The notes under the pieces: generated by a model
The model's database searches: none
The model's input: the letters and a program-made list of their open reading frames with translations, nothing else
What the model was told of the DNA's origin: nothing
Position numbers and translations under genes: made by a program
Shown: positions 1 through 64,000 of the stretch, in pieces
How the letters are laid out: each line of letters opens with the position of its first letter
Numbering within the stretch: the first letter of the stretch is position 1
DNA from: a virus
DNA: 64,000 nucleotides
Direction: 5' to 3' (one strand)
IMG/VR virus record: IMGVR_UViG_3300036818_000127
Coordinates: 45,418 to 109,417 of that record

Positions 1-132
1 GTGGAAGCTGCCATACGAGGGGGAACCAATATCAAGACGCTCCAACAAGCGGGTGGCTGGTCAAGTCCCGCTATGCCACTGAGATACGCCGCAAAGGCTG
101 AAATTTCAAATGAAGGAGTAAAACTAGGATGA
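1..132 (+). CDS. Tyrosine recombinase/integrase, C-terminal fragment
   Basis: Reading frame 1 is open from the first base to a TGA at 130-132 and gives a 43-residue tail. It contains GGTNIKTLQQAGGWSS followed by AMPLRYA, which matches the end of the catalytic domain of phage-type integrases, where the active-site Tyr sits in a [RK]Y[AS] context (here RYA). These enzymes cut and rejoin DNA at attachment sites. The rest of the gene lies outside the window. The stop codon overlaps the ATG of the next gene (ATGA), so the two are probably translationally coupled. Confidence 0.7.
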   Translation: MEAAIRGGTNIKTLQQAGGWSSPAMPLRYAAKAEISNEGVKLG

Positions 133-470
133 ACCAACCAAATGATGACCGCTTCAAGAAGATAGAGGAACGCATTGACAAACTGGAACAAGAGAATACA
201 AAGAGCATAGAAGCTGAGCGGCTCCTGCTCCGGCTATCAAGGATGCATGACGTGAACGTAAAGGAACTGCTCGCCCTTTGCGGAAGGATCGATCTTGATA
301 CAGGAGATGCACGCGAGCGATTTGACGTGATTGAGAGGACTCTTTTCGATCATGGGAATAAGCTTGACAGAATAGAGGAACACCAGTTCAAGCAAGATGA
401 CAGGCTTGGCAGGATAGAGGAATTGCTTGTACAGTTGGTTACTAGACTACCACAGCCAGAGGGGGAATAG
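129..470 (+). CDS. Small coiled-coil protein
   Basis: The protein has 113 residues and is rich in Glu, Lys, Arg and Leu, with heptad-like repeats such as FKKIEERIDKLEQE at the start and DDRLGRIEELLVQLV at the end, so it should form a long coiled coil. No enzyme motif is visible. It starts inside the stop codon of the recombinase fragment and ends just before the sigma-factor promoter. A structural or adaptor role for the recombinase is possible, but no family is recognised. Confidence 0.6.
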   Translation: MNQPNDDRFKKIEERIDKLEQENTKSIEAERLLLRLSRMHDVNVKELLALCGRIDLDTGDARERFDVIERTLFDHGNKLDRIEEHQFKQDDRLGRIEELLVQLVTRLPQPEGE

Positions 471-475
471 GGAGA

Positions 476-504
476 TTGACAGACTATCTAGTCTAAAATA
501 TACT
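476..504 (+). promoter_or_regulatory. Sigma70-type promoter of the ECF sigma gene, with palindromic spacer
   Basis: TTGACA at 476-481 and TATACT at 499-504 are separated by exactly 17 bases. The spacer holds the inverted repeat AGACTA-TC-TAGTCT, which could be an operator. It is not the shared spacer found in the regulon promoters elsewhere in the window. Confidence 0.65.
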
Positions 505-544
505 TTTATTATCAAACAAAAGTACAGGTCCACCTAGCTCTTGT

Positions 545-570
545 TTTGCCGCCAGAGAGAAGGCGGCAAA
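545..570 (+). terminator. GC-rich hairpin in the 5' leader of the sigma gene
   Basis: TTTGCCGCC at 545-553 pairs perfectly with GGCGGCAAA at 562-570 across an 8-base loop and is followed by TTTCTT. It sits between the promoter and the sigma-factor start, so it may work as a terminator/attenuator rather than a simple gene end. Confidence 0.5.
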
Positions 571-588
571 TTTCTTGAAAGGACAGCA

Positions 589-1095
589 ATGATTGATGAA
601 TTCCTAGAAAATGCTAAAAATGGAGAGCATGAGGCGCTGAGTGAGATCTATCGGCATTTCTTTCCTAAGATATTTCATTTTATCCTAAAAAGGGTGGGTT
701 TTCATGAAACAGCAGAAGATCTCACCTCAGAGGTTTTTATTCAAATGCTCAAACATATCCGTCTATTTAAATCAGAAAATGCTATGGCGTTTCACAAGTG
801 GCTTTATCAGATTGCGAGGGCAGTGATAGCAGAGCATTACAGAAAAAGAAAAGATATACTCTCACTTGAACAGAATGATGAGAGCATCTTCGATGAAATC
901 GCCCAGCATGAGGCATGGCTGGATCTTGTCCAAGGAATCAACAAGCTCCAAGACTCGCACCGTCAACTCATTATCGACCGCTTTATTTTAGGGTATAATC
1001 AGGCAACCATCGCAAGGCTTACAGGAAAGAAAGAGGGTACAATTAGAGTAACTGAATATCGTGCAACACAAAATCTACGAAAATTGATACGTTGA
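589..1095 (+). CDS. ECF-type RNA polymerase sigma factor
   Basis: This 168-residue protein has the two-domain plan of extracytoplasmic-function sigma factors. Region 2 spans roughly residues 15-80 (ALSEIYRHFFPKIFHFIL, then AEDLTSEVFIQM and the aromatic-rich HKWLYQIARAVIAEHYR). Region 4 is the C-terminal helix-turn-helix (DRFILGYNQATIARLTG then KKEGTIRVTEYRA). The ATG at 589 follows GAAAGGACAGCA, a better start than the upstream TTG. It would direct RNA polymerase to its own promoter set; no anti-sigma gene is visible next to it. It has its own promoter with a palindromic spacer. Confidence 0.85.
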   Translation: MIDEFLENAKNGEHEALSEIYRHFFPKIFHFILKRVGFHETAEDLTSEVFIQMLKHIRLFKSENAMAFHKWLYQIARAVIAEHYRKRKDILSLEQNDESIFDEIAQHEAWLDLVQGINKLQDSHRQLIIDRFILGYNQATIARLTGKKEGTIRVTEYRATQNLRKLIR

Positions 1096-1216
1096 GAAGG
1101 CGGGTTTTATTTTTTTGTTTCAAGAGAAAGCCGCTCGCAGGCAAAGTTGCCAGTACCACGAGCGGCCATATTGTGATCTCCCCAGACACAATAATATCAG
1201 GATACATTATAGCATA

Positions 1217-1409
1217 CTACCTTTTTAGGATGTCCTCTGGGATAGAGAACAGGCCGAGCTGGCCCCGACAGTAGATCTCAGGGTCTATCGGTCGGGCATT
1301 TTCCAGGACAAGCCCATAAGGGCCACAGAACCAAGGATCATCACTCTCTGTCACAGCAGTCGCACCACACAAGCTCTCGTACAATTTTTTCACAGATATC
1401 GCACTTCAT
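1217..1409 (-). pseudogene. Small Cys-rich protein, probably frameshifted
   Basis: An ATG at 1409 overlaps the stop of the upstream gene (ATGA) and opens a 22-residue frame with CxxC and CxCC motifs (MKCDICEKIVRELVWCDCCD) that stops soon after. The +1 frame continues for about 42 protein-like residues (including DDPWFCGPYGLVLENA) to a TAG at 1217-1219. Together they look like one ~60-residue zinc-binding protein broken by a single-base shift. A separate GTG-started frame at 1393 would also be open, but it lacks a clear ribosome site. A sequencing error or programmed frameshift cannot be excluded. Confidence 0.4.
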
Positions 1410-1603
1410 AGTCCCTCACTTAGTACATTCTCTAGTACTAACTGTACTGCATTTTTCTTATCCCAGAGCTTCGCCAGCATACGGGCATGATCAGCTTTCT
1501 CTATAGCATCTGTCTCTTTTTGATAGAGACTCTCAACCCTCCTGATTTCATATTCATATACCCATAGCTGAGATCGAATAAGATCCTCTAATGAAAATGG
1601 CAT
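1406..1603 (-). CDS. Small helical protein of unknown function
   Basis: The start at 1603 (MPFSLEDLIRSQLWVYEYEI) is preferred because GGAGGA lies 8 bases upstream and the ATG overlaps the TAA of the preceding gene. The 65-residue product is predicted all-helical with many charged residues and no recognised motif. It is translationally coupled on both sides within the leftmost minus-strand operon. Confidence 0.55.
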   Translation of the reverse strand: MPFSLEDLIRSQLWVYEYEIRRVESLYQKETDAIEKADHARMLAKLWDKKNAVQLVLENVLSEGL

Positions 1604-1944
1604 TACTGTTTCCTCCATGCCAAGTCCCATTGTGTACTAAGAGTCTGCTTTACAAGATTATATGCATAGGGACTAGATCCGCCATAGACCCAGAACCTTG
1701 AAAAGTGTACTGGTACCCATCGGCCTTCTTCATGGTCCCGACCAGCTAAGAAGTTTACCTCTGTCCCATACTCATCTATATAGTGGTACTGAGCGGGGAG
1801 TAGATAGGTGGAACTAAATTTCCTAGCTGCTGCCTGGAAACTCAGATGGAATCCGAGAGTTTCCAGTAGTGCGGTCACCTCCCTGACTGGAGGACATGTT
1901 CCACAAAATGCATCCAGATTAGCAAGGGTTGCTGTTTTGATCAT
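1603..1944 (-). CDS. Unknown protein, 113 aa
   Basis: A strong AGGAGG lies 4 bases before the ATG at 1944. The product contains two Cys near the N terminus (FCGTCPPVREV) and several aromatic residues (LLPAQYHYIDEYG, HFSRFWVYGGSS), suggesting a compact alpha/beta fold. I do not recognise the family. It overlaps the next gene by one base. Confidence 0.6.
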   Translation of the reverse strand: MIKTATLANLDAFCGTCPPVREVTALLETLGFHLSFQAAARKFSSTYLLPAQYHYIDEYGTEVNFLAGRDHEEGRWVPVHFSRFWVYGGSSPYAYNLVKQTLSTQWDLAWRKQ

Positions 1945-1952
1945 GGTACCTC

Positions 1953-2345
1953 CTATTCATCTCCGTGATAATCAGTTTCGTTGTAACATTCATAAGCACT
2001 AGACAAGTCACGTTCCCATGCTGCCTCATTAGCATCTTTCATATCCGCCAATGATACAGGACTTTCTGCTAGTTGCTCTTCTATTCTATGAGTCAGATAG
2101 CCCATGAGAGCGGAGTCTATATGAAAATCATGTTGACTTCCATGCAACTCATCGTCCTCGAAGTCCTCTGGGGAACCATTATAGTCATTATAACTCTTCA
2201 TGAGGGCACGACGGTCTTCTAGGGCGGGCACCGATTTCGTCAGATCAAAATCATTGCAACCGTGATTACTAAAGCTATCTGAAGCAAGCTTTAGGAGTTC
2301 TATGAGAAGCTTCGCCTCAGCATCGGTAAGTGTAATGTTATGCAT
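1953..2345 (-). CDS. Acidic protein of unknown function, 130 aa
   Basis: The protein is strongly acidic, with a DFEDDEL stretch in the middle and YNETDYHGDE at the C terminus, and begins with a helix (LTDAEAKLLIELLKLA). No catalytic motif is visible. Spacing of 8 bases to the downstream gene places it in the operon running from 3850 to 1217. Confidence 0.6.
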   Translation of the reverse strand: MHNITLTDAEAKLLIELLKLASDSFSNHGCNDFDLTKSVPALEDRRALMKSYNDYNGSPEDFEDDELHGSQHDFHIDSALMGYLTHRIEEQLAESPVSLADMKDANEAAWERDLSSAYECYNETDYHGDE

Positions 2346-2348
2346 TGC

Positions 2349-2585
2349 TTACTCCTGCCTCTCAAAAGACCCTGTTTCAACAAAGCTTTGGAGGTATGGC
2401 AAAAGTGCTGCAACCTGCTCTCGCGAAAAGTGGGTAAAGGGCGCATGGAGGCTAATGTTGTCCTCTTCTCTTATCGCACACCGTAAAGAGTCTTTTTGTG
2501 CAACTATAGTGAATTTCTCATTATAGTTGGCTATAAAGGAAATGTACTGATCCCCAGTGGGGGAAACGCCTGTTTCAATGTTCAC
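2349..2585 (-). CDS. Unknown protein, 78 aa, GTG start
   Basis: The frame opens with GTG at 2585 and ends 3 bases before the next gene. The N-terminal half reads as beta strands (QYISFIANYNEKFTIVAQ) and the C-terminal half as a helix ending in LLPYLQSFVETGSFERQE. A GGGGC/GCCCC hairpin lies upstream between this gene and the 2662-3093 gene and may lower read-through. Confidence 0.5.
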   Translation of the reverse strand: MNIETGVSPTGDQYISFIANYNEKFTIVAQKDSLRCAIREEDNISLHAPFTHFSREQVAALLPYLQSFVETGSFERQE

Positions 2586-2661
2586 TTTGTTTCTCTTTTC
2601 TTGAGCCGTGATCTTTTTCTCCTGTGGGGCTTGTTAGGCCCCACTACTAACTAACTATCCT

Positions 2662-3093
2662 CTAGCTAAAATCAGAAGCACTGTAACGATGTATGGAAGT
2701 TGAACTTTCACATTCAAAACAGTAGTAAGTGTCATCTCCTGGAACCATATACATCCCGTGAGAATTGGATTGATTGTTCATATCATCATTCCACTCGTCC
2801 CAATTCATAGCATGCCCACATTCAAACAGAACAGTACGATTGCCGAGTGGATTGCTCTCCCAAAACCTCCTGACTATGAGTCTCCCCTCTTCTATGCGGT
2901 CTAGCTCATTAGCAGTAAGTCTCATGCTGCTTGAGGATATCTCGCCCCGACTATCAGCACATACAATATGGATACCCTCTCGGGTAATCTCTGCAATGGT
3001 GGAGCTGACCTCCATAGTGCTCGTATTAAGGCTTTCACGAAGCCTCAAATACAAGATGCCTCTTTCAAAACTGATGATATGTCTCTCGTTCAT
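2662..3093 (-). CDS. Unknown protein with C-terminal Cys/His cluster, 143 aa
   Basis: The N-terminal two thirds look like a beta-rich domain. The C-terminal third carries spaced metal-ligand-like residues (FECGHAMNWDEW, then YYCFECESS), suggesting a small zinc-binding module. No known family is recognised. Confidence 0.6.
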   Translation of the reverse strand: MNERHIISFERGILYLRLRESLNTSTMEVSSTIAEITREGIHIVCADSRGEISSSSMRLTANELDRIEEGRLIVRRFWESNPLGNRTVLFECGHAMNWDEWNDDMNNQSNSHGMYMVPGDDTYYCFECESSTSIHRYSASDFS

Positions 3094-3099
3094 TTGTTC

Positions 3100-3297
3100 C
3101 TACTTTCCTGTAAATTTCACATTATACACATGAGGGCTCAAGATATTGACCTTTTGCTCAAGCCCATCTCTATCTATGAAAACTACGATTTGAGTATCAT
3201 ATGCGCCAATCTTCACTTTTCCACCTAGAGAGAGGACTTTTCCACTCTCTTTGACATACCTTCCGGTCTGCGTGTATGATCCGTGTGTAATCCTCAT
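3100..3297 (-). CDS. Small beta-rich protein, 65 aa
   Basis: Alternating hydrophobic and charged residues (GGKVKIGAYDTQIVVFIDRD) indicate a small beta barrel or SH3-like fold. It lies 6 bases upstream of the 2662-3093 gene in the same operon. Function is unknown. Confidence 0.5.
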   Translation of the reverse strand: MRITHGSYTQTGRYVKESGKVLSLGGKVKIGAYDTQIVVFIDRDGLEQKVNILSPHVYNVKFTGK

Positions 3298-3311
3298 TTT
3301 AGTTGCTCCCC

Positions 3312-3524
3312 TTATGACTCTCGAAGTGCTACTTCAATAGTCATCAAAGACTGAACCTGATGGTAGAGGTCCATACTTTTTGTATGTGCTGCTACCCATC
3401 CATTTTTGTTGATTAAAGAGTCTGTTAGATCTCGCTGAAGATCTAATGCTTTGTTCAATGCTGAGATTGTATTGAGCAAGGACAATCTCCCTACTCCTAT
3501 TGATGAATCTATCCTATAAAACAT
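3312..3524 (-). CDS. Small helical protein, paralogue of 13657-13890
   Basis: The 70-residue product contains RLSLLNTISALNKALDLQ, then SLINKNG and HQVQSLMTIEVALRES. The same pattern (LASLLNSISILGKALEYQ, SLIENP, DQIQAMEIVAAGLQS) occurs in the gene at 13657-13890, so these are paralogues. Both sit in minus-strand operons read from the shared regulon promoter. No function is known. Confidence 0.6.
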   Translation of the reverse strand: MFYRIDSSIGVGRLSLLNTISALNKALDLQRDLTDSLINKNGWVAAHTKSMDLYHQVQSLMTIEVALRES

Positions 3525-3550
3525 TGATTTTTCCTTTACTGTTTCCTAAC

Positions 3551-3850
3551 TTACTGAATACGGGCAGAAAATCCGCGTTTCGCTGGGACATAGGTCAATG
3601 TCCATCCGCTTGAAGTAAAGAGATTTCTGATTGTCATATACTGACTTGCTGCTTCGCTAACTGTGAGATTGTATCTCTGAATGTAACTCTGATTTCCTCT
3701 CATAACCTCATGACAGATTGCTACCCAAGTGAGCCACTGCTGAAGATGTTTTTGACTCCAACTTCGTGTAAACTCTTTATGATCTTTTGCTACCTCATAC
3801 TCAAGCATTGATGTAACTGCTTCTTTGGTCCATGCTAATGGTGCTTTCAT
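3551..3850 (-). CDS. Unknown protein, 99 aa, first gene of operon
   Basis: This is the first gene after the regulon promoter at 3904-3932. It has a Trp-rich middle (WSQKHLQQWLTWVAICHEVM) and a basic C terminus (YVPAKRGFSARIQ). The 5' leader resembles those of the other regulon units. No family is recognised. Confidence 0.6.
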   Translation of the reverse strand: MKAPLAWTKEAVTSMLEYEVAKDHKEFTRSWSQKHLQQWLTWVAICHEVMRGNQSYIQRYNLTVSEAASQYMTIRNLFTSSGWTLTYVPAKRGFSARIQ

Positions 3851-3903
3851 TTTGTTTTTCCTTTGCTATTTAACTAACTTGATTAACTTCTTGATCTACT
3901 AGA

Positions 3904-3932
3904 AGTATATCATATCTTCCATAAACTGTCAA
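3904..3932 (-). promoter_or_regulatory. Regulon promoter copy 1
   Basis: On the minus strand TTGACA (3932-3927) and TATACT (3909-3904) flank the conserved 17-bp spacer GTTTATGGAAGATATGA. It reads the operon from 3850 down to 1217. Confidence 0.85.
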
Positions 3933-3947
3933 GGGTTTGAAGGGCAA

Positions 3948-3963
3948 TTTATGGAAGATATGC
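3948..3963 (+). promoter_or_regulatory. Extra operator-like copy without promoter boxes
   Basis: The core TTTATGGAAGATATGC recurs in the opposite orientation 15 bases upstream of the -35 box of promoter copy 1, without TTGACA or TATACT. A core kept free of promoter hexamers supports reading it as a protein-binding site. Confidence 0.55.
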
Positions 3964-3967
3964 TCTT

Positions 3968-6900
3968 TTACCATAAATTGGTTTGAACGGCTGCTGCTAC
4001 CTTTTTAGCTTTCCGTGTCCTCTTCAAGGCATCTCGCTTAGCCCTCAGAGCTGCCCAGGGGTCCTGAGTAAGTGCTACTGGTATGATTATCATGGGCTCA
4101 ACTGATCCCTTCAATGGCTCTGTGGTAATGTCTCCTGCAAGTGGTATCTCCATATCCTCCTGCTCAGGATCGGCATCGGCTGTGATGTATTCATTCCGTG
4201 CAAGGGCTGCTTCCTCAGATGCTTTGAATTGCCTCTGGAGTTCTTCGGCCTCGGCCATCAGGTCGGCTGTGTTATTTTTCCCGCTATCAAGGGCTTCCTT
4301 GACCTGTCGGGCAAGGGCAATTGAGAAGCTACTATCGCTGTCCCCTTCATCTACTCCAAAGGAGACAAGTCCCTCTCCTGGTAGCTGGCCCTCAACCATA
4401 AAGGCAGTTTCCATCTTCCGTGACATTAATAACAAGAGACGCTGCTCCATTGTCGGGTAGACTAATATGATGACCTTGGTGTGCTTTGTCTGCTTTGGTC
4501 TATGTATCCTTCTAAAGGATTGCCGCATCTGGGATGTCGATGTCGGGACCTCAGAACAGATAATCGTGTGGAAGTCTATTAGGTCGAGACCTACTTGGAC
4601 CAGGGCGCTATTGCAGATAAGAACATTGCATCCGTTCTCGACATGCTTCTTGAGTACTGCTTCCCTTCCTAATGTATTACCTGATCTCAGGATAGCAACC
4701 TGGGGGATGTTCCCATTGCGAGGGCGGACGTGAGTCTCTATCAGGGACTTATAGCGGGGCTGGATATCATGCTCCCCTGTATTTTCGCAGTAGATGATAA
4801 CCTTTCTGTCCTGCTCCAGCTCCCCTTGGATAATGTCAATTATCCTTTGCTCTTTGGGATAGATCTCTGACTCATCGAGCTTCCTAGCCGTTCCAAGAAT
4901 GTAGCCTGTCTTTTTGACTGAGCAGACAGTCTCTTCAAAGGGCATATTAGGGTAGCGCCTCAAACATTGGAACCAAGAACCTAATGCCCTCTTATCCCCT
5001 AGTACTAGCATTGCAGCTAACTCAGCAGTGATTGTACTCTCAAACGATTTATATGCTTCTTCCAGGGGTCCCGACATTGGAATGATGTCTACCTCTTCAG
5101 AGTAGGGAGGTAAGTACGGGGCCACATCTTTAAGCTCCAGGAAGGCAGATCGTTCAAACAAAGGCGGAAGGCCATTCGGTGAGAATGCGGCCATCTCATG
5201 TTCTTCTCCACGACCGCTGGACTTTTTCTTGCTTATAGCTCCATCTCCGCCGCTATCTAAGTCATCCTTCTTTTCCTTAATCACAGTTTTTCTGGCTCCG
5301 TACCGATCAACCCATTCCCTCATGCCATCATAAGAGAATTGCTGGCGGACATCTGGATTAATACTCCAGGCGAAGGGGAATAATGATGAGGCATACCCAT
5401 TACATAAGGTCCCCGTTAGACCTAAGTAGGATTCGCATGCTCCCATCAGGGAACGTCGGGCAAAGTCGAGGGCTGTCCCCTCCTTCCCTTGGTGGATCTC
5501 ATCGCTGATCAGGAGTTTGAAGAAACCTGAATGAAACTTTCTAATATAGTCGGCCACGCTGAACCGTCGAAAGCTGGTATCCTTGACAGTCTTAGGGAGA
5601 CTTCCAAGGCTGTCTGGAAGAGGGAGGGCAACTACTGCATCGCCACTTCTCAATACTGACTTAGGCTCAAAGTCCTTCCCTGTCGTGTACTGCCATAAGG
5701 GACCACCGCAGGAACCGCACCATCTCTTTTTGTGCTTTTTAGCACTGATCCACAATTCTTGTTCAGTGACGTAAGCTCCTTCATCCTCATCCATCTCTTC
5801 TTCTATTGAAGAGAGGGCTTTTCCATTTCGCTTCTTGCGTGCTATCTGATCCTTTTTTCTTTTGTAGTCAGGATTGCTTTTCATTAAGCGATCAATGCGT
5901 GCCTGATCCTTTACAGGAGCAAAACAGCTCGGGCAGCATGGTGTCAATCTAGGAAGTTTCGTTTCCTCGTCATGCTGTACTGCCACCTTTCCATTCGCAT
6001 CTAGTGTTCGCATTGGGGAAAGCCGATATGCCAACGTCCAGGCCATACTCAACTTGGCCGTCCCATTAGGGATAATGACTAGGTGACATGGCTTCTGAGG
6101 AAGTGGGCGACCATGCAATTTTGCTTCATCATATTGCTGCCGCCAGTCCTGGAGTTCATAGTCAATCCTTTTGATAACCCTCTCAATACATCCGACTGCC
6201 GACAGTTTCTCGCCTCTCCAGAATGGATCAAATTGCCTTAGCTCTCTTGACTTCTCAGGAGTATCAATTCTCTGAACAACAATCGCATGGACATTTGGGA
6301 TAGTATCCTCTGCCTCGCGTTTCCATTTGTACGCGATGATCTCTGGGACCATCACGACAGCTGGGGAAAGCTCAATCTTCTTAGCTGTTGAGGGAAGCAT
6401 GTCAGCACAGCCATTCAGGTCCATATCCCCTAAGAAGAGGGTGGATAGGGATAAGTAGGTCTTGCCAGTCGCCATCTCGGCGATCTCACCGACCCTATTC
6501 ATAGGAGCATGATCTTTCCCTCCGACCATTGCATTCACAATAGCAAGGATAAAGCCTTTCTGTCTACCGAGCGGTTGACGTAGCATCCGAGAGAAGGCGG
6601 CGTTGGCCCAGGGGACTTGAGACGGGCTGTGATAGAGCGGGGGATTGCTCTCTAACAGCTTCTCTGTTAGGGCTCCACCAAAGTTATCCAGGAAGGAACG
6701 AAGAGACATTGTTTCATGGGGAATGCTGAGCATCCCGACCATTGGCCCTGTTTCAATCCTGATAAGCTGACCGAGGGTATCACCTTCTGTCATATCGATA
6801 CACCAGAGGGATGACTCGAAGCTATCACGTTTCTCTGTGATGATATTCTCTTCATCTTCAGAGACCTTGGTCACTTTGCGCTTTCTTGAGAAGCCCTTTA

Positions 6901-7966
6901 CAACTACTGTACGGCCATCTTTACCTACAAGATAGGCCCCATTGACTATTCCAGCAGCAGCCATGATGGCCCGATGCCCATCTTTAAGTGGCTGGACGGG
7001 CCGACCAGAGGCATTGCCTCTATCTTGATCAGACGGCCAGTGAAGAGCCTTATATTGCAGTTTGCTATAGACCCCATTCGCTGGAAGGCTAGCACCCTGC
7101 GGAACTGCAAGGAGTGCAGCAGCCTCTTCTGGATCGAACCTGCTCGGAGACCAATACTTGATAGCAGATCTTGCTATGGGGATAGAATACTGTCCATATC
7201 CATCACTCCGTGAAGTCACAGCCTCGATGGGTGAAATGTCATCATGGGGGTTATCTGTTGTGCCAAGCTCAATGAGGACTTTCTCTGTAGACCGATCTGA
7301 TCGCTGGCCGAATCCCTTCTGGGCAATCACGACGACCTGATCAAACATCTCAAACATGGGGACAGGCTTCTCTTTGTTCTCTACCATCTCAGGCGTGGCA
7401 AAGGGAGTATCAGGGAACCGCAGCACCTTGATGTCGGTGTACCACTGAGAAAGATATGATGCCCCTTTCTCAACGATCCATTGTGGGACAATCCAAATCA
7501 GGACCCCGCCAGGACATAATTTCTTCGTAGTTCGTCTGAGGAAAGTCAATTCTAGCCGCTCGCCGCCGGACTCTTTGTCCCAATCATATGGCGGGTTTAC
7601 GAATGCCAACTGGAACCCGCCATCAAGAGAGTCCCCGCTAGAGATAAGAGACTGGAAGAATGATGCATGCAGGACATCATCTAGAACTTTCCTCGCAGCC
7701 TTTACCCGCGAGATATTGGGCTCGATGCCATGGGTGAGGACTTGAGGGAATGTGTGACAGTAGTGCCACATCTGCTGAATGTGCTCTCTGTATTCCTTGG
7801 CGAGAAGTTCTAAGGCTCTCCCCTTGCCTGCACATGGATCAAGAAACCTCATCTCTTGAGCATCCCCTGATGGGTAGCGGCAACTGAGGTATTGAGCTAT
7901 CATCGATATAACTGGCTCAGGGGTTGGGTAGTACAACCCTTTGACCTGTGATTCTGTCCTAGGCAT
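3968..7966 (-). CDS. DNA methyltransferase-helicase fusion, 1332 aa
   Basis: The N terminus is an adenine-methyltransferase-like domain, with an SAM-binding FLDPCAGKGRALE at about residues 41-53 and the catalytic-type NPPY at 124-127. A superfamily 2 helicase follows, with a Walker-A-like MATGKTYLS near residue 498, DEIH near 822, TGT just after it and the C-terminal QMRQSFRRIHRPKQ near 1150. Two CxxC pairs between about 677 and 755 look like an inserted zinc ribbon. Proteins of this architecture occur on phages and plasmids; DarB-like protection against restriction is a possible role, but this is inference. It is read from promoter copy 2 together with 7979-8338, 12 bases upstream. Confidence 0.8.
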   Translation of the reverse strand: MPRTESQVKGLYYPTPEPVISMIAQYLSCRYPSGDAQEMRFLDPCAGKGRALELLAKEYREHIQQMWHYCHTFPQVLTHGIEPNISRVKAARKVLDDVLHASFFQSLISSGDSLDGGFQLAFVNPPYDWDKESGGERLELTFLRRTTKKLCPGGVLIWIVPQWIVEKGASYLSQWYTDIKVLRFPDTPFATPEMVENKEKPVPMFEMFDQVVVIAQKGFGQRSDRSTEKVLIELGTTDNPHDDISPIEAVTSRSDGYGQYSIPIARSAIKYWSPSRFDPEEAAALLAVPQGASLPANGVYSKLQYKALHWPSDQDRGNASGRPVQPLKDGHRAIMAAAGIVNGAYLVGKDGRTVVVKGFSRKRKVTKVSEDEENIITEKRDSFESSLWCIDMTEGDTLGQLIRIETGPMVGMLSIPHETMSLRSFLDNFGGALTEKLLESNPPLYHSPSQVPWANAAFSRMLRQPLGRQKGFILAIVNAMVGGKDHAPMNRVGEIAEMATGKTYLSLSTLFLGDMDLNGCADMLPSTAKKIELSPAVVMVPEIIAYKWKREAEDTIPNVHAIVVQRIDTPEKSRELRQFDPFWRGEKLSAVGCIERVIKRIDYELQDWRQQYDEAKLHGRPLPQKPCHLVIIPNGTAKLSMAWTLAYRLSPMRTLDANGKVAVQHDEETKLPRLTPCCPSCFAPVKDQARIDRLMKSNPDYKRKKDQIARKKRNGKALSSIEEEMDEDEGAYVTEQELWISAKKHKKRWCGSCGGPLWQYTTGKDFEPKSVLRSGDAVVALPLPDSLGSLPKTVKDTSFRRFSVADYIRKFHSGFFKLLISDEIHQGKEGTALDFARRSLMGACESYLGLTGTLCNGYASSLFPFAWSINPDVRQQFSYDGMREWVDRYGARKTVIKEKKDDLDSGGDGAISKKKSSGRGEEHEMAAFSPNGLPPLFERSAFLELKDVAPYLPPYSEEVDIIPMSGPLEEAYKSFESTITAELAAMLVLGDKRALGSWFQCLRRYPNMPFEETVCSVKKTGYILGTARKLDESEIYPKEQRIIDIIQGELEQDRKVIIYCENTGEHDIQPRYKSLIETHVRPRNGNIPQVAILRSGNTLGREAVLKKHVENGCNVLICNSALVQVGLDLIDFHTIICSEVPTSTSQMRQSFRRIHRPKQTKHTKVIILVYPTMEQRLLLLMSRKMETAFMVEGQLPGEGLVSFGVDEGDSDSSFSIALARQVKEALDSGKNNTADLMAEAEELQRQFKASEEAALARNEYITADADPEQEDMEIPLAGDITTEPLKGSVEPMIIIPVALTQDPWAALRAKRDALKRTRKAKKVAAAVQTNLW

Positions 7967-7978
7967 GACTTATACTCC

Positions 7979-8338
7979 TTATTTCACGCTGTATGTGTTT
8001 GAAACTGCATCAAAGGAAAATACTACAAATGACTGACGTGAGAACCTGACTATTTTGCTTATATGTTCCTGATAATCACTACCTGTATCGCCATCCCGTT
8101 GGACCCTATCAAGTGTCTGGCAAAGCTCATTAAGAGCATTCTTGAGATCTTTTATGGACCTTGCATACCATTGACGAAACCCCTTTGTAGTCTCTGGGAA
8201 TGTACAATAGCCGCTCTCTACAAGGCTCTTGCGGATACTCTCAATTGCACTTGATATTTCTCTGTTTGATCCTTTTCCGTACTGCTTTTCTAAGGCATTG
8301 ATCTCTTTTACCAGTTTTGCAACTTCTGTTTTATTCAT
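7979..8338 (-). CDS. Unknown helical protein, 119 aa
   Basis: It is the first gene after regulon promoter copy 2 and lies 12 bases upstream of the methyltransferase-helicase. The sequence is mostly helical (MNKTEVAKLVKEINALEKQ, IKDLKNALNELCQTLDRV) with a short beta-like end. The gene pairing suggests a partner or antitoxin-like role, but nothing in the sequence proves it. Confidence 0.6.
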   Translation of the reverse strand: MNKTEVAKLVKEINALEKQYGKGSNREISSAIESIRKSLVESGYCTFPETTKGFRQWYARSIKDLKNALNELCQTLDRVQRDGDTGSDYQEHISKIVRFSRQSFVVFSFDAVSNTYSVK

Positions 8339-8388
8339 TTTTGCTTGCTCCTTTGATACTAACTTGACTAACTTCTTGATCTACTAGT

Positions 8389-8417
8389 AGTATAGCATAT
8401 CTTCCATAAACTGTCAA
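8389..8417 (-). promoter_or_regulatory. Regulon promoter copy 2
   Basis: Minus-strand TTGACA at 8417-8412, spacer GTTTATGGAAGATATGC and TATACT at 8394-8389. An ATTGCCCT element lies upstream of the -35 box. It reads 8338 through 3968. Confidence 0.85.
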
Positions 8418-8454
8418 GCATAAAAGAGGTATTTAGGGCAATGTTTGGAAATAA

Positions 8455-8488
8455 GAAAAACTGGAGCAAGTATCGAACCTGCTCCAGG
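8455..8488 (-). terminator. Intrinsic terminator after 8496-9272
   Basis: On the minus strand CTGGAGCA (8487-8480) pairs with TGCTCCAG (8468-8461) and is followed by TTTTTC. A sister copy of this hairpin with the same GGAGCA stem ends the plus-strand operon at 18449-18483. Confidence 0.8.
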
Positions 8489-8495
8489 ATGGGGG

Positions 8496-9272
8496 TTATG
8501 CGGCGACTTCTTCCCTGCTTCCCTCTCTGATGTATAATGAGAGGTCTTTCATTATCTTCTCAAGATCTGGGAAGCAGAGATAGGCGGAAGCTACTAGTGA
8601 GCTGGTTCCATCTGGAGTAAAGGCCCAGACTTCCAGTTCCTCTATCTCTGGGGTTTTAAGGGCACGATCCCAAAGGAATGGTGCCCACTCATCAATCAGG
8701 GGAAATGGACATCTCTTGTCCAAATAGGAGAGGTGAAGCTTGCTGGCCTCTTCTCCTGGAGGGACCATCATAAAAAAGATCGGTCGGCGATCAATCACGC
8801 GGGCCACCTTCTCCGACATCTCGCCTTCCTTTGAAGCCACCTGCCGTAGCTTCTTACTGCCCCCATCTTGGGGAGTAACCTTCTTGACCTTGATAGCCTG
8901 CTGGGGGTCCCAAAGAGAAATGGCGTTGCTTTCAACTAGGGCATGGATTGCCTTGTTGGTCCCAAATTCCGCAAAAGAGCAGGACCAACTTGGAGACATC
9001 CCAGGCATGCGCCCACTTCGATGCATGAGAGCAACTGGCCCGAGATCTTCGATATAGATCTCTCTAATGGATGGCTGGCTCACCAATCCTGCAAAGATAG
9101 CATTCAGGCTTGATCCACTACCCTTCGGGCCAAACATTGAGAGGTAGTATAGCTCGTGCCTTCGTGTATCATCCTGCATGGTTTGCCTCTCCTTAGAGAA
9201 GATAGCCATATTAATGTATGCTTGAAATTGTGCTGACCCTTTATCGAATAGGGTGATCTGACGTACTGACAT
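8496..9272 (-). CDS. Unknown protein, 258 aa
   Basis: AGGAGG lies 6 bases before the ATG at 9272. The protein contains a Gly/Ser-rich FGPKGSGSSLNAIFAG near residues 49-64 that resembles a nucleotide-binding loop but does not fit a strict Walker A. The rest is mixed alpha/beta (IDRRPIFFMMVPPGEE, VWAFTPDGTSSLVASAYL). It follows the annealing-protein gene by 47 bases and ends at a terminator, so a role in DNA replication or recombination is possible by context only. Confidence 0.6.
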   Translation of the reverse strand: MSVRQITLFDKGSAQFQAYINMAIFSKERQTMQDDTRRHELYYLSMFGPKGSGSSLNAIFAGLVSQPSIREIYIEDLGPVALMHRSGRMPGMSPSWSCSFAEFGTNKAIHALVESNAISLWDPQQAIKVKKVTPQDGGSKKLRQVASKEGEMSEKVARVIDRRPIFFMMVPPGEEASKLHLSYLDKRCPFPLIDEWAPFLWDRALKTPEIEELEVWAFTPDGTSSLVASAYLCFPDLEKIMKDLSLYIREGSREEVAA

Positions 9273-9319
9273 GTGGTACCTCCTAGGGGTATCCTGAGAT
9301 ACCCCATCACATAAAGCAT

Positions 9320-9961
9320 TTAAGCCCCTTTACGGTTCGCTTGCACTCTCTTATTTAGTTCCGCTATAAGCTTTACCATATCCCCAAAAGACAATCCTTC
9401 TAAATCAACATCAGGTAAATTAAGCATCTGATGCAGCTTTTTTACGCTCGCAATCTGTTGAACCGTAGCTGGTGCTTCTGGATCATAGGAGGGCTTGCGT
9501 TCTTGACGTTGAACAGGAGCATCGGCCAGCCGCTCGCCTTCCTCTAACTCATCGCCGCAAAACTGAGTTCCATAGCCTAGCCCGACTAGAGCCCTGCCGA
9601 TGGCACCTGTCTCTGCCTTCTCTAGGTAGTCAGGGAAGCAGGCCGCATTCTCGGTTTTAGTGCCTGTTGAGCTACCTCCCTTGCCGTCGGTAACTATTGC
9701 CCTAAAGACTGCAACTCCACGGGCTTTCTTGATAACCTTGTCATAGCGGCGCTTCTCATCATTCCAGACACTAACCTCAGTCTCACACTCTTCCGAGCGA
9801 TTGAGATCGAGTAACTCAGTCGTGATTGTGCCCTCTGGACATTGCTCTCTAAACCATACCAATCGCCACGCAACGGGGAGGTAGTCCTTGGGTCCCTGCT
9901 GAGACTTGAGCTGAATGATATGAGAATTAGGGTTGAACACTTTATCAATGGTAGTATTCAT
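9320..9961 (-). CDS. Putative single-strand DNA annealing protein, 213 aa
   Basis: The middle carries AVFRAIVTDGKGGSSTG, then EKAETGAIGRALVGLGYGT at about residues 115-133. A K/AETxAIGRALxxxGxGT signature is typical of phage and plasmid proteins grouped with Rad52/ERF-like single-strand annealing proteins. The C-terminal tail (about 145-213) looks like a flexible linker plus a short helical domain. The gene sits directly behind the large structured RNA at 9962-10440, whose end forms its ribosome binding site (AGAAAGGACGATATG). The family call rests on one motif. Confidence 0.5.
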   Translation of the reverse strand: MNTTIDKVFNPNSHIIQLKSQQGPKDYLPVAWRLVWFREQCPEGTITTELLDLNRSEECETEVSVWNDEKRRYDKVIKKARGVAVFRAIVTDGKGGSSTGTKTENAACFPDYLEKAETGAIGRALVGLGYGTQFCGDELEEGERLADAPVQRQERKPSYDPEAPATVQQIASVKKLHQMLNLPDVDLEGLSFGDMVKLIAELNKRVQANRKGA

Positions 9962-10440
9962 ATCGTCCTTTCTGGAGACCCATTCCCTTCAGGGATTGGG
10001 AGGAAAGAAACAGCCCGCAGGCTGGATCTATACTGTTCTGTTGCTAGTCCCTTGCGGGAGGGCCTTTTTAGGAGAAAGACCCAGAAAACTCTTGCTCGAT
10101 TGCGAGCCGCCGTGTCTAAGCACGGGTGATATGACCCTTCGAGATGGCAATACAGGCATAGGTCCGAGACCGTCTGCTTCGGCGTGGCAGGTAGTGGTTT
10201 AGACTAGGGTGGCATCCAAACATACTTTCGCTACTTCCACTAGCACATAAGCCTGTGGGTTCGCTATTTCTTAGCCCGTATCGCTGCTGCTTGTGCGGTG
10301 AGTTGCCTCTCCGACCAAGCCCTCTAGACAGGAACTTACGTTGCGCTAGCCGTTTCGCAAGCCCCTAGGATTTATCCAGGGGTTCTTGACTATTTTCTGA
10401 TCCTTCTCTTTGGGAGGGCTCTTTGACGAATCCTCCCGAC
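9962..10440 (-). ncRNA. Large structured leader RNA, copy A
   Basis: This ~480-base stretch has no convincing gene on either strand and many local inverted repeats, such as the minus-strand hairpins CCCTGGATAAATCCTAGGGG and CCCGCAAGGG. Its last ~110 bases on the minus strand match the end of a second element at 46995-47404. Shared pieces are the GCAA-loop hairpin, CCAGCCTGCGGGCT, TTCTTTCCTCCCAA, AAGGGAATGGGT and TCCAGAAAGGA, the last being the ribosome binding site of the gene that follows. I cannot assign it to a known RNA class. Confidence 0.6.
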
Positions 10441-10450
10441 AATATACTGC

Positions 10451-10867
10451 TTACTCTATTACTATTCCTTTTCCAGAGACCTCTTTCCCGATCCACTCAA
10501 AAGGTGTCTTGATCGAGAAGCCTTGAGTATCCGCGATGCCCCTGGAAAAGTAGAGAACCTTGTCATCAACTAGCCGCGTCACCTGCAGCCTCTGATTGAC
10601 AGGCAAACCATTTTTCCCATTTCGATAGCTAATCCACCGGATGTCCTCTACTTTATAGAGGATGCAGCCGACTTCTAGAATATCGCCGACTACTGCCTTG
10701 TAGATACTGCTGCAGGTCGGCTTTATTTTCTTCTGTCCTTTTGGGGCAATGATCATTAGTCCTGTGCCGCCGCATCCATAGCAGACAGTTCCATGCCTTA
10801 AGTTAAAACTGTATGATCCAGAGCCATGGCACCGTGTGCATTCTTTTGTGTTAATGGTAGCAATCAT
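10451..10867 (-). CDS. DnaJ-type zinc-finger protein, 138 aa
   Basis: The N terminus has CTRCHGSGSY and, 12 residues later, CYGCGGTG, two CxxCxGxG-type knuckles as in the DnaJ/Hsp40 cysteine-rich domain. There is no J domain. The C-terminal ~85 residues are beta-rich (VVGDILEVGCILYKVEDIRW) and unrecognised. It is read from regulon promoter copy 3 and lies just upstream of structured RNA copy A. Confidence 0.65.
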   Translation of the reverse strand: MIATINTKECTRCHGSGSYSFNLRHGTVCYGCGGTGLMIIAPKGQKKIKPTCSSIYKAVVGDILEVGCILYKVEDIRWISYRNGKNGLPVNQRLQVTRLVDDKVLYFSRGIADTQGFSIKTPFEWIGKEVSGKGIVIE

Positions 10868-10942
10868 TTTGTTTACTCCTTATGATATACTTCCTTCACT
10901 ATGGGAAGGTATGCTACTTATTTCTCTTGTTTACTAGTAGTA

Positions 10943-10971
10943 AGTATAGCATATCTTCCATAAACTGTCAA
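10943..10971 (-). promoter_or_regulatory. Regulon promoter copy 3
   Basis: Minus-strand TTGACA (10971-10966), spacer GTTTATGGAAGATATGC and TATACT (10948-10943). It reads 10451-10867 and possibly the structured RNA and 9961-8496 genes behind it. Confidence 0.85.
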
Positions 10972-11037
10972 GTGTTTTAGGATGGATATCAGGCAATATT
11001 TTATTCTTTCACAAAACTGATGCAGGAACATCACGCC

Positions 11038-11090
11038 TTGACAAGGATACTATAACCAGCTAAACTTATACTATATCTTCCATAAACAGT
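11038..11090 (+). promoter_or_regulatory. Promoter of the 257-aa regulator with an overlapping operator
   Basis: TTGACA at 11038-11043 and TAAACT at 11061-11066 are 17 bases apart. A variant of the regulon core (minus-strand TTTATGGAAGATATAGTATAA) covers about 11065-11088, that is the expected start site and leader. The hexamer in -35 position for that copy is degraded, so it looks like an operator for repression rather than a working minus-strand promoter. Confidence 0.55.
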
Positions 11091-11112
11091 CAGGAGAGAG
11101 AGAAAAAAACAT

Positions 11113-11886
11113 ATGCAAGAAGAAATAGTTACACCCATCCCCAAGGACCATCTAGCACTACTGTCAGGTATGTCCTTGTCATGGATACGCATACTCATTG
11201 ACAGAGGAAGCCTTCCAGCACTGAAGCTTGTCCAGGATGAAGAGACATTAGAGAGTATCCTCGTGCCTTATACTCCGCGTGTCAAAAAGGCAAAGCCCCA
11301 AAGTTTATTCATCGCACCGGATGTGGCTGCGGAATATGTCCAGATACATCGGACAACAGCACATCATATAAAGCAAGGGGAAATGGTTACTCCAGTGCCG
11401 CTTTCCCATCTTTCAAAGCGTGTAGGGATTGGAGTAGAATCGCTCTATAATGCTATCGATCACGGGAACCTCCAGGCAGTAGAGTTTGTTTTCGATGCAG
11501 ATCTACTCTCTTCAAGTCTAGTGCTGTATGTACCCAATTCAGAATCTAGACAGGGGAAAGCACTGTATGTTCTACCTGCTGAAGCAAAGCGATTTGTTGA
11601 AGCAAAACAGCAGCAGCATGCCAAGTTTCTAGCATCCAGGCACACTGAGCCCATGGATATAAATCCTGGATTTGAGCAAGAAGTCCTGAAAGCAGCGCAG
11701 GCTGTGAAGCAAGAACATCCGCAGGGGATAGTTGAGAGGAAGAAAGTCCAGGAGAGGATGACGGTGCCCTCTTATGGAAAGGAACAGATAAAAGCTATTA
11801 AATATATCATGGATCAGCACCTTAATGAGTTTCCGCCACCGAGACGTGGGCCTTATACATTCCTGGCAAAGAAGGAGGGAGAATAG
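11113..11886 (+). CDS. Putative DNA-binding regulator with duplicated HTH-like domain, 257 aa
   Basis: The protein has two similar halves. The first has TPIPKDHLALLSGMSLSWIR followed by ILIDRGSLPALKLVQD; the second has TPVPLSHLSKRVGIGVESLY followed by NAIDHGNLQAVEFVFD. Both resemble a MerR/excisionase-like helix-turn-helix, with a recognition helix ahead of a DxGxLxA turn. The C terminus (about 190-257) is basic. A variant of the shared operator lies across its own promoter, so negative self-control and control of the other copies is a reasonable hypothesis. Confidence 0.6.
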   Translation: MQEEIVTPIPKDHLALLSGMSLSWIRILIDRGSLPALKLVQDEETLESILVPYTPRVKKAKPQSLFIAPDVAAEYVQIHRTTAHHIKQGEMVTPVPLSHLSKRVGIGVESLYNAIDHGNLQAVEFVFDADLLSSSLVLYVPNSESRQGKALYVLPAEAKRFVEAKQQQHAKFLASRHTEPMDINPGFEQEVLKAAQAVKQEHPQGIVERKKVQERMTVPSYGKEQIKAIKYIMDQHLNEFPPPRRGPYTFLAKKEGE

Positions 11887-11887
11887 G

Positions 11888-12235
11888 ATGCCATTCTACG
11901 CCCCAGGTGGACTCAAAATTTACATCCAGGCTATTCTTCAAGAGGGCCTGGATTTTGAGACCGAGCTACCTATAAACTTCCCGCGAAACCTTGAGAGCCT
12001 AGAGGAGCTTCGCGTGATTCATTCTGCGATGATCAAGAAACAGAAAGAGGTCAGTAACCTCTATAACTACCTTATTCTCATTATCGACTCTCATAACCGA
12101 GGGGAGTATATCGGTTCTGTTATTGAGTATATACTTTCCACCAAGCATATCCAGGCAGTCAAGGAATATCTTGGAAAGCTTCAGCTCTGGACAAAAGAGC
12201 TAGAGGACAGAATTAGAATACTAAAGAGCATGTAA
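11888..12235 (+). CDS. Unknown helical protein, 115 aa
   Basis: The ATG at 11888 follows GGAGGGAGAATAGG and begins 2 bases after the regulator gene, so the two form an operon. The product is helical, with a coiled-coil-like stretch (LESLEELRVIHSAMIKKQKE) and a C-terminal KELEDRIRILKSM. Its 3' end overlaps the convergent protease gene by 15 bases. Confidence 0.6.
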   Translation: MPFYAPGGLKIYIQAILQEGLDFETELPINFPRNLESLEELRVIHSAMIKKQKEVSNLYNYLILIIDSHNRGEYIGSVIEYILSTKHIQAVKEYLGKLQLWTKELEDRIRILKSM

Positions 12236-12955
12236 ATCCTGCTGGAGTGCTGCCCAATTGATAGCATTAGGGGCCACTCCATTTGCAAAGAAGTCTAGAG
12301 AGAGTACCCCATAGGACTCATCGCAATACTGGCCCCAGAAGCTCCAGGTCATCTTTTTAAGAGCACCCCAGGTAACTACCGTCAGATAATGAGAGTCCCA
12401 GGCCACCACGTTGCAACAATGTCCGCCCCAACTTCCAGGGGCTCCTCTTCCATGTGGTCCACCGCTAGGCACAGCCCAAATAGCCTGACTCTCTGCTGAG
12501 ATGGGGAGGGCAAGCCCGATGTATACGCCGCCAAACAAGTAGACTGCTGCCTTGATATGAGTATGATTGGTCGGCTCTAAGGCTACATATGAATCAATCT
12601 TGCGGCCAGCGATTCCTGTATGCCTCCAATAATTGAGCACATCTAAGCAGTATGCGCCATTGTCATTGGCACCTGTCTGGGGGTTGTAGCCGCTAACATC
12701 GGAGTAGGCTTTAATGATGTCGCTATCTGAGGGGATGATCTCAGTACTGGCGTTAGCAGTCCATGCCTCTTCCATGTGAGCACTAGAAGAAATTGTGCAG
12801 CAGCCCAGACGGTCATTGGCGAGCATGTTCCAGGTCGAAACCTTTGGGCTCCAGTCCTTTTGAGCAGGGATTGGAGGTAATGCCTCGGGGCGAAGGTAGT
12901 TAGCAAGCTGAAGAGTTCGGTGGTCGTGTTTCGTTGGAAGTTTTCCAAGTTTCAT
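12221..12955 (-). CDS. Papain-like cysteine protease family protein, 244 aa
   Basis: The likely nucleophile region is NDRLGCCTISSSAHMEEAW near residues 47-65 and the His region is GGHCCNVVAWDSHYLTVVTWG near 175-195, the order seen in C1A papain-fold peptidases. A trailing MTWSFWGQYCDESYGVLSLD matches the end of that fold. There is no signal peptide, so it should be cytosolic. The start at 12955 is chosen because AAGGAG lies 8 bases upstream. The perfect 17-bp inverted repeat at 12976-13021 lies just ahead and may control it. Confidence 0.7.
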   Translation of the reverse strand: MKLGKLPTKHDHRTLQLANYLRPEALPPIPAQKDWSPKVSTWNMLANDRLGCCTISSSAHMEEAWTANASTEIIPSDSDIIKAYSDVSGYNPQTGANDNGAYCLDVLNYWRHTGIAGRKIDSYVALEPTNHTHIKAAVYLFGGVYIGLALPISAESQAIWAVPSGGPHGRGAPGSWGGHCCNVVAWDSHYLTVVTWGALKKMTWSFWGQYCDESYGVLSLDFFANGVAPNAINWAALQQDLHAL

Positions 12956-12975
12956 CAAAATTCTCCTTAGATACA

Positions 12976-13021
12976 ATGTTAGAACAAGTCATCCTAATTG
13001 TATCATGACTTGTTCTAACAT
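12976..13021 (-). promoter_or_regulatory. Perfect 17-bp inverted repeat upstream of the protease gene
   Basis: ATGTTAGAACAAGTCAT at 12976-12992 is repeated inverted without mismatch at 13005-13021 across 12 bases. There is no T-run, and the site lies between the protease gene and its upstream neighbour, so an operator is more likely than a terminator. Confidence 0.6.
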
Positions 13022-13043
13022 GTCAGGGAGAAGGGATAAGCGC

Positions 13044-13313
13044 CTATGACATTTCTTCGTAGGCTTGCCACGCCTGATCAACTTGGATGCGGAGCAGACC
13101 AATGGAATATTCTACTTTTGCAATTTTTCGATTGAAGGGCTCCCAGGCAGCGCAGATAGCCTGAACCTTCTCATCAACAGAACCCTTACAAGTAATTCTT
13201 GCTGTCCTTGCAGCATCCTCACCAGCGATTTGAAGCCTCTTCATTTCTTCTTTAGCCATGCTCAAGGACTTAAGTGCTGTCTGGTATGCATAATAAAGTG
13301 TTGTTACGTTCAT
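13044..13313 (-). CDS. Coiled-coil protein, 89 aa
   Basis: The product is helical throughout (YYAYQTALKSLSMAKEEMKR, EYSIGLLRIQVDQAWQAYEEM). It is the last gene of the minus-strand operon that begins near 14305. A GGGAAGGG/CCCTTCCC hairpin lies in the gap before it. No function is recognised. Confidence 0.55.
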   Translation of the reverse strand: MNVTTLYYAYQTALKSLSMAKEEMKRLQIAGEDAARTARITCKGSVDEKVQAICAAWEPFNRKIAKVEYSIGLLRIQVDQAWQAYEEMS

Positions 13314-13363
13314 TTTTGTTTTCTCCTAAGAAAGAGGGAAGGGAATACCCTTCCCAGATGATT

Positions 13364-13642
13364 TTACTGATGTCTACGCTCATCGTTGTAGAGGATATCT
13401 TCAAGCTCGGACTCATCATAGTCAACACCCGTCCTTAAATCATACACAACATCCTCATCCTTCTCTTCTTCTCTTCTCAGAGAAATTACTGATCTCTCAA
13501 GTCCTGACTTTACAAAGATGTTCCAGTACTCATCGCTACCTTCAACAAGAACGGTATCAAAAACATTTTCGCCACCTACAGCGATCTTTCGTAGTTGCCC
13601 TGCTACCAATTCAGCAGTTTCTTGTGTGTGTCGTTTTACCAT
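13364..13642 (-). CDS. Acidic unknown protein, 92 aa
   Basis: AAAGGAGAAAATATC precedes the ATG at 13642. The C-terminal half is strongly acidic (REEEKDEDVVYDLRTGVDYD, ESELEDILYNDERRH). No motif is recognised. It lies 14 bases after the 13657-13890 gene. Confidence 0.55.
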   Translation of the reverse strand: MVKRHTQETAELVAGQLRKIAVGGENVFDTVLVEGSDEYWNIFVKSGLERSVISLRREEEKDEDVVYDLRTGVDYDESELEDILYNDERRHQ

Positions 13643-13656
13643 GATATTTTCTCCTT

Positions 13657-13890
13657 TTATGATTGCAGTCCTGCTGCAACTATTTCCATAGCCTGGATTT
13701 GATCCCTAAGCTTACTAGCCTCTACATAGGCTTCGATATACGCATCGCCTGTTGGATTTTCGATGAGCGACTGCTTTATCTTATTTTGATACTCTAAAGC
13801 CTTCCCTAAAATGCTGATCGAGTTCAGCAAAGATGCTAGGCTATGCTCGCGGAATGCAAGGACTCCGCGCTGTAGGTCGTCATTTTTCAT
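13657..13890 (-). CDS. Small helical protein, paralogue of 3312-3524
   Basis: The start at 13890 (MKNDDLQRGVLAFREHSL) follows AAAGGAGAAAATACT; the upstream in-frame ATG lacks a ribosome site. The 77-residue product shares LLNSISILGKALEYQ and the following helix pattern with 3312-3524. Both lie in promoter-regulon operons, so they are probably a duplicated family. Confidence 0.6.
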   Translation of the reverse strand: MKNDDLQRGVLAFREHSLASLLNSISILGKALEYQNKIKQSLIENPTGDAYIEAYVEASKLRDQIQAMEIVAAGLQS

Positions 13891-13907
13891 AGTATTTTCT
13901 CCTTTAT

Positions 13908-14090
13908 TTACTGCTCTAAACAATTCAAACAAAGCTCACGATTTTCATGGGATCTATAATGAAGGCTGCATTTTGAACACTGGCGGGCTGCACCATGTAT
14001 TCTTATCTGCAATTCCTCTGCCTTGGCTGCTTCGCGCTCTTTCGCGGCTTTCCTCGATGCCCTCATGGCTTTCTGCACTGCGGGGGACAT
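13908..14090 (-). CDS. Small zinc-ribbon protein, start uncertain
   Basis: An Ala/Lys/Glu-rich basic helix (KAMRASRKAAKEREAAKAEE) is followed by CSKCSLHYRSHENRELCLNC, a CxxC-x13-CxxC zinc ribbon. The ATG at 14090 has no ribosome site. A typical AAGGAGTAAACAA leader lies 27-41 bases upstream and is in frame with a GTA codon where GTG or ATG would be expected, so the true start may have mutated. Confidence 0.5.
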   Translation of the reverse strand: MSPAVQKAMRASRKAAKEREAAKAEELQIRIHGAARQCSKCSLHYRSHENRELCLNCLEQ

Positions 14091-14155
14091 TGAGTTTTCT
14101 GCCGCTTTTGCCTGACGGGCTGTTACTTGTTTACTCCTTCATGTGTACTTGATAT

Positions 14156-14305
14156 TTACTGATTGTTTGATCTAGACAAATACATGTCTAGATATGCATC
14201 CATTGCATCGGACAACTCCTGCTGCAACTCTTCCAGTGTGAGCAGCCCCCATTCCCAAAGGTCCCAAGTGGTATAGGTGGTAACTGCATTATATGTAACT
14301 TCCAT
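14156..14305 (-). CDS. Short acidic protein, 49 aa
   Basis: AAGGAGTAAGCAATC precedes the ATG at 14305 and the frame runs 49 codons to TAA at 14156-14158. The product begins MEVTYNAVTTYTTWDLWEWG and continues LLTLEELQQELSDAMDAYL. It is the first gene after regulon promoter copy 5. Confidence 0.55.
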   Translation of the reverse strand: MEVTYNAVTTYTTWDLWEWGLLTLEELQQELSDAMDAYLDMYLSRSNNQ

Positions 14306-14355
14306 GATTGCTTACTCCTTGTTTACTAACTTGTTTAACTTCTTGATCTATAATA

Positions 14356-14384
14356 AGTATAGCATATCTTCCATAAACTGTCAA
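14356..14384 (-). promoter_or_regulatory. Regulon promoter copy 5 (minus)
   Basis: Minus-strand TTGACA (14384-14379), conserved spacer and TATACT (14361-14356). It is back to back with copy 6 at 14502-14530 across 117 bases, giving a divergent pair. Confidence 0.85.
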
Positions 14385-14501
14385 GCTTTTTATGGTGAAT
14401 ACTAGCCAGTTTCCTACTCCTATAGAATACTCACCTAAATGCATCAATTCTTCTTATTTTTAGCCTTCTATAGGAACAATTTTAAACTGGACCCAAAACC
14501 C

Positions 14502-14530
14502 TTGACAGTTTATGGAAGATATGCTATACT
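14502..14530 (+). promoter_or_regulatory. Regulon promoter copy 6 (plus)
   Basis: TTGACA at 14502-14507, spacer GTTTATGGAAGATATGC and TATACT at 14525-14530. The transcribed leader contains ATAGATCAAGAAGTTA, a segment shared with other copies. Confidence 0.85.
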
Positions 14531-14579
14531 TTCTATAGATCAAGAAGTTAAACAAGAAGTTCTAAAGGAGCAAACAATC

Positions 14580-14897
14580 ATGGCAACCAATAAAACCATC
14601 AAAGTCGGAGAGATGTCGGATACCGGAATACTTGTAACAGCAGCACGCGAATTTGCAAAAACATATGGGCAAGTGAAAGAGGATTGGGAAAAAGTTGAAA
14701 ACCTGTATACTTTCTATAAAAAGGAAATTGCAGACAAGCTTATAAAAGAGCAGCTGGGAGAGGACTATCTCCTAGATATTGAAGAGTGTAGAGAGTACCT
14801 TGCAGGTGAAGAAGAATGGGATGCAGAACAAAGGAATAGAGAAGCAGAAAAAATGTATCATTCAGTATATGAGTCTCTTGGAGTGATTGAAGGCTAG
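14580..14897 (+). CDS. Acidic helical protein, 105 aa
   Basis: The start at 14580 follows AAAGGAGCAAACAATC, the leader type shared by regulon genes. The product is charged and helical (FAKTYGQVKEDWEKVENLY, YLAGEEEWDAEQRNREAEK). No family is recognised. Confidence 0.65.
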   Translation: MATNKTIKVGEMSDTGILVTAAREFAKTYGQVKEDWEKVENLYTFYKKEIADKLIKEQLGEDYLLDIEECREYLAGEEEWDAEQRNREAEKMYHSVYESLGVIEG

Positions 14898-14903
14898 GTT
14901 AGT

Positions 14904-14955
14904 AGACCAGAGGTACTAGGGAAACTTAGTACCTGGGGCTTGCTAAGTGAGCAAG
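14904..14955 (+). repeat. 52-bp two-hairpin RNA element, copy 1
   Basis: This 52-base block is identical to 16170-16221. It can form AGGTACTA/TTAGTACCT and CTTGCT/AGCAAG hairpins in tandem, with ACCAG in front. Both copies lie 25-30 bases ahead of a start codon, so it is probably an untranslated regulatory element. Confidence 0.75.
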
Positions 14956-14980
14956 GATATCAAGAAGGGATTATACTTTT

Positions 14981-15262
14981 ATGACTGGTCATGATTTAGC
15001 ACAGGTTATCATTTGTATTCAGGAATGTAAGTCCCAGGGCATACGATGTGAGGTTACTCCCTCACTCGTCTTTGGGATGGCGAGTGTTATTGATCCAACA
15101 GTTACGATGGAGCAGTGCAAGGAAGCTATTGAAGTATCAGTACACGGCCATGAAGCAGAGTGGGACAAAAAGGTAGACGACGCTGAAAAAGCTGAGTATC
15201 AATCTTGGCTTGATAGAGGCGAGGCTGAATACGACAATACAAGCTGGTGGCGATACAGCTAG
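14981..15262 (+). CDS. Unknown protein, 93 aa
   Basis: The gene follows the 52-bp element directly. Its N-terminal half is hydrophobic and mixed alpha/beta (LAQVIICIQECKSQGIRCEV); the C-terminal half is acidic (DAEKAEYQSWLDRGEAEYD). No family is recognised. Confidence 0.55.
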   Translation: MTGHDLAQVIICIQECKSQGIRCEVTPSLVFGMASVIDPTVTMEQCKEAIEVSVHGHEAEWDKKVDDAEKAEYQSWLDRGEAEYDNTSWWRYS

Positions 15263-15279
15263 CAGACAACTGCACCAGG

Positions 15280-15321
15280 AGCAATTCTTAGTACAAAGGC
15301 TACCTCATACTAAGAATTGCT
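15280..15321 (+). terminator. 14-bp perfect hairpin between 15262 and 15356
   Basis: AGCAATTCTTAGTA at 15280-15293 pairs without mismatch with TACTAAGAATTGCT at 15308-15321. There is no T-run, so it may stabilise or process the transcript rather than end it. Confidence 0.55.
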
Positions 15322-15355
15322 AGGTAGGTAAGAACAAAAGAAAGAGAAGTCTTCG

Positions 15356-16129
15356 ATGAGTAATATCCCATACAAGCAATGCACAGGACCTTGCAGACAA
15401 GAATATCCTGCAACTACTGAATATTGGTATTCTGAAAAAAGGTCAAAGGATGGATTCAGAAACAGATGCAGAAAATGCATAAAATGGCATCAAAAAGAAT
15501 ACCAACAACAAACAGAAGTCCAGGAGCAAAAAAAAGATTATAACAAAGAGTACTATGGTAGACCAGAAGTTAAAGAACAGCGTAAGGAGTCCTTCAAGCA
15601 ATACAGCAAGGAGTATTATAGCCGTCCAAAAGTTAAAGAACAGCGTAAAAAATATTACAGCCGCCTAGAAGCAATAGAACAGCGCAAGGAGTATTATAGC
15701 CGTCCAAAAGTTAAACAACATAAAAAGGAGTACAACAATCGTCCAGAAGTACAAGAACGACATAAGGAGTTCTTTAAACAATACGGCAAAGAGTACCGTA
15801 ATCGTCCAGAAGTACAAGAACGTCTTCGTGTACATAGGATTAATCGTCGGGCACGCGAACATTCTGTTTTAGGAAAACATAGTCCTCAACAGATTAAAAA
15901 TCAACTTAGGCATCAAAAACATAAATGCTACTATTGTCATAAACGTTTACGGAGGACTAAGGGAAAGTATGTTTATCACATAGAACATACTTTCCCTTTA
16001 AGCAGGGTAGCAGGTACTACTATACCTGCTAACAGCATTGAGTACATAGTGTTAGCTTGCCCTGCTTGCAATTTAAACAAAGGAGACAAATTTCCATGGG
16101 AGTATCCAGAAGGGGGAAGACTACTATAA
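15356..16129 (+). CDS. HNH endonuclease with degenerate internal repeats, 257 aa
   Basis: The N terminus has a zinc-finger-like segment (CTGPCRQEYPATTEYWY then CRKCIKWHQKEY). Residues ~60-165 hold about seven degenerate copies of an R-P-x-V-K/Q-E-Q/R-x-K-E-Y-Y unit, a basic charged linker. The C terminus is a clear HNH domain: CYYCHKRL, then HIEHTFPLSR and LACPACNLNKGDK. Such proteins are often homing endonucleases that spread by cutting DNA. The gene lies between two identical 52-bp elements, which may have exchanged during its arrival. Confidence 0.85.
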   Translation: MSNIPYKQCTGPCRQEYPATTEYWYSEKRSKDGFRNRCRKCIKWHQKEYQQQTEVQEQKKDYNKEYYGRPEVKEQRKESFKQYSKEYYSRPKVKEQRKKYYSRLEAIEQRKEYYSRPKVKQHKKEYNNRPEVQERHKEFFKQYGKEYRNRPEVQERLRVHRINRRAREHSVLGKHSPQQIKNQLRHQKHKCYYCHKRLRRTKGKYVYHIEHTFPLSRVAGTTIPANSIEYIVLACPACNLNKGDKFPWEYPEGGRLL

Positions 16130-16169
16130 GGAAGATAACCAATAAATACAGAACAGGTAATCACTTATC

Positions 16170-16221
16170 AGACCAGAGGTACTAGGGAAACTTAGTACCT
16201 GGGGCTTGCTAAGTGAGCAAG
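16170..16221 (+). repeat. 52-bp two-hairpin RNA element, copy 2
   Basis: Identical to 14904-14955, including both hairpins. It ends 27 bases before the start of the DUF2786 gene. Confidence 0.75.
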
Positions 16222-16248
16222 ATTATCTTACTTAAAGGAGCACAACCC

Positions 16249-16911
16249 ATGGCAACCGATACCAAACTAGTTCTCTCAAAAATCAAGAAGTTGCTGGCGC
16301 TATCAACCTCCAGCAACCCTAATGAAGCGGCAGCGGCAGCGGCGAAAGCCCAGGAGCTGCTCATGCTCCACAATCTTAGCATGAGTCAGATCCAGACACA
16401 AGAGCCATCTAGCTATGAACAGACATTCTTAAATCTAGGTAGGAGTATCTGGAAGCGAGTGCTGCTTTCAGTTATTGCACGAAATAATTTCTGTGAAGTA
16501 GTCTATACTCCCTCCAAGGCGGAGTCTGCTCTCATTGGTGAGGCGCACAATCGTGAGGTGGTGACCTACCTCTATCACTATCTCATCGGGCAATTAGAGC
16601 CAATGGCAATAGACGCCTATCACCGATCTCTTTCATCTATGCATGCCAAGAGCTGGCTTGATGCCTTCTATATGGGAGCTGCCACAAGTATCGACCATCG
16701 ATTGGAGGAACAGCAACGAGAAATGGAAGCCGCATCAAATGCATGCAAGGCTCTTATTATCAGCAAGGATGCAGAGTTAAAATCTGCAATGCGACATTTC
16801 TACCCACAAACTAAGAATGGAAGCTCGAAGCGGATAAGAAGCAAAGATGGCTACTATTCAGGCCAGGAGGCAGGCAGAAAAGTAGCACTCAACCGAGGGA
16901 TTGAGGCATAG
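16249..16911 (+). CDS. DUF2786-family protein, 220 aa
   Basis: AAAGGAGCACAACCC precedes the ATG at 16249. The N terminus, VLSKIKKLLALSTSSNPNEA followed by AAAKAQELLMLHNLS, is the DUF2786 signature found on many phages and plasmids. The remaining ~150 residues match the usual alpha-helical partner domain. The function of the family is not known; a nucleic-acid role has been suggested from context in other genomes. Confidence 0.8.
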   Translation: MATDTKLVLSKIKKLLALSTSSNPNEAAAAAAKAQELLMLHNLSMSQIQTQEPSSYEQTFLNLGRSIWKRVLLSVIARNNFCEVVYTPSKAESALIGEAHNREVVTYLYHYLIGQLEPMAIDAYHRSLSSMHAKSWLDAFYMGAATSIDHRLEEQQREMEAASNACKALIISKDAELKSAMRHFYPQTKNGSSKRIRSKDGYYSGQEAGRKVALNRGIEA

Positions 16912-16917
16912 CAAGAA

Positions 16918-16964
16918 GGCGATAAGACTTCTAGGTCTTCAGAGCACTCATAATGCTCATCGCC
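16918..16964 (+). terminator. Three-way-junction-like RNA fold after the DUF2786 gene
   Basis: GGCGAT pairs with ATCGCC across the block, and inside it AAGAC/GTCTT and GAGCA/TGCTC hairpins sit side by side. It ends just before ATTTAAAATT and upstream of the next promoter, so it is probably a transcript end. Confidence 0.5.
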
Positions 16965-17003
16965 ATTTAAAATTATTCAACGGAATATTCACCCATAAGG
17001 GGC

Positions 17004-17032
17004 TTGACAGTTTATGGAAGATATGATATACT
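17004..17032 (+). promoter_or_regulatory. Regulon promoter copy 7
   Basis: TTGACA at 17004-17009, spacer GTTTATGGAAGATATGA and TATACT at 17027-17032, with AATATTCACCC upstream of the -35. It reads 17076-18409. Confidence 0.85.
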
Positions 17033-17075
17033 TACTAGTAGATAAGAGTACTACTAGTAAACAAGGAGATTTGAA

Positions 17076-17435
17076 ATGGCGATCAACTACTTCTATCAGT
17101 CAAGGGTGCTAAAGGAATTAGTCATAGATGAGGATGAAAAGGGCGTATTTATAACAATGCCCTCTGAAAGTGAAAAGGGTGTATTTCACATTGTTAGGTG
17201 TATAGAGGACGGCAGAGGAATGTATGTTGATAGATGCGACTGTACTGGCTACAAATACAAGAGATATTGCCAGCACTGCACGATTGTCTCAGAGTATTGG
17301 GAGGGCATCTACAAAAAGTCTTCTCCGGCCAAAGAAGAGAAGGTTGTTGGGCTGGAGGTAGTGGACAACAAATCAGAAGATTGGACAAAGGAAGCTCCAC
17401 TTGGAGGGACCAGAAAGTATAGCTTGCTTAGATAG
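17076..17435 (+). CDS. SWIM-type zinc finger protein, 119 aa
   Basis: Residues ~52-67, CDCTGYKYKRYCQHC, fit the SWIM pattern CxCxnCxH, preceded by a beta hairpin (GVFHIVRCIEDGRGMYVDR). SWIM domains bind zinc and often nucleic acid. The C-terminal ~40 residues are charged and likely disordered. It is the first gene of the copy 7 operon. Confidence 0.65.
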   Translation: MAINYFYQSRVLKELVIDEDEKGVFITMPSESEKGVFHIVRCIEDGRGMYVDRCDCTGYKYKRYCQHCTIVSEYWEGIYKKSSPAKEEKVVGLEVVDNKSEDWTKEAPLGGTRKYSLLR

Positions 17436-17464
17436 CAAGCTATAGAGGGAAAGGACACTTCAAA

Positions 17465-17833
17465 ATGAAACAGTTACTTGGAGTTGGGCTGCTTAGCTGG
17501 CCCCGATATGAGCGAATGTCAGGAAGGTACGGGCTAGTGGCCCTATTCCGGCCTGGAACTGAGGGTGAAGATGGTCTGCAAGGGTATCCCTTGAATACAG
17601 AGACCATCGCCCTCATAGTAGGAAATCGCGGTTCTCTTATTGCAGTCCTGGATGGTCAAGAGATTGACCTTGGTTCAGGCAAGCTATTTACTGAGTTTCA
17701 GTATGACATCATCTATGTCGGATTGAAGCCTGATGAGCCTAGAGAAGAGAACTGGCTCAACGTCGATAACCTCTACAAAGTAGATGGGATCATGCATCAC
17801 CGAACAATAGAGCTATACTTCCAACCAAGATAA
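17465..17833 (+). CDS. Beta-rich unknown protein, 122 aa
   Basis: The product reads as alternating beta strands (LNTETIALIVGNRGSLIAVL, FQYDIIYVGLKPDEP) without catalytic motifs. The leader GAAAGGACACTTCAAA precedes the ATG. It is the second gene of the copy 7 operon. Confidence 0.6.
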   Translation: MKQLLGVGLLSWPRYERMSGRYGLVALFRPGTEGEDGLQGYPLNTETIALIVGNRGSLIAVLDGQEIDLGSGKLFTEFQYDIIYVGLKPDEPREENWLNVDNLYKVDGIMHHRTIELYFQPR

Positions 17834-17867
17834 GCCATCTACTGAAAAATTGGAGCAGGGAAATTAC

Positions 17868-18080
17868 ATGTTCAAACACGTTATATGGCTTCTCACCATT
17901 GCAAAACGAGATGTAGCAAGAGAGTGGATCAAACACAATTTTGATGTATTCACGGACGAGGCTTTCGTCCTCTCGAAGATCTACACATTCTATACAGCCG
18001 CTTCTCTCAACGAGGAGCAAGTAGCCCAGATTTCAAACATCGTAGGGCTTGAAGAGCATTTCTTAAATGAAGAAATGTAA
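17868..18080 (+). CDS. Small helical protein, 70 aa
   Basis: The start at 17868 (MFKHVIWLLTIAKRDVAREW) follows GGAGCAGGGAAATTAC; the upstream TTG is less likely. The protein is helical with a hydrophobic N terminus and acidic end (VGLEEHFLNEEM). Confidence 0.55.
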   Translation: MFKHVIWLLTIAKRDVAREWIKHNFDVFTDEAFVLSKIYTFYTAASLNEEQVAQISNIVGLEEHFLNEEM

Positions 18081-18091
18081 AGGAGCAACAC

Positions 18092-18409
18092 ATGTACATT
18101 GATTATAACGGCAGGGAAATCGAGGACTTGGAAATGGAAAACATGAGACGAGATGCAAGAGAGGAGCAAAAACAGGAGCAACACTCCACTATGATGTGTA
18201 ATGATGGGACACAGTTAACGTTTTACACCTCAAACGGCTTTTTAGTCATAGCACGCCACGATGGTGAATTGCTACTTAGTAGTTATACCATCACACTTGC
18301 AACTGACGAGATCAATGAGCTTCAAGTATTCCTGGCAAGTCTGGTAGAGACTGATCCAGAAGAGTCGGACCTGGAATACAAAGAACTAGTTGATCTTGAA
18401 GGCGGATGA
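18092..18409 (+). CDS. Unknown protein, 105 aa
   Basis: AAAGGAGCAACACATG gives a strong start. The first 35 residues are a charged helix (MENMRRDAREEQKQEQ); the middle looks beta-stranded (LTFYTSNGFLVIARHDGELL); the end is acidic. It is the last gene before the terminator at 18449-18483. Confidence 0.6.
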   Translation: MYIDYNGREIEDLEMENMRRDAREEQKQEQHSTMMCNDGTQLTFYTSNGFLVIARHDGELLLSSYTITLATDEINELQVFLASLVETDPEESDLEYKELVDLEGG

Positions 18410-18448
18410 GCCTAAGAACTACCTAGAGAATTAGTAATCTATACATCA

Positions 18449-18483
18449 ACTGGAGCAGGCTTGCTACTTGCTCCAGTTTTTTG
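18449..18483 (+). terminator. Intrinsic terminator of the 17076-18409 operon
   Basis: ACTGGAGCA at 18449-18457 pairs with TGCTCCAGT at 18469-18477, followed by TTTTTTG. It shares its stem with the terminator at 8455-8488. Confidence 0.85.
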
Positions 18484-18522
18484 TTGCCTTCAAATATTGC
18501 CCTAAATACCCCTTATAGCTGC

Positions 18523-18551
18523 TTGACAGTTTATGGAAGATATGCTATACT
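18523..18551 (+). promoter_or_regulatory. Regulon promoter copy 8
   Basis: TTGACA at 18523-18528, conserved spacer and TATACT at 18546-18551, with AATATTGCCCT upstream. It reads 18600-20045. Confidence 0.85.
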
Positions 18552-18599
18552 TACAGTAGATCAAAAGTTAGTCAAGTTAGTATCAAAGGAGCAAATCAA

Positions 18600-18935
18600 A
18601 TGACAGTACTTACTACCCCAACTACTATTCAGCGCATGTGGGATACCAAAGTATCTCAGTGTCCACGAAACAAAACTACCATGATGGTAGCAATCCCCAG
18701 TCGTAACATCGCTAGCGGCGAGTATGTAAGCAGCTATGGATCTGGGCAGTCCCATAGTGATATCTTCTTCAAGTACATGAATTTCCGCAGGCAGCAGGAG
18801 GCGGAAATCACTACTCAGGTGGTGGTGGATAACATCATTATCACTGTCCACTATAAAGGAAAATTAGGGAAATATAACATGGAAGAAATCAATCTCTTCT
18901 GCCAGAAGGGGTTTATTAAGGATATATCCTACTAA
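18600..18935 (+). CDS. Unknown protein, 111 aa
   Basis: The ATG follows AAAGGAGCAAATCAA. The C-terminal half alternates beta strands (AEITTQVVVDNIIITVHYKG) and ends with EEINLFCQKGFIKDISY. No family is recognised. It is the first gene of the copy 8 operon. Confidence 0.6.
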   Translation: MTVLTTPTTIQRMWDTKVSQCPRNKTTMMVAIPSRNIASGEYVSSYGSGQSHSDIFFKYMNFRRQQEAEITTQVVVDNIIITVHYKGKLGKYNMEEINLFCQKGFIKDISY

Positions 18936-18981
18936 AATTAATGAGGGGAGATTCATTTCTCCCCTCAAAAGGAGAAACAAA

Positions 18982-19191
18982 GTGAAATATAAAGTAATGT
19001 TCAGCTCAGTCGATGGGGCTGGCTACATCAATCAAGAGAACCGAGCACCAGGGGCTCCTGAGATCCCAAAGAAGTGGGATACGAAGGCGGAAGCGCAAGC
19101 AGTTGCTGCCCAGCATAATGAAGACTGCAAAAAGGATAATAACCCTTGGGGGTATAGATACTCAGTAAAAGAAGATCGGTATATTAGGTAG
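18982..19191 (+). CDS. Small protein, 69 aa, GTG start
   Basis: AAAGGAGAAACAAA precedes GTG at 18982. The product ends in NPWGYRYSVKEDRYIR and has an Ala/Gln-rich helix (TKAEAQAVAAQHNEDCKK). This layout, strand-helix-strand, recalls small SHOCT- or DUF-type plasmid proteins, but no family is assigned. Confidence 0.5.
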   Translation: MKYKVMFSSVDGAGYINQENRAPGAPEIPKKWDTKAEAQAVAAQHNEDCKKDNNPWGYRYSVKEDRYIR

Positions 19192-19240
19192 TCGGGGAAC
19201 CACAAATTCCCCTAGTCCCGCAAGGGAAGGAGTATTTAAA

Positions 19241-19666
19241 ATGCCACGACGCGATAGAGAGCACAGAATGAGCTTATCTGAAGCCCAGCGTATTAGGACC
19301 CAGATGGTCCGAGACTCTGAGCAGATAGCGCGAGATCACAAAGAACAAGAGGAAAGAGAGCGAGAGCTAAAGGATTATGAGCTAGAGATTAGCATCTCTA
19401 CTCCCTATGACAGGATCGACGAAGAGATGGCCCGCTTCTATCCAAACATTTGCCCCGATCCCTACTGGTGCCTCGGCGCTGACAGCAACAACTATTATGA
19501 AGAGGATGAGGTACCAGAGGGCGGGTATATAGAGACTGAAGAGAGCATGCAGCAGATTGCGGAGGTGGGCAGCAAGGCCAATAAAGAATGGCAAGACCAC
19601 CTGGAGCAAATGAAAAAAGAGCCCTGGTTTAATGAGCTAGGGGATTTAGATGAGCACCCGTTCTAA
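19241..19666 (+). CDS. Highly charged protein, 141 aa
   Basis: The N-terminal ~50 residues form a charged helix (EQIARDHKEQEERERELKDY). An acidic middle (NNYYEEDEVPEGGYIETEE) and a helical C terminus follow. AAGGAGTATTTAAA precedes the ATG. No function is recognised. Confidence 0.6.
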   Translation: MPRRDREHRMSLSEAQRIRTQMVRDSEQIARDHKEQEERERELKDYELEISISTPYDRIDEEMARFYPNICPDPYWCLGADSNNYYEEDEVPEGGYIETEESMQQIAEVGSKANKEWQDHLEQMKKEPWFNELGDLDEHPF

Positions 19667-19688
19667 TTTTCAAGAAAGGCAAAAACTA

Positions 19689-20045
19689 ATGCTACACATG
19701 GACAGATACATTAATCCTGAGCATAAAGACATCAATGATTTCATTGAACTTGAAGGTGGGCTTATCGCTCATCGTTACGACATCATTTCGACCAGCCGTG
19801 TATGTTATGCAGTCTATGAGCGATCTGCACTATTCGCAGGCAAGCATACTAGCTTCTTGAGTAACGAAAAGTACGGAGTAATGGGAGATATTACAACCCG
19901 AGAGCTGCCAGCAGAACTGGAAGCCATGCGTCCTGGAAGTCAGGAGAGGTGCCATGCAGTTAATGCTTGGCATCGAGAGCTAGAGGCTTTAGCTGAAAAG
20001 TGCATTCGCAGTGCATTTTCAGAAGATTTTATAGTAGGGACCTAA
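19689..20045 (+). CDS. Unknown protein, 118 aa
   Basis: The start at 19689 has AGAAAGG 10 bases upstream; an earlier ATG at 19650 overlaps the previous gene and would add 13 residues. The sequence is mixed alpha/beta (DFIELEGGLIAHRYDIISTS, CHAVNAWHRELEALAEKC). It is the last gene before the terminator at 20065. Confidence 0.55.
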   Translation: MLHMDRYINPEHKDINDFIELEGGLIAHRYDIISTSRVCYAVYERSALFAGKHTSFLSNEKYGVMGDITTRELPAELEAMRPGSQERCHAVNAWHRELEALAEKCIRSAFSEDFIVGT

Positions 20046-20064
20046 CAACTCCCTTAGCACCGAA

Positions 20065-20106
20065 AGAGGGAAGATGAGCTGTTTTTCATCTTTCCTCTTC
20101 TTTTTG
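20065..20106 (+). terminator. Intrinsic terminator
   Basis: AGAGGGAAGATGA at 20065-20077 pairs with TCATCTTTCCTCT at 20086-20098 (one G-T pair) and is followed by TCTTTTTG. Confidence 0.8.
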
Positions 20107-20131
20107 TTTGGCTTTTTTAAACTACCCTTTC

Positions 20132-20305
20132 CTACTTCAATTTTTTTCTACTATTTCTAGATTTTTCTACAACTTTTTGGTTATAGAGCCCAGGAAGGGG
20201 GCATACACCTAAGAGAGGATAGATTACCCTAGTAGGCACTAAAACTTCCAAAATGGCACTACAGGCCCATCTGAAGCACATGCTGGTTTTGCCGCTCTTA
20301 TGCAT
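20132..20305 (-). CDS. Small ORF in the duplication, 57 aa
   Basis: The frame begins MHKSGKTSMCFRWACSAIL after GAGGAAAGGG and ends KSRNSRKKLK. The duplicate at 34670-34858 keeps the same frame open despite base changes. Several substitutions change amino acids in the middle, so selection for the protein is not proven. It is basic with a hydrophobic centre. Confidence 0.35.
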   Translation of the reverse strand: MHKSGKTSMCFRWACSAILEVLVPTRVIYPLLGVCPLPGLYNQKVVEKSRNSRKKLK

Positions 20306-20339
20306 CCCTTTCCTCTCAAAACAAGGTCAATTGTTCTAA
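20134..20339 (-). repeat. 206-bp inverted duplication, copy 1
   Basis: Read on the minus strand this block matches 34635-34840 over its whole length with scattered differences. It begins with the remnant of a gene end (LEQLTLF then stop) that is still the real end of the gene at 34452-34658. The source was therefore the 34.6-kb locus or a relative of it. The intergenic stretch 20046-20353 otherwise holds only the terminator above. Confidence 0.75.
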
Positions 20340-20353
20340 ATTCCCCCTCACCA

Positions 20354-21235
20354 TTAGGATACATTGATGCGCAGCATCCGGCCAGCTCCAGACTCAACCT
20401 TCGAGACCTTTAGATACTCCCGCTCAGAAAAGATATCTCCAGTTTGTTTGGCTGACAGGATTACCAGACCAACATTCTGGAGCTGCCGCATGATTCCAAC
20501 AATCTGGCTTGGTCGAACACTATGGCCGTGGAGAGCAAGAAGACTACTCACCTCATGTAGCGTTATGCCCAGACCTTCAGAGGGTAGCATATGAAAAATA
20601 GTTTCTGCCATCTTGCGTTGCCCAGCATTGCTGCCTAGTTGATATACATCAGCAGTAGGGGACAGCCCCCACTTCCCTAGAAAATGAACATCAAACTGAC
20701 AATCATCATCTCCCTTCTGCATACAGGCTATCTCTTGGACAGCAACCACCTCACTATACTTCTTACCTGCACCTTCAATGGCACCATAGAGGATAGGGCA
20801 GAGATGACGATGGCTATCATAGATGATGTGGATACCGAGCCCAGTGAGAGGTTCATATTGAAAAAGGGGTGGAACAATCTCTGATGAGGCATGATTTAGC
20901 TGCTGATGGGCCATGCGCATCGTGAGGAGAAGATCTCTTGCACTATGAATGCCCTCTAGGAGATGAGAGCAAACATGGCTAGTAAAATTATTTGTAATAA
21001 AGTATTCTCCATACAGATACAAGAGAATACTAGGTGCAACCCCAGTTACTTTTGATGTGGCAGTAACTCCCTTCAACAATACCTCATCAGGATAGGTGCG
21101 AGTAACCAGCGGGATGTCCGCACCTGTCCCTGCTATTGAACTTCGATATATTCCAAGTGCAACCTCGCCGTACCTATCTGCTAGAAACTTCTCCCAGGTC
21201 GCAAAAATAAGACCATGCACGTCTGCTACCTCCAT
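20354..21235 (-). CDS. H-NOX-like heme sensor with C-terminal winged-helix-like domain, 293 aa
   Basis: The N terminus (HGLIFATWEKFLADRYGEVA) and the LLEGIHSARDLL segment with His97 match the H-NOX fold, where that His binds heme iron. Residues 139-143, YDSHR, fit the YxSxR heme-propionate motif. CMQKGDDDCQFDVHF then ends the domain. Residues ~210-293 look like a winged helix (SSLLALHGHSVRPSQIVGIM), an unusual partner. H-NOX proteins sense NO or O2 and commonly act with a histidine kinase; one lies 65 bases upstream. The protein has no transmembrane segment. Confidence 0.7.
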   Translation of the reverse strand: MEVADVHGLIFATWEKFLADRYGEVALGIYRSSIAGTGADIPLVTRTYPDEVLLKGVTATSKVTGVAPSILLYLYGEYFITNNFTSHVCSHLLEGIHSARDLLLTMRMAHQQLNHASSEIVPPLFQYEPLTGLGIHIIYDSHRHLCPILYGAIEGAGKKYSEVVAVQEIACMQKGDDDCQFDVHFLGKWGLSPTADVYQLGSNAGQRKMAETIFHMLPSEGLGITLHEVSSLLALHGHSVRPSQIVGIMRQLQNVGLVILSAKQTGDIFSEREYLKVSKVESGAGRMLRINVS

Positions 21236-21300
21236 TGGCTCATACTGCTAACAAAAACTATGTTACACAGGAATTATACACTCCTGTGTAAGCTATAGTA

Positions 21301-22371
21301 TCAGAGGATGTCAATACCTAGCTGATTGCTAGCCATTGAAGGACAGAAGAGCGGCAACGTAAAATAGAAGCTACTCCCTTCTCCCTCTATCCCGCTCGAT
21401 TCAACCCAGATTTGTCCGCCCATGTTTTCTACCATGCGGCGGCAGTTGTACAGGCCAAGTCCCGTCCCGTCAACATGCCTTTCATCATGCAGTCGTGAGA
21501 ACTTCTGGAAAAGCTGACTGGCCTTCTCTGGGTCAATTCCATATCCTTGATCTTTAATGCAGACACAGGCGGCACCTTCATTGATGCCAATCTTAACAGA
21601 AATAGGCGTCCCTTTGGCTGCATACTTGAATGCATTATGTAAGAGGTTACGTAGCACACGCTGGACCTGCGTAATATCGGCTAGGACTTCTACTCCTGTC
21701 GGGATATGAAGATCAACAAGGGGATGTTCAAAGGTGTAAATATATCGAAGCAGTTCTTTTACCACTTGGTCAAGATGGAATGCTTCTAGCTGAGGCGGGG
21801 ACACATCATCGATGGCAGTCATAGCATCTCGAATATTTGAAGTAAGCCGAGCAACCTCATCACAGCTATAACTTGCCTGATCAAGAAACATTTGCTGCTC
21901 AGGAGCAGAGAGCTTTGCCCCATACTCTCTCAAAATACCGATTGACCCAATTGCCGTCGTCAATGGTGTCCTCATGTCATGATTGAGGTTTGCTAGGAAC
22001 TGGTCCTTGATCTGGTGAAACTCCTGTAGTCGGTCCATGGCAGATCGAAATGCTCCAATGGAGATAACGAGGATGAGGTCCGTGACTGTCCCTGAAATGA
22101 AAACGGCCAGGACATGAATAGACCATCCCTGATATACGGTGAGCAATACTATATGTATCCACAGTAGTCCCCACTCAAGAGCCAGTGCTTCTTTCCAGCT
22201 AAAGACCCAGCAGATGAACAATCCAAGGATCAGTAAAATAGAGGAAAAACCCCAATCGTGAAGAGAAATAATAAATGCTTCTTCTATGATAAATATGAAG
22301 ATCGCACTGAAGAAGCGAACACATATAGGCAATTGACGCAAATATAGAACATGATTTCTAATGGCGTCCAT
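21301..22371 (-). CDS. Membrane sensor histidine kinase, 356 aa
   Basis: Residues ~15-107 contain four to five hydrophobic segments (FFSAIFIFIIEEAFIISL, IHVLAVFISGTVTDLILVIS). The phospho-acceptor is His131 in FLANLNHDMRTPL. The ATPase domain has NLLHNAFKYAAKG, IKDQGYGIDPEKA and GTGLGLYNCRRMVENMGG. No response regulator is adjacent. It lies upstream of the H-NOX gene on the same strand, so the likely pathway is gas sensing passed to this kinase. Confidence 0.85.
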   Translation of the reverse strand: MDAIRNHVLYLRQLPICVRFFSAIFIFIIEEAFIISLHDWGFSSILLILGLFICWVFSWKEALALEWGLLWIHIVLLTVYQGWSIHVLAVFISGTVTDLILVISIGAFRSAMDRLQEFHQIKDQFLANLNHDMRTPLTTAIGSIGILREYGAKLSAPEQQMFLDQASYSCDEVARLTSNIRDAMTAIDDVSPPQLEAFHLDQVVKELLRYIYTFEHPLVDLHIPTGVEVLADITQVQRVLRNLLHNAFKYAAKGTPISVKIGINEGAACVCIKDQGYGIDPEKASQLFQKFSRLHDERHVDGTGLGLYNCRRMVENMGGQIWVESSGIEGEGSSFYFTLPLFCPSMASNQLGIDIL

Positions 22372-22587
22372 ACTACCTCCCTATTAAATTTCTTCTTGAA
22401 AAGTACCATTGTTCAGTATACTACAGATATGCAAATATAGAACTAATCTATGTATTGTTCAGCTTATCACTCCAGTTTTAATACTCCTATCTGCATCTAA
22501 AATCCCTTGATCATAAGTATACTATATATAGGCCCGAATTGGCCCTGTAGAAAGAGAGGCAATTCTTGTAGAGTAGCACCTATCGAC

Positions 22588-22824
22588 ATGAAGGATAGAT
22601 ACGTGCTAAAGATCCTTTTAGGCCAACGGATCAAGCAATTGCGAGAAGAGCGCCACATAACACAAGAAGACCTTGCTGACTTAATGAAAGTAGAGAGTGA
22701 TCGACAGGTCCGCAAGTGGGAAAGTGGAGAGAGATTTCCAAGTCCCACTCACCTTGTTGCGCTAACGAAAGTTTTTAAGATACGTGTCAGAGACCTCTTT
22801 GACTTCCCTGACTCGGACCTTTAG
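22588..22824 (+). CDS. XRE-family helix-turn-helix repressor-like protein, 78 aa
   Basis: LGQRIKQLREERHITQEDLA, then LMKVESDRQVRKWESGERFP and HLVALTKVFKIRVRDLFDF is a complete Cro/CI-type domain. The ATG at 22588 lacks a clear ribosome site, so the message may be nearly leaderless. It is divergent from the kinase gene and could control it. Confidence 0.7.
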   Translation: MKDRYVLKILLGQRIKQLREERHITQEDLADLMKVESDRQVRKWESGERFPSPTHLVALTKVFKIRVRDLFDFPDSDL

Positions 22825-22835
22825 ATGTGGCCCTA

Positions 22836-23477
22836 CTACTGCAACTCTTTAATTCCCTTAATATTTAATTTGTCAGTATCCCTATACCTACGAATTGCAG
22901 CAGGCAAGTTTGGCTCCGTCCTAGGTGACGCAAGGGAGGAATCAGCACTACGCGGTAGGCGTCTTGGGGTATGATTAAATGTGCTAAAGGCAGCAACTGC
23001 CTTATTGACTGCATCTGGAGGTTGGTGCCCAGACAGTGCCCATAGCGCCTGGTACATCTCTTCAGTAAACACAGGCATCTCTAGTCCCTTCCACTCAAAA
23101 TACCTCTTGATTTCCTCATTATTATAATGCTCTTCAATAACGGAAATCCAGATATACGTCTGGATATAGCTTGGTCTCTGGACCCCTATAATGACACGTG
23201 ATACTGCCTGCTGGAGCATCGAACTTTGCTCCTCTTTCGGAAGAGTCCCTTCTTCCAGCATCTGCTCATATCGTTCTTTCCCATACTTCCTAATCATCAT
23301 CTCATTATACATTGATTGCCCTTTATCTGCTAACCACGGCTGATTCATGCCAGCCGCCTCACAGAATTGGCGCATAAGAGTACCAAACCTCGGAATTGGC
23401 TTTCCATTGATTAATTCGTGCAGATACCGAGGACCTTGGCTTTTTGATGTATCATCGCTCACTTTAATCTCATCCAT
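22836..23477 (-). CDS. Unknown protein with possible XRE-like region, 213 aa
   Basis: The start at 23477 (MDEIKVSDDTSKSQGPRYLH) is chosen because the open frame further upstream overlaps the divergent gene at 23638. The protein contains LHELINGKPIPRFGTLMRQF followed by CEAAGMNQPWLADKGQSMYN, loosely like a repressor-type HTH, and a basic C terminus (PRRLPRSADSSLASPRTEPN). Confidence in the domain is low. Confidence 0.5.
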   Translation of the reverse strand: MDEIKVSDDTSKSQGPRYLHELINGKPIPRFGTLMRQFCEAAGMNQPWLADKGQSMYNEMMIRKYGKERYEQMLEEGTLPKEEQSSMLQQAVSRVIIGVQRPSYIQTYIWISVIEEHYNNEEIKRYFEWKGLEMPVFTEEMYQALWALSGHQPPDAVNKAVAAFSTFNHTPRRLPRSADSSLASPRTEPNLPAAIRRYRDTDKLNIKGIKELQ

Positions 23478-23637
23478 TTCAGTTGGTCTAAAATTCTCTT
23501 GACAATAGAACCACTTAAATACTACAATGCGGAAACTTACACAGATGGTCTGTGTAGGGTGGCTCACATACGTTGATGGAATTATAGCATAATCGTCAAC
23601 GGTGCGTCTATTTTGTCGTGGACTTTGTGGGGTTGTT

Positions 23638-24078
23638 ATGGTTACGTTTTTTGCCAAGCCCAAGCCGAGAATTGAAGATGATGATCTGCTCAGGGAAGTC
23701 ATCCGAGATATCTCAGGCACTACATACTTTGATCCGATCAGCGATCCGCCAACCCAGGAACTTCAGGCCATCTCGATAGGATTGCGTCACACGAACACAA
23801 CCCGATATCCTATCATCTCTAAAAGTCCTTGGCCGTTGGAACATATGTTTGCTGCTGTCTGTGCCCATATTCGACCACGAGCACCAGTCCCACGCTACAT
23901 CATACTCCCTGACGTGGCATACAGAAAACACCTGGAAGATGTCCTGACACCACGGCCTTTTGACGGTCTCTTTCTCTTTCAGATCTCAGGTATGAAGAGA
24001 CCCTTTCACATCTTAGTCTATAGAGATGTCGAACTGAATACAACCCTACCACCTAATGTTATTTTGTGTATCAGCTAA
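23638..24078 (+). CDS. Unknown protein, 146 aa, related to the next gene
   Basis: The start at 23638 (MVTFFAKPKPRIEDDDLLRE) follows GTGGGG. The core (PLEHMFAAVCAHIRPRAPVP, then RYIILPDVAYRKHLEDVLTP) and the end (PPNVILCIS) resemble the order in the following gene (YVLIIAAIIENRRY, LYVTSEILEQLSKDI, PKHTVWCAN), suggesting a tandem duplication. No function is recognised. Confidence 0.55.
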   Translation: MVTFFAKPKPRIEDDDLLREVIRDISGTTYFDPISDPPTQELQAISIGLRHTNTTRYPIISKSPWPLEHMFAAVCAHIRPRAPVPRYIILPDVAYRKHLEDVLTPRPFDGLFLFQISGMKRPFHILVYRDVELNTTLPPNVILCIS

Positions 24079-24097
24079 CGGAAAGGAAAGATTGGAG

Positions 24098-24517
24098 ATG
24101 TCTATACAGAGACCCGCGCCATTCAGTCACCTCGCAGAGCTAGAGAAGCTTGTAGAGAACAGGAATGAAAGGCCCACACGGGCCATGCCAGCAGTGACAG
24201 CAAAGAGACCTGCTCGTGCGCTTATTCCACCAGGATACTGCAACCCCACGCTGAGCCCCTATGTCTTGATCATTGCGGCCATCATTGAAAACAGACGATA
24301 CATGTATGGACCAGTCCTTCCGAAAGCCCTCTATGTTACGAGCGAGATCCTGGAGCAACTATCAAAGGACATAATGCATTGCACAGGCCAGGATTTTAAT
24401 GGGCATTCAATTCCATTTACCCTATTTGATGGGAAAATAGTACACATCCCTGTATTCTCCGCAAGGAAAGGGGATGGTGTTACTGTTCCGAAACATACAG
24501 TATGGTGTGCAAACTGA
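24098..24517 (+). CDS. Unknown protein, 139 aa, relative of 23638-24078
   Basis: The start at 24098 (MSIQRPAPFSHLAELEKLVE) is preferred over an upstream ATG inside the preceding gene. The product shares the strand-helix-strand order of its neighbour. The pair opens a plus-strand operon of about a dozen small genes reaching 27904. Confidence 0.55.
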   Translation: MSIQRPAPFSHLAELEKLVENRNERPTRAMPAVTAKRPARALIPPGYCNPTLSPYVLIIAAIIENRRYMYGPVLPKALYVTSEILEQLSKDIMHCTGQDFNGHSIPFTLFDGKIVHIPVFSARKGDGVTVPKHTVWCAN

Positions 24518-24535
24518 TACAGAAAGAGGTAAAAA

Positions 24536-24688
24536 GTGCCTTGGTATTTTATAGCACTCTGCTCCTTTTTTATAGCTATTATACTAACTAATGCATGCAT
24601 ATGTATCTTTCATCCTTTTATAGAATACATGAGGGATGAGCTTGACATACAACAATTATTGCATGAGTGGAAGGATAGGGACTTATGA
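24536..24688 (+). CDS. Small single-pass membrane protein, 50 aa
   Basis: GAGGTAAAAA precedes GTG at 24536. The N terminus is a membrane segment (PWYFIALCSFFIAIILTNA) followed by a charged C-terminal helix (LDIQQLLHEWKDRDL). The stop overlaps the start of the next small gene (ATGA). Confidence 0.6.
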   Translation: MPWYFIALCSFFIAIILTNACICIFHPFIEYMRDELDIQQLLHEWKDRDL

Positions 24689-24765
24689 GGGAGATTTTGA
24701 GCATTCTCTTCGTTACAGCAATCTTTGCTGCTATCACTACAGCATGCATGATCTTGGTACATTAG
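24685..24765 (+). CDS. Very short membrane peptide, 26 aa
   Basis: The ATG overlaps the stop of the preceding gene and the frame encodes MREILSILFVTAIFAAITTA followed by CMILVH, almost entirely one membrane span. Coupling to the membrane gene before it supports translation, but the gene is very short. Confidence 0.45.
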   Translation: MREILSILFVTAIFAAITTACMILVH

Positions 24766-24784
24766 GAAAGGGAAATAGCACAGG

Positions 24785-25105
24785 ATGCTAGAACAGAAAA
24801 CAAGACAAGAACCAAATCTGTACAGGCCGACAGCATTGCGTATTTATTTACGGCTAGTTAGGCACATTGACTATGTACAGAGGTATCCATGCAACTACTG
24901 CTATGCTCGTGGGACTTCTCTTATCATTCAGGGAGATGCAGAGGCGCACATCCAAGAGATTGCAGGAAGAGACTTTGACCACATTCATTTCGAGACAGTC
25001 GTAAGGGACTTGGAACATTTCGGACTTATCATACATAGCAATATTCGGATGGGACTGCATGAGCTTGCACTCCTGTATAGCATGAGAGGAATGAGACATG
25101 GATGA
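24785..25105 (+). CDS. Unknown protein with CxxC, 106 aa
   Basis: The middle has RYPCNYCYARGTSLIIQGD, a possible metal or redox pair, followed by a helical C terminus. It overlaps the next gene by 8 bases. The opening LEQKTRQEPNLYRPTALRIY and the helical content would fit a small winged-helix protein. Confidence 0.5.
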   Translation: MLEQKTRQEPNLYRPTALRIYLRLVRHIDYVQRYPCNYCYARGTSLIIQGDAEAHIQEIAGRDFDHIHFETVVRDLEHFGLIIHSNIRMGLHELALLYSMRGMRHG

Positions 25106-25451
25106 GACCACTACCCAGCAAGAGAACAGCAACCTCTGCCAACAGTGCGGAGGGACGAGGCGCATCGTCTACACCATGGGATTTGAAGAGGGAAGACCCC
25201 GAGATCTACGAGCTGATCCTCCCACATTCCTTAAATTATGCCCAGGACATCCTGCCCAGACAGAAGATTCACAAGAAGAAACGCTAAGCAATGAGCAACG
25301 CTACTCTATCCTGAAGCTCAAACAGCGCATCGTTGACCACTTTCTTGCAGAAATAGAGGCATTCTATACAGTCCACCCAGGTCTACGAATAACATGGGAT
25401 TTTACTATAGATGCGTTCACCAGAGAAGAAAAGGGAGAAAAGGATAGCTAA
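25098..25451 (+). CDS. Small zinc-binding protein, 117 aa
   Basis: CQQCGGTRRIVYTMGF near the N terminus, followed by LKLCPGH about 20 residues later, forms a likely CxxC...C/H zinc site. The C-terminal half is helical with a strand (LRITWDFTIDAFTREEKGEK). The ATG overlaps the preceding gene. Confidence 0.55.
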   Translation: MDETTTQQENSNLCQQCGGTRRIVYTMGFEEGRPRDLRADPPTFLKLCPGHPAQTEDSQEETLSNEQRYSILKLKQRIVDHFLAEIEAFYTVHPGLRITWDFTIDAFTREEKGEKDS

Positions 25452-25825
25452 TGCAGCAGTTTACGAAAATGCCGCAGCACAATACCCACCCTAACTATGG
25501 AGACAATTTCCATATTAAGGATGAAACAACAGATACATCCATGCATTCTATGTCTGATTGGAAGCCACAGCAGCAGCCTATAGCACCTTATCCTGAGAAT
25601 TGGCACAAGCAAAATGCTGCATGGCAACCGCCCTATCCAGAGCACTGGAATAAGCAGGATACAAGTCCCATGCATCGGATTATTCTCCCTAGCATAAAGC
25701 ATTACCCAATCTTGCCGCCTGCGCCTACCCTAGTCGGCTATCTCGTTATCTGGGCATGCTGTGGGTATACCGTATTTATTATTTTCTGCCAGCTACTTCG
25801 AGCGTTTCCACAGGCTATCAAGTAG
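25451..25825 (+). CDS. Membrane-anchored protein with short repeats, 124 aa
   Basis: Two copies of a PYPExWxKQ repeat (PYPENWHKQNAAWQ, PYPEHWNKQD) lie in a Pro/Gln/His-rich region. A single membrane segment sits near the C terminus (LVGYLVIWACCGYTVFIIFC). The start overlaps the stop of the previous gene by one base. The N-terminal part would face the opposite side of the membrane from the short C-terminal tail. Confidence 0.55.
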   Translation: MQQFTKMPQHNTHPNYGDNFHIKDETTDTSMHSMSDWKPQQQPIAPYPENWHKQNAAWQPPYPEHWNKQDTSPMHRIILPSIKHYPILPPAPTLVGYLVIWACCGYTVFIIFCQLLRAFPQAIK

Positions 25826-25837
25826 AAAGGATATTTC

Positions 25838-26194
25838 ATGAGTAACAATGATATAACAGCAAGGTGCCATGCTGCACTCAATAGACTATCTAAATGGAAG
25901 TCAGTTTTTACAGGCTGGCAATTAGGGACGGTTCCGCTCGGGTATGCTCCAGGTGATGCTGTGCGAGACCACCGAGAGACAACGCTCTTACTGCGAGCAG
26001 AAAATTCAACACTCCTTGGACTATGCATTCGCAAGGGACTCTTTACAGAGGATGAGTACCACCTAGCTCTTGCTAAGGAAGCAGAACAGCTTTCAAAGGA
26101 CTATGAGAAGAAGTTTCCAGGGATGAAGGCAACAGACATTGGAATGCAATTCAACGCACAAGCAGTAGAGACGATGAAGGACTGGTTGCCGTAA
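25838..26194 (+). CDS. Helical unknown protein, 118 aa
   Basis: AAAGGATATTTC precedes the ATG. The protein contains TLLLRAENSTLLGLCIRKG then LFTEDEYHLALAKEAEQL, which resembles small phage/plasmid proteins with an EDEY-type motif but cannot be named. It ends one base before the next gene. Confidence 0.55.
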   Translation: MSNNDITARCHAALNRLSKWKSVFTGWQLGTVPLGYAPGDAVRDHRETTLLLRAENSTLLGLCIRKGLFTEDEYHLALAKEAEQLSKDYEKKFPGMKATDIGMQFNAQAVETMKDWLP

Positions 26195-26195
26195 G

Positions 26196-26480
26196 ATGCT
26201 ATTCGATAAAGACAAGAAGGTCGTGATTGAGTATGAAGCTATCCGTGCTGCTATTGTGCTCGATGCCATCATGACCCGCATGGAAACCGTCATAGAGGAC
26301 ACATCGATAGAGGGTGTCTGCAAATATCTCATCCTAAGAGATTTAGGACAGGAGATAGTTGATCAGCTCGTGCCAAGGGGCGAGCAAGAAGCATTTCTAC
26401 GAGAGCTACTTCAAAATGAAACAATACTCTCCGCATTGAGGAAAGAAAGAGGGGAGAAAGGTGGAACATCTCAAGATTGA
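26196..26480 (+). CDS. Helical unknown protein, 94 aa
   Basis: It starts immediately after the previous stop and overlaps the next gene by 20 bases. The product is helical (YEAIRAAIVLDAIMTRMETV, QEAFLRELLQNETILSALRK) with no recognised motif. Confidence 0.5.
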   Translation: MLFDKDKKVVIEYEAIRAAIVLDAIMTRMETVIEDTSIEGVCKYLILRDLGQEIVDQLVPRGEQEAFLRELLQNETILSALRKERGEKGGTSQD

Positions 26481-26850
26481 AATCAATGAGCAGTTCGCAC
26501 GGAAAAAGAACATATTTGACCTTGGGGACGGCATGAGCATCATCATCACCCCACTTGAGCTTGACGAGCATTATTGGATCTATCGCGTCAAGCTCTTTGA
26601 AGATCAGGCAATTATTGCTTTTCCCAAGTTCTCTACCGTCGCCATCGGTTTCGCCCAGGAGGCTGACTGGAATACCAATCTTCCTTATAGGTGCAATGCA
26701 GAGATGATCTACAGCCATATCAAGCATAACAAGAAGTATAAGGAGATCACAGACGGTGATTGTTTAGCAGCAATCAAGCTTATCCAGCGAACTATAGCGG
26801 CTATAGGAGAAGCAAAGGAGCACTATGAGCACAAAGATCCAGGTTATTAA
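26461..26850 (+). CDS. Unknown protein, 129 aa, GTG start
   Basis: GAGGGGAGAAAG lies just before GTG at 26461. The protein begins with strands (IFDLGDGMSIIITPLELDEH) and ends with a helix (AAIKLIQRTIAAIGEAKEHY). It overlaps both neighbours, so translation of the run 26196-27466 is probably coupled. Confidence 0.5.
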   Translation: MEHLKIEINEQFARKKNIFDLGDGMSIIITPLELDEHYWIYRVKLFEDQAIIAFPKFSTVAIGFAQEADWNTNLPYRCNAEMIYSHIKHNKKYKEITDGDCLAAIKLIQRTIAAIGEAKEHYEHKDPGY

Positions 26851-27466
26851 TCCCTTCTGGCAAGAAGTCCAAGCAAATCTTGCAGTTGCCCGTGAGTATG
26901 ACTACAGGTGGGTTATCAGCAACTCAGAACTGCGAGATAAGTGTTGCAGGATGTATGCCTGGGCTATTCCTGATCCTATGTCTGTCATCTTTGTTGCTCA
27001 ACAGCTTGGCCCGCGAGCTATTGAGATGGGGGCTGGCACTGGCTACTGGAGCTGGCAGATTTCCCAGCTCGGGGTTGATATCCTGGCCTATGACAAAGCA
27101 CCTCCGGACAAGATCCCAAATGACTTCTTTGCTCCCTATTCGGAGGTCCCATCCAAGAGCCTAGTCAAAACATGGCACCCTGTCCAGCTAGGAAGCATTG
27201 AAGTCCTGGCTGAGCATACTGATCGAACATTGCTTCTCTGTTGGCCGCCCTATGCAACTGATTTTGCACATCAGTGCCTCAAAGCCTACCAAGGCAATCG
27301 ACTTGTCTTCATCGGCGAAGGGTGCGGTGGGTGTACTGGAGATGATAATTTCTTTGCACTTCTAGACAGGGAGTGGGAAGAAGTAGCAGAGCATAGCATA
27401 CAGCAATGGAGATATATCCATGATGGCATCACAGTCTATGAGAGGGGAAAAGAAGAAAATGAGTAG
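26825..27466 (+). CDS. SAM-dependent methyltransferase-like protein, 213 aa
   Basis: AIEMGAGTGYWSWQISQLG at about residues 61-79 is the glycine-rich SAM loop, followed by the acidic strand end VDILAYDK. LLLCWPPYATDFA near 138-150 takes the place of the catalytic motif IV. YQGNRLVFIGEGCGGCTGDD then follows, a combination seen in uncharacterised bacterial methyltransferase-like proteins. The substrate is unknown; the PPY motif allows a nucleic-acid amino group but does not prove it. Confidence 0.65.
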   Translation: MSTKIQVINPFWQEVQANLAVAREYDYRWVISNSELRDKCCRMYAWAIPDPMSVIFVAQQLGPRAIEMGAGTGYWSWQISQLGVDILAYDKAPPDKIPNDFFAPYSEVPSKSLVKTWHPVQLGSIEVLAEHTDRTLLLCWPPYATDFAHQCLKAYQGNRLVFIGEGCGGCTGDDNFFALLDREWEEVAEHSIQQWRYIHDGITVYERGKEENE

Positions 27467-27647
27467 TTATTGGATCGATGTAGCAGGAAAAGCTATTGTG
27501 GCTATAGGGTTTGTTTTCTGCGGAATTGGGGTACTATACAATGTTACTAAGTTGTTCATTGCATTAGTCCTAGAGGCTGTAGAAGGTACTGAAGAGGAAC
27601 CATGCCACGACGACGAAAAAAAGGATATATTCGCGGGAAGCCGCTAA
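27459..27647 (+). CDS. Small membrane protein, 62 aa
   Basis: The ATG at 27459 overlaps the methyltransferase end. One long hydrophobic stretch (AIVAIGFVFCGIGVLYNVTK, then LFIALVLEAVEG) may span the membrane once or twice. The acidic C terminus overlaps the start of the next gene. Confidence 0.5.
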   Translation: MSSYWIDVAGKAIVAIGFVFCGIGVLYNVTKLFIALVLEAVEGTEEEPCHDDEKKDIFAGSR

Positions 27648-27904
27648 GCGAACGGGAAAAAGAAACAGTTGGATTGCTCGCACTTGGCCTGGAATATTCC
27701 CAGATTGCGAGAAGTATGCATGTTAGTACAAATACTATCAAAAATCACCTGTGGAGCATCCGGTGTAAGACGGGTATCCAGAGTCGAACACTCCTAGCAT
27801 TTTATGCCTATGCAAGCGGGATCGTGAGCAAAGATGAGATCAAAGGAGCAATGAGGTGGGAACGGAGGCTCAATCCTCTTGTGAGGAAAGAGAAGGAAGG
27901 GTGA
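27602..27904 (+). CDS. LuxR-type helix-turn-helix protein, 100 aa
   Basis: PLSEREKETVGLLALGLEYS, then QIARSMHVSTNTIKNHLWSI is a textbook LuxR/GerE DNA-binding domain without a receiver or sensing domain. It ends the plus-strand operon. A second solo LuxR-type protein lies at 34851-35336. Confidence 0.75.
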   Translation: MPRRRKKGYIRGKPLSEREKETVGLLALGLEYSQIARSMHVSTNTIKNHLWSIRCKTGIQSRTLLAFYAYASGIVSKDEIKGAMRWERRLNPLVRKEKEG

Positions 27905-28058
27905 CGAGAACAGCAATCGGACCATTATCATCACCCAGGTCCCTTGAGCACATTCAAAGATCATAGTGTGTGGATAGTAGCCATAGTATAACAAACTCAT
28001 GTATCGAAATCAAGATGTCAAGCGGGGCTAATCCCAAAGTACTAGAAGGAGCAAAGTG

Positions 28059-28550
28059 ATGTATACAAATCTTTACACAAGAATAGCAATATCTAGGCAT
28101 TGCATAAAGCAAGTAGAAACTGGTCATATTAAGGCATCTAACCTATTGCAATTTTTGCAATTCTGTAGTATAATAGAATTATTAGAAACGTTGTACATAC
28201 TAGATAGACCAGAAGAAAGGGAAAGAGATGGCGATAAACATGCAAGAAAAACTCTATACTCCAGAAGAGATTGGAGAGATGTTCCGAGTCTCGCCGGATA
28301 CTGTCATGCGGCTGCTGAGAGAGAAAAAGATGAAGGGTACCAAGTTTGGGGGACAGTGGCGTGTTGCCGAGAAGGACCTAGAAGCATATGTAGCAAAACA
28401 AGTCAACATTCAGGAAGAGGGTCAACAAGAGAACAAATAAAAAGAGCCGGAAAAATCCGGCATGTTACAACAAAAAGGTTATTAGCAACATTCAGTTTAT
28501 CCCCTAGACGGTCGGCAAAACTTATAAGGGATGAACCTGGGGGTACTTGA
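28059..28550 (+). CDS. Possible truncated XRE-like protein; downstream part doubtful
   Basis: AGAAGGAGCAAAGTG precedes the ATG. Only the first ~50 residues look real: ISRHCIKQVETGHIKASNLL followed by a Leu-rich helix resembles the second half of an XRE domain. The rest overlaps the clear gene at 28228-28440 in another frame and has a shadow-like composition. A frameshift or decay is likely. Confidence 0.3.
   Translation: MYTNLYTRIAISRHCIKQVETGHIKASNLLQFLQFCSIIELLETLYILDRPEERERDGDKHARKTLYSRRDWRDVPSLAGYCHAAAEREKDEGYQVWGTVACCREGPRSICSKTSQHSGRGSTREQIKRAGKIRHVTTKRLLATFSLSPRRSAKLIRDEPGGT
28228..28440 (+). CDS. Excisionase-family HTH protein, 70 aa
   Basis: LYTPEEIGEMFRVSPDTVMR then LLREKKMKGTKFGGQWRV is the HTH_17/excisionase pattern, with a following KDLEAYVAK. 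Such proteins bind DNA as recombination directionality or replication accessory factors. The gene lies just upstream of the replication module, so either role fits. Confidence 0.8.
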   Translation: MAINMQEKLYTPEEIGEMFRVSPDTVMRLLREKKMKGTKFGGQWRVAEKDLEAYVAKQVNIQEEGQQENK

Positions 28551-28695
28551 CGCCCCGATGATCTTAGTATAACCACTCCATCCTAAAAAAGCAATGGTTT
28601 TACACAAGAAATCATCGGACTGCAAGAAAGAAAGAAAGTGTGTTTATGCATCTTAATCTCATAATGTATCAAAGTAGCATGAGAGGGTATAGTCA
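28441..28695 (+). other. Intergenic region upstream of the replication helicase
   Basis: It begins with a GCCGG/CCGGC hairpin at about 28446-28462, probably ending the excisionase transcript. CCCCTAG pairs with CTGGGGG further on, and GATGAT near 28557 with ATCATC near 28612. No gene is supported. The helicase start is preceded by GAGAGGGTATAGTCA. Confidence 0.4.
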
Positions 28696-30066
28696 ATGGC
28701 TATAGGCAAGGATATGTCATCACCTTATGAAAACGCACCAATTATTGAACAGGCCATGCAGTGGATTCTTGATGATTTGCTCTCAAAGAATAGACAGCCC
28801 TCACCAGAAGACCTGGAAGCAATCCCACAAGGTGAGGGGACAGAGATCATTCAAGCGATCAGTGAGGCATTTGAAAAAAACCGAGAGATTGGTGCCCACA
28901 AGGTCTGGAATGCGCTGTGCAAAGACATTGATGAGAGGAATAAAGCAGCTAGCAAGAAGGGCAACTGGCTCAAAGAACTAAAAGCACGACCCGTCCCTCC
29001 AAGGGACGGGGATGAGACAGCAAGCCCGCCTGTAAAGGAACGTCAGTACCCACTACAGCCGCTTAGCTACTTCAAAAACAAGCCCAAGCGAGATTGGGGA
29101 GTTGATCAGATCATATTCAATCGCGGCTCATCGATTTTCATTGGAGACAGTGGGAGTGGAAAATCTACATTTGTACTGAACATGTTCCTAAGTCGCGCAT
29201 GTGATGTCTACTTCATTAGTCGTCCGACCAAACCAGCTTTTCTCGTCTGGATTGCAGGAGAGAGTGCCGATGAACTCTATCCTAGAGTGAAAGCCTTTTT
29301 AGCATGCCACAATATCCCAGAAGATGAACTAAAGAACTTCCTTGCATTAGATGGGCGCATGCCATTTAACAATGTTACTGAAGTCTTAACCTTCATAGAA
29401 GAAGTAAAAGAGCAGCTAGCAGAAATAGAAGTAACACCAGAAACACATTCCATTGTCTTCGTATTTGATACCTATGCAAAGTGTACGCCAGGGTCAGATG
29501 AGAACAATACCCAGGAAACAAAAATCATTACAGAGTCAATTGACTCCATTGTTAGAGAGTTTCAGTCACACGTAGCAATCATCCACCACGTAAATGCACA
29601 AGGTAAAATAAGAGGTAACGGTGCATTTAAAGCTTCTGTAGATACTGTCTGGCTCGTGACCAAAGACGGCGCAAATATGAAGCTTCACTGTGAAAAAATG
29701 CGAGGGACACGGGAGCCTGATGACTTCACGGTAGAGGTTCGCTCTATCCTTATCGATGAGAGTGCTATCAGTGCCCCTGATAGCACGGCACCTGTCATCT
29801 TTCCTAGCAATGCAAGTGCTGAGAGCTTTATCCCCAAAGCACAGATGCAGATGTTACACCTTCTTAACTCAAAATCACAACTCACAAGCGGGGAGTGGCA
29901 GAAACTTTGTGAAGATGAGCACACTATCTCACGTCCTACATTCCACAGACACTTGAAGCTTCTCTTAAAAGAAGAACTTATTAATGGTCCTGCTGAAGAA
30001 GATAAAGAACAAGGCAAGAAAGTATATTACTCTTTATCCCCGAAAGGAGTCTTACTGCTTGGATAA
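28696..30066 (+). CDS. RepA-type replicative helicase/RecA-fold ATPase, 456 aa
   Basis: A RecA-like core starts near residue 140. Walker A is GDSGSGKST at 150-158, Walker B is HSIVFVFDTYAK near 255-266, and HVAIIHHVNAQGKIRGNGAF follows as the sensor/arginine region. This matches hexameric RepA-type plasmid helicases (RSF1010 family). The C-terminal ~90 residues form a winged helix (LTSGEWQKLCEDEHTISRPT then FHRHLKLLLKEELI). It lies directly before the iteron/hairpin region and the primase gene, the usual order of a plasmid replication module. Confidence 0.8.
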   Translation: MAIGKDMSSPYENAPIIEQAMQWILDDLLSKNRQPSPEDLEAIPQGEGTEIIQAISEAFEKNREIGAHKVWNALCKDIDERNKAASKKGNWLKELKARPVPPRDGDETASPPVKERQYPLQPLSYFKNKPKRDWGVDQIIFNRGSSIFIGDSGSGKSTFVLNMFLSRACDVYFISRPTKPAFLVWIAGESADELYPRVKAFLACHNIPEDELKNFLALDGRMPFNNVTEVLTFIEEVKEQLAEIEVTPETHSIVFVFDTYAKCTPGSDENNTQETKIITESIDSIVREFQSHVAIIHHVNAQGKIRGNGAFKASVDTVWLVTKDGANMKLHCEKMRGTREPDDFTVEVRSILIDESAISAPDSTAPVIFPSNASAESFIPKAQMQMLHLLNSKSQLTSGEWQKLCEDEHTISRPTFHRHLKLLLKEELINGPAEEDKEQGKKVYYSLSPKGVLLLG

Positions 30067-30434
30067 TCTAGTATTAGTAGTCTCATTGTGGGATTTAGGA
30101 GTGAGACTAGTTTTCCGAAGCAATCAATATATGCATGGGGCTGGATGTCGTGTATTTTCGGTAACAGTAAATAAAAAGAGTATGGGCATAACTGTTAAAT
30201 CAAGTATAAAGGGTAGTAATGTACATGGAAAACTAGTCTCACTAGTATCAAAGTGGTCTCATGATACTAGTGAGACTGGCACCTACAAAACTAGTCTCAC
30301 TAGTATCACTACTACTAAGTAGTGATACTAGTGAGACTAGTTGGTCGGCAAGCTCAAATGAACAGAAAAACTAAGCTAAATTTGATTTTGAGAGTGAAAC
30401 TAGTGAGACTAGTTTGTGAGAGAGGCAAAGACAG
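30067..30434 (+). other. Probable replication origin with ACTAGTGAGACTAGT iterons
   Basis: The 368-base gap between helicase and primase contains at least six copies or near-copies of ACTAGTGAGACTAGT or its reverse, at about 30096, 30231, 30262, 30289, 30325 and 30401. Some are paired into hairpins. AT-rich stretches (GTAAATAAAAAGAGTATG, TTAAATCAAGTATAAAG) lie between them. Iterons plus hairpins next to helicase and primase genes are typical of RSF1010-like origins, where hairpins serve as priming sites. Confidence 0.65.
30289..30342 (+). repeat. 24-bp perfect inverted repeat in the origin
   Basis: The arms at 30289-30312 and 30319-30342 are perfect complements with a TACTAA loop. Each arm contains an iteron plus TATCACTAC. 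It could be a single-strand initiation site for the adjacent primase. A weaker pair lies at 30231-30250 and 30262-30277. Confidence 0.75.
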
Positions 30435-31664
30435 ATGGAATCTAATCTTCTTGCAGAGATGCAAAATGATGGGTACAGCGGAAAGCGTAAGGCAACAACG
30501 AGAGGTGGGGAATGGCATGGACCTTGTATCTTGCCAGGGTGCAGCGGACTCGGCAAGGATAGATTAAGGGTACAGCCTAATCACGGACCCTATGGGTTTT
30601 TTGAATGCAGAGTGTGTAGCGAGAGCGGCTCACTAGTGGACTACCTAATACTCAAGAGGGGACATACTAAGCACCAAGCCCTTGTACAGGCAGGTTGGAA
30701 GCCCAAGGATGGGAGTGAGCCGCAATTTCTTCTCCCTAAAAATGTGCTCACTGGTGATGCCTACCTAAGACATTTAGCGCCGCCTCTAGTATGGCAGGCA
30801 CAGGCAAAGGTCTTTGTTGAATACTGCACTAGTGTCCTCTGGGGGGATAAAGGACAACAAGCATTAGACTATCTGCGGGGACGTGGGCTAACAGACGAGA
30901 TCATCAAGATGGCACAGATAGGATACAATCCTGCAAGGTTACGCCAGTCGGCGGAAAAGTGGGGGCGCAAAGAGCATGGATTTCTGGCGGCAGGTATTAC
31001 GATCCCATGGTTTGTCGGGGAAGGTGAATTGTGGAGGGTGACTATCCGCGATGAGAAGATAGCAGATGGCGAGGGGCGCTACAAGCAAATAGCAGGCAGC
31101 TCTAATGGGCTCTATCTCTCTTTTACCCTCAGCTATGATCGACCCGTGGTATTAGTGGAAGGGGAAATCGATGCACTTTCTATTGCTCAGGAGTGTGGAC
31201 ATGATGTTTCAGTATGCGCAACTGGAGGAACCATCGGGAGTCACTCAGCTAGATGCCTCGGCGCACTTGCAGGGAAGGACCTTGTACTCATTGCATTTGA
31301 TGCTGAGGAAAGAGGCGATAAAGCATCAGATTGGTGGCTCAACCGACTAGAGAATGCGCAGCGGCTCCGACCGTTCTGGAAGGATGCCAATCAGATGTTG
31401 CAGGAGGGTGTGGACTTGCTAGAGGATTGGATACTGCCGAGACTTGAGTCTATTCTCTATGGTCCTAGTCCTATACCTACTCCCGAGAGCAGTGATGTAT
31501 GCAAAGGATGTGGGTGTCCTTTCCCGTCATTTGAGGGCTGGGAACCTGAGAATATTCCAATGGATGATGTTATGAACTTTGACCCTGAAGATGGTGAAAT
31601 GTACTGTGAAAAATGTAGGCCAGGCCTTTTTGAACAAGTATGCGAATTAGCACAAGCATCATAA
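30435..31664 (+). CDS. DnaG-like primase with zinc finger and TOPRIM domain, 409 aa
   Basis: The N terminus carries a zinc finger with Cys31, Cys36, Cys58 and Cys61 (CILPGC...CRVC) followed by GSLVDYLILKRGHTKHQAL. The TOPRIM domain has VVLVEGEIDALS near residues 236-247 and LVLIAFDAEERGDKASDWW near 286-304, with the acidic residues needed for metal binding. A second CxxC pair near 356-395 (CKGCGCPF, CEKC) ends the protein. It should make RNA primers at the adjacent origin. Confidence 0.8.
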   Translation: MESNLLAEMQNDGYSGKRKATTRGGEWHGPCILPGCSGLGKDRLRVQPNHGPYGFFECRVCSESGSLVDYLILKRGHTKHQALVQAGWKPKDGSEPQFLLPKNVLTGDAYLRHLAPPLVWQAQAKVFVEYCTSVLWGDKGQQALDYLRGRGLTDEIIKMAQIGYNPARLRQSAEKWGRKEHGFLAAGITIPWFVGEGELWRVTIRDEKIADGEGRYKQIAGSSNGLYLSFTLSYDRPVVLVEGEIDALSIAQECGHDVSVCATGGTIGSHSARCLGALAGKDLVLIAFDAEERGDKASDWWLNRLENAQRLRPFWKDANQMLQEGVDLLEDWILPRLESILYGPSPIPTPESSDVCKGCGCPFPSFEGWEPENIPMDDVMNFDPEDGEMYCEKCRPGLFEQVCELAQAS

Positions 31665-31676
31665 GGAAAGAGCAAG

Positions 31677-32012
31677 ATGAGCAAACGAAAGAATTTACAC
31701 CTTCTTAGGGTTGGAAAGATAAAACAATCCTTTACAGGGTTGATTGAGAGTATCTCTGATCAAGACCGCTTATGGTTTGAGCAACATCCTAGTAAAGATC
31801 AGTATGTGCGTGATTATAAGGCTGGAGAGTTTAAAGATCAGACACCCCCTATGAATACACAAGTTCTAGTCACAAAAGTTAGTGCAGATGTAAGAGTCCG
31901 CACAGTTATCCCCTATGATGTTGCGGATTTATCTCAGTCAGGTATGTACATATTCATACCTGAGGTAGAAGAAATAAGAGATAAGATGGGCCATATAAAG
32001 TTTGAAGAGTAG
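31677..32012 (+). CDS. Unknown protein, 111 aa
   Basis: GGAAAGAGCAAG precedes the ATG, 13 bases after the primase. The product has an acidic middle and beta-like stretches (NTQVLVTKVSADVRVRTVIP, SGMYIFIPEVEEI). No family is recognised; the context suggests replication. Confidence 0.55.
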   Translation: MSKRKNLHLLRVGKIKQSFTGLIESISDQDRLWFEQHPSKDQYVRDYKAGEFKDQTPPMNTQVLVTKVSADVRVRTVIPYDVADLSQSGMYIFIPEVEEIRDKMGHIKFEE

Positions 32013-32041
32013 CGTGTCATATAGCCAAAGGATACAAGGAA

Positions 32042-32344
32042 TTGATAACAAGAGAGCAAGCACTTAGTGCACTAGCGCAACACTATGATTTATCGTTAAT
32101 GTATGAATTAGAACCAAGTAGGACAGAGTTTCTAGTTGATTTAGCATTTGAGTGTATTGCAATGGAAGAGTCAAAACAGTCTGCTCTTGAAGGTCTCAAG
32201 ATGTATGCAACTCGACTCGTTGGCCGAAATGCTATATGCCCAGAGCTTCGGACAGCCGCATATGAGAGATTACTATATAGCTATCTCGACTGGTTGTTAT
32301 CACCTTCAGAGTTGGAGGGTATAGGTCAGGAGCAAGCCTCCTAG
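32042..32344 (+). CDS. Helical unknown protein, 100 aa, TTG start
   Basis: AAAGGATACAAGGAA lies before TTG at 32042. The protein is helical and acidic (FLVDLAFECIAMEESKQSAL, YLDWLLSPSELEGIGQEQ). It is the last gene before regulon promoter copy 9. Confidence 0.5.
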   Translation: MITREQALSALAQHYDLSLMYELEPSRTEFLVDLAFECIAMEESKQSALEGLKMYATRLVGRNAICPELRTAAYERLLYSYLDWLLSPSELEGIGQEQAS

Positions 32345-32368
32345 TGGAAATGTGTAGAGTATAGCTGC

Positions 32369-32397
32369 TTGACAGTTTATGGAAGATATGCTATACT
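32369..32397 (+). promoter_or_regulatory. Regulon promoter copy 9
   Basis: TTGACA at 32369-32374, conserved spacer and TATACT at 32392-32397. It reads the DNA polymerase gene and the genes behind it. Confidence 0.85.
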
Positions 32398-32426
32398 TAA
32401 AAGAGAGATAAGAGAAAGGACTTCTG

Positions 32427-34442
32427 ATGATAACAAAAAAAGAGAAAGACCTCGAAAAACTGGCACTATGGAATAACCCGATGAGAGCAGCTTTTGAGCC
32501 ACGAACAGAACGTCATATTGTGGCGGCCCCCTCGAATGTCGAGACTACTGAAGAAGCTGTCAACCCTGCTGACCATCCTGTTATAGAATCGCACTCTTCT
32601 GTATGTGTCTCAACTCCAGAGCAGGTCCATGATATTGCACAGCAACTTCAAGGCAATGCTACCTATGTTATGGACCTGGAGACGACAGGGTTAAACCCTC
32701 GACAGAACAAGATCATTACCATAGCATTCGGTACTCCTGATCAGGTCTACATTATTGATGTGAGAAGGTTTCATTCAGCTTCAGAGAGTCTTCGAACTCT
32801 CTGGTGCGAGGCATTGCAGAGGCTCTTTCACCGAGAGGATATTGTGTGGGCTGGGCATAACCTGAAGTTCGACTGGTCTTTCGTGGCTGTCCAGTTCGGG
32901 GTACGGATGAGGCGGGTGTATGACACGATGATAGTAGAGAAGCTAATTCACAATGGCGCGAGGGTTTCTGCATCCCTCAAGAATGCCGCCGCTCGCTATG
33001 GTATTGCTGTCTCGAAGGAAGAGGTCAACTACTTCATTGGTCTGGACCAACGCCCGAAAGAGTGGTCAGCGCCAATCCCTCCTGCCCAGATCACCTATAT
33101 TGAACAGGACATCATTGTCCCCCACCAGCTTATAGCTTCCCAGCAGGTAGAAATAGATAGGCAGTCTTTGGGCCAAGTTATTGAACTTGAGAATGCTGCC
33201 CTCCCAGCAATAGCTTCTATTGAAGTCAATGGGCTACTAGTGGATGTTGCAAGGTGGCGCCATATCCTGGAGGCAAAGCTGGCCAGGAAAGAAAAGTTAG
33301 AAGGGGAATTGAAATCCGTCTTATCAAATGCTCTTGCAGATAAGGCAGAGCAGGATACTGACGGTAAACTTTTTTCAGTACGTCCCGACATCCATATCAA
33401 CCTAGGCTCGCGCGATCAGCTTCTCTCAGCACTGGCATGCCTTGGTGTACGGGTAGATGATACGAAAGCCGAGAGCCTAGAGGAAGTAAAGGGTCAACAT
33501 GATTCTGTGGGCCAGCTATTAGACTGGAAGAACCTTGAAAAGTTCATTACTGCTTTCGGAGACTCTGTTCTCGGGAAAGTTGAAGAGGATAGCCGCATCC
33601 ATGCCACCTTTGAACAGCTAGGAGCAGTGTCTGGTCGGATCATCTGCCGAGATCCAAACCTCCAGCAGATACCTAAGTCCAACAATCATGATGAGGATAT
33701 CCGTAGTTGCTTCGTGGCCCCATCTGGATACAAGTTCTTAGTAGCGGACCTCTCTAACATCGAACTGCGCATCCTGGCCGAGGTATCTGGTGACCCTACC
33801 ATGCTCCGCTTCTTTGATGAAGGAAAGGACCTTCATGCAGAAACAGCGAGGCTTATGTTCAAGCTTGGCCCTGATGTTGATACCAAGAAGCACTTGATCA
33901 ATGGGGTAAAGGCTAGGGATATTGCTAAGACCATCAACTTTGGGATTGCCTATGGTATGGGTCCTGGAGGGCTGGCGGCACGTATCGGAGTTGATCCCGA
34001 TGCAGCTAAGAAGCTTCTCTCAACATACAAAGAGACATACAAGGGAGTAGTCACATACCTAGACCAGTCATCACGGGAGGCAATTAATCAGAAGTATGTC
34101 ACCTCCCTCTCCGGCAGGCGCAGGACCTTTCTCCCAGAAACTCTTGCTGATAGGCAGTCACGCGGAGAGGCAGAGCGAGCTGCAAGAAACCACCCGATCC
34201 AGGGAGCCAATGCCGATATCCTTAAACGAGCATTGGCACTACTCTCTGAACAATTGCCAGAAGACGTGCATATAGTGCTTACTGTACATGATGAAATTTG
34301 TTTAGAGGCACCAGATATTAAAGTAGAGGAAGCAACCAACATCTTAAAAGAGTGCATGATGCAGGCATGTAGGAAGTTTTTACACAGGGTAGAGATACCA
34401 GAGATTGACGTATTAGTAGCAGGATACTGGATCAAGGGTTAA
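32427..34442 (+). CDS. polA: Family A DNA polymerase with 3'-5' exonuclease, 671 aa
   Basis: The exonuclease domain has Asp83 and Glu85 in VMDLETTGLNP, GHNLKFDW near 147-154 and YIEQDIIVPHQ near 222. The polymerase domain has motif A FLVADLSNIELRILAEVSGD, motif B RDIAKTINFGIAYGMG and motif C VLTVHDEICLE. It is shorter than chromosomal Pol I because the 5'-3' exonuclease domain is missing, as in phage and plasmid enzymes. Proofreading and synthesis residues all appear intact. It belongs to the replication module but is under the shared regulon promoter. Confidence 0.92.
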   Translation: MITKKEKDLEKLALWNNPMRAAFEPRTERHIVAAPSNVETTEEAVNPADHPVIESHSSVCVSTPEQVHDIAQQLQGNATYVMDLETTGLNPRQNKIITIAFGTPDQVYIIDVRRFHSASESLRTLWCEALQRLFHREDIVWAGHNLKFDWSFVAVQFGVRMRRVYDTMIVEKLIHNGARVSASLKNAAARYGIAVSKEEVNYFIGLDQRPKEWSAPIPPAQITYIEQDIIVPHQLIASQQVEIDRQSLGQVIELENAALPAIASIEVNGLLVDVARWRHILEAKLARKEKLEGELKSVLSNALADKAEQDTDGKLFSVRPDIHINLGSRDQLLSALACLGVRVDDTKAESLEEVKGQHDSVGQLLDWKNLEKFITAFGDSVLGKVEEDSRIHATFEQLGAVSGRIICRDPNLQQIPKSNNHDEDIRSCFVAPSGYKFLVADLSNIELRILAEVSGDPTMLRFFDEGKDLHAETARLMFKLGPDVDTKKHLINGVKARDIAKTINFGIAYGMGPGGLAARIGVDPDAAKKLLSTYKETYKGVVTYLDQSSREAINQKYVTSLSGRRRTFLPETLADRQSRGEAERAARNHPIQGANADILKRALALLSEQLPEDVHIVLTVHDEICLEAPDIKVEEATNILKECMMQACRKFLHRVEIPEIDVLVAGYWIKG

Positions 34443-34451
34443 GTAGTAGAA

Positions 34452-34658
34452 ATGATCATTGAAGTCTTACGCGCACCAAAAAGAGTACTGTATCATCAGG
34501 AATGCTATGTAGAGCAGAAAGATGATACAGTATATGGTGTACTAAGACTTCGTGATGGGGGTAAGTGTGTAGCCTGCGGGAAGGTCATAGCAGCCGGCCC
34601 ACATTCTCGTAGGGAGGAAGAAATCCCCGCCAAGTTAGAACAATTGACCTTGTTTTGA
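34452..34658 (+). CDS. Small zinc-binding protein, 68 aa
   Basis: It has HQECYVEQKDDTVYG followed by CVACGKVIAAGPHS, so His/Cys and CxxC ligands suggest one zinc site. It starts 9 bases after the polymerase. Its last codons, LEQLTLF, are copied into the duplication at 20.3 kb. Confidence 0.55.
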   Translation: MIIEVLRAPKRVLYHQECYVEQKDDTVYGVLRLRDGGKCVACGKVIAAGPHSRREEEIPAKLEQLTLF

Positions 34659-34840
34659 GAGGAAAAGAGATGCATAAGAGCGGCAAAACCAGCATGTGCT
34701 TCAGATGGGCCTGTAGTGCCATTCTGGTGGTTTTATGGTCAAGTAGGGTAATCTATCCTTATCTGGGTGTATGGCCCACTCCTGGACTCTACAACCAAAA
34801 AGTTGTAGAAAAATCTAGAAATAGTAGAAGGAAATTGAAG
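34635..34840 (+). repeat. 206-bp duplication, copy 2
   Basis: This is the plus-strand counterpart of 20134-20339. It covers the end of the preceding gene, the small ORF at 34670 and the leader AAAAAGTTGTAGA ... AGTAGAAGGAAATTGAAG. A third, partial copy of the leader lies at 52729-52764. Confidence 0.75.
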
Positions 34841-34858
34841 GAAGGTGGCAATGACTAA
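34670..34858 (+). CDS. Small ORF in the duplication, 62 aa
   Basis: It follows GAGAGGAAAAGAG and encodes MHKSGKTSMCFRWACSAILV then a hydrophobic middle and the basic tail KSRNSRRKLKEGGND. The frame is also open in copy 1. Its end overlaps the start of the LuxR-type gene, so it may be a translated leader. Confidence 0.35.
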   Translation: MHKSGKTSMCFRWACSAILVVLWSSRVIYPYLGVWPTPGLYNQKVVEKSRNSRRKLKEGGND

Positions 34859-35336
34859 TAGTCAATTATCAGGGCGTGAAACTGAGGTACTGCAACTTGT
34901 AGCGCAAGGTCGTGATGACGATGACATTGCTAAGATCCTTGTGCTTAGCGCAAACACAGTACGGGCACATCTAATGAATATCCGAAAAAAGCTTGGATAC
35001 AAAAAGTGTTCGCATAAAGAAGCTGGATCAATACGCGTGAGATTGACTATCTATGCATTAGAATCTGGCATAGTGAAGCTGGAGGGAATTTCCATGGAAA
35101 AGAACTATACACCAGAAGAAGAGCAGCGTATTCGAGAACTAGTACAACAGATAGAAATGAACTTCAATGCCTTTGGTCCGATGCTCGAAGAGTTATTTAC
35201 CATCTATGAAGGCTATGAAGAGCATCATGTAAAGACACTGCAATTATTGCTAGAAGCGATGAATGAGGTAAACTTCGTAGAGATACAGCGAGGCATTAAA
35301 AAAAAGGAGAATTCGCAAGATGACCGTTTATGTTGA
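34851..35336 (+). CDS. LuxR-type helix-turn-helix protein, 161 aa
   Basis: The start at 34851 follows GAAGGAAGGTGGCA. LSGRETEVLQLVAQGRDDDD then IAKILVLSANTVRAHLMNIR is a LuxR/GerE DNA-binding domain. A helical C-terminal extension of ~85 residues (IRELVQQIEMNFNAFGPMLE) may mediate dimerisation. It resembles 27602-27904 in the DNA-binding part. Confidence 0.75.
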   Translation: MTNSQLSGRETEVLQLVAQGRDDDDIAKILVLSANTVRAHLMNIRKKLGYKKCSHKEAGSIRVRLTIYALESGIVKLEGISMEKNYTPEEEQRIRELVQQIEMNFNAFGPMLEELFTIYEGYEEHHVKTLQLLLEAMNEVNFVEIQRGIKKKENSQDDRLC

Positions 35337-35637
35337 TGAACTGATGAGCTGTCTGCCTACTAGAAAATGGCCCTACAAGAAAGCATGCCATATGCGAGCA
35401 GACACAGAAGATGAATTGCATACCTTTGCTGCAAAGATAGGATTGAAGAGAGAATGGTATCAGAACCATCACCGAAATCCTGTTATGTGGCATTATGACC
35501 TTAATGCAGGGAAGCGAAAGGAGGCCATACAAAAGGGAGCCAGGGCTATCACGTGGCGTGAAATGGCGGCGATGATTACTGGAAAACCTCCATACAATCC
35601 AGATCTAGAGACAAAAGAGAAAGGGGGAACTCCGTGA
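35320..35637 (+). CDS. DUF4031-like protein, 105 aa
   Basis: MTVYVDELMSCLPTRKWPYK then ACHMRADTEDELHTFAAKIG and LKREWYQNHHRNPVMWHYDL resembles the short DUF4031-type proteins common on plasmids and phages, which begin VYVDE and have a conserved W-Q-x-H-H-Y region. The function of that family is unknown. It overlaps the LuxR gene and the next gene. Confidence 0.6.
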   Translation: MTVYVDELMSCLPTRKWPYKKACHMRADTEDELHTFAAKIGLKREWYQNHHRNPVMWHYDLNAGKRKEAIQKGARAITWREMAAMITGKPPYNPDLETKEKGGTP

Positions 35638-36047
35638 CACCAGCAGCAGTTATTGCTCGCATCAAAAAGTCAGGACTGCTCAATATCAGCTACATGCGAT
35701 ACAATCCGCCGCTTGTTGTAGATGATGTGGCATATCAGTGCTCATTTGGAGTAAGTCTCCATGTCGAAAAGAAATTTGGCACGAGAATCCAATGTGATGC
35801 GATCCTCGTAGAAGCTCTAGGATCGATGTCAGGGCGTCAAGCCCAGCAGAAGATAGACGTATGCAAGAACCGCATGGAAACGGCAGCTATGACCGATCAG
35901 GGCTCTCTTAACTATGGTGTAAGAGAGAAGGTCAGTAGTCCTGCTGGGAAGGCGGTAAAGAAAGCCGACCCAACTGAGGTTCAATTGAAGAAGATGCGGA
36001 AGCGCGGCCAGCAACTTGCTAAGACAATCCAGTATCCTGCGAGATGA
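35634..36047 (+). CDS. Unknown protein, 137 aa, GTG start
   Basis: GAAAGGGGGAACTCC precedes GTG at 35634, overlapping the previous stop. The N-terminal half is mixed alpha/beta; the C terminus is strongly basic (QLKKMRKRGQQLAKTIQYPA), so nucleic-acid binding is possible. Confidence 0.55.
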   Translation: MTPAAVIARIKKSGLLNISYMRYNPPLVVDDVAYQCSFGVSLHVEKKFGTRIQCDAILVEALGSMSGRQAQQKIDVCKNRMETAAMTDQGSLNYGVREKVSSPAGKAVKKADPTEVQLKKMRKRGQQLAKTIQYPAR

Positions 36048-36059
36048 AAGAGGTGAGAT

Positions 36060-36338
36060 ATGAGCGAACAAAACAAGCCACTTTTGATGAATAGCCGTCT
36101 TGAAATCCCATTTGGCATTCCCGATCATAAAGGAGATGTCGTCCTATCAAGAAAAGCGGCAGAGGAATTAGTACAGAGGTTCAAAGAAACAAGGGAGATA
36201 GACATCGAGCATGGCGGGACGTTCAAAATACTGAATGTTTTTCTTGAGTACAACCTCAATGACCAGGACATAGGTGAGATCGTGGTGTCTGGAGAGTTCC
36301 CGATCATGCTGCCGAGGGTTGACGAAGGGGAGTTCTAA
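36060..36338 (+). CDS. Unknown protein, 92 aa
   Basis: AAGAGGTGAGAT precedes the ATG. It contains VLSRKAAEELVQRFKETREI and an acidic DQDIGEIVVSGEFPIMLP. It is the last gene before the terminator at 36348-36385. Confidence 0.55.
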   Translation: MSEQNKPLLMNSRLEIPFGIPDHKGDVVLSRKAAEELVQRFKETREIDIEHGGTFKILNVFLEYNLNDQDIGEIVVSGEFPIMLPRVDEGEF

Positions 36339-36347
36339 TGGTGAGGC

Positions 36348-36385
36348 AAAAAGGAGGGATAGCATCTAAACTATCCCTCCTTTTT
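36348..36385. terminator. Bidirectional terminator between the replication operon and array 1
   Basis: AAAAAGGAGGGATAG at 36348-36362 pairs perfectly with its complement at 36371-36385, so a T-run follows on either strand. It ends the plus operon and, on the minus strand, would end transcripts that cross array 1. Confidence 0.85.
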
Positions 36386-36396
36386 ATGCATCAAAA

Positions 36397-36656
36397 ATTG
36401 CAGTACCCTCAAGGCGGGTCGATGGATTGCAACTCGACAGGAATGCGCGGCCAGGTCTCTAGCATGATCAATTGCAGTACCCTCAAGGCGGGTCGATGGA
36501 TTGCAACTGGAATATCCTCTCCAGTAGATATCAACATACATCGGATTGCAGTACCCTCAAGGCGGGTCGATGGATTGCAACTTAGAAAGTCATTCGAGAG
36601 ACACTTCCCTGATTTTGTATTGCAGTACCCTCAAGGCGGGTCGATGGATTGCAACT
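36397..36656 (-). CRISPR. CRISPR array 1: four 38-bp repeats, three 36-nt spacers
   Basis: Identical 38-bp repeats begin at 36397, 36471, 36545 and 36619 (period 74). On the plus strand each starts ATTGCAGTACCC and ends GGATTGCAACT. Spacers occupy 36435-36470, 36509-36544 and 36583-36618 and differ from one another. Read on the minus strand the repeat starts AGTTGCAATCC, contains a GACCC...GGGT stem and ends TACTGCAAT, the more usual CRISPR direction. It would then be co-transcribed behind 36827-37201 and end at the 36348 terminator. No cas genes are nearby. Confidence 0.85.
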
Positions 36657-36826
36657 GCCGCAGCATATAAATCTTGAAAGACCCTACCACTCAACTTTTA
36701 TCGCATGAGCCCTCTCTTGATCTTCTCAGCGCGGTGATTTCTTTTGTTTTGCTAAGGAAAAGCATACCAGATCTGTCAAGTTTCGCAAATTGGTTTTTGT
36801 TAAAATATGGCGTCGATTTGCGAGGA
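36657..36826. other. Gap between array 1 and the next gene
   Basis: No gene or repeat is supported here. The stretch is AT-rich near 36775-36815 and could hold the leader side of array 1 if the array is read from the minus strand. Confidence 0.3.
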
Positions 36827-37201
36827 TCAATATCCCCTATGTTCCTTGTATTCTAGATACTGCCTCTTAACCTCATTGACTATGTTTTGTTTGACCTCAT
36901 CATCAGTTACATTTTTCTCTCTAATGATCTTTTCTGTCATTACTTTTACTTCTATTTGCCCCAAAGCATCAAGGTCACTAAACCCCCACTTTACAGCATA
37001 ATCGCTAAAAACCTGCTCCCGCTCCTGTTTTTCCTTTGCGAAGACATTTTCTGAAGGCATAGTAGCCTTTTTTGTCTGGATGATCTTATTGTATGTCATC
37101 ACCTCAATTTTATCAAGACGCTGTTCTACTCCCGTCAGACGGTCTTCCTGTTCTACAGCCTTGTACCCTTGAAGATAGCGATATTCTTCTTCGTGATCCA
37201 T
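36827..37201 (-). CDS. Charged helical protein, 124 aa
   Basis: The start at 37201 (MDHEEEYRYLQGYKAVEQED) follows AAAGGAGAAAACT. The protein is a long charged helix (RLTGVEQRLDKIEVMTYNKI, EVKVMTEKIIREKNVTDDEV) like the coiled-coil protein at 129-470. It sits between the two arrays and upstream of array 1 on the minus strand. It has no resemblance to a known Cas protein. Confidence 0.6.
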   Translation of the reverse strand: MDHEEEYRYLQGYKAVEQEDRLTGVEQRLDKIEVMTYNKIIQTKKATMPSENVFAKEKQEREQVFSDYAVKWGFSDLDALGQIEVKVMTEKIIREKNVTDDEVKQNIVNEVKRQYLEYKEHRGY

Positions 37202-37304
37202 AGTTTTCTCCTTTGTGTATACAAAAAACCCACAGAACCCTAGTATACTCCCACTGATCAACATCGAAATTCTTGGCAGTGAGTTCTGAGGGTAGGGTAA
37301 AAAG

Positions 37305-37336
37305 AAAGAGGGATAGTGTAGATGCTATCCCTCTTT
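37305..37336 (-). terminator. Terminator after array 2
   Basis: AAAGAGGGATAG at 37305-37316 pairs perfectly with CTATCCCTCTTT at 37325-37336. On the minus strand TTTCTTTTTACCC follows. The hairpin is a close relative of the one flanking array 1. Confidence 0.75.
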
Positions 37337-37337
37337 A

Positions 37338-37586
37338 AATATACCCTCAGATGGATCGATGGAAATGAAAAGTATTAGTCACCTAATTCAGTTGCAGTAT
37401 CCTCAGATGGATCGAAAAGTAAATCTGAACTATCGACTAAAGTAGTTGCAGTACCCTACCAACGGGTCGAATTGGTTAAAGTAGAGAGTATACCCCTATA
37501 CAGTTGCAGTACCCTCTAACGGGTCTAAGTGCAGAAAGCGAGTATCAAACATATGAATACCGTTGCAGTATCCTAGCTCGGATCAA
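37338..37586 (-). CRISPR. CRISPR-like array 2 with covarying ~23-bp hairpin repeats
   Basis: Five units recur every 54-59 bases, with plus-strand anchors GTTGCAGTA at 37391, 37445, 37503 and 37562 and a degraded first unit near 37340. On the minus strand each repeat is GAYCC, a 6-7 base variable loop, GGRT and the tail ACTGCAAC. The stem changes in step: GACCC with GGGT, GATCC with GGAT. Spacers of 31-36 bases are unrelated. The minus-strand distal unit is degraded, as is common at the end of CRISPR arrays. It lies behind the 37631 gene. Confidence 0.65.
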
Positions 37587-37630
37587 CAGAGCTAGGATAC
37601 CAGCACTCCCTCTATCTGTCAAGTCGGATT

Positions 37631-37927
37631 CTATAGTTCCTCTTCATAGGCAGTTCGCAATGGCTGCAATGACTCCTCATACTGAGAACGTAATTCCTGC
37701 TCAGCATCCTCTCGTGTCTTGAATGGCCCTTGGTCTTCTCCCTCGGAATAGAGGCCATCCTTAGTCCCTCGCTGGTAGCCGTACCATCCATCATCCTGCT
37801 GAAATGTCACCATCTCAATCCCGTCTTGCCCACCACCCCAGCTTAGCGGACCAGGGATACCTACAGGGGCTTTCTCACTCAGTTGAACAATTTCTAAGGT
37901 CTGCTTTCTCATCTCTTCATTTGCCAT
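37631..37927 (-). CDS. Unknown protein, 98 aa
   Basis: It contains a Gly-rich segment (KAPVGIPGPLSWGGGQDGIE) and a charged helical C terminus (EDQGPFKTREDAEQELRSQY). It is the last gene of the operon from promoter copy 10, with array 2 directly downstream. Confidence 0.55.
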   Translation of the reverse strand: MANEEMRKQTLEIVQLSEKAPVGIPGPLSWGGGQDGIEMVTFQQDDGWYGYQRGTKDGLYSEGEDQGPFKTREDAEQELRSQYEESLQPLRTAYEEEL

Positions 37928-37978
37928 GATTCTTTTCGCTTTCTTTCTAAAACTAAAACTACCTAGCTACTATTCTAC

Positions 37979-38326
37979 TCAGGAATCCCGCAGGGAATGC
38001 GGTTTTTTCTGTGACTTTTTGTTTCCCTCTTCGATGCGTACTCCATCCTCATCGAAGAGGTCCCAGGGATATGTATTTTCAGAGACACTAAGAGGTGTAG
38101 GTTTGAGCATCGATACGTTTCGCTCATGCCATGCTTTTGCCTTTGCGATATCCTCTTCTGTGGCAGGTGCTAAATCCTCGCTCTCGTATTCATAGGTACC
38201 GCCTGTGTGCAGCAAGGTTGCGAAGATCTTCTTATCCTGGATACGCTCTACTCTAGCGCAAACAGTACCACCAATAGCATCAACGATTTTAACAATTCGT
38301 CCGATTTGATAGGTTATTTCTGACAT
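37979..38326 (-). CDS. Unknown protein, 115 aa
   Basis: AGGAGG lies 5 bases before the ATG and overlaps the stop codon region of the 29-residue gene upstream. The first half is beta-rich (QIGRIVKIVDAIGGTVCARV, KIFATLLHTGGTYEYE), suggesting a small barrel; the C terminus is basic. Confidence 0.55.
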   Translation of the reverse strand: MSEITYQIGRIVKIVDAIGGTVCARVERIQDKKIFATLLHTGGTYEYESEDLAPATEEDIAKAKAWHERNVSMLKPTPLSVSENTYPWDLFDEDGVRIEEGNKKSQKKPHSLRDS

Positions 38327-38327
38327 G

Positions 38328-38417
38328 TTACCTCCTATATCTTATGCAATCGATAATCTCAAACAGTATAAATACTCCTACTACAGCAAGAGCAGCTATC
38401 GTCCCTAATTGTCCCAT
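38328..38417 (-). CDS. Very short membrane protein, 29 aa
   Basis: GAGGAGATAGCACAA precedes the ATG at 38417. The peptide MGQLGTIAALAVVGVFILFE then IIDCIRYRR is one membrane span with a basic cytosolic end. Its last codons contain the ribosome site of the next gene. Confidence 0.55.
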   Translation of the reverse strand: MGQLGTIAALAVVGVFILFEIIDCIRYRR

Positions 38418-38484
38418 TTGTGCTATCTCCTCTGCAAAACTGTCTAGGAATATTCCAAAAATATTCCTGGACCAATTCCCAAGC

Positions 38485-38889
38485 TCATCCAATATCCGTC
38501 AGCAGATCATCGAAGTAGCGGAAATGGGTACCGAGCCTTTGGAGTATTTCCTGATCACCTTCGACCTCTTGGTAGAGATCATACTCTGGACTGTCGAGCA
38601 TATCAAGCACTCGTTGTGGACAGGAAGTATGTAGTTGTTCAGTTTGCTTCTGGCAAAGCCTGTACCGACATCCAAGTTTTGGATGTTTCTCTACAACTCC
38701 AGCATCAATTAGCTCTTTGAGGGCATCATCATACTGTGTCCCTGGGATGCGACAGTCAAGCTGCCCTCTATCAACTCCAAGCTTATCGCAGATCGTCCAC
38801 CCTGCAATATAGGAGCCTTTCGGTGGCATCGTACTTGAGACGATAACCCCTAACATGTTCTGGGCAATAGGACTAAATTGTTCGCTCAT
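38485..38889 (-). CDS. Winged-helix-like protein, 134 aa
   Basis: A region around residues 35-75 (LGVDRGQLDCRIPGTQYDDA then LKELIDAGVVEKHPKLGCRY) has the helix-helix-wing order of a winged helix. The C terminus is acidic and helical. It overlaps the preceding gene by 4 bases. Confidence 0.5.
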   Translation of the reverse strand: MSEQFSPIAQNMLGVIVSSTMPPKGSYIAGWTICDKLGVDRGQLDCRIPGTQYDDALKELIDAGVVEKHPKLGCRYRLCQKQTEQLHTSCPQRVLDMLDSPEYDLYQEVEGDQEILQRLGTHFRYFDDLLTDIG

Positions 38890-39125
38890 TTCTGGAAAAC
38901 CCTTTCTTGTAGTGATAGAGCAGCAAAGAGACCCTCTGCCTCTTCAATAATTATCTGCTGGAATTCCGACGATTCCCCTGCTTCATCGCAGGTAGCGCGA
39001 AAATCAGTGCCTATATCAAAGAAGTGCATCGTTGCTGGCGATTGGCGCATCCAGATTGGATACCTAGAAAGATCTTCTTTAGGCACTTCTTTACCTAAAA
39101 GATCGATAAGATTATTGTCACTCAT
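38886..39125 (-). CDS. Unknown protein, 79 aa
   Basis: The start at 39125 (MSDNNLIDLLGKEVPKEDLS) follows AAAGGAAAAGGA; the longer frame upstream overlaps another gene and looks unrelated in composition. The end is helical and acidic. Confidence 0.5.
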   Translation of the reverse strand: MSDNNLIDLLGKEVPKEDLSRYPIWMRQSPATMHFFDIGTDFRATCDEAGESSEFQQIIIEEAEGLFAALSLQERVFQK

Positions 39126-39144
39126 TCCTTTTCCTTTATACCTT

Positions 39145-39531
39145 CTACCTGCATTCAGCTTCCTTGCTCTGTGCAATAGATATAGCCTTTTGCACCTTTT
39201 TATTAAGGGTACGGTATCGGCTAACTTCCTTTTGCCATGTTTTAACGGGCCAAGCTTCTTTACTCCCCTTGGTTGATTGAATAGAGGGTATGAGGCCGCT
39301 ATGCATTTGAGCATATAAAGCTCGGATATGCTCAGGAGCATAACCAATACTGCCAAAATACTTATCATGGTCACCGATGATCTCGAATGCTTGCAATGCT
39401 AGGACTTCATATTCCTGTTCACATTTGCCAAATTCATCTATGGCATCTACAATCTCTTCATATGCATATCGTGTCAATCCTGCTGCAAGAAATCGAGCAT
39501 GAACATCTCTCTCAGGGACCTGTACGGCCAT
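39145..39531 (-). CDS. Helical protein, 128 aa, first gene of operon
   Basis: AAAGAGGAAACTAA precedes the ATG. It is helical with an acidic middle and basic C terminus (KTWQKEVSRYRTLNKKVQKA). It lies directly behind promoter copy 10. Confidence 0.55.
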   Translation of the reverse strand: MAVQVPERDVHARFLAAGLTRYAYEEIVDAIDEFGKCEQEYEVLALQAFEIIGDHDKYFGSIGYAPEHIRALYAQMHSGLIPSIQSTKGSKEAWPVKTWQKEVSRYRTLNKKVQKAISIAQSKEAECR

Positions 39532-39575
39532 TTAGTTTCCTCTTTCTTTACTAGTAGCCTTCTTGATCTATCCTA

Positions 39576-39604
39576 GGTATAGCATATCTTCCATAAACTG
39601 TCAA
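39576..39604 (-). promoter_or_regulatory. Regulon promoter copy 10 (minus)
   Basis: Minus-strand TTGACA (39604-39599), conserved spacer and TATACC (39581-39576), the only copy with a changed -10 box. It is back to back with copy 11 across about 108 bases. Confidence 0.8.
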
Positions 39605-39712
39605 TACTTTTCACTATGAATATTCCCTCATTTCAAAATATCCCTAAAACTGCCTATAGCATACCAGGCAGGTCCAGTTTTGTGTAGCACTAAATATTCA
39701 CCCTCAAACCTA

Positions 39713-39741
39713 TTGACAGTTTATGGAAGATATGCTATACT
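39713..39741 (+). promoter_or_regulatory. Regulon promoter copy 11 (plus)
   Basis: TTGACA at 39713-39718, conserved spacer and TATACT at 39736-39741, with AATATTCACCC upstream of the -35. Confidence 0.85.
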
Positions 39742-39786
39742 TAGGATAGATAAGAGAGTACTACTAGTAAAGAAAGAGGAAACCAA

Positions 39787-40164
39787 ATGACACAGTTACT
39801 TACCGAGCAAGAAGTTGAAGTCATGAGTGAAGAGCTTAAAATTATCGCCCTTATCTTCACCGAAGACTATTGGGGAAAAGATCCAGAAAAAACAAAGTGG
39901 TATGAAAGCGATCCCGAATATAAGGGGTACATCGCCCAGCATGCTGAAATATATCGAACACTCCTACATGATGGCAATAGAAAGGAAGAGATTAGAAGGG
40001 AGAATAAAAGGAAAGAAAAGAGAGAAAGTAGAAAAGAGTATATAAAAGGTATTCATGCCCTAGGCTTGACAGTTGCAGAGGTTGAGCATCCATACAGTCA
40101 GGCAGCGAGGGATGCCTCTCTAAGGAGAGAAATCCGAAGCGAAGCATATGCAAACAGGTACTAA
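39787..40164 (+). CDS. Charged helical protein, 125 aa
   Basis: The middle is extremely basic (KEEIRRENKRKEKRESRKEY), flanked by acidic helices. AAAGAGGAAACCAA precedes the ATG. It is the first gene behind promoter copy 11. It may bind nucleic acid by charge; no family is recognised. Confidence 0.6.
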   Translation: MTQLLTEQEVEVMSEELKIIALIFTEDYWGKDPEKTKWYESDPEYKGYIAQHAEIYRTLLHDGNRKEEIRRENKRKEKRESRKEYIKGIHALGLTVAEVEHPYSQAARDASLRREIRSEAYANRY

Positions 40165-40191
40165 AATTAGTACCTAGAAAGGAGCAACAAA

Positions 40192-40401
40192 ATGCCACAG
40201 AAACAGAAAAACCCTCTTATAGGTGAAAACATTCTTTTCATTAGCGCAGCACTTCACAAAGGATGCGTAAATGATAAGGAAGAGGGTATTGAGATTTGGA
40301 CAGCAGATGGAGAGTACCTTGTATGTGTAGATAATATTGTAACACATGTTGTGAGTGACCGTAGGGATGCATTGGCTTACTACGGTGAGTACTTCGGATA
40401 A
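40192..40401 (+). CDS. Small protein, 69 aa
   Basis: AAAGGAGCAACAAA precedes the ATG. The product is beta-like in the second half (EGIEIWTADGEYLVCVDNIV). Function is unknown. Confidence 0.5.
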   Translation: MPQKQKNPLIGENILFISAALHKGCVNDKEEGIEIWTADGEYLVCVDNIVTHVVSDRRDALAYYGEYFG

Positions 40402-40412
40402 GGAGGTAGATC

Positions 40413-40613
40413 TTGAGAAAGCTACAAGTAAGTACTGAGTACCAGTACAAGTCTAACGGGAAAGAGTACTACAAGGTTTACATGAGTAGGGCTGATGGAT
40501 CAATGGTAAAAGGCACTCGAACACTTGGTGCCTTTACTGGATCAAAATTGAAGCAAGTCCAGAAGGATATGCAAGATAACATCAACCGTGGCGCTTGGAG
40601 CAATAGGGAGTAA
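40413..40613 (+). CDS. Small basic protein, 66 aa, TTG start
   Basis: GGAGGTAGATC precedes TTG at 40413. The sequence (YQYKSNGKEYYKVYMSRADG) has the strand-turn-strand look of a small DNA-binding or integrase arm-type domain, but the match is weak. Confidence 0.45.
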   Translation: MRKLQVSTEYQYKSNGKEYYKVYMSRADGSMVKGTRTLGAFTGSKLKQVQKDMQDNINRGAWSNRE

Positions 40614-40686
40614 GGAGTTTTGTTCTTATCTATCCCTTATCTGCTATAATTCTATATAATTTCCATATCTCGAACTGATTCTGGGA

Positions 40687-40770
40687 ATGCTTACACCGCA
40701 AGAACGGGCACAGTTCGAGAGTGAGTTACAAGTCAGCATCAATCACTGGCTTGCTAAGAAGGCGATGTAA
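40687..40770 (+). CDS. Micro-ORF, 27 aa
   Basis: The frame MLTPQERAQFESELQVSINH then WLAKKAM ends with TAATATG, so its stop nearly overlaps the next start. There is no clear ribosome site. It could be a leader peptide. Confidence 0.3.
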   Translation: MLTPQERAQFESELQVSINHWLAKKAM

Positions 40771-40771
40771 T

Positions 40772-40984
40772 ATGCTGAATGACAGAGAAGAAGTTACGCC
40801 AGCAAAGGCATTAGATTATATCCTCCTTCTCATGGATCGAGTAAGGAAAGCACTTGACCTTCCTCAGCCTGAACGAATGATGGTCCTAGCAATCATGAAT
40901 GACTGGATGAAAGAGGCTGTTGCGATGCTTGAAGCAGCAGTAGAACAGGAGAATAGTGATAGAGATGATAGCGCAAAATCGTGA
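40772..40984 (+). CDS. Helical protein, 70 aa
   Basis: The start at 40772 follows GAAGGCGATGTAAT. The sequence is helical (AKALDYILLLMDRVRKALDL, AIMNDWMKEAVAMLEAAV). It overlaps the next gene. Confidence 0.5.
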   Translation: MLNDREEVTPAKALDYILLLMDRVRKALDLPQPERMMVLAIMNDWMKEAVAMLEAAVEQENSDRDDSAKS

Positions 40985-41258
40985 AGAAGGTGGAAGGCTT
41001 GTTCGGCTGGCTTGGATACGCTGGGCCAAGCAGCAGCCTGACCCCAAGTTTTCCTGGCTCGTTGAGTGGGATGATCCTCGATTTCCAGAGGCAGACAGGG
41101 AGGCTGATCGACAGATTTGGGATGCAATTGTTGCCCCATACAATGAATCAGTTGTAGCTCTCATAGCTGAGAATCAGCAGCTACGAAAGGACCTTGATAA
41201 AGCAATAGAAGCTCAGTATAGGCTAGAAAGATTGCTAGAGGAAAAGGATCAAGCATGA
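40965..41258 (+). CDS. Helical protein with coiled-coil end, 97 aa
   Basis: The ATG at 40965 is inside the previous gene; a GTG at 40956 is an alternative. The C terminus (LIAENQQLRKDLDKAIEAQY) is a coiled coil. It overlaps the next gene by 4 bases. Confidence 0.5.
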   Translation: MIAQNREEGGRLVRLAWIRWAKQQPDPKFSWLVEWDDPRFPEADREADRQIWDAIVAPYNESVVALIAENQQLRKDLDKAIEAQYRLERLLEEKDQA

Positions 41259-41440
41259 GAGATGAGATAATCCTTGCACTAGCAGGGTCTCTTGTGCTAG
41301 CAGCTCTCTCAATGCTAGCACTTTTCTCGCCAAAAGTGCAAAGCTACAAGTATATTAATCAGTGTTTAGTAGCAATGATAGTCTATATTATCATTGCTAC
41401 TTTTGTCATGGTTTATGCATGGTATACAGTAAAAGCCTAA
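41255..41440 (+). CDS. Two-pass membrane protein, 61 aa
   Basis: Two hydrophobic segments (IILALAGSLVLAALSMLALF and CLVAMIVYIIIATFVMVYAW) flank a short polar loop (SPKVQSYKYINQ). Small size and two spans recall phage holins, but no lysis gene is adjacent. Confidence 0.6.
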   Translation: MRDEIILALAGSLVLAALSMLALFSPKVQSYKYINQCLVAMIVYIIIATFVMVYAWYTVKA

Positions 41441-41458
41441 AGAGTAGGGAGGATAAAA

Positions 41459-41746
41459 ATGGATTGCTCTTGTGCCACTTGGTGTGGAAGTCCTTGTTAT
41501 TATCTGAAACTAGGAGACATAAAAGAACTGCCTGAACTTGCTGCGTCAATCCACATGCGCCACGTGATCCTGTGGACAAATGGCATGTGTATGGTATTTG
41601 ATGATAGGGGTGAGCAGATGCCGTATTACCAAGGCAGATTTGATAATAGGGCACAGCGCATCAATAATGTATTTCGTGGCGAGTGGGAGTATGGAGACTG
41701 GAATAGGGGTATCTTGAGTGGTGTGCCATTAGAGCTAAAGGCATAA
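41459..41746 (+). CDS. Cys-rich small protein, 95 aa
   Basis: The N terminus MDCSCATWCGSPCYYLKLGD has five Cys in 12 residues and is likely a metal site. Aromatic residues follow throughout (RINNVFRGEWEYGDWNRGIL). It is the last gene before the terminator at 41756. Confidence 0.55.
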   Translation: MDCSCATWCGSPCYYLKLGDIKELPELAASIHMRHVILWTNGMCMVFDDRGEQMPYYQGRFDNRAQRINNVFRGEWEYGDWNRGILSGVPLELKA

Positions 41747-41755
41747 GTCTATCTA

Positions 41756-41806
41756 GAGAAGAAACTGCTAATCTTGCAATGGAGATTAGCAGTTTCTTCG
41801 TTTTTG
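41756..41806 (+). terminator. Intrinsic terminator
   Basis: AAGAAACTGCTAATC at 41759-41773 pairs perfectly with its complement at 41784-41798 and is followed by CGTTTTTG. Confidence 0.85.
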
Positions 41807-41859
41807 GCACACTTGTTCGTTGACTTGCTGATGAGGTAATGGTAGGTTGATGAGTAGAT

Positions 41860-41885
41860 GCGTGCACGCATGCATGCATACTTTA
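41860..41885 (+). promoter_or_regulatory. Candidate partition site repeats (GCATGCATGCATAC)
   Basis: GCGTGCACGCATGCATGCAT followed by ACTT lies just before parA. Related blocks are at 42866-42883 (GCACGCATGCATGCGTAC) inside the next gene and 43316-43330 (GCATGCATGCATACT) right after it. The recurrence of this palindromic motif around parA and its partner suggests centromere or operator sites. Confidence 0.5.
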
Positions 41886-41901
41886 ATAGATGGAGGATTA
41901 A

Positions 41902-42726
41902 ATGCCTGTTAAAAAAAGAACAAGAGTATGGACGTTCCTAATCCGCAAAGGGGGTTCGGGCAAAACAACATCTGCTGTGAACTTTGCGACAATACTTGCA
42001 TGTATGCATAATCGCAAAGTCTGCTTAATCGACTTAGATCCACAGGGTAATTCCACTACCCACCTTGGGATTAACCCAGAGATACTTCCTACCTCAGTAA
42101 ATACCCTCTTTACAGAGATTGGAGTTGACCCCCATTCTGTCGTGCAGCCTGTTTTGTTTACCGTCAGCAACAAGGGCTATTCAATTGGTGTCATTCCTGC
42201 CAAGCGGGACCTAGATGAGACTGACCTCAGTATGAAGGCAACGCAGGTAGGGTTACTCAAGCCAATCATCGATGCACTCTCTGAAGATTGTGATGATATC
42301 GTGATTGATACGCGACCCACGCGGAGCATGCTGACTATTAGTGCTCTCATTCCAGCTACCCATGCCATCATCCCTATGGAAGCTGGCGTTTTTGCCCTAG
42401 ATGCGCTCAAGGACACTGAGCAGGATATCAATAATGTGAGGCAAGGGCTTAATCCAGGATTGAAGCTCGTAGGTATTCTACCGACGCGGGTACGTGAGAG
42501 CACAAATCTATCTAGGGTTATCTTAGGAGAGGCTGCGAAGGGATTTGATCATCTACTCATGCGCTACCAAGAGAAGGGAGAATCGCGGTTACTCCTGATC
42601 CATGATAGCGTTCGTCTCGGTGAAGCTCCAGCCTATGGACTTCCTGGAATAGCCTACGACCCCAAGAGTCCAGCTGTGCAGGATTACATCAAGTTCACGG
42701 AGGTACTCCATGCCCAAGAAACCTGA
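41902..42726 (+). CDS. parA: ParA-type partition ATPase, 274 aa
   Basis: KGGSGKTT at residues 16-23 is the deviant Walker A motif. VCLIDLDPQGNSTTHLGI (Walker A' region) and DIVIDTRPTRSMLTISALI (Walker B region, DTRP where DTPP is usual) follow. ParA proteins use ATP and non-specific DNA to segregate low-copy plasmids. It overlaps the next gene by 17 bases, the usual parAB coupling. Confidence 0.88.
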   Translation: MPVKKRTRVWTFLIRKGGSGKTTSAVNFATILACMHNRKVCLIDLDPQGNSTTHLGINPEILPTSVNTLFTEIGVDPHSVVQPVLFTVSNKGYSIGVIPAKRDLDETDLSMKATQVGLLKPIIDALSEDCDDIVIDTRPTRSMLTISALIPATHAIIPMEAGVFALDALKDTEQDINNVRQGLNPGLKLVGILPTRVRESTNLSRVILGEAAKGFDHLLMRYQEKGESRLLLIHDSVRLGEAPAYGLPGIAYDPKSPAVQDYIKFTEVLHAQET

Positions 42727-43315
42727 CCTCAGTAAGGCATTCGGCGAGCGATTTAAGACAGAGGAGAAAGTAGACGTGCAGGACCCTATAGCTGCTGCCA
42801 TGCAGGCAACAAAGGATGCAGAGAAGGATGCAATCCTTCTGGCTGGGTTGCCTGAAAACAAGGATGCACGCATGCATGCGTACACGTCAGATGTGATACC
42901 TGAAAGCATGAATGTATCCATAAATGAAGGCCCGCCAGCAGGGAGGCAGGCAAGAAGGAAAGTACCTACGCCAGCACGTGAGCAAGCAAGCAAGACTGAA
43001 AGCAAACCTACACGGAAGCCTGCTAACCAACAGGAAAGCAAGGATGAAAACGAGCAAGCAGACATAGATAAAGGAGTACTAGTAGACATGCTGTATGATC
43101 AGATCCAGCAGAAGAAACACTTATCTAATGGATCATTTCGCTATCGAGCAGATGAGCTGGAGAAGCTAGAGGCTATCTATCGGGACCTTGATAGGGCAAA
43201 GCCTGGTCGCATTAGCAAGAATGATATTGCGCGGCTGGCACTTATCGCCTTCTATGAGGACTATGAGCAGAATGGGGATGAGAGCATACTGGCACAGGTA
43301 TTTAAACGCATGTAA
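42710..43315 (+). CDS. Probable partition adaptor (ParB-role protein), 201 aa
   Basis: The position directly behind and overlapping parA indicates the centromere-binding partner. The protein is not a standard ParB: there is no ParB nuclease-like domain. It has a disordered basic middle (TPAREQASKTESKPTRKPAN) and a C-terminal helical domain (RYRADELEKLEAIYRDLDRA, RISKNDIARLALIAFYEDYE) like ribbon-helix-helix or HTH adaptors of type Ib systems. Confidence 0.6.
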   Translation: MPKKPDLSKAFGERFKTEEKVDVQDPIAAAMQATKDAEKDAILLAGLPENKDARMHAYTSDVIPESMNVSINEGPPAGRQARRKVPTPAREQASKTESKPTRKPANQQESKDENEQADIDKGVLVDMLYDQIQQKKHLSNGSFRYRADELEKLEAIYRDLDRAKPGRISKNDIARLALIAFYEDYEQNGDESILAQVFKRM

Positions 43316-43349
43316 GCATGCATGCATACTAGAAAGGGTACTAACCTAC

Positions 43350-43604
43350 ATGAATATCCTCCAATTTGGTATTGACCTGGGCCATACCATTGCCCACACT
43401 GATTGCCCAAATCCTAATGACCTCCGTGAGAAAGCACGGAAGATCATCGAAGCTCTTGGGCTCACCTTGAATGTTGATGAAGATCCTACATTCTTAATTG
43501 GGCTGGGCGTTGGACTTGCAGATCGACATAGGGAACCACTCGGTGAGGTTGCGCTAGATCTGATGGGAGAGTCTGGGCTACAAAATGGAGATGACTCTCT
43601 TTAG
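43350..43604 (+). CDS. Unknown protein, 84 aa
   Basis: The start at 43350 (MNILQFGIDLGHTIAHTDCP) follows AGAAAGGGTACTAACCTAC. It is helical with an acidic end and lies directly behind the partition genes. Confidence 0.5.
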   Translation: MNILQFGIDLGHTIAHTDCPNPNDLREKARKIIEALGLTLNVDEDPTFLIGLGVGLADRHREPLGEVALDLMGESGLQNGDDSL

Positions 43605-43617
43605 AAAGGAAGTATGT

Positions 43618-43890
43618 ATGCCAGAACTTATTCGTACCAAGTGTAATACAGGCCAACTGGTTATCACTGACAAAGCCATTCGTCTTGAGACCAAATGGAT
43701 AGGACAGTCAACACGTATGCTAGCTCGTGAAAGGATTATTGGTGTCGATATTATGCCCTATCCGAAAGTGCTTGGACTTGGTGGAAAGAAGGCAGACTTG
43801 ACGTTCTACGGACAGGGAAATGAAACCATTAAAGTTCAGATTGTTGATATTAAAGTTGCGAGGCAGATCGTAGAATTGCTTGGGTACTGA
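43618..43890 (+). CDS. PH-like domain protein, 90 aa
   Basis: The start at 43618 (MPELIRTKCNTGQLVITDKA) follows GAAAGGAAGTATGT. The succession of short strands and a C-terminal helix (KVQIVDIKVARQIVELLGY) fits a bacterial PH-like fold (STRMLARERIIGVDIM is a typical piece). Function is unknown. Confidence 0.5.
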   Translation: MPELIRTKCNTGQLVITDKAIRLETKWIGQSTRMLARERIIGVDIMPYPKVLGLGGKKADLTFYGQGNETIKVQIVDIKVARQIVELLGY

Positions 43891-44019
43891 GGTAGGGGAC
43901 AGACAGGCTTGCAGTAAGCCCTATCCTTGTTGTAGAGTATGAGGGATGCCTATCGTGAATAGTTTTTTGAAAGGAGAGAGTCATTATTTGATCTGAGGGG
44001 AAACAGAGTTTCGTTGATC

Positions 44020-44058
44020 AAGCCTGGAAGAAACCCATCTCTTCCAGGCTTCGCTTTT
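44020..44058 (+). terminator. Intrinsic terminator
   Basis: AAGCCTGGAAGA at 44020-44031 pairs perfectly with TCTTCCAGGCTT at 44040-44051, followed by CGCTTTTG. Confidence 0.85.
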
Positions 44059-44085
44059 GTTATGGGTGCTGGGCTTGCCACTCTC

Positions 44086-44718
44086 TTAGAGCTTGTTTAC
44101 AGGGCTGTTGACCATGGCATCATACTTTACTCCATCAAGGATACCAAGTTCGCGCTGAGGATCATAACGACCAGCTCTTGCAATTCCATGATCATCCGTG
44201 TAAGAAATTAATATCCGTGTTCCTCTAGGCTCTACACCATTTATCTTATATGGTGGGTATGACCCACTGCTTATGTAGTCACCAGGAATTACCTGACTTG
44301 CTAGTTTCATGATCAAGCAAGCCTCTACTAGCCTCAAAGTCTCTTCTCTTTTCTGAGTGTCTTTGCCTATGGATACAACGTGAGAAGTAGGCGGTGCAAG
44401 CATGCTAACCGGATTGCAAGGAGTTAGTTGGATATTGAGTAGCTGACATCCTTGATCGAGATAATACTGCACCCAATACTTCTCACGTGTATATGCGGCA
44501 TTCTTGCCATCATACACAATCTCTATGATCTCAAAAAGAGGTTCTAGTTCTAAAGCGGCAAGTTCCCGCATCCACGCATCTTTGCCCTGGTTAGTCCCAT
44601 CTAAAATCTTGTGCCGATCAAACCTTGCATTAGGATTATTTGTCATCCCAACATACCTTGTGCACAGGACTATATCTGAGTTACGGGGGTCTTTCCATCG
44701 GTAGATGAAGTGTATCAT
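44086..44718 (-). CDS. GIY-YIG nuclease-domain protein, 210 aa
   Basis: FIYRWKDP near the start and TRYVGMTNNPNARFDRH near residues 20-36 form the GIY-YIG core, and REKYWVQYYLDQGCQLLNIQ supplies the Glu and Asn-rich end. These domains cut DNA in mobile introns or intervening genes. The ~95-residue C-terminal extension is unrecognised. It lies 23 bases behind the acetyltransferase gene on the same strand. Confidence 0.75.
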   Translation of the reverse strand: MIHFIYRWKDPRNSDIVLCTRYVGMTNNPNARFDRHKILDGTNQGKDAWMRELAALELEPLFEIIEIVYDGKNAAYTREKYWVQYYLDQGCQLLNIQLTPCNPVSMLAPPTSHVVSIGKDTQKREETLRLVEACLIMKLASQVIPGDYISSGSYPPYKINGVEPRGTRILISYTDDHGIARAGRYDPQRELGILDGVKYDAMVNSPVNKL

Positions 44719-44741
44719 GTGTTTCTCCTGCTCTATGTCTG

Positions 44742-45554
44742 CTAGGCTTGCGCTTCTCGCAGAGCATCTTTATGATCCATTGCAAAATCTAATCCTGACA
44801 TCTTTACATCAATGATAAAGTTGATATTCCCGCCTCCAGGTTCGATTTCAGTAAATCCAATGTGGCGCATTAGTCCGATCCCGTCTTTTGTATCAGATCT
44901 TGCTGCTAGCATGTTAACAGGTATGCCTCTTTGCCCGAGATTGACAATGTGTCTAAACATTCCTCGAATAAGGATACTTCCCCATTTTCTTCTATTTGCT
45001 TTTGCTAACCCGATATCATTAGATGCCAAACCAAGCAACCATAAGTTAGCAGCCTTGCCTGTCTCAAAGGGAAGTACATCTTCAACATCAATCACTCCAA
45101 AGTTTTGACTTCTGTCCAGTTTAAGTAACCACCACATCTTCTCTTCTGTAATATTCAGGATGAAAATGCATCCTCTTACTTTTCCGCGACTATGTACGAC
45201 AAAACATGATTCTGGATTTCTCTCCAGCCAAGCATTTCTTTTTGCTGAAGTATCATCCCCTCCCCATATTTTTCTAAGCAAGGCAACAATTTCAGGCATA
45301 TCCTCTGGAGTTGCGGGGCGGAAAAGAGTAGGAAGGGCTTGATCTTCTGATTTCCGTTTCTCATCATTCCACTCTTTGATGAGCTTGTCGATATCATCTA
45401 TCTTGTAGAAACCTTGCTTCTCTCCAGGTTCTACAAGACGCTCAATTTTCCCCTCTTTAACAAGGCCGCGAAGCCTACTATCATTGATGTTTCCAAGTTT
45501 TCTTAGGGCTACGGCGGCTCTGCAATAGCCTTTGGGAGGTAGTCCTCTAGTCAT
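44742..45554 (-). CDS. GNAT acetyltransferase with N-terminal HTH-like domain, 270 aa
   Basis: Residues ~15-60 (AVALRKLGNINDSRLRGLVK, then IERLVEPGEKQGFYKIDDID) resemble a MerR-like domain. From residue 77, LFRPATPEDMPEIVALLRKI followed by the acceptor-binding strands and NMLAARSDTKDGIGLMRHIG then FTEIEPG fits a GNAT fold. The substrate is unknown. It is divergent from the XRE gene at 45741. Confidence 0.65.
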   Translation of the reverse strand: MTRGLPPKGYCRAAVALRKLGNINDSRLRGLVKEGKIERLVEPGEKQGFYKIDDIDKLIKEWNDEKRKSEDQALPTLFRPATPEDMPEIVALLRKIWGGDDTSAKRNAWLERNPESCFVVHSRGKVRGCIFILNITEEKMWWLLKLDRSQNFGVIDVEDVLPFETGKAANLWLLGLASNDIGLAKANRRKWGSILIRGMFRHIVNLGQRGIPVNMLAARSDTKDGIGLMRHIGFTEIEPGGGNINFIIDVKMSGLDFAMDHKDALREAQA

Positions 45555-45652
45555 TAGTGTGGCCGATCCTTTCTATGTATTAGCCCAATTGTACTTTAAA
45601 ATTTGCAAGAAAGCAATCAATGAAGACTTGAAAAAATGAAAGATTGAAACCC

Positions 45653-45681
45653 TTGACAAACCTGATCCTATAAAGTATAAT
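45653..45681 (+). promoter_or_regulatory. Consensus sigma70-type promoter
   Basis: TTGACA at 45653-45658 and TATAAT at 45676-45681 are separated by 17 bases of unrelated sequence. It reads the XRE gene. Confidence 0.8.
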
Positions 45682-45740
45682 AATTTTGTAGTTAAGGATT
45701 TTAAATAAAAGTCTTGTTTGAAAGTAAGGAGGCGATTTGT

Positions 45741-45971
45741 ATGGCAGTTGTAATGAACAGCCAGTTGCTCCTGCTTAGGAAGCAGTTGAAAGTATCAAGA
45801 GAAAAATTAGCACGGAGGACTGAATCGGTATCTTCTGGAACAATCAGAAATGCTGAGGAAGGTAAAAGGATAGTGGTCTCGAATGCTAATCAGATACACC
45901 AAGCAATAAATGAGCTGCTTCAAGAAGCTGGCATGCAAAAAGTGGACACTTTAGGTTTATCTTTGTACTAA
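45741..45971 (+). CDS. XRE-like HTH protein, 76 aa
   Basis: AAGGAGGCGATTTGT precedes the ATG at 45741. LLLLRKQLKVSREKLARRTE then SVSSGTIRNAEEGKRIVVSN is a Cro/CI-type domain. It may control itself and the divergent acetyltransferase/GIY-YIG operon. Confidence 0.7.
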   Translation: MAVVMNSQLLLLRKQLKVSREKLARRTESVSSGTIRNAEEGKRIVVSNANQIHQAINELLQEAGMQKVDTLGLSLY

Positions 45972-46146
45972 TGTTCTTGTTAGCTAGTAGGCATAGTTCT
46001 ACTGAGTAGTGAATATTTACAACTGAATAGTGCAGCTCTCAGCAGTCCTACTAAGGTATATCCCTACAATGCTCGACCCAGTTAGCAGCGAGACACGACT
46101 TGTCCTGGTGAAAAGGTTCGGATTAAGAGAGAGAAGCACAAAACAT

Positions 46147-46243
46147 GGGGATGATTGGTTTGACAAGCATGAACAGGGCCAACCGTGTCACGGCGCTATC
46201 TAGAATTGCTTGACGGGGAGTTCAATTCTCTCCCATCTCCACC
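46147..46243 (+). ncRNA. tRNA-like RNA resembling the tRNA domain of tmRNA or a Y-RNA
   Basis: GGGGATG at 46147-46153 pairs with CATCTCC at 46234-46240 (one G-U), followed by ACC. A T-arm-like hairpin has GGGGAG, the loop TTCAATT and CTCTCC. The stretch after the 5' strand, ATTGGTTTGACAA, recalls the conserved GGTTCGAC start of tmRNA, and CAAGCA pairs with TGCTTG. At ~97 bases it is too short for a normal tmRNA. The frame from GCC near 46179 (ANRVTALSRIA, stop) may be coincidence. YrlA-type Y RNAs have similar tRNA mimicry. The rest of 45972-46294 shows nothing else. Confidence 0.45.
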
Positions 46244-46294
46244 GATGACAATGTTATGTCATCAATACTTATAGTGAGCAGAAAGGTACAATAT

Positions 46295-46504
46295 ATGCCT
46301 GCCAATTATTCTGAATATTCTGCTGAGGTACGTATTGCAGCTCGTGGCCTTGCAGATGGCAAATTCAATGTGGCATTCTCGCAAGACCCCAATGCCTTTA
46401 CATTAGCTGAAGCTGAGTATGATCGTCTCATGCAGGATTATATTCAGCACGGCGAAAACTCTGATCTGGCTAAGGCTGCCAGAGAGAGAAATATCGAATT
46501 GTAG
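46295..46504 (+). CDS. Unknown protein, 69 aa
   Basis: AGAAAGGTACAATAT precedes the ATG at 46295. The sequence (NYSEYSAEVRIAARGLADGK) is mixed with a helical acidic end. Function is unknown. Confidence 0.5.
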   Translation: MPANYSEYSAEVRIAARGLADGKFNVAFSQDPNAFTLAEAEYDRLMQDYIQHGENSDLAKAARERNIEL

Positions 46505-46539
46505 TGCATCATTTAGTAACAAAGCATCCAGGAGCATTA

Positions 46540-46671
46540 ATGTATCCTAAAATACACAAGCGTATCTTTTACGCCATTCTCGTAGCTTTTGTATGTGAGA
46601 TGGCTGGACGTACAGGTAGGGTTGTATCTGTAGTTTCTCGTTTAGGTAGTATCGTCAAAAGTAGAGTGTAG
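46540..46671 (+). CDS. Small basic hydrophobic protein, 43 aa
   Basis: CCAGGAGCATTA precedes the ATG at 46540. The peptide has a short hydrophobic stretch (IFYAILVAFVCEMAG) followed by a basic, Val/Ser-rich tail. It ends ten bases before a terminator. Confidence 0.45.
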   Translation: MYPKIHKRIFYAILVAFVCEMAGRTGRVVSVVSRLGSIVKSRV

Positions 46672-46681
46672 TGTAAGACGG

Positions 46682-46729
46682 CCTGCTCATTGCCAAAGGA
46701 GTCCAAGCCGGAGCAATGAGCAGGTTTTT
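46682..46729 (+). terminator. Intrinsic terminator
   Basis: CCTGCTCATTGC at 46682-46693 pairs perfectly with GCAATGAGCAGG at 46713-46724, followed by TTTTTC. Confidence 0.85.
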
Positions 46730-46784
46730 CACCCATACAAGTATAGGCTATTCCTAGAATACCACAGCCCGGAAAGGACTTCTT

Positions 46785-46994
46785 ATGAAGTGCCACATAT
46801 GCCTGCGAGAGCAAGGCATCATCCCATCTCAACATGACAATGACCAGCACACCCTATGTGATGAGCATAGAAATGAGGCAGCATCAACCTTTTATGTCGG
46901 CAAGCTTGCAAGAGAGCAGGCAGGTCGCTTATATGCAGGACATCACGATCTGAATAGGCTACTTCGATTGGTGGGTAGACAGTCAGGGACCTGA
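46785..46994 (+). CDS. Small zinc-finger protein, 69 aa
   Basis: MKCHICLREQGIIPSQHDND then QHTLCDEHR gives a CxxC...CxxH zinc site. The C terminus is a basic helix. GGAAAGGACTTCTT precedes the ATG. It is the last gene before structured RNA copy B. Confidence 0.6.
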   Translation: MKCHICLREQGIIPSQHDNDQHTLCDEHRNEAASTFYVGKLAREQAGRLYAGHHDLNRLLRLVGRQSGT

Positions 46995-47404
46995 TCCCTT
47001 AAAAGGGATGGGCTTGTAGAGATGGGGGTAGTTTTTGCCCGTCTTCTCTCTAGCTTCACCTGACCAGACCCAGCCAGGGCTGTTCCTAGAAGGCTCATAG
47101 AGAGCGGGAAACAGCTATCGGGCTACGTTAGAGGCGAAATTAGGTACCATAGGATGCGAGGGCCAGTCCGATGCTCTACGGTTGCAGGTTAAACAGGTTT
47201 ACGAGGGTTAGTGCCAGTGCTTGCAACGACAAACCGCTTTCTAACTTCGTCGAGGCCCCCATTACCTGGGAAACCAGTGGGGTTTAGCCGTTCCGTCATA
47301 AAACGGCTCCCCGCAAGGGGATTACTCCTAAACTAATCCAGCCTGCGGGCTACTTCTTTCCTCCCAACCACTAAAAGGGAATGGGTTTCCAGAAAGGATA
47401 ACTG
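46995..47404 (+). ncRNA. Large structured leader RNA, copy B
   Basis: This ~410-base gene-free stretch is rich in local pairing (CATTACCTGGGAAACCAGTG, CCCCGCAAGGGG). Its last ~110 bases match copy A at 9962-10440, including the GCAA-loop hairpin, CCAGCCTGCGGGCT, TTCTTTCCTCCCAA and AGAAAGGA just before a start codon. The 5' parts are much less alike. Two copies upstream of unrelated genes and on opposite strands argue for a functional RNA rather than a shared gene remnant. Confidence 0.6.
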
Positions 47405-47539
47405 ATGAGAAAGTTTTTAGCATGGGTCATCCATAGATTATCAGATAGGTGCGGTACTTGTGACTACTACGAATGTTCATATTGTTCTGCATGCCATAAT
47501 CCTGATTGCTCATCGTATAGGGAGTGCTTTTACCGATGA
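47405..47539 (+). CDS. Cys-rich small protein, 44 aa
   Basis: The ribosome site AGAAAGGA is the last piece of structured RNA copy B. The product has seven Cys (CGTCDYYECSYCSACHNPDC and one later) and a short amphipathic start, so it probably binds zinc. Its stop overlaps the next ATG. Confidence 0.55.
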   Translation: MRKFLAWVIHRLSDRCGTCDYYECSYCSACHNPDCSSYRECFYR

Positions 47540-47739
47540 GCCAACAACAAGAGCCTCTCCAAGAGGGGGATACCGTTGAGGTTTTCGGAGATCGCCGCAC
47601 GTGGCTTAACGGCCTTCAAGGGAGGGTCTTTGATATTATCGGAGACCGCATACACATCTACTTTGAAGGTGCGATCGCTGCTGAGAAGCAGGTAGTTGTC
47701 CTTCGCAAGAATGTCAGGAAGGTAAAACGTGAACTTTGA
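47536..47739 (+). CDS. Small SH3/KOW-like protein, 67 aa
   Basis: The start at 47536 (MSQQQEPLQEGDTVEVFGDR) overlaps the previous stop. EGDTVEVFGDRRTWLNGLQG then RVFDIIGDRIHIYFEG is the strand pattern of a KOW or SH3-like barrel, which often binds RNA or ribosomes. Confidence 0.55.
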   Translation: MSQQQEPLQEGDTVEVFGDRRTWLNGLQGRVFDIIGDRIHIYFEGAIAAEKQVVVLRKNVRKVKREL

Positions 47740-48007
47740 GCTAATGACAAATGATGAGATTAGGGATCTCATCATTGATACCATCGATGCAGGGGAATAT
47801 CGGAAGCGCCAGGAATTATGGGCACCGTTGATGCTAGATGAAATGCCTCCGCTGCCTCAACATATAAACAAGGCAATGGAAAGGCGCGAGCAGATTGGGA
47901 ACATCGCTCGCGGGATCTACCGTCAGACGGGGATTACCCCGACAAATGAGGATATTCAGAAAGCTGTAGCGCGTGGCATGGCATTGATTGAAAAGCTAGA
48001 GAGGTAG
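47729..48007 (+). CDS. Helical protein, 92 aa, GTG start
   Basis: AGGAAGGTAAAAC precedes GTG at 47729. The protein is helical and charged (NDEIRDLIIDTIDAGEYRKR, PTNEDIQKAVARGMALIEKL). It overlaps its upstream neighbour by 11 bases. Confidence 0.5.
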   Translation: MNFELMTNDEIRDLIIDTIDAGEYRKRQELWAPLMLDEMPPLPQHINKAMERREQIGNIARGIYRQTGITPTNEDIQKAVARGMALIEKLER

Positions 48008-48011
48008 CAGA

Positions 48012-48227
48012 ATGGGAAAAGAGATATTCCCTACTATGAATGAAATCCCCCAAAGCATGCAGGACACGCTGGAAATAGCATGCAAGGCTATCGAGTGGGA
48101 CGAGAAGGAAGTGACATCGGAGGCTGTAGCGCAGCATATACGTCAGCACTTGTGGCACCGTGAGCAACCACTTCCTTCCCTTATTAAGGTTTTTGTAGAC
48201 AATTGGCATAGCCCAGCAACTATATAG
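48012..48227 (+). CDS. Helical protein, 71 aa
   Basis: GAGAGGTAGCAGA precedes the ATG. The product is acidic and helical (IPQSMQDTLEIACKAIEWDE). No motif is recognised. Confidence 0.5.
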   Translation: MGKEIFPTMNEIPQSMQDTLEIACKAIEWDEKEVTSEAVAQHIRQHLWHREQPLPSLIKVFVDNWHSPATI

Positions 48228-48246
48228 AACAATAGGAGAATTGAAC

Positions 48247-48954
48247 ATGAGCGCAAAGTTTCGGAATGTCGGCCCTGAGTCGGCAATGCCTGGAGGAGGC
48301 TCTGAGAATGGTCATTTTGACCCACGAGCCACCCACAAATTTACTGTAGATGAAGAGGAGGGCACCCTGGACAACATGGCCTATGAGGGTGCTGCTGCCC
48401 AAAATCCGATGGTGAAACTGGTCATCGGATTTGCTCAGGTCATATGGGGATGTATCTCGAACTGTATTCAGGTTGCCACATCCAGTATGGCATGGCTGTC
48501 TATGATCACGGCACAGCCTGCATTTAATAACATCCCTGACTTTCTCATGTCTCCGTTTGCATGGAAAGTCACAATTGCACTTGTGATGGGCATTGCACCT
48601 CAAGTGTTGTTGCATATGCACAGCCAGCCTATCACGGATACCTGGATGCGACTGAAAAACATGCAGAATTTTCGGGTTAAGGCATTCAGTAGCAAGATAG
48701 AAGTCAAGAAGGTGCTTAATGCGCGAGCATTCCTGGGCTATGTTGGTCTCGGAGCGGATGTAGTGAGTGATGCCACATTCGTCAATCTCTTCACGGAAAA
48801 CATTCTTGCGATCATCTTCTGGATGTTTGTCCTTACTGGATGCAGCACCATCTGTATGTACGACGGTGCGAATAAGGTATGGGGCGCATTCGAGGATTAC
48901 AGGGATTATAAGCATTATCATAATATGCATGATCCTAAGAAGGAGAAGCAATAA
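48247..48954 (+). CDS. Multi-pass membrane protein, 235 aa
   Basis: The start at 48247 follows AGGAGAATTGAAC. After ~55 polar residues there are at least three hydrophobic segments: VKLVIGFAQVIWGCISNCIQ, VTIALVMGIAPQVLLHM and ILAIIFWMFVLTGCSTICM. The C terminus is charged (YRDYKHYHNMHDPKKEKQ). It ends one base before the HerA-type ATPase gene, so the two may form a membrane complex for DNA or protein export. Confidence 0.65.
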   Translation: MSAKFRNVGPESAMPGGGSENGHFDPRATHKFTVDEEEGTLDNMAYEGAAAQNPMVKLVIGFAQVIWGCISNCIQVATSSMAWLSMITAQPAFNNIPDFLMSPFAWKVTIALVMGIAPQVLLHMHSQPITDTWMRLKNMQNFRVKAFSSKIEVKKVLNARAFLGYVGLGADVVSDATFVNLFTENILAIIFWMFVLTGCSTICMYDGANKVWGAFEDYRDYKHYHNMHDPKKEKQ

Positions 48955-48955
48955 G

Positions 48956-50704
48956 ATGCATCAAGGAGGCTCAACTAAATCATACATCTCTTTCGGTTTG
49001 TTTGTTTTACTTGTTGGTATTCTGTCCTCTGTTTTTGCAAGAAAGGGGACAAATGCCGTTGCTTGGCTCGTGATTGTGATACTTGCAGTTGTGTTTATTA
49101 CACCAATTGTTTTCAAACACACGAGAAAACACTGGAATAGAGCGATCACGAGTAGGCCTTCTAAGCTTGATTTTGCTTTGGCCCCAAGCGGCCATAGGCG
49201 TGCTCGCTACCTAGAGACCAATGAAGAGTACGCTGCACAAACAGTTGTTATCCCGACTCCAAACAGGCCCTTAATCCCTGATACGGTTGAAGTCCCTGAT
49301 CAGAGAACACTTGCTGCTGCTTACCAGTCTACGGTATCGGCTCCATACTCTCGTAGCAAGCAACTCTATGAAATGACCCAAGGTGGTAGTCCTAGTCCGT
49401 CGAGGGCAATGGTCCCTGTAAAATCCCAATCTGTCGAATCTATTCAACAGAGGGATAACCCTAAGCTGCATCTTGCGCCGAACTGTACACCTTATATTGA
49501 CGATATTCTTGGACATGCCATTCTCGGCGTCGGAATGAGAGGAAGTGGAAAAAGCTCACTAGCCGCACTAATCATCGAGGAAGTATGCCAGCATCACATT
49601 CCTGCGCTCGTGTGTGATCCAGAAGAAGAGTACGTCACATTACCATCAGTCCTTCGAGAACGGTGTGTGATCGCTGGCCCCCCGACCTGGGGTGAAAAGT
49701 GGCGATATCAAGATCTATATTGGGAAGTTACCGAAGAAAATGCGGCAGAGGTTGGGTACCTGATCTTAGATGAAGGATGGCAAGTTGTTCTGCAAGTCGG
49801 TGCATATGAAACACTTGAGCTTGCAGCAACAATCATGGTCAGTGTGATTAAAGGGATGTTTGCATGGGCAGATGATCATGATCCATGCAAACGGGTGCCT
49901 TGCCTTATCTTCCTGGATGAGGCGCAGTACTTCCTTCCACAGAATGAAACAGTCTCTTCTATTGCAAAAGAAGAAGCAAATAGCTTGCTCAAGATTTTTA
50001 TGGATGTGAATGCGCGTGGGCGCAAACGTGGGCTGACTCCAGCCATCTTCACACAGCGAATAGCGCAAGTCAGGAAAGAAGTCATTGCTGGCTCGGAGAT
50101 TTACTTTCTCGGCAGGCAGACTATGGACAATGATGTCAACCGATATATAGACATTGTAGGAAAAGGAAAACTTGATCCTTCAGTAGTGCAGACATTGCCA
50201 CAAGGAGACTTTGCGGTGTTTGAAGGTGGCGAAGTGTTCATTACCCATATGAACAAACGAAAATCAGAGCACCGGAGCAATACCCCCAAGCATGCACAAG
50301 CTATTGAGAGGTATGCAAACAAGCCAGTTGCCACGAAAAAGTTTCGCTCGGTCCAGACGACATTGCTTGATGAGTATGAAGGCACTGATCCCAGGGATGA
50401 AGACATTAACGAGAATGAAGGCTATCCCTTCTCTCCAAGTAGAGACACTGGTACAGGTGAAAACAAAATCAGCGGACAACCGAAGACACCCGATCTTATT
50501 GTGCTAGGCAAGGACCCCATATCAGGTAACCCTGTGCACACGACCAGACAAGGATTTAATGTTGCTGTCAAGCTACGCAAGGCAGGGACCTTCAAAGGCT
50601 ACCGAGATCTCATGGAACCATTTGATCTCTCTGAGCACCATGCGAAGGCGCTAAACAAATTAGTCCTAGTAGAACTTGGGCTGCGAGACAGCGAGAGTGA
50701 TTGA
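48956..50704 (+). CDS. HerA/TraD-like membrane-anchored ATPase, 582 aa
   Basis: Two membrane segments lie at the N terminus (ISFGLFVLLVGILSSVFA, AVAWLVIVILAVVFITPIVF). The motor domain has Walker A GVGMRGSGKSS near residues 188-198, VCDPEEEY shortly after, Walker B CLIFLDEAQYF near 315-325 and the sensor ARGRKRGLTPAIFTQR. This is the HerA/FtsK/VirD4 family that pumps DNA. The start at 48956 is used because the longer frame overlaps the previous gene. The C terminus has a winged-helix-like region. It is probably the coupling or DNA-transfer ATPase of the element. Confidence 0.78.
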   Translation: MHQGGSTKSYISFGLFVLLVGILSSVFARKGTNAVAWLVIVILAVVFITPIVFKHTRKHWNRAITSRPSKLDFALAPSGHRRARYLETNEEYAAQTVVIPTPNRPLIPDTVEVPDQRTLAAAYQSTVSAPYSRSKQLYEMTQGGSPSPSRAMVPVKSQSVESIQQRDNPKLHLAPNCTPYIDDILGHAILGVGMRGSGKSSLAALIIEEVCQHHIPALVCDPEEEYVTLPSVLRERCVIAGPPTWGEKWRYQDLYWEVTEENAAEVGYLILDEGWQVVLQVGAYETLELAATIMVSVIKGMFAWADDHDPCKRVPCLIFLDEAQYFLPQNETVSSIAKEEANSLLKIFMDVNARGRKRGLTPAIFTQRIAQVRKEVIAGSEIYFLGRQTMDNDVNRYIDIVGKGKLDPSVVQTLPQGDFAVFEGGEVFITHMNKRKSEHRSNTPKHAQAIERYANKPVATKKFRSVQTTLLDEYEGTDPRDEDINENEGYPFSPSRDTGTGENKISGQPKTPDLIVLGKDPISGNPVHTTRQGFNVAVKLRKAGTFKGYRDLMEPFDLSEHHAKALNKLVLVELGLRDSESD

Positions 50705-50805
50705 GGAAGAGAGTGAGGGACAGACCCCTAAGCTCAGGGACAGGGGGTGGGTATCGGCTCTCGCAGTCTCTCACTAGAAGACACCGATTAGAAAAGGAAA
50801 AGACA

Positions 50806-51114
50806 ATGCCAACAAGACGACCAAGTCAGCCACGACATGAGGAACAGAAGACACTCACACTCTGGGGACATAGAGGATGGCACAATCCAGATACTAGGGA
50901 CTATAACACAGGTTCAATTAATCGCGGCCACATCCATCTTAATAAGGCCATACAAGACATTGCTAATCAAGTGACTGTCCATAGTGTAAGTCATTCAAGT
51001 ATTGTTATCCCTTTAGAGGGTAGCAATGTCCAGCTACTCTATATGTCGGCTACCATTTTGTATTCTGGCGATTGGGATACGAGTGATGGTACGGTTTTTG
51101 AAGTCCAAATGTAG
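50806..51114 (+). CDS. Unknown protein, 102 aa
   Basis: The start at 50806 (MPTRRPSQPRHEEQKTLTLW) follows AAAAGGAAAAGACA. The N terminus is polar, the C-terminal half beta-rich (SIVIPLEGSNVQLLYMSATI). The 100 bases in front of it hold no gene. Confidence 0.5.
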   Translation: MPTRRPSQPRHEEQKTLTLWGHRGWHNPDTRDYNTGSINRGHIHLNKAIQDIANQVTVHSVSHSSIVIPLEGSNVQLLYMSATILYSGDWDTSDGTVFEVQM

Positions 51115-51115
51115 A

Positions 51116-51159
51116 TCAGACTTTGGGAGACTTTCAAACCAATGTCTCCCAAAGTCTGA
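51116..51159 (+). terminator. 15-bp perfect hairpin after 50806-51114
   Basis: TCAGACTTTGGGAGA at 51116-51130 pairs without mismatch with its complement at 51145-51159. It lacks a T-run; ACAAAACTTCC direct repeats lie shortly downstream. Confidence 0.6.
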
Positions 51160-51277
51160 CGATGTCGAGCCACTATCTCTCAACGAAAAGTGATGTCTTT
51201 CCCCGCAGACATTCACACAAAACTTCCACAAAACTTCCACAAAATCCCGACAAAAAGTCAGGGAGAAAGGCACAAAC

Positions 51278-52426
51278 ATGTTCGGTTTTTCTCGAAAAAA
51301 AGAGGGCAAAAAAGTCGATGAAAAGCAGCATCAAAACATGAATAGTTTCATCGCAAAAGCCCACCGTTTACAGCGAAAAAGTATCGGTTTAATCGTTGCT
51401 TCAGGCGGCGTTTTAGCCTTCATACTTTCCTTCCTTTTGATCGTTGCTGGTATTGTTATGACGGCGCTGATTCATCCGCCGACAGACAACATTATCGGGC
51501 TGATCCTCTACATCATTGTCCTGATATTTGCCTCTTTGATGATCGGCATTTTGATCGAGCGACTTACAGCTACAAACAGCACAAAACTTCGATTAATGGG
51601 AGAAGCTGTTGAGGAAGCTGAAGCAAGATTTTCCCAGATCAAAGGACCCCCCGCAGCGGCGGCAACGGCAGAATATGAGAAGCAAAAAATAGCTGCCCAA
51701 AAAGGCAAGCGGGTGATTATCTTTTTGATCACTCTGGGCACTAGTTTATCGATGCTTTGTGAGTCATTTTGCATCCACTTCTTATTCACTTCTTGGGACC
51801 TGTATGTAGGATGGATTGCAAGTTTTTTCCTCTCGGGATTAGTATCCTACACGCTGATTTCCTCAGAGCTTCACAAGAAGCATGAGGCTGCGATAATCCT
51901 TGACTCTCTTGATACAGACAATTTCTTGGGAGTGGCAGCTCATGCCACAATCAAGGATAGGGTCCATGAGAGGATGCTTACACAGTCTACCGTCAAAGTG
52001 GATGAAATCGCCAACTCAGCAGTCATGCTCCAGGCAATCGATCAGGCGGTAATTCAGCATGTCGATGAGGTCATGCACGGTGGAGGCGAGATTGTCGAAC
52101 GGATCACAGATGAGCGCGAGCAGAGACGCCTTGCAGAAGTGCAAGAGCGTGAGCGGACACGCCAGCAGCTTACCATCATCCATGGTGGGCGTGGAGATGA
52201 GGACACATCAACCTCTACTGTTGTTGCTTCCTTTGATAACCCGAAACCAGTGAAGAGTAAGAACCACCAGGAGATTGAAGAGTTGTATCGCAAGTTCGGT
52301 GAGGTCCACTTCTCTTCACGGACAAAGAACAGGTTATCCAGCCGAATGAACGTGACCGTTCGGCACATTGACCGGATACTCAATCAGATCAAGGAAGAGA
52401 TGAAATCATCTCAGAGGGAAGCATGA
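51278..52426 (+). CDS. Four-helix membrane protein with coiled-coil C terminus, 382 aa
   Basis: Hydrophobic segments lie near residues 38-63 (IVASGGVLAFILSFLLIVAG), 72-92 (IIGLILYIIVLIFASLMIGI), 147-170 and 180-195. Between the pairs is a helical cytosolic stretch (AEARFSQIKGPPAAAATAEY). The long C terminus contains charged coiled coils (EREQRRLAEVQERERTRQ in part) and a winged-helix-like end (NVTVRHIDRILNQIKEEMKS). It could be a transfer-complex scaffold; no family is recognised. Confidence 0.6.
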   Translation: MFGFSRKKEGKKVDEKQHQNMNSFIAKAHRLQRKSIGLIVASGGVLAFILSFLLIVAGIVMTALIHPPTDNIIGLILYIIVLIFASLMIGILIERLTATNSTKLRLMGEAVEEAEARFSQIKGPPAAAATAEYEKQKIAAQKGKRVIIFLITLGTSLSMLCESFCIHFLFTSWDLYVGWIASFFLSGLVSYTLISSELHKKHEAAIILDSLDTDNFLGVAAHATIKDRVHERMLTQSTVKVDEIANSAVMLQAIDQAVIQHVDEVMHGGGEIVERITDEREQRRLAEVQERERTRQQLTIIHGGRGDEDTSTSTVVASFDNPKPVKSKNHQEIEELYRKFGEVHFSSRTKNRLSSRMNVTVRHIDRILNQIKEEMKSSQREA

Positions 52427-52599
52427 ACAACACAGTACTGGTGTACCTCTTTTTGCTTGCCATTGGAGCATGGGTAACTAGCCTGCGGCTTCTCATAAGG
52501 AGTATCCGGCGAGGGGATTTTAGCAGGAACATGCTCATCCTCATCCTGTTCATGCAGATCTCATCCTATGGTCTATCTGCACTACTTTTCTTTCGCTAG
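52423..52599 (+). CDS. Two-pass membrane protein, 58 aa
   Basis: The ATG overlaps the stop of the previous gene (ATGA). Two hydrophobic segments (VLVYLFLLAIGAWVTSLRLL and MLILILFMQISSYGLSALLF) flank a basic loop (RSIRRGDFSR). It belongs to the membrane module. Confidence 0.6.
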   Translation: MNNTVLVYLFLLAIGAWVTSLRLLIRSIRRGDFSRNMLILILFMQISSYGLSALLFFR

Positions 52600-52728
52600 A
52601 AACGGGCAATTCCAGCATATGCTTCACAATGCTCTACAATCCCATTCTGGTAGAGCATACGGCTAGTAGTACTATCTATCCCCGCAAGCCTGTAAGGGAC
52701 CCTGACGGGGTACATAAACAAAAAGTTG

Positions 52729-52764
52729 TAGAGTTTTCTACAAATAGTAGAAGGAAATTCAATC
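52729..52764 (+). promoter_or_regulatory. Leader element related to the 206-bp duplication
   Basis: AAAAAGTTGTAGA followed by AGTAGAAGGAAATTCAATC repeats the end of the duplications at 20 and 34.6 kb, with a stem TTGTAGA/TCTACAA. It supplies the ribosome site of the next gene, as it does for 34851-35336. Confidence 0.5.
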
Positions 52765-52863
52765 ATGATTGATTTGTCTCTCTCTCTCCTGTCTTTGGTG
52801 ATAGCTATCATTGTCCCTCTAGCCCTCTTTGCAGCTGGAAGCTTCATAGGAGGTAGGTTGTGA
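52765..52863 (+). CDS. Very short membrane protein, 32 aa
   Basis: GAAGGAAATTCAATC precedes the ATG. MIDLSLSLLSLVIAIIVPLA then LFAAGSFIGGRL is a single membrane span. The end carries the ribosome site (ATAGGAGGTAGGTT) of the lipoprotein gene that overlaps it. Confidence 0.6.
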   Translation: MIDLSLSLLSLVIAIIVPLALFAAGSFIGGRL

Positions 52864-53528
52864 AGAGGGCTGTTGCTGTCCTAGGATTGTTTCTTATCGT
52901 GCTCATACTTAGTGGATGTGGTGACATGACCACCGGACTTAATTACCTCGCAACAGGTGACACATCGATGCCTTCATCTGGTCTAAGTAGTTTTTCCCTC
53001 TCCTTTCCCAGCTTTGGATCGGGACCTAGTAACACACAATCATCCTCACAACCCCCACCGTCCACGGGTGATTCAGTAGTCGGAGGTCCCTCACTCAGTG
53101 CCGACTTCATCAACCAAGTACTCTCTACTGCGGGGTCGCCAGCAGTAGGCACAGGTGATACCTTCTATTCAATGTCGTCCAAGTACAACATCGATGATGC
53201 CTGGGCGCTGGCCTTCTTCAAGCATGAGAGTACTTATGGGCACTATGGAGTAGCTAATTCCAGTCTTTCTATAGGGAACATCCGATGTGTGTATAAGGGG
53301 TATGAGGACCTTGGCCCATGGTGCCAGGACAACTTCACGCACTGGCCGTCCTGGCAAGCTGGGATAGAGGCATGGTATCGTTTAATCCGTAATGTGTATG
53401 TCAACTCGTGGGGATACTCCACTATCGAAAGCATCATTCCACACTATGCACCTAATGCCGACCACAATAACGAGGCAGTCTATATCTCGTCTGTTGAGGG
53501 CTCGGTAGCAGGATGGAGACAATCATGA
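52860..53528 (+). CDS. Lipoprotein peptidoglycan hydrolase (glucosaminidase-like), 222 aa
   Basis: A lipoprotein signal (AVAVLGLFLIVLILSGCG) has the lipobox LSGC with Cys near residue 20. A Ser/Pro-rich linker follows (PSNTQSSSQPPPSTGDS). From residue ~95, YNIDDAWALAFFKHESTYG then NSSLSIGNIRC and SWQAGIEAWYRLI fit the GH73/lysozyme-like fold with catalytic Glu in KHES. Such enzymes open the wall for secretion or conjugation machinery, which fits its place behind the HerA-type ATPase and membrane proteins. Confidence 0.75.
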   Translation: MKRAVAVLGLFLIVLILSGCGDMTTGLNYLATGDTSMPSSGLSSFSLSFPSFGSGPSNTQSSSQPPPSTGDSVVGGPSLSADFINQVLSTAGSPAVGTGDTFYSMSSKYNIDDAWALAFFKHESTYGHYGVANSSLSIGNIRCVYKGYEDLGPWCQDNFTHWPSWQAGIEAWYRLIRNVYVNSWGYSTIESIIPHYAPNADHNNEAVYISSVEGSVAGWRQS

Positions 53529-53746
53529 CACCACATCCAACGTGTCAACGTACATTTTCCGTTATAGAGTATCTTCACAGTAAAGGTAAGGATAGCTCAA
53601 CAGAGGCTTTATTGAAGATATTGCCATATCGTGAAAAAGACATACTAGCATATATCCTGAAACTGGTACATGATGGATGTATTGAGATGGATGACAATCG
53701 TATGTGGTACCCAAGTAAACAAGTTGGAGAAACGGATGAATCATGA
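53525..53746 (+). CDS. Winged-helix-like small protein, 73 aa
   Basis: The ATG at 53525 overlaps the lipoprotein stop; GGATGGAG lies upstream. The sequence (STEALLKILPYREKDILAYI then LKLVHDGCIEMDDNRMWYPS) has helix-turn-helix-wing order and may bind DNA. Confidence 0.5.
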   Translation: MTPHPTCQRTFSVIEYLHSKGKDSSTEALLKILPYREKDILAYILKLVHDGCIEMDDNRMWYPSKQVGETDES

Positions 53747-54122
53747 AGACTATCTTACCTTCTTAGAGAGAAGAAGGAAATTGAGCAATTCACATCTTTA
53801 TCCAGATGAGCTGCTTACTGTGCCGCTAGAAGCATTCCTAGAAGATGTCACGTATGAAGTTATTGAGCCGACGGTCCTCAAGATAACCTTTACTGAGGAT
53901 GAAGAGGACCACAAGCTCTGGTGTATGTACTATATGCTTTCAGTTCTTTTTAGAGCATATGGAACAGGGCCAGCCAAGTGTGGATGTTATGGCACGCTTG
54001 GCCCTGACTATCAGAGCTATGGATTCCGCAGTCAAGATGATCTAGAGAGAGCGCGGTCGATCTTTCATTTTCCAGAGGGCTTCATTGCAGGTCCACCGAT
54101 CTATATCGGTCCACAGCCATAA
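53736..54122 (+). CDS. Unknown protein, 128 aa
   Basis: The start at 53736 follows TTGGAGAAACGG inside the previous gene. The protein contains TYEVIEPTVLKITFTEDEED then HKLWCMYYMLSVLFRAYGTG, and a Cys/Gly-rich CGCYGTLGP. No family is recognised. Confidence 0.55.
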   Translation: MNHEDYLTFLERRRKLSNSHLYPDELLTVPLEAFLEDVTYEVIEPTVLKITFTEDEEDHKLWCMYYMLSVLFRAYGTGPAKCGCYGTLGPDYQSYGFRSQDDLERARSIFHFPEGFIAGPPIYIGPQP

Positions 54123-54139
54123 GAGGGGAGGGGAATACT

Positions 54140-54337
54140 TTGATTAGATTATTAGTAGGAATGCTGGCCGGACTTGGGTTCGCACTCCAGTACAACAGAC
54201 AGTATGCCTTCGTTGCGCTCGGAATTATCGGCTTTATCCTGCTTGTCTTTCTCGTTGAGAGATGGATAAGCGGCGGGAGCCGGACACCAGATTATGACCA
54301 GCCTACAAAGAGGCTCACACTTAGAAGGAGAAACTGA
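54140..54337 (+). CDS. Membrane protein, 65 aa, TTG start
   Basis: GAGGGGAGGGGAATACT precedes TTG at 54140. Two hydrophobic segments (IRLLVGMLAGLGFALQY and YAFVALGIIGFILLVFLV) are followed by a basic tail (PTKRLTLRRRN). Confidence 0.55.
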   Translation: MIRLLVGMLAGLGFALQYNRQYAFVALGIIGFILLVFLVERWISGGSRTPDYDQPTKRLTLRRRN

Positions 54338-54539
54338 CATAAAACGATATCAGGATATTATTGCAGCATCTTCACGTGACAACCGTGAGGCTAGGAGGAT
54401 TGCAAGTGGATTGTGTGAGAAAGAGTATCCTCCAGGACGAGGATACCTCGGTCACTTCTCGGTCGCAGGTCTGGTCCATGAAGGACCAAGGCGTGGTTCT
54501 GACGGTGAGTTCTACAACCTCATCATAGAACCTGTATAG
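54294..54539 (+). CDS. Small protein, start uncertain
   Basis: The frame is open from ATG at 54294, which has no ribosome site and lies inside the previous gene. AGAAGGAGAAACTGAC sits directly before an in-frame ATA at 54339, where an ATG would be expected. The conserved-looking part (IKRYQDIIAASSRDNREARR and beyond) starts there. The real start may be that ATA or a lost ATG. Confidence 0.4.
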   Translation: MTSLQRGSHLEGETDIKRYQDIIAASSRDNREARRIASGLCEKEYPPGRGYLGHFSVAGLVHEGPRRGSDGEFYNLIIEPV

Positions 54540-54549
54540 TCTAGGACCC

Positions 54550-54578
54550 TTGACAGGTAGCAATGGTTATGCTATGCT
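54550..54578 (+). promoter_or_regulatory. Promoter of array 3, overlapped by a palindrome
   Basis: TTGACA at 54550-54555 and TATGCT at 54573-54578 are 17 bases apart. ACAGGTAGC at 54552-54560 is repeated inverted as GCTACCTGT at 54575-54583, covering both promoter boxes, so a repressor could block it. Transcription would start at the first repeat of array 3. Confidence 0.7.
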
Positions 54579-54584
54579 ACCTGT

Positions 54585-54775
54585 ACAGCCCGTCTGGGAT
54601 TGAAAATCTCTGATCTCTACTACTCCGATAGGAGCCTATACATCCCGCTAGCGGGATTGAAACATTTCATCAATTGGTCAGAAATGACCAAGTTAAAACG
54701 GCGTGCCGTCTTGAAACACCTGCCAGTCTCCTTTTGACTGGCAGTCTTTTTGTACCCGATTAGAAGGATTGAAAC
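54585..54775 (+). CRISPR. CRISPR-like array 3: hairpins with a TTGAAAC tail
   Basis: Four units carry the tail (A/C)TTGAAA(A/C) at 54599, 54656, 54710 and 54768, spacing 57, 54 and 58. The hairpins in front differ in sequence but keep a stem: CCCGTCTGGG, ATCCCGCTAGCGGGAT, ACGGCGTGCCGT; the fourth, ACCCGATTAGAAGG, is weak. Spacers of 33-36 bases also contain small hairpins (CTCCGATAGGAG, TTGGTCAGAAATGACCAA). A promoter starts exactly at unit 1 and a terminator follows unit 3. ATTGAAAC is a common CRISPR repeat end. The fourth unit may simply be a ribosome site. Confidence 0.55.
54720..54751 (+). terminator. Intrinsic terminator inside array 3
   Basis: CTGCCAGTC at 54720-54728 pairs with GACTGGCAG at 54736-54744, followed by TCTTTTT. 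It would limit the array transcript to about 165 bases. Confidence 0.8.
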
Positions 54776-55339
54776 ATGTATTGCACAAAAATTGACATCT
54801 TTCGGTGTCCAAAGTATCCCCTCGTACTCGGTGCGATCTATGAAAAGATCGCTGAGCATCCCCGACTTCCAGATCTTCGCACGATTCAGAAGAGTGCGAA
54901 GGAAGATGTAACATGGCCGGATAGGTCATACAACCGTCTGGAGGTCTACTACCTTGATAATTTAGTAGAGGCCAATCGTCGTGAACTCTTCCAATTGCGA
55001 TTTAGCACAGCCCCTAATTCACGTGAGCTGACTTCACTCTTTCTTTCAATTGAAGAGAGTCAGGTAGTCAGTATTTCTATTCAGTTCCCTGGAAAGACGG
55101 GGCAAATGGCTGCTAGTCACGTGATTGGCGCAATCAAAAGCACCGTGCATGAGCTGAAGATTAGCCCAGATGATCTCTATCTAGAGGTCCAAGCTTTCCC
55201 TGAACAAGGGAGTGCGAGCTATATCAGTGAGCATAGGCTATCGGCTTTTGTCTGGATTAATGGACTTGATCGCTACCTCCATGTCCGCGAAGATCCGCAA
55301 GGTGTCCGCATGGTTCGGACAGGTAAGATCAAGCTCTAA
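54776..55339 (+). CDS. Unknown protein, 187 aa
   Basis: GAAGGATTGAAAC, the last array 3 unit, doubles as the ribosome site. The protein is mixed alpha/beta (NRRELFQLRFSTAPNSRELT, VVSISIQFPGKTGQ) with a beta-rich end (AFVWINGLDRYLHVREDP). No family is recognised. Its tie to array 3 makes it a candidate partner, by position only. Confidence 0.55.
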   Translation: MYCTKIDIFRCPKYPLVLGAIYEKIAEHPRLPDLRTIQKSAKEDVTWPDRSYNRLEVYYLDNLVEANRRELFQLRFSTAPNSRELTSLFLSIEESQVVSISIQFPGKTGQMAASHVIGAIKSTVHELKISPDDLYLEVQAFPEQGSASYISEHRLSAFVWINGLDRYLHVREDPQGVRMVRTGKIKL

Positions 55340-55357
55340 CTTTAAAAGGAGTAGTCA

Positions 55358-55642
55358 ATGCCAGATGAGATAACGGCAACCATTCAATGTGAGAACTGTC
55401 ATCGTCTTGCAATGAATGAAACTGCTATATCAGATGGATCTAAAATCAAGATCCGCTCAGATCAGTGCAGCCATTGCTACATTACTGGCTCTCTTGTTGT
55501 GAAAATATCTGTGTCACAACAAGAGAGCCACTTGGAGCATGAGAATGATTTGTCTCCAGAAGAGATTGCGGAGGAATGTGCAATCATTCACCCTAACCTG
55601 ACACATGAAGAGTATGAGATTTCCAGAAAGGGAACAACATGA
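55358..55642 (+). CDS. Zinc-ribbon protein with a THEEY module, 94 aa
   Basis: CENCHRLAMNETAISDGSKI and the later CSHC form a zinc ribbon. The C-terminal IAEECAIIHPNLTHEEYEIS then RKG recurs at the N terminus of 56704-57087 (LEAECAMLYPGLTHEEYGAS, KKG). That shared module is of unknown function. Confidence 0.55.
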   Translation: MPDEITATIQCENCHRLAMNETAISDGSKIKIRSDQCSHCYITGSLVVKISVSQQESHLEHENDLSPEEIAEECAIIHPNLTHEEYEISRKGTT

Positions 55643-56190
55643 CAATAGGAATTGACATTTCAGTATATGAATTATTTCTCACTGATTTGGATGGAACTTT
55701 AGTGCTGCCAGTCCGTGGAAAGACCTTCCCTGAAACAGTAGGTGATCGCCGGATTATGTCAGACAGGCATTCAGTACTTGATGAGCTGCATGCACAAGGT
55801 AAAAAGGTCTGCATCATCACCAACCAGGGTGGCCGTGCCTGGGATATCTTCAGCAATACTGAGTTTGAAGCATGGATGGATCAGTTCTGTGCCCGCTATA
55901 ACATTGATGGGTATCAGGTCTGCTATCATGATACGGGTAAGGCGTCTCAGTTATATCCTGAGAAAATTGTCCTAGGTCTCGGCGGTCCTGATCTTACTCC
56001 TGACGGATTTGAACGGCGCAAGCCTGGACCTGGAATGTTGATCCAGGCAATGCAACATTTCGGGGTTTCAAAGGAACGAACATTAATGATCGGTGACAGG
56101 CATGAGGATGAGGGCGCTGCTGCTGCTGCGGGCGTACTCTATGTTCCTGCTTGGAAGTTTTTCGGAGACCCCGAGCCAAGTCCTTTCTAG
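55639..56190 (+). CDS. HAD-superfamily phosphatase (polynucleotide 3'-phosphatase-like), 183 aa
   Basis: FLTDLDGTLVLP at about residues 13-24 is motif I, CIITNQGG near 57-64 is motif II, RKPGPGMLIQAM near 120 is the Lys region and LMIGDRHEDEGAAAAAGV near 140 is motif III. The TNQGG and RKPxPGM pair is typical of histidinol-phosphatase and polynucleotide kinase/phosphatase-type HAD enzymes. It may repair 3'-phosphate ends or act on small phosphates. The start overlaps the previous stop. Confidence 0.75.
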   Translation: MTIGIDISVYELFLTDLDGTLVLPVRGKTFPETVGDRRIMSDRHSVLDELHAQGKKVCIITNQGGRAWDIFSNTEFEAWMDQFCARYNIDGYQVCYHDTGKASQLYPEKIVLGLGGPDLTPDGFERRKPGPGMLIQAMQHFGVSKERTLMIGDRHEDEGAAAAAGVLYVPAWKFFGDPEPSPF

Positions 56191-56202
56191 GGAGGAAACT
56201 AA

Positions 56203-56243
56203 AGCCCTTTAGAGATTAGATAAAAACTGGTCTCTAAAGGGCT
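56203..56243 (+). terminator. 13-bp perfect hairpin abutting promoter copy 12
   Basis: AGCCCTTTAGAGA at 56203-56215 pairs perfectly with TCTCTAAAGGGCT at 56231-56243, whose last base is the first of the -35 box. It probably ends the upstream operon, although no long T-run follows. Confidence 0.6.
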
Positions 56244-56271
56244 TGACAGTTTATGGAAGATATGCTATACT
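56243..56271 (+). promoter_or_regulatory. Regulon promoter copy 12
   Basis: TTGACA at 56243-56248, conserved spacer and TATACT at 56266-56271. It reads 56307 onward, possibly to 58588. Confidence 0.85.
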
Positions 56272-56306
56272 TAGGATAGATAAGAAACACACGGAGGAAT
56301 CGAGAA

Positions 56307-56702
56307 ATGAAACAAGTCACTTTCTGGGACATCACCGACTTAGACCGCAACGAGGTCTACTACCATGCGGTACATGGCAACGTGTTCGGAATGCTTCAGA
56401 ACCAAGCTGAAGACGGTGAGATTATTCTCTGGGGTCGCAATGAGGATGAGGATAAAGAGTGGAGAGAGCGAGGAAAGGGCGAAGTTTCATGCAGTTCCTT
56501 CGATACAATGCAGGTGTCAATCGACAATTTCTTCGATGAGAATGGGATGATTTTCATCCTGGCAGGTGAGAACCCACGCCAGTACAAAGAGTATGAATAT
56601 CTCATCACCACTCCAGAGTGGAAGATTGTCGGGGGACTTCGCCCAACTGAAGACCCAGAAGTGTTTCAGTTGTACACAATAGAAGAAATGGTGGGATTGT
56701 AG
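56307..56702 (+). CDS. Unknown protein, 131 aa
   Basis: GGAGGAATCGAGAA precedes the ATG. It is mixed alpha/beta with an acidic middle (EDGEIILWGRNEDEDKEWRE). No family is recognised. It is the first gene behind promoter copy 12. Confidence 0.55.
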   Translation: MKQVTFWDITDLDRNEVYYHAVHGNVFGMLQNQAEDGEIILWGRNEDEDKEWRERGKGEVSCSSFDTMQVSIDNFFDENGMIFILAGENPRQYKEYEYLITTPEWKIVGGLRPTEDPEVFQLYTIEEMVGL

Positions 56703-56703
56703 T

Positions 56704-57087
56704 ATGCCTGGATCGTTACGCCTACCTCCTGAGCTAGAGGCAGAATGCGCCATGCTCTATCCAGGACTCACACATGAGGAATATGGGGCATCGAAGAAAG
56801 GACTAAAAAACGTGGAAAACATCACTATCACAGCGGACGTTGTAAAAATCATGAGAGGCCATCATCAGGACCTCGTTCAGGATGGTAATACTATCTCGTT
56901 CAAGGTAAAGGATAAAGCCCAATTTGGCCCAATCAGAGCTTGGTACTACCTCTTACCTGATAATACAATTGTAGAGCATATTGACCCACCCAAAGCACTG
57001 CCTGGGCTAATATCGACAATCCAGAGCTTTCTAGGGATGTTCTGGAAAGAGCTTCAGCAAATAGAAGCAAAGAGAGTATCCAAGTAG
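56704..57087 (+). CDS. Unknown protein with a THEEY module, 127 aa
   Basis: The N terminus (LEAECAMLYPGLTHEEYGAS) matches the C terminus of 55358-55642. After it comes a beta-rich domain (QDGNTISFKVKDKAQFGPIR). The two genes may share a partner-binding segment. Confidence 0.55.
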   Translation: MPGSLRLPPELEAECAMLYPGLTHEEYGASKKGLKNVENITITADVVKIMRGHHQDLVQDGNTISFKVKDKAQFGPIRAWYYLLPDNTIVEHIDPPKALPGLISTIQSFLGMFWKELQQIEAKRVSK

Positions 57088-57113
57088 CCGAGGGCAATCT
57101 CAGAAAGGACGAT

Positions 57114-57335
57114 ATGAAACATTGGATAGCGACAGACCCAAAGGATGAGGAATGTTTGAAGTTCCTCTTGCAGCATCCTCTCCTCAACAACGAGGACTGC
57201 TACGATTTTGAGCAGGAATCGGAGAAGGGCAACATTACCCTCTACTTCGCGACCAAACAGCCTCTTGATGAGGAAGATCAGCATAATCTCGGTAGCCCGA
57301 AAGGCGTACTTAATTTCAGTTTCAACGAAGAGTAG
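57114..57335 (+). CDS. Small acidic protein, 73 aa
   Basis: AGAAAGGACGATATG gives the start. The product is acidic (LDEEDQHNLGSPKGVLNFSF). The same AGAAAGGAC leader ends structured RNA copy A, though the rest of that RNA is absent here. Confidence 0.5.
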   Translation: MKHWIATDPKDEECLKFLLQHPLLNNEDCYDFEQESEKGNITLYFATKQPLDEEDQHNLGSPKGVLNFSFNEE

Positions 57336-57417
57336 CCACCAGACGGGTGGCAGGACCAACAGTAGTCAGCACGCCTGATGTTCAGGCAGTGCTCTAGCAC
57401 AAGAAAGGGAACAGAAA

Positions 57418-57606
57418 ATGGCATGTAAAGAAATCGGGTGTAATACCCAGTGGACATTTGCAGACGGGCTATGTGAGGTCTGCTACTTCCGTAAGCAAAA
57501 CAGCAGCAGTACTACAAAGAAGCCCAGAAGCGGGCATACGATGCAGACGCTTGAAAGCGTCTATCATGGCAACTCGGATGTACGCAAGGTGCGTCTTGAG
57601 AAGTAG
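57418..57606 (+). CDS. Small Cys-rich protein, 62 aa
   Basis: MACKEIGCNTQWTFADGLCE then VCYF gives a C-x4-C...CxxC zinc site. A basic tail follows. The 82-base gap before it contains CCACC/GGTGG and GCCTGA/TCAGGC hairpins. Confidence 0.5.
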   Translation: MACKEIGCNTQWTFADGLCEVCYFRKQNSSSTTKKPRSGHTMQTLESVYHGNSDVRKVRLEK

Positions 57607-57623
57607 TAGTCCCCCAAATTGAA

Positions 57624-57654
57624 GAGGACTCGAGCCATACACGCACGAGTCCTC
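57624..57654 (+). promoter_or_regulatory. Intercistronic hairpin before 57747
   Basis: GAGGACTC at 57624-57631 pairs with GAGTCCTC at 57647-57654. It is followed at 57672 by TGTGGGCTGTAGTGAGTTGA, which recurs almost exactly at 58286 after the hairpin there. Confidence 0.5.
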
Positions 57655-57746
57655 CAGCTTCACGGCTCAATGTGTGGGCTGTAGTGAGTTGATATAGCAC
57701 AAAATCGTGAGGGCCACGGTCCTCTAGTCGAGAAAGAAGGTATCAC

Positions 57747-57944
57747 ATGAGACAGGAAAGAATTAGAAAAGAGCATCCAGCCAGTGAGACTGCAAAGCAT
57801 GAAGGCGTCCCCTGCAGCCATGAAGAGCTGTATAATTATGCTCAGCAAGAGATAGCGCAGCATAGCGCACAAGCCGCTGAGAGCGCCCGTCGTCTCCAAG
57901 AGTGGGATGATGAGCAGCATCGAATTGCACGGGAGTCAAAATGA
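57747..57944 (+). CDS. Small charged protein, 65 aa
   Basis: GAAGGTATCAC precedes the ATG. The product is charged and helical (CSHEELYNYAQQEIAQHSAQ, ESARRLQEWDDEQHRIARES). It overlaps the next gene by 4 bases. Confidence 0.5.
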   Translation: MRQERIRKEHPASETAKHEGVPCSHEELYNYAQQEIAQHSAQAAESARRLQEWDDEQHRIARESK

Positions 57945-58234
57945 GCTGGAACATTAGTCGTGCGAAGGCTTTTCTTCCCACTCTGTTAGGTATTCATGAT
58001 CAGCATCCCGATTTCTTCGATGCTGATCTCACCTACAACAATGTGAGGTCTCGTCTGCAAGCAGCGGGATGGGACTTCATCACAAAGCCCCTATTCTGGG
58101 ATTCGGGAGTGGAAAAAGACCAATATAAGTATCTCGTAAATGAACAGCCCCATGCAGACATCCTCGTGATGAATTTGCACGGCTACCACGATCTAGAAGG
58201 CGTAGATGCATGGCTAAGAGGTAGAGGAAAGTAG
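57941..58234 (+). CDS. Unknown protein, 97 aa
   Basis: It is mixed alpha/beta (ILVMNLHGYHDLEGVDAWLR near the end). No motif is recognised. It is followed directly by a long hairpin. Confidence 0.5.
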   Translation: MSWNISRAKAFLPTLLGIHDQHPDFFDADLTYNNVRSRLQAAGWDFITKPLFWDSGVEKDQYKYLVNEQPHADILVMNLHGYHDLEGVDAWLRGRGK

Positions 58235-58294
58235 CCCACCGCACAAACACTCAACCGGCTTCCACCACGGAGCCGGTTGAGTGTTGTGTGGGCT
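58233..58294 (+). promoter_or_regulatory. Long intercistronic hairpin with a conserved loop
   Basis: AGCCCAC pairs with GTGGGCT at the base and ACTCAACCGGCT pairs with AGCCGGTTGAGT higher up, leaving the loop TCCACCACGG. The terminator at 58607 has the same loop (TCCACAACGG) on a different stem. Confidence 0.65.
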
Positions 58295-58342
58295 GTGGTG
58301 AGTTGATATAGTTAGGGCATAAGCCCTAGAAAGAGAAAGTAA

Positions 58343-58588
58343 ATGAAGCATTCAACAAGTTTAAATTTCTTCGATGGCACAGCAGATCGAGCTGCTGAAA
58401 TTATCCGTAAGGATTTCCCAGGTGTCGAGGTGAGCACAGACAAGCATGGTAATCTCGATATCGAGCATAATTTCTACATCGGGCGTCATCTCAACGATAA
58501 ATATAATCCCTGTCCAAGTATCGGCAGTCGGCCTGTGCATCCTGCTTTTGAAAATTGTAGTGTGACGTTCCACGACGAAGAGAATTAG
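58343..58588 (+). CDS. Unknown protein, 81 aa
   Basis: AGAAAGAGAAAGTAA precedes the ATG. The protein has a mixed fold with a His-rich C terminus. It ends the plus-strand run. Confidence 0.5.
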   Translation: MKHSTSLNFFDGTADRAAEIIRKDFPGVEVSTDKHGNLDIEHNFYIGRHLNDKYNPCPSIGSRPVHPAFENCSVTFHDEEN

Positions 58589-58606
58589 CCCACACAACAA
58601 TAATCA

Positions 58607-58642
58607 AGCCTGCTTCCACAACGGAAAGCAGGCTCTTTTTTT
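58607..58642 (+). terminator. Intrinsic terminator with the shared TCCACMACGG loop
   Basis: AGCCTGCTT at 58607-58615 pairs with AAGCAGGCT at 58626-58634, followed by CTTTTTTTA. The loop TCCACAACGGA matches the hairpin at 58233-58294. Confidence 0.8.
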
Positions 58643-58667
58643 ATACCCACAAATGGCTCAATACTTC

Positions 58668-58958
58668 CTACTTTTTCATCTTTACATACAACCTCATCCA
58701 ATATCTTCTACTCTGTTCAATTAGCTCATCTTTCCTTGACTCAACATCTTCGAGCTGCTTTGGGTGGATCTTCCAACGTCCACCACGCCCTCTACTATTG
58801 AGCTTCCTTTCCCTGTCTGCCTGTAACCATCCCTTTCTACACCAAGTACATGCAGTCGCCAGTGATACGTGATATATCTCGCTTACTTGTCTTGTTGTGT
58901 AGTAGTCATGTTCTACACGTAAATTACTAAGAGTCTGCTGATGATACTCTGTTGCCAT
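58668..58958 (-). CDS. MerR/excisionase-like HTH protein, 96 aa
   Basis: YYTTRQVSEIYHVSLATACT then WCRKGWLQADRERKLNSRGR and GGRWKIHPKQLE is the HTH_17-type fold with its wing. A helical basic C terminus follows. It is probably a regulator or recombination accessory factor. Confidence 0.7.
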   Translation of the reverse strand: MATEYHQQTLSNLRVEHDYYTTRQVSEIYHVSLATACTWCRKGWLQADRERKLNSRGRGGRWKIHPKQLEDVESRKDELIEQSRRYWMRLYVKMKK

Positions 58959-59227
58959 AGTGCGGTCCTCCTTCTAAAATAGCTTTACATCTATAAGACG
59001 ATAGAAAGATACAAAAATAACACAGACCATATGTTCTAATAGTATTGCCATCTATGTTATACAAGAAGTTCCTTTGCAGACTACTTGACATGAGAGATAT
59101 AATGCTATCTATGCATCTATTTAGAGGTATGAAATAGGAGCTGGCTAGGCCAATACCTAACTCATACTATGATACTCATTCCTTGTCTCTTACTTGTTTA
59201 CCTCGCTTTGCTGTTATGCGGTTCTGT
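58959..59227. other. Intergenic region with a possible short transcript
   Basis: No gene is supported. TTGACA at 59085-59090 lies near TATAAT at 59098-59103, but the 7-base spacing is wrong for a promoter. A short hydrophobic frame from 59169 runs into the terminator below and is not accepted. Confidence 0.3.
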
Positions 59228-59268
59228 AAAAAGAGGCTTACTCATTGGGGGAGTAAGCCTCTTTTTTT
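59228..59268. terminator. Bidirectional intrinsic terminator
   Basis: AAAAAGAGGCTTACTC at 59228-59243 pairs perf­ectly with its complement starting GAGTAAGCC at 59251, with T-runs on both strands. It ends the minus-strand gene 59268-59594. Confidence 0.85.
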
Positions 59269-59594
59269 TACGCATTGTATCTCTCTCTACTTGGGAGAAG
59301 CACATATCCATAATCTTGCACGCAATATACATAAAAGCCGGTCCATATGATTTTGCGTCGAATACGGTTGATATGCTTTTCCATCATTACCCTCGCATTC
59401 CTGTCAGCATCGCGGTTATAGACAATGCGTGCAAGATCATCATAAGTAACCGGAGTGCCATTCCTCAGGGGATAGATCAATCGGTACTCAGTCGGCGTGA
59501 AAGGTATGCCTCTACCCTCTGAGACAAGCGCATACCTTTGACTGCTCCACGGTACTCCCTTGGCCCCAGCGAGCTTCTTAAACTCTATTTGCAT
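59268..59594 (-). CDS. OmpR/PhoB-type winged-helix protein, 108 aa
   Basis: FTPTEYRLIYPLRNGTPVTY, then DDLARIVYNRDADRNARVMM, EKHINRIRRKI and CVQDYGYVLL form the complete C-terminal DNA-binding domain of OmpR-family regulators. There is no receiver domain. It lies 12 bases downstream of the TnpB-like nuclease gene on the same strand, so both may be one transcript. Confidence 0.75.
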   Translation of the reverse strand: MQIEFKKLAGAKGVPWSSQRYALVSEGRGIPFTPTEYRLIYPLRNGTPVTYDDLARIVYNRDADRNARVMMEKHINRIRRKIIWTGFYVYCVQDYGYVLLPSRERYNA

Positions 59595-59606
59595 CTTCTT
59601 CTTTAC

Positions 59607-61298
59607 TCATGCTTTAAATCCTCGTGCAAACTCTTCCCATGTTGTCCGCTCTGCTTCTGGTATCTCCTTTTGCTTCTGCTTCGATCTGAGCTGTAAGAAG
59701 GGAAGCTTGCGCACAATATTGATACCACTCTGCTGTCCTACATCTGTTGTGTACCCACATTCAATGCAATGAAAGAGGTTCTTATCTTCTTTGTCGAAGT
59801 TCTCTTTGCTCACACAGCCACATTGCGAACAAGTGGAAGCCGTGTAAGCACTGCTGACTTTACGGAGTGGTGTTAGACCAGCAATGTCTAGTTTGGTCGC
59901 TAGGAGGTCCTGGAGCTTCTGATATTGCCTTCTCTGGAGTATACGGTTGAAGGCTTTCCCCTTCCCTCCAACACGCTTTTTCGGGGCAATGTAGCTTAGA
60001 TCTTCTACGATCACCTGGGACTGATGTGTACGGGCCATCTCGACAATACTATTAGCTACTTGGTGGACATGGCGGTCTGCAATCCGTGCGCGTCTCCTAT
60101 CCCCTTTCGTTGTTTTTCCCTTTTTCTGCTTGATAGCTATATTCTTTTCAATCGCACCAATTAATCCGTTTAATTCATCGGTACTAACATTGAAAGTTTC
60201 AATGACTTCCTTCCCGTCCAGGGAAACGACAGCCCCAGATGCTAAATAAGAAATAGATCGGTCAATACCTAGGTAGGTCGCTGGCTTTATTCGCTCAGGT
60301 CTGGGGAACTGGAAGGCGACATGGAGCTGGTACTTATCTCCATATTTCATCAGTTTAGCAGACACAGGCCAAGCAGGCTTTACACTAGTATCGCCTGACC
60401 TCTGCGGAAGGAAGGCATGTTTAGTAAAACGTAGCATGTTCTCATGCCACCTTCCCATTTCTAGAGGGACAAGAATGGAGCGAGTCCCATTTCCAAAGGA
60501 CCTGACCTCCTGATACCTGCCCATTCCAAGATGGTAATCCCCCAAGATAGTGTGAGTACTTGTACTGTACCGCTTCAGTCCTGTTTTATGTTCCTGGAAA
60601 CCTTTGTTCCGCATGTAAATATTCTCAGGTTCACGGATATCGATGTATTGTCCATCTATATCGATCCTTCTTCCATGATTGGACAATTCTCCGATAACAT
60701 ACAGTCTCACATAGAATGTGCGCGTCTCTGGATTGTAGAAAATACGGAATCCCTGATCAGGCATGCTATTCCCGAAAGATAAGGGCACCAGCCCTCGCTG
60801 TCGTGTGCGGAGCAGTTGGTCGCGGAGTGTATTCTCTTCTTCTAGGTCATCTGAGATAGTCCGCAGACCTTCTAGTGCGGCCTCTCGCTTTGCATCACGG
60901 TTATCTTCTTCAACCCTGTTAGGGTAGGATGGCTTCTGCTTTTCTGTCAATGACAGTTCAGCGAAACTCAAGAGGGTGCTAGCAATATCTGACTTCATCG
61001 ATGCACGCAGCCGGGCCTCTAGAGGTTCAAGTAACTGGTCCAGATCTGGTATCTTGTTCGTTCGGAAAAGAGCAGTTTCTAATGTCCTAGCATTCGTTAG
61101 CTCTTCTCCATTGCTCTCGCGTACTGCAAATACAGCCATTGCATGCAATTCCTCTGCTGTATAGCTAGAGAAGAAATCAAGGATTGATGTGTAGGCTCTT
61201 GTGTAATTCTGCAATGCCTCATCAAGCACTGCTCTGATGTGTTTCGTGGGGTTGTGGATGGTGAACACTGCTGTTCGGTGAATGTGTTTTCCTGGCAT
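59607..61298 (-). CDS. TnpB/Cas12-like RuvC nuclease, 563 aa
   Basis: The RuvC parts are intact: Asp346 in YLGIDRSISYL, Glu432 in VIVEDLSYIAPKK, and Asp519 in GYTTDVGQQSGINI. A zinc finger (Cys490, Cys493, Cys511, Cys514) sits between motifs II and III, as in TnpB and Cas12. The protein is longer than most TnpBs (about 350-450 aa) because of ~150 extra residues before residue 340. No TnpA transposase and no obvious IS200/IS605 ends are seen. GAAGGAGGGCATGCC precedes the ATG. A structured RNA candidate and the TGCAAC array are read away from it. TnpB and Cas12 proteins cut DNA with a guide RNA. Confidence 0.8.
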   Translation of the reverse strand: MPGKHIHRTAVFTIHNPTKHIRAVLDEALQNYTRAYTSILDFFSSYTAEELHAMAVFAVRESNGEELTNARTLETALFRTNKIPDLDQLLEPLEARLRASMKSDIASTLLSFAELSLTEKQKPSYPNRVEEDNRDAKREAALEGLRTISDDLEEENTLRDQLLRTRQRGLVPLSFGNSMPDQGFRIFYNPETRTFYVRLYVIGELSNHGRRIDIDGQYIDIREPENIYMRNKGFQEHKTGLKRYSTSTHTILGDYHLGMGRYQEVRSFGNGTRSILVPLEMGRWHENMLRFTKHAFLPQRSGDTSVKPAWPVSAKLMKYGDKYQLHVAFQFPRPERIKPATYLGIDRSISYLASGAVVSLDGKEVIETFNVSTDELNGLIGAIEKNIAIKQKKGKTTKGDRRRARIADRHVHQVANSIVEMARTHQSQVIVEDLSYIAPKKRVGGKGKAFNRILQRRQYQKLQDLLATKLDIAGLTPLRKVSSAYTASTCSQCGCVSKENFDKEDKNLFHCIECGYTTDVGQQSGINIVRKLPFLQLRSKQKQKEIPEAERTTWEEFARGFKA

Positions 61299-61386
61299 GG
61301 CATGCCCTCCTTCAATCTGGTTAGCATCTATAATACCCTATCTTTTACGTCGGAACATGAAAAATTGTTCATAATTGGATTAGGTA

Positions 61387-61415
61387 TTGACAACTTGATT
61401 AGCGGCTATTATACT
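61387..61415 (+). promoter_or_regulatory. Strong promoter reading toward the TGCAAC array
   Basis: TTGACA at 61387-61392 and TATACT at 61410-61415 are separated by exactly 17 bases (ACTTGATTAGCGGCTAT), unrelated to the regulon spacer. It lies 89 bases from the nuclease start and points the other way. Confidence 0.75.
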
Positions 61416-61421
61416 CTGCTC

Positions 61422-61735
61422 TGTAATCTTCGGATTGCTTGGGCTCGTGAGCTACGGCTCGGTAGTTGCAGGCCCAATCCCTGGGAGAGTGCCGTATGAC
61501 TTCTGATTCCCTGTTGAGGGATAAGAAGCGAGTCATGGTCATATAGGGTACATTCGTGTGCCTTGTGACTATGCCTTCTCTGATTCCCGATATCGGGAAA
61601 AGGAAGCTTGACACCTTCTGGAGAGAACAACGCCACAAAACCGGAAACGGTACTCGCTTCGCGGTGGCTCCCTTTGGGCCAACTCTCATGTGCAGCACGA
61701 TGAATGAGCAGGGGATGTTGCAACTCTGCTAATCT
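61422..61735 (+). ncRNA. Structured RNA candidate between the nuclease and the array
   Basis: No gene fits this stretch. It folds locally well: TTGGGC/GCCCAA around GAGCTACGGCTC, the palindrome TTCCCGATATCGGGAA inside a larger CCTTC/GGAAG pairing, and CGCCAC/GTGGC around CCGGAAACGG. It contains GTAGTTGCAGG near 61462, whose GTTGCA is the reverse complement of the array motif TGCAAC, and ATGTTGCAAC near 61716. A guide scaffold or tracr-like role is possible. It starts at the promoter above. Confidence 0.5.
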
Positions 61736-61793
61736 ACTGATGCTTTGATGGGATACACTGCTACAGCCTGGCAGTGGGACGGCTCACTCTCAT

Positions 61794-61905
61794 GTTGCAT
61801 TAGAACTTGTTGAGACGCTCCTTTACAACTGAAGGAATGAAGCCTTTCAGTATTTGTTGCATTATGCTGAAATGCGGTTCTACCTGCTCATAGCTAGTTG
61901 TTGCA
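61794..61905 (-). repeat. Inverted-orientation copies of the array motif
   Basis: GTTGCA occurs at 61794, 61856 and 61900, spaced 62 and 44 bases. These are the reverse complement of TGCAAC, which takes over from 62026 onward. The orientation switch marks the start of the main array. Confidence 0.5.
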
Positions 61906-62025
61906 TAGTTGATGAGCAGGTAGGTGTCTATAAGAGAGTCTGTGCAGCTATGTAAGAGGATATATAGCGCAGCATTGCTTGTAACCAATAAGGATAGATG
62001 ACAACATAGAGTATAGGCTGTCGAC

Positions 62026-64000
62026 TGCAACCCGTTACTTGATATGTCAGAGTGTAACTTAGATGGATCTATGCAACCACGGGCTTTTATTTGCAATTGC
62101 AGCAAGCAATATGGCAAGATGCAACAAATGGACAATTTATATGATCCTGCAACCATCAGACAGGGCTACAGCCTGCTCGCTAACCATGCAACCTTGGGAG
62201 AGTTCTGATCGCAATACTGAAGTAGTAGGTGATAATTGCAAGAGGCTGACTGGAAGAGGGAGGGCGCAGCTAGTGCAACCTCAAGCAGTATCAGGGATGC
62301 AACTGATGTGATTGGAGAGGAATGCAGCAACTAGGCACTCCCATCGAGATGCAATACTGGCGATCTATCCATGTAACCATCTTCGTCGGTCCTGCATGCA
62401 ACGTTCTTGACCCTTACTGCAACAAGCAGTTCGCAATCGCAACTTGTATGGTTTAGGCTAGTATTATCCATGTAACTATTGAACGCTGTCCGGCAATGAT
62501 GAGCAACGGTGAAAGGCAAAGTCTAGTGTGCTGCAACTATCTTATAGTCTAGACTAAATGCAATGAATATCAAGGTAAGCCTCGCAACCATTTCAATGCA
62601 ACTAAGAGAAGTATAGGTAGTATAGTGCAACTCACAAATGACGGCAACATCAAGAAGTCACAGTATGCAACCAAGCTACGCGGGACCTTGCAACAACGGG
62701 CAATAGCTATATGCAACAAGAATGTCATATTGGACAGTGCAACAACGAGTAGAAGATTTGCATGCAGCACAAATGAAATACTACATAGCAACATATGGAC
62801 CAGCGATCAAGGGAACTGCAACAAGAGGGCGTTGTCTGGAGGATGTAACACAAGGAGCTAGATAGCGATTGCAACTTTCATAGAGTCACGCAACTGTAGT
62901 AGATGCAATGGTACAAGCTCGTTCACAACTAACATGACACTGCAACAAGCAAGAGACACTGCAACAAAAAGGATATAGGGACAATTGCAATAATCTACGA
63001 TGGCCCCATGCAACCTGATAGAGGAAGATATTCAATAATTGTAACTGAAACCTCCGCAACTATAGAATATGCATTCTAGACTAAGAATTATGCAACTAGT
63101 TGGTTGCTAAGGCATAATGCAGCTATCAGCGGCTAGATATGCAACTTACTTTCAACACACTCTTGCAACATCCATCTCGACATCTCAATTCTATCAATGC
63201 AGCGACTTTGATGTTCCTTACATGCAATGAGTAGAGAAAATGCAACAGCAAAAGAGTGAAGAACGCAACTATCATTGACCAGCTATGCAACTATGGTTCT
63301 CATATCATAATAGTTTATACGCAACTTCTGTAGAGGCATCATGCAACATGTATTGAAAGCATTGCAACCTCATCTGACAGCATCCTGATGCAACATGATT
63401 TCTCTTTGTACATGCATCTCGCAACAACTGGCAATGACATCTACAACGGTAGAGGAATGGGGCATAGCATGCAACTCAGGCAAGTTATCACTGCAACATG
63501 GGGAAGTCTTGCGATATCAATGCAACCAGTGTTCACATACGTGGAAGGAATGCAACATGTTCAATAATATGCAGCCTCAATGGATTTTATGCAACTATTA
63601 GGTAAATAGAGAGCTATGCAACTGATTAACCCTATTCACTCAATATGCAACAAATAGGTGGTACTGCAACACTGATGAGGGTTTTGCATCATCATACCCA
63701 AGATGCAACTATGGCTTTTTGAGGCAACTACGAACATGTCAAATATATGTAACGATCAAGAGAGAACCTAGTGCAACCATGGGCGGGCATGCAATGAGTA
63801 GACATAGCAACAACTGAGTGCAACATTCTTGATCGAGAGAAATGCAACATAAGGGTTATCATAGCAATAGCCAAGCATGAATGATGCAACCATGACAGAG
63901 CAAGCAACACACATGTGGTACATTGCAGCATTGGAAAGCAACTAGAGGGGAAATAAGCAGCAGGTAAACGGAATAATAGATGCAACAATATCTGTAGGAC
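62026..64000 (+). repeat. TGCAAC quasi-periodic array, runs off the window
   Basis: By hand count GCAAC occurs 58 times on the plus strand in under 2 kb, usually as ATGCAAC, TTGCAAC or (A/G)TGCAAC, while the reverse complement is almost absent. Adding one-base variants (GCAAT, GTAAC, GCAGC) fills most gaps, and steps are mostly 15-30 bases, commonly 22-26; four steps in a row at 62644-62713 are exactly 23. The intervening segments, typically 16-21 bases, look unrelated to each other. No credible gene is present. It has the layout of a guide array with a minimal repeat; an array of protein-binding sites is the alternative. Confidence 0.8.

Follow-up and report, generated by a model that had tools for sequence, protein, structure and literature searches.

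In many type I and type III CRISPR systems, the repeat carries the motif ATTGAAAC at its 3′ end, which becomes the 5′ handle of the crRNA (PMC8482600). Furthermore, it is established that phages imitate such repeats in RNA, whereby single mimics act as RNA anti-CRISPRs (PMC10651486). A related case is CreA, whose degenerated repeats retain the 8-nt handle as well as maturation by Cas6, while the divergence of these repeats blocks recombination (PMC8501985, PMC9458426). The RNA anti-CRISPRs known so far are single mimics that came to light because they resemble a known repeat. Should arrays of degenerated mimics exist, they would escape the published finder, and one transcript could jam several CRISPR systems. 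In the open-licence literature, we recognised no description of a single phage transcript that combines different repeat mimics as an array.

Here, we analysed a stretch of 64,000 nt (hereafter the window, to which all coordinates refer unless stated otherwise) from the virus record IMGVR_UViG_3300036818_000127. A first-pass annotation, made from the letters alone, had described positions 54550–54775 as a promoter-driven array of different hairpins joined by TTGAAAC tails and had given it a CRISPR-type reading. This reading is supported in part, namely for a defined, predicted small RNA with repeat-like tails, to which the promoter, the terminator, the hairpins abutting the handle and a second locus point.

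The virus record and its genome

The window comprises positions 45418–109417 of a virus record of 109,417 bases. Since both ends of this record have 127 bases in common, the genome is considered circular with a size of about 109.3 kb. It codes for a tape measure protein, a major head protein, a head protease, a portal and a large terminase, as well as a family A DNA polymerase, and the record is that of a tailed phage. The terminase search returned few near relatives; three of the six viral loci are 83–85% identical, and G006, one of these relatives, spans 91 kb and likewise has a 127-base repeat at its ends. The phage also carries a haem-NO-binding (HNOB) protein beside a histidine kinase (20354–22371, minus strand), which is unusual phage cargo, and a 39/78-base tandem repeat (15606–15758) within the ORF of an HNH protein. 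A HEARO RNA (Rfam RF02033, 102.9 bits) lies at 46982–47265 on the plus strand. No large ORF follows it directly, meaning that it is without the usual nuclease gene, and no HEARO match was found in 14 control genomes.

Promoter, units and terminator of array 3

The locus at 54550–54775, referred to as array 3, is composed of the following features, listed together with the ORF downstream:

54550..54578, plus strand: sigma-70-type promoter TTGACA-17-TATGCT, 10/12, with extended -10 TG
54553–54562 / 54575–54584, unstranded: perfect 10-bp inverted repeat ACAGGTAGCA / TGCTACCTGT, candidate operator around the -10 box
54589..54606, plus strand: unit 1, 3-bp hairpin CCC-GTCT-GGG, then tag ATTGAAAA (54599–54606)
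54607..54643, plus strand: spacer 1, 37 nt, with a 4-bp hairpin CTCC-GATA-GGAG at 54623–54634
54644..54663, plus strand: unit 2, hairpin CCCG-CTAG-CGGG, then tag ATTGAAAC (54656–54663)
54664..54697, plus strand: spacer 2, 34 nt, with a 7-bp GAAA-loop hairpin at 54674–54691
54698..54717, plus strand: unit 3, hairpin ACGG-CGTG-CCGT, then tag CTTGAAAC (54710–54717)
54720..54752, plus strand: intrinsic terminator CTGCCAGTC-TCCTTTT-GACTGGCAG followed by TCTTTTT, in the place of spacer 3
54768..54775, plus strand: fourth tag ATTGAAAC, in the gap from the SD (AGAAGGA) to the ATG of P0002
54776..55339, plus strand: orphan ORF P0002, 187 aa, possible partner or unrelated neighbour

The promoter and terminator of the first-pass annotation are thus present, and its estimate of a transcript of ~165 bases agrees with our prediction of ~167 nt, which runs from a start near 54585, placed from the position of the -10 box, to the 3′ end at the terminator. 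The predicted fold of this RNA has a z-score of -4.3 and is more stable than 200/200 shuffles. The palindrome described across the promoter was recovered as the perfect 10-bp inverted repeat, and repression at this candidate operator is possible. The genome holds 12 sites of the form TTGACA-N-TG-n-TAT-nn-T, ten of which have the spacer TTTATGGAAGA in common; the other two, which do not contain TTTATGGAAGA, are the promoters of array 3 and of the similar array 2 described below. Genome-wide, ten near-identical promoters of the form TTGACAGTTTATGGAAGATATG[C/A]TATACT were observed, for example at 56243, 39713, 32369 and 18523, and these probably constitute one phage regulon.

The predicted RNA contains not a solitary unit but three, set 57 and 54 nt apart, and the base of the stem abuts the 8-nt tag in all three. 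As in CRISPR arrays, the repeats are evenly spaced and the spacers unique. The tail spacing of 57, 54 and 58 reported earlier is borne out by tag starts at 54599, 54656, 54710 and 54768. However, the 58-base step leads to a fourth tag that lies beyond the terminated RNA and has no hairpin. The first tail does not read TTGAAAC as had been claimed; its actual letters are ATTGAAAA. The hairpins had also been called unrelated, which does not apply to units 1 and 2: they share 10 nt, with GGGATTGAAA and the TACA-CCCG start in common. Unit 2 and the fourth tag have the 12 nt GGATTGAAACAT in common. Near-identical direct repeats are nevertheless absent from array 3, where the only recurring parts are the tag and the stem-loop form. 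The hairpin of spacer 1 is not unusually stable (z -0.94), whereas spacer 2 is self-folded (z -3.45), which is odd for a guide. Overall, the anatomy is that of a constant handle and a variable stem, with no 5′ half and one self-folded spacer.

Arrays 1 and 2 elsewhere in the genome

Two further arrays in the window bear on the interpretation of array 3:

37305..37622, minus strand: array 2, promoter TTGACA-17-TATCCT, four units of a hairpin plus ACTGCAAC, and an intrinsic terminator
36388–36659, probably minus strand: array 1, four identical 37-nt repeats with a 74-nt period and 37-nt spacers

The units of array 2 are spaced by 59, 58 and 54 nt, and a 4-bp stem abuts the tag in 4/4 units. This confirms that its period is similar to that of array 3 (57 and 54 nt), with a different tag, and the anatomy of array 3 is that of array 2 with another tag. 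The -10 box of array 2 is covered by a 12-nt inverted repeat whose sequence is unlike that of array 3. Because the two inverted repeats differ in sequence, one common repressor for both promoters is unlikely, and this candidate was rejected. A 145-aa ORF, unrelated to P0002, follows array 2.

Array 1 is probably read on the minus strand, an orientation suggested by its likeness to array 2. The 3′ part of its repeat on this strand has the same stem as array 2, with ACTGCAAT. The units of array 2 match the hairpin and tag part of the array 1 repeat, and the stems carry paired changes (ATCC/GGAT versus ACCC/GGGT). Since array 2 resembles the stem and tag of the array 1 repeat, it looks like a degenerated CRISPR-like repeat array. 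Array 1 itself is a CRISPR-like mini-array in a phage; no cas genes were seen beside it, and no matching CRISPR repeat was found in the genomes searched.

To place these loci against chance, the tags were counted and scanned for. TTGAAAC occurs 12 times over the window compared with 9.2 expected and is thus not enriched overall; the unusual feature is the cluster. A strict test, in which TTGAAA had to follow a stem of 4 bp or more, detected two of the three array 3 units, and such a pair arose in 3/120 simulated strands. A general scan for 4-bp stems with tags alike in 7/8 positions found array 2 with four units and no other three-unit locus, missing array 3. In the relaxed scan, a stem of 3 GC pairs or of 4 pairs was accepted, the last seven tag bases had to be alike in six, and three units at a spacing of 50–64 were sought on both genome strands. 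Arrays 2 and 3 were then the sole loci in the genome, no locus was found in the phage contigs G006, G001 and G004 (146 kb), and 24 + 400 = 424 simulated 109-kb strands gave 0 loci, although these rules were tuned after both arrays had been seen, which makes array 3 on its own look more surprising than it is. The promoter-to-terminator design common to both loci is a stronger argument than the scan counts.

Searches for related sequences

Among ten sub-threshold Rfam matches at array 3, five are CRISPR repeat families with ends at 54663 or 54775. They score 13–16 bits against a cut-off of 39–50, and one of two control stretches gave a weak CRISPR match as well, so these matches lend weak support. 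Array 2 gave two sub-threshold, weak matches to CRISPR-DR19. A weak match to CRISPR-DR8, at 18.9 bits and below the cut-off, was observed at 45616–45650 (minus strand) just upstream of a strong promoter-like site; it is possibly a solitary repeat, or chance.

Unit 2 had 0 matches in viral contigs, and 18 nt of it gave three single matches in genome contigs, none within an array. Repeat searches in samples of 398 genomes from the phylum of L005 (Paenibacillus) and 396 genomes from that of L007 (an Acidobacteria MAG) returned five and three short single matches, respectively, which were taken as chance from the tables. None of the collections searched yielded a relative of the array 3 locus.

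The downstream ORF P0002 gave no match to toxin families, ToxN-like families or solved structures (PDB), and no homologue was found in phages, plasmids or viral contigs. Its structure model has a pLDDT of 40, which is too poor for the fold to be judged. P0002 and P0001 gave no result in six terminase-bearing viral records, nor did P0001 in viral contigs, where the ORFs at 54776 and 55639 next to array 3 likewise had no relatives.

A Cas12f-like protein and TGCAAC arrays

At 5 kb from array 3, the window codes for a protein of 563 aa that is similar to Cas12f, CasX and TnpB in its C-terminal half. It matches PADLOC Cas12f at 1.6e-21 and NCBIfam TnpB at 1.3e-19, the latter below the cut-off. This gene and the arrays with TGCAAC units are located as follows:

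59607–61298, minus strand: 563-aa Cas12f-like protein
61388–64000, continuing into L002 from 1 to about 625, plus strand: TGCAAC-unit array, units about 24 nt apart
L003 about 11000–13100, minus strand: TGCAAC-unit array, units about 24 nt apart
L019 about 7600–10250, minus strand: TGCAAC-unit array, units about 24 nt apart

The repeats of Cas12f systems have TGCAAC at their end. Of the 70 TGCAAC in the window, 44 fall in its last 3 kb. Upstream of each of the two TGCAAC arrays of the phage genome lie a promoter-like sequence and a structured ~230-nt stretch. By eye, the two stretches look homologous, with the 21 nt ACTCGCTTCGCGGTGGCTCCC in common; a search of viral contigs with a 21-nt scaffold piece gave no result. 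From their sequence, the TGCAAC arrays look like guide arrays in which minimal repeats follow a tracr- or omega-like scaffold, and the Cas12f-like protein, encoded divergently from the array in the window, is the likely user of those guides. Among the window ORFs scanned, which are part of the phage ORFs, type I/III effectors, Cas1, Cas2 and Cas6 had no match. Regulator-type matches only were seen among 64 small window ORFs, namely PADLOC CARF3 (two members, best 2.8e-07) and CasR (5e-04).

Possible function of array 3

We tentatively favour the reading of array 3 as a set of degenerated CRISPR-repeat mimics, a multi-unit RNA anti-CRISPR acting as a Racr-like or CreA-like decoy, which suits the anatomy described above, and regard it as possible rather than probable. 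Each unit would have kept what Cas6 and Cas5 need of a type I/III repeat, namely a hairpin that ends where the 8-nt 5′ handle starts, and would have lost the remainder of the repeat. The RNA would be made during infection, and the Cas6 of the host would bind or cut it at every hairpin. The resulting products, consisting of the handle, a self-folded or random 'spacer' and the next hairpin, could then occupy Cas6/Cascade or type III complexes without a useful guide. The divergence of the units would keep recombination from deleting the array, and a broader set of Cas6 proteins may be hit as a result. Several observations count against the mimic reading: the stem of unit 1 is only 3 bp, the stricter scans miss array 3 as a triple, the rules of the relaxed scan were tuned on the two arrays, the Rfam scores are far below the cut-off, and no matching host repeat, protospacer or homologue was found in the collections searched. 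In a bolder and doubtful version, the RNA would be a polyvalent anti-CRISPR that combines several different mimics with self-folded dead spacers in one transcript. Arrays 3 and 2, with the handles ATTGAAAC and ACTGCAAC, respectively, would then jam two different CRISPR systems of the host, and the same phage carries a Cas12f-like nuclease of its own with long minimal-repeat arrays. The variable hairpin with a constant 8-nt tag is a design rule that can be used to search for more such loci.

A bona fide CRISPR array was rejected, as the repeats are not identical. A mini guide array with degenerate repeats, in which the 37- and 34-nt stretches would serve host CRISPR complexes or the Cas12-like enzyme of the phage as guides against rival phages or for gene control, seems unlikely to us. 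Spacing and lengths suit crRNAs, array 1 of the same genome has four identical repeats with 37-nt spacers, virus-borne mini-arrays are known (PMC6858448), and the phage carries the Cas12f/TnpB-like protein. However, the tags of array 3 are unlike the TGCAAC of the arrays beside the Cas12f-like gene, and spacer 2 is self-folded. The spacer-match search proposed by the first-pass annotation yielded nothing above chance-level matches in the phage collection, 0 matches in viral contigs for a 20-nt piece of spacer 1 and 0 protospacers in four phage records; no protospacer was found in the collections searched. Within the phage, two 10/10 seed matches of spacer 1 were observed, the first near the promoter at 32369 and the second at 7651, while spacer 2 has one seed match outside the window. 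These were taken as chance, because the first is CT-rich and duplex energies to 11 phage leaders are not beyond those of shuffles. Seed matches to the promoter region of array 3 itself are no better than shuffles either, which also speaks against CreA-like self-targeting.

The order of promoter, repeats, Rho-independent terminator and ORF is the layout described for type III toxin-antitoxin modules (PMC5086642), and the fourth tag abuts the ATG of P0002 and has the 12 nt mentioned above in common with unit 2. The three units might accordingly be an RNA antitoxin or sponge for P0002, which would recognise GGATTGAAAC in the RNA and at its own ribosome-binding site, with the terminator setting the RNA:protein ratio. 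We consider this improbable, since the units are not near-identical repeats and P0002 has no match to a ToxN-like family or solved structure and no homologue, its predicted fold being too poor to judge. Moreover, the 145-aa ORF behind array 2 is unrelated, and its leader was read as being without a tag. A similarly small probability is given to an ordinary multi-hairpin RNA, either an sRNA or an attenuated leader of the 54776 operon, in which TTGAAA tails cluster by chance. TTGAAAC is common in this A+T-leaning genome, the stricter scans fail to single out array 3, and an unrelated sRNA is among its best Rfam matches, which are weak. On the other side, the second locus has the same design, three evenly spaced abutting hairpin-tag units occurred in 0/424 simulated strands under the tuned rules, and the duplex energies to the 11 leaders reveal no antisense role there.

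Comparison with known systems

The type III toxin-antitoxin systems ToxIN, AbiQ, CptIN and TenpIN (PMC5086642) resemble array 3 in having a promoter, a repeat RNA, a terminator and an ORF, whereas their near-identical 34–50-nt repeats and ToxN-fold nuclease are not seen here. The virus-borne mini-CRISPR arrays (PMC6858448) are cas-less arrays in viral genomes, a description that fits array 1. Their repeats are identical to those of the host and their spacers are targeting ones (PMC11656645); in contrast, array 3 has non-identical repeats and no target was found.

Racr (PMC10651486) is likewise phage-encoded and intergenic, has its own promoter and yields a small RNA imitating the repeat hairpin and handle. 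It is solitary and closely matches a known repeat, whereas the predicted transcript of array 3 combines three degenerated units for which no cognate repeat was found. Repeats that occur in clusters, as well as candidates whose flanks are similar, are set aside by the Racr finder. CreA of the CreTA modules (PMC8501985, PMC9458426) has divergent, recombination-stable repeats that keep the 8-nt 5′ handle, and some CreA end at a terminator; in array 3, too, degenerated repeats carry an 8-nt handle behind a putative Cas6 site in 3/3 units. CreA lies within host CRISPR-cas loci and has one repeat or two, plus a spacer that matches the target promoter, whereas the phage arrays have three or four units and no such match. 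Among the readings considered, the CRISPR one is the best, at somewhat under an even chance, and array 3 would then be a case of repeat mimicry or of degenerated ectopic repeats.

Follow-up and report, generated by a model that had tools for sequence, protein, structure and literature searches.

Arrays of bare TGCAAC handles in a circular phage genome, probably guide arrays derived from type V CRISPR repeats

The repeat of a CRISPR array is normally regarded as a unit of 25-40 nt, and recombination between repeats is the usual cause of spacer loss. The repeat of Un1Cas12f1 ends in ATGCAAC, as does the one considered here, and engineered Cas12f guides retain little beyond this end. Degeneration of repeats is described as preventing recombination between them (PMC9458426). 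Among type V systems, silencing by binding after inactivation of RuvC arose repeatedly (PMC12669027), and for Cas12m such binding-based silencing has been demonstrated (PMC11013384).

The locus described here lies in a window of 64,000 nucleotides (G000:45418-109417), taken from an IMG/VR virus record of 109,417 bp. The first and last 127 bases of this record are identical and form a direct terminal repeat, which indicates that the record is circular. One end of the window is occupied by an array of the hexamer TGCAAC, termed array 1. It is probably a phage-borne guide array of the tracrRNA-dependent type V CRISPR kind, whose repeats have been worn down to a crRNA handle of 6-7 nt and which would serve RNA-guided binding of DNA.

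The same circular record encodes a ParA-like partition protein (window 41902-42726), a phage DNA polymerase (32427-34442) and a major head protein (L007:4117-5400). The phage is probably a phage-plasmid.

Anatomy of array 1 and its leader RNA

Between positions 62,001 and 64,000 of the window, one strand carries 58 GCAAC sites, 43 of them within TGCAAC. The remaining window averages 2.5 GCAAC per 2-kb bin (Poisson p ~1e-57 for 58). The array bin has a single GTTGC, the reverse complement, so the motif is strand-specific. A preliminary description of this DNA had reported the one-strand excess, a step near 23 bases, non-repetitive sequence between the motifs and an array running on past the window, and each of these observations holds. 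The median step is 24 nt, 71 of the 95 steps measure 17-31 nt, and the coefficient of variation of the spacing is 0.39, compared with 0.97 for random placement. Beyond the window, the array crosses the origin and extends to about G000:690 of the circular record, and when common one-base variants are counted it comprises 96 handles in approximately 2.6 kb.

Of the roughly 96 units, 52 have the hexamer TGCAAC without change, and the remainder are mainly TGCAAT, AGCAAC, TGCAGC, CGCAAC and TGTAAC. A variable segment of 13-24 nt follows each handle; its length differs from unit to unit, and no segment is repeated within array 1. The constant part is only 6-7 nt per unit, and long near-identical direct repeats (about 25-40 nt) are absent. 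Within the array, the sense strand contains no open reading frame of at least 90 aa, and the hairpin content of the array RNA gives no signal. Features of the locus are listed in Table 1.

Table 1. Features of the array 1 locus (window coordinates unless marked G000)
Feature	Position	Strand	Remarks
Cas12f/TnpB-like effector, 563 aa	59607..61298	-	Divergent from leader; zinc ribbon intact
Sigma-70 type promoter (TTGACA, 17 nt, TATACT)	61387..61415	+	11/12 matches; reads toward tracr-like RNA and array
tracrRNA-like leader RNA	61418..61680	+	Homologues before array 2 and before the L132 canonical array
Candidate anti-handle GTTGCA, inside conserved stretch GTAGTTRCANGCC	61465..61470	+	Would pair with TGCAAC
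Four more GTTGCA, between tracr-like RNA and array 1	61717, 61794, 61856, 61900 (61717..61905)	+	Two in predicted hairpins
Handle-only array 1	62026..64000, across origin to ~G000:690	+	(A)TGCAAC and wobble variants

The promoter-driven RNA that had been proposed beside the array is also supported computationally, by a sigma-70 promoter with 11 of 12 matches and by a folded, conserved leader. The fold is strong (z -6.4 for 61405-62030). The leader RNA has no match in Rfam, and searches by exact pattern returned only the relative already known, with none among plasmids. In the copy of the leader that precedes array 2, the candidate anti-handle reads GTTACA instead of GTTGCA. The four extra GTTGCA copies between the leader RNA and array 1 are candidate remnants of repeat 5' ends, or alternatively additional anti-handles.

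A stretch neighbouring these extra copies, GTTGAGACGC, is identical to the first bases of the canonical repeat in a related phage contig (L132). At L007:12900-13110 (minus strand), the tracr-like RNA includes a sense stretch that resembles the repeat (GTTACAGGCCGAGCTGCTGGGGAATG versus GTTGCAATGGCTGGCTGCTGGGGGAATG), which would fit a common origin of the leader RNA and the repeat.

Origin of the hexamer and constraint on the handles

The motif is also dense at G000:31,450-32,900 of the same phage, where it reads GTTGCA and the array, termed array 2, is read on the minus strand. A leader with homology to portions of window 61,409-61,674 precedes array 2, and CRISPR-like 36-nt units come directly behind it. 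Units of this kind are GTTGCAAGGGTCTAGTCGCTGGGGGATGATTGCAAC, ATTGCAATGGCTGGCTGCTGGAAGAATAATTGCAAC and GTTGCGAGATCTAGCTGCTAGGGGAATGATTGTAAC, and most spacers are approximately 34-38 nt. These full repeats end in TGCAAC, and beyond them only the last six or seven repeat bases persist. When the 34 nt preceding the handle are scored against the full repeat, five units at the leader end reach 36-46, where the 99% point of the null is 18; for almost all later units, the similarity is near the null level. Beyond the end of array 2 lies an inverted repeat with a T run (CCCACTTTCA...TGAAAGTGGGTATTTTT), which was read directly and was not listed by a hairpin scanner for loops of up to 8.

A search with the terminase revealed three related contigs of 83-85% protein identity. 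At the corresponding site upstream of the terminase, a handle-only array is present in two of them (L132, record G001; L133, record G002) and absent from the third (L137, record G003, 91 kb). On its opposite strand, L132 also contains a homologue of the tracr-like RNA, and behind this homologue come repeats, GTTGAGACGCGGCCTGATCGATGGGATCTATGCAAC among them, whose spacers are ordinary. This canonical array, behind the homologous leader, ends in TATGCAAC. Canonical and handle-only forms thus coexist in two phages.

The series from full repeat to hexamer in array 2, together with the canonical repeats of L132, identifies the hexamer as the 3' handle of a type V (tracrRNA-type) CRISPR repeat. The hexamer descended from full CRISPR repeats, and a single phage offers a natural series from these to bare handles. 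The preliminary description had suggested a new kind of guide array that keeps only the crRNA-handle-like end. The part about the handle is supported by the array 2 transition, by the presence of both forms in L132 and by the wobble variants described below, whereas "new kind" is better replaced by an eroded type V CRISPR array.

One-base variants of TGCAAC were pooled from arrays 1 and 2 and from L132, and their counts were compared with expectation. Variants that keep pairing with GTTGCA through a G-U wobble are enriched: TGTAAC occurs 15 times (1.3 expected), TGCGAC 7 times (0.8), TGCAGC 21 times (2.6) and TGCAAT 15 times (3.2). Together, the internal variants that keep G-U pairing total 58, with 7.9 expected. 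Internal variants that break pairing number 18, with 19.5 expected; these 18 include TACAAC, the sole non-pairing internal transition, at 5 versus 2.1. The conditional p value for the wobble-keeping excess is ~1e-17, and for transitions alone it is 0.005. Changes of base 1, at the helix end, are tolerated, and terminal-base variants are enriched as well. Because the enriched variants are those compatible with G-U pairing to GTTGCA, they favour RNA pairing over a DNA-binding site, and the pattern points to a handle that is read as RNA through pairing with GTTGCA.

Array 1 might instead be a site bound by protein as DNA, such as a centromere or partition site or another protein-binding array. 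Such sites typically contain iterated short motifs, and the phage does encode the ParA-like protein. However, the parA gene lies approximately 20 kb from the array, both arrays follow a tracr-like RNA, and the 36-nt CRISPR repeats of array 2 terminate in the hexamer. Moreover, the variants conform to RNA wobble pairing for just one of the two strands, a rule that a protein binding double-stranded DNA has no reason to follow. A DNA site is therefore very improbable.

The arrays of L132 and L133 can be aligned over ~630 nt at 90% identity. Substitutions affect 3 of 96 bases in exact handles and 49 of 511 other positions, a modest difference (Fisher p 0.045) that bears on the earlier question of whether segments turn over as motifs stay. 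Six differences separate the L132 and L133 handles, and four of them exchange A and G at base 5, a change compatible with wobble pairing. Differences crowd toward the leader side, with few in the distal half. One guide, ACTGATGAGGRTTT, stands directly after a handle in array 1, array 2 and L132, which exceeds column-shuffled controls, and it is also present in L133. Its recurrence favours maintained guides, and inheritance of one old unit is possible too.

The arrays might also be decaying relics, functionless and old, with the handle being simply all that can still be recognized of the repeat. The confinement of full repeats to the leader end of array 2, fading beyond, would suit such decay, as would segments without known targets in the collections searched and an effector that is probably impaired. 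However, neutral decay would neither keep six bases at regular steps nor limit changes in the handle to wobble-compatible ones. The handles also evolve more slowly than their surroundings, and the array is kept in three related phages. We consider decay without function unlikely.

In an intergenic region of L132 (1260-1680), dense GTGTACGAC and GTCGTACAC words form palindromes.

The adjoining effector and the search for targets

The protein encoded next to array 1 matches models of Cas12f, Cas12u3, CasX and TnpB (PADLOC, Pfam, NCBIfam and PDB) in its RuvC and zinc-ribbon half. Its match to Cas12u1 in this comparison is weak (E 0.003), and it falls below the NCBI cut-offs of every named subtype, with 69 bits versus 450 for Cas12f2 and 71 versus 100 for guided_TnpB. 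In the alignment, D346 of RuvC-I and E432 of RuvC-II are kept. The Asp of RuvC-III, present in four of four compared homologues, aligns with Gly521 of the effector, and an Asp occurs two residues upstream of this Gly. Loss of RuvC catalysis is thus likely, without being certain. The RuvC nuclease that had been noted beside the array is accordingly an RuvC-type effector that does adjoin it, whereas its third catalytic Asp is probably gone, and binding is likelier than cutting. An AlphaFold2 model built from the one sequence reached a pLDDT of 34 and was set aside. The record encodes no Cas1.

The closest long homologues identified belong to 182 Salinibacter phages, at approximately 24-25% identity. 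In the one examined (L009:5860-8330), the homologous gene adjoins an array of 30-nt repeats, GTCGAACTATACCCTTTGGGGTGCTGAAAG, spaced 62-67 nt apart. In Salinibacter ruber plasmid pSR16 (L151:2446-4712), a homologue annotated as a zinc ribbon protein is beside at least five regular repeats. These contexts indicate that the effector family is CRISPR-associated and borne by mobile elements. A search of viral and genome collections with back-translated peptides of the effector found no relatives. In the examined phage and 181 similar Salinibacter phage records, the gene of this family is annotated merely as a hypothetical protein.

No effector was seen in the L132 and L133 fragments examined. This observation would fit an RNA sponge or RNA-based anti-CRISPR, in which the many handles titrate a type V effector or tracrRNA of the host and the segments are only fillers. 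RNA-based anti-CRISPRs are known, and a phage RuvC-dead Cas9 with tracrRNA is also thought to sequester crRNA (PMC11656645). However, the window phage itself encodes an effector and a leader RNA next to the array, fillers need not stay near guide length, and a guide conserved between arrays is not expected of fillers. A sponge is therefore improbable.

Targets of the segments were sought in the phage, in its relatives and in collections of phages and plasmids, and no match above chance was found. Self-targeting was considered and rejected: the matches are at chance level, and the one long match between phages is a vestigial array piece beside a terminator-like hairpin. This piece, TGCAACAGTGTCGTACGTAGCAACC (L132:5440-5480), has an exact counterpart among the units of the L133 array. 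A host search through terminase relatives yielded no cellular genome.

Among the loci examined, only the window phage, L132 and L133 have regularly spaced handle-only arrays in which the steps are not divisible by three. In other TGCAAC-dense viral contigs among the matches listed, the motif belongs to tandem repeats, either coding ones whose steps are multiples of three or one with a 12-bp unit. A contig picked up by its repeat pattern contains a canonical CRISPR array. None of these contigs is of the same kind as array 1. The open-licence literature searched provided no description of handle-only arrays.

Several other viral contigs were encountered in these searches. In one (L155:8420-12130), two canonical arrays with the repeat GTCATCGTCCTTGTGCAACGGGTTTGTAGTTGCAAC flank a gene that has a zinc-ribbon-like end and likely encodes a Cas12 protein; these repeats also end in TTGCAAC. 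Another (L159:3180-3560 and L161:1207-2880) encodes a TnpB-like protein of 557 aa directly beside an array of 36-nt repeats (GTTGCCGTAGACCCACATTTCACCGCTGGCTGCAAC), and possibly represents another step from TnpB to CRISPR. A third (L097:4370-5400) has a 12-bp tandem repeat with GGGATGCAACG, in blocks split by stretches resembling ATAGTTCAAGAACTTTAAA, and is unrelated to array 1.

Proposed working of the array and comparison with known systems

If array 1 is a guide array, the promoter would drive the tracr-like RNA, and the array would be transcribed in the same direction and processed. Each (A)TGCAAC would pair with GTTGCA in the tracr-like RNA, so that the next 13-24 nt could act as a short guide for the Cas12f/TnpB-like protein. 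The complex may bind DNA and block transcription or replication. Because the Asp of RuvC-III is replaced and the guides are short, binding is most likely and cutting less so. With ~96 units in 2.6 kb, the locus might be a heavily multiplexed silencing array, whose targets would be host genes or rival elements.

A guide array is supported by the transition in array 2, both forms in L132, the wobble variants, the slow change of handles, the regular steps and the shared ACTGATGAGGRTTT, and also by the match of the effector to its family, homologues beside CRISPR arrays, the promoter and the folded leader. Against it weigh the targets that were not found, the GTTACA in the array 2 leader and the variable segment length. 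The L132 and L133 fragments without an effector weigh further against it, as does the Asp near Gly521, which leaves the inactivation of RuvC uncertain.

Avoidance of recombination, together with compactness, is a plausible benefit of eroded repeats in these phages. A more tentative idea, which we hold to be possible and rather doubtful, is that a repeat of six bases lets a point mutation or a small duplication create a new guide unit anywhere that is transcribed, without Cas1-Cas2. An adaptation-free, recombination-resistant array of ~96 guides would then programme a cleavage-dead Cas12 relative and silence genes of hosts or competitors en masse.

These phages suggest that about six paired bases per guide may suffice where a tracrRNA supplies the structure. 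If so, array 1 would be a minimal guide array with ~37 guides per kilobase on a mobile element, in which recombination between repeats is unlikely, and it might offer a design for very compact multiplex guide arrays. Because standard CRISPR finders need long repeats, they would be expected to miss handle-only arrays, which may be commoner than is known.

Array 1 lacks long direct repeats, one defining feature of a CRISPR array, and for this reason it is best regarded as CRISPR-derived and CRISPR-like in operation, not as a standard member of a subtype. The V-F and V-U types of type V (Cas12f-like, with tracrRNA) are similar in that an effector with RuvC and zinc ribbon and a tracr-like RNA lie beside the array, and in that the 36-nt repeats of array 2 end in TGCAAC. 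They differ from array 1 in its repeat of 6-7 nt, its guides of 13-24 nt, the lack of Cas1 and an effector under the cut-offs of named Cas12 proteins. Type V-M likewise has a compact type V effector on a mobile element, its RuvC site is altered, as is probably the case here, and Cas12m silences by binding. In contrast to the tracr-like RNA and handle-only repeats seen here, Cas12m works without a tracrRNA, and its repeats are ordinary ones that it processes itself (PMC11013384).

In CreTA antitoxin RNAs and scaRNA, strongly degenerated ectopic repeats can nonetheless direct repression by a Cas effector (PMC9458426). Those RNAs comprise one or two units, whereas array 1 has ~96 regular units in which the handle alone is kept. 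Virus-borne mini-CRISPR arrays are also carried by viruses and are thought to serve conflicts between viruses (PMC11656645), but they use the standard repeats of host systems and few spacers, unlike the long handle-only array. TIGR-Tas systems share a tandem guide array, very short constant parts and an adjoining effector. However, tigRNAs have dual spacers and are independent of CRISPR (PMC12385481). The preliminary description set the array apart from TIGR arrays by its period. Its units have single segments and derive from a CRISPR repeat, and its effector is of the RuvC/TnpB type.
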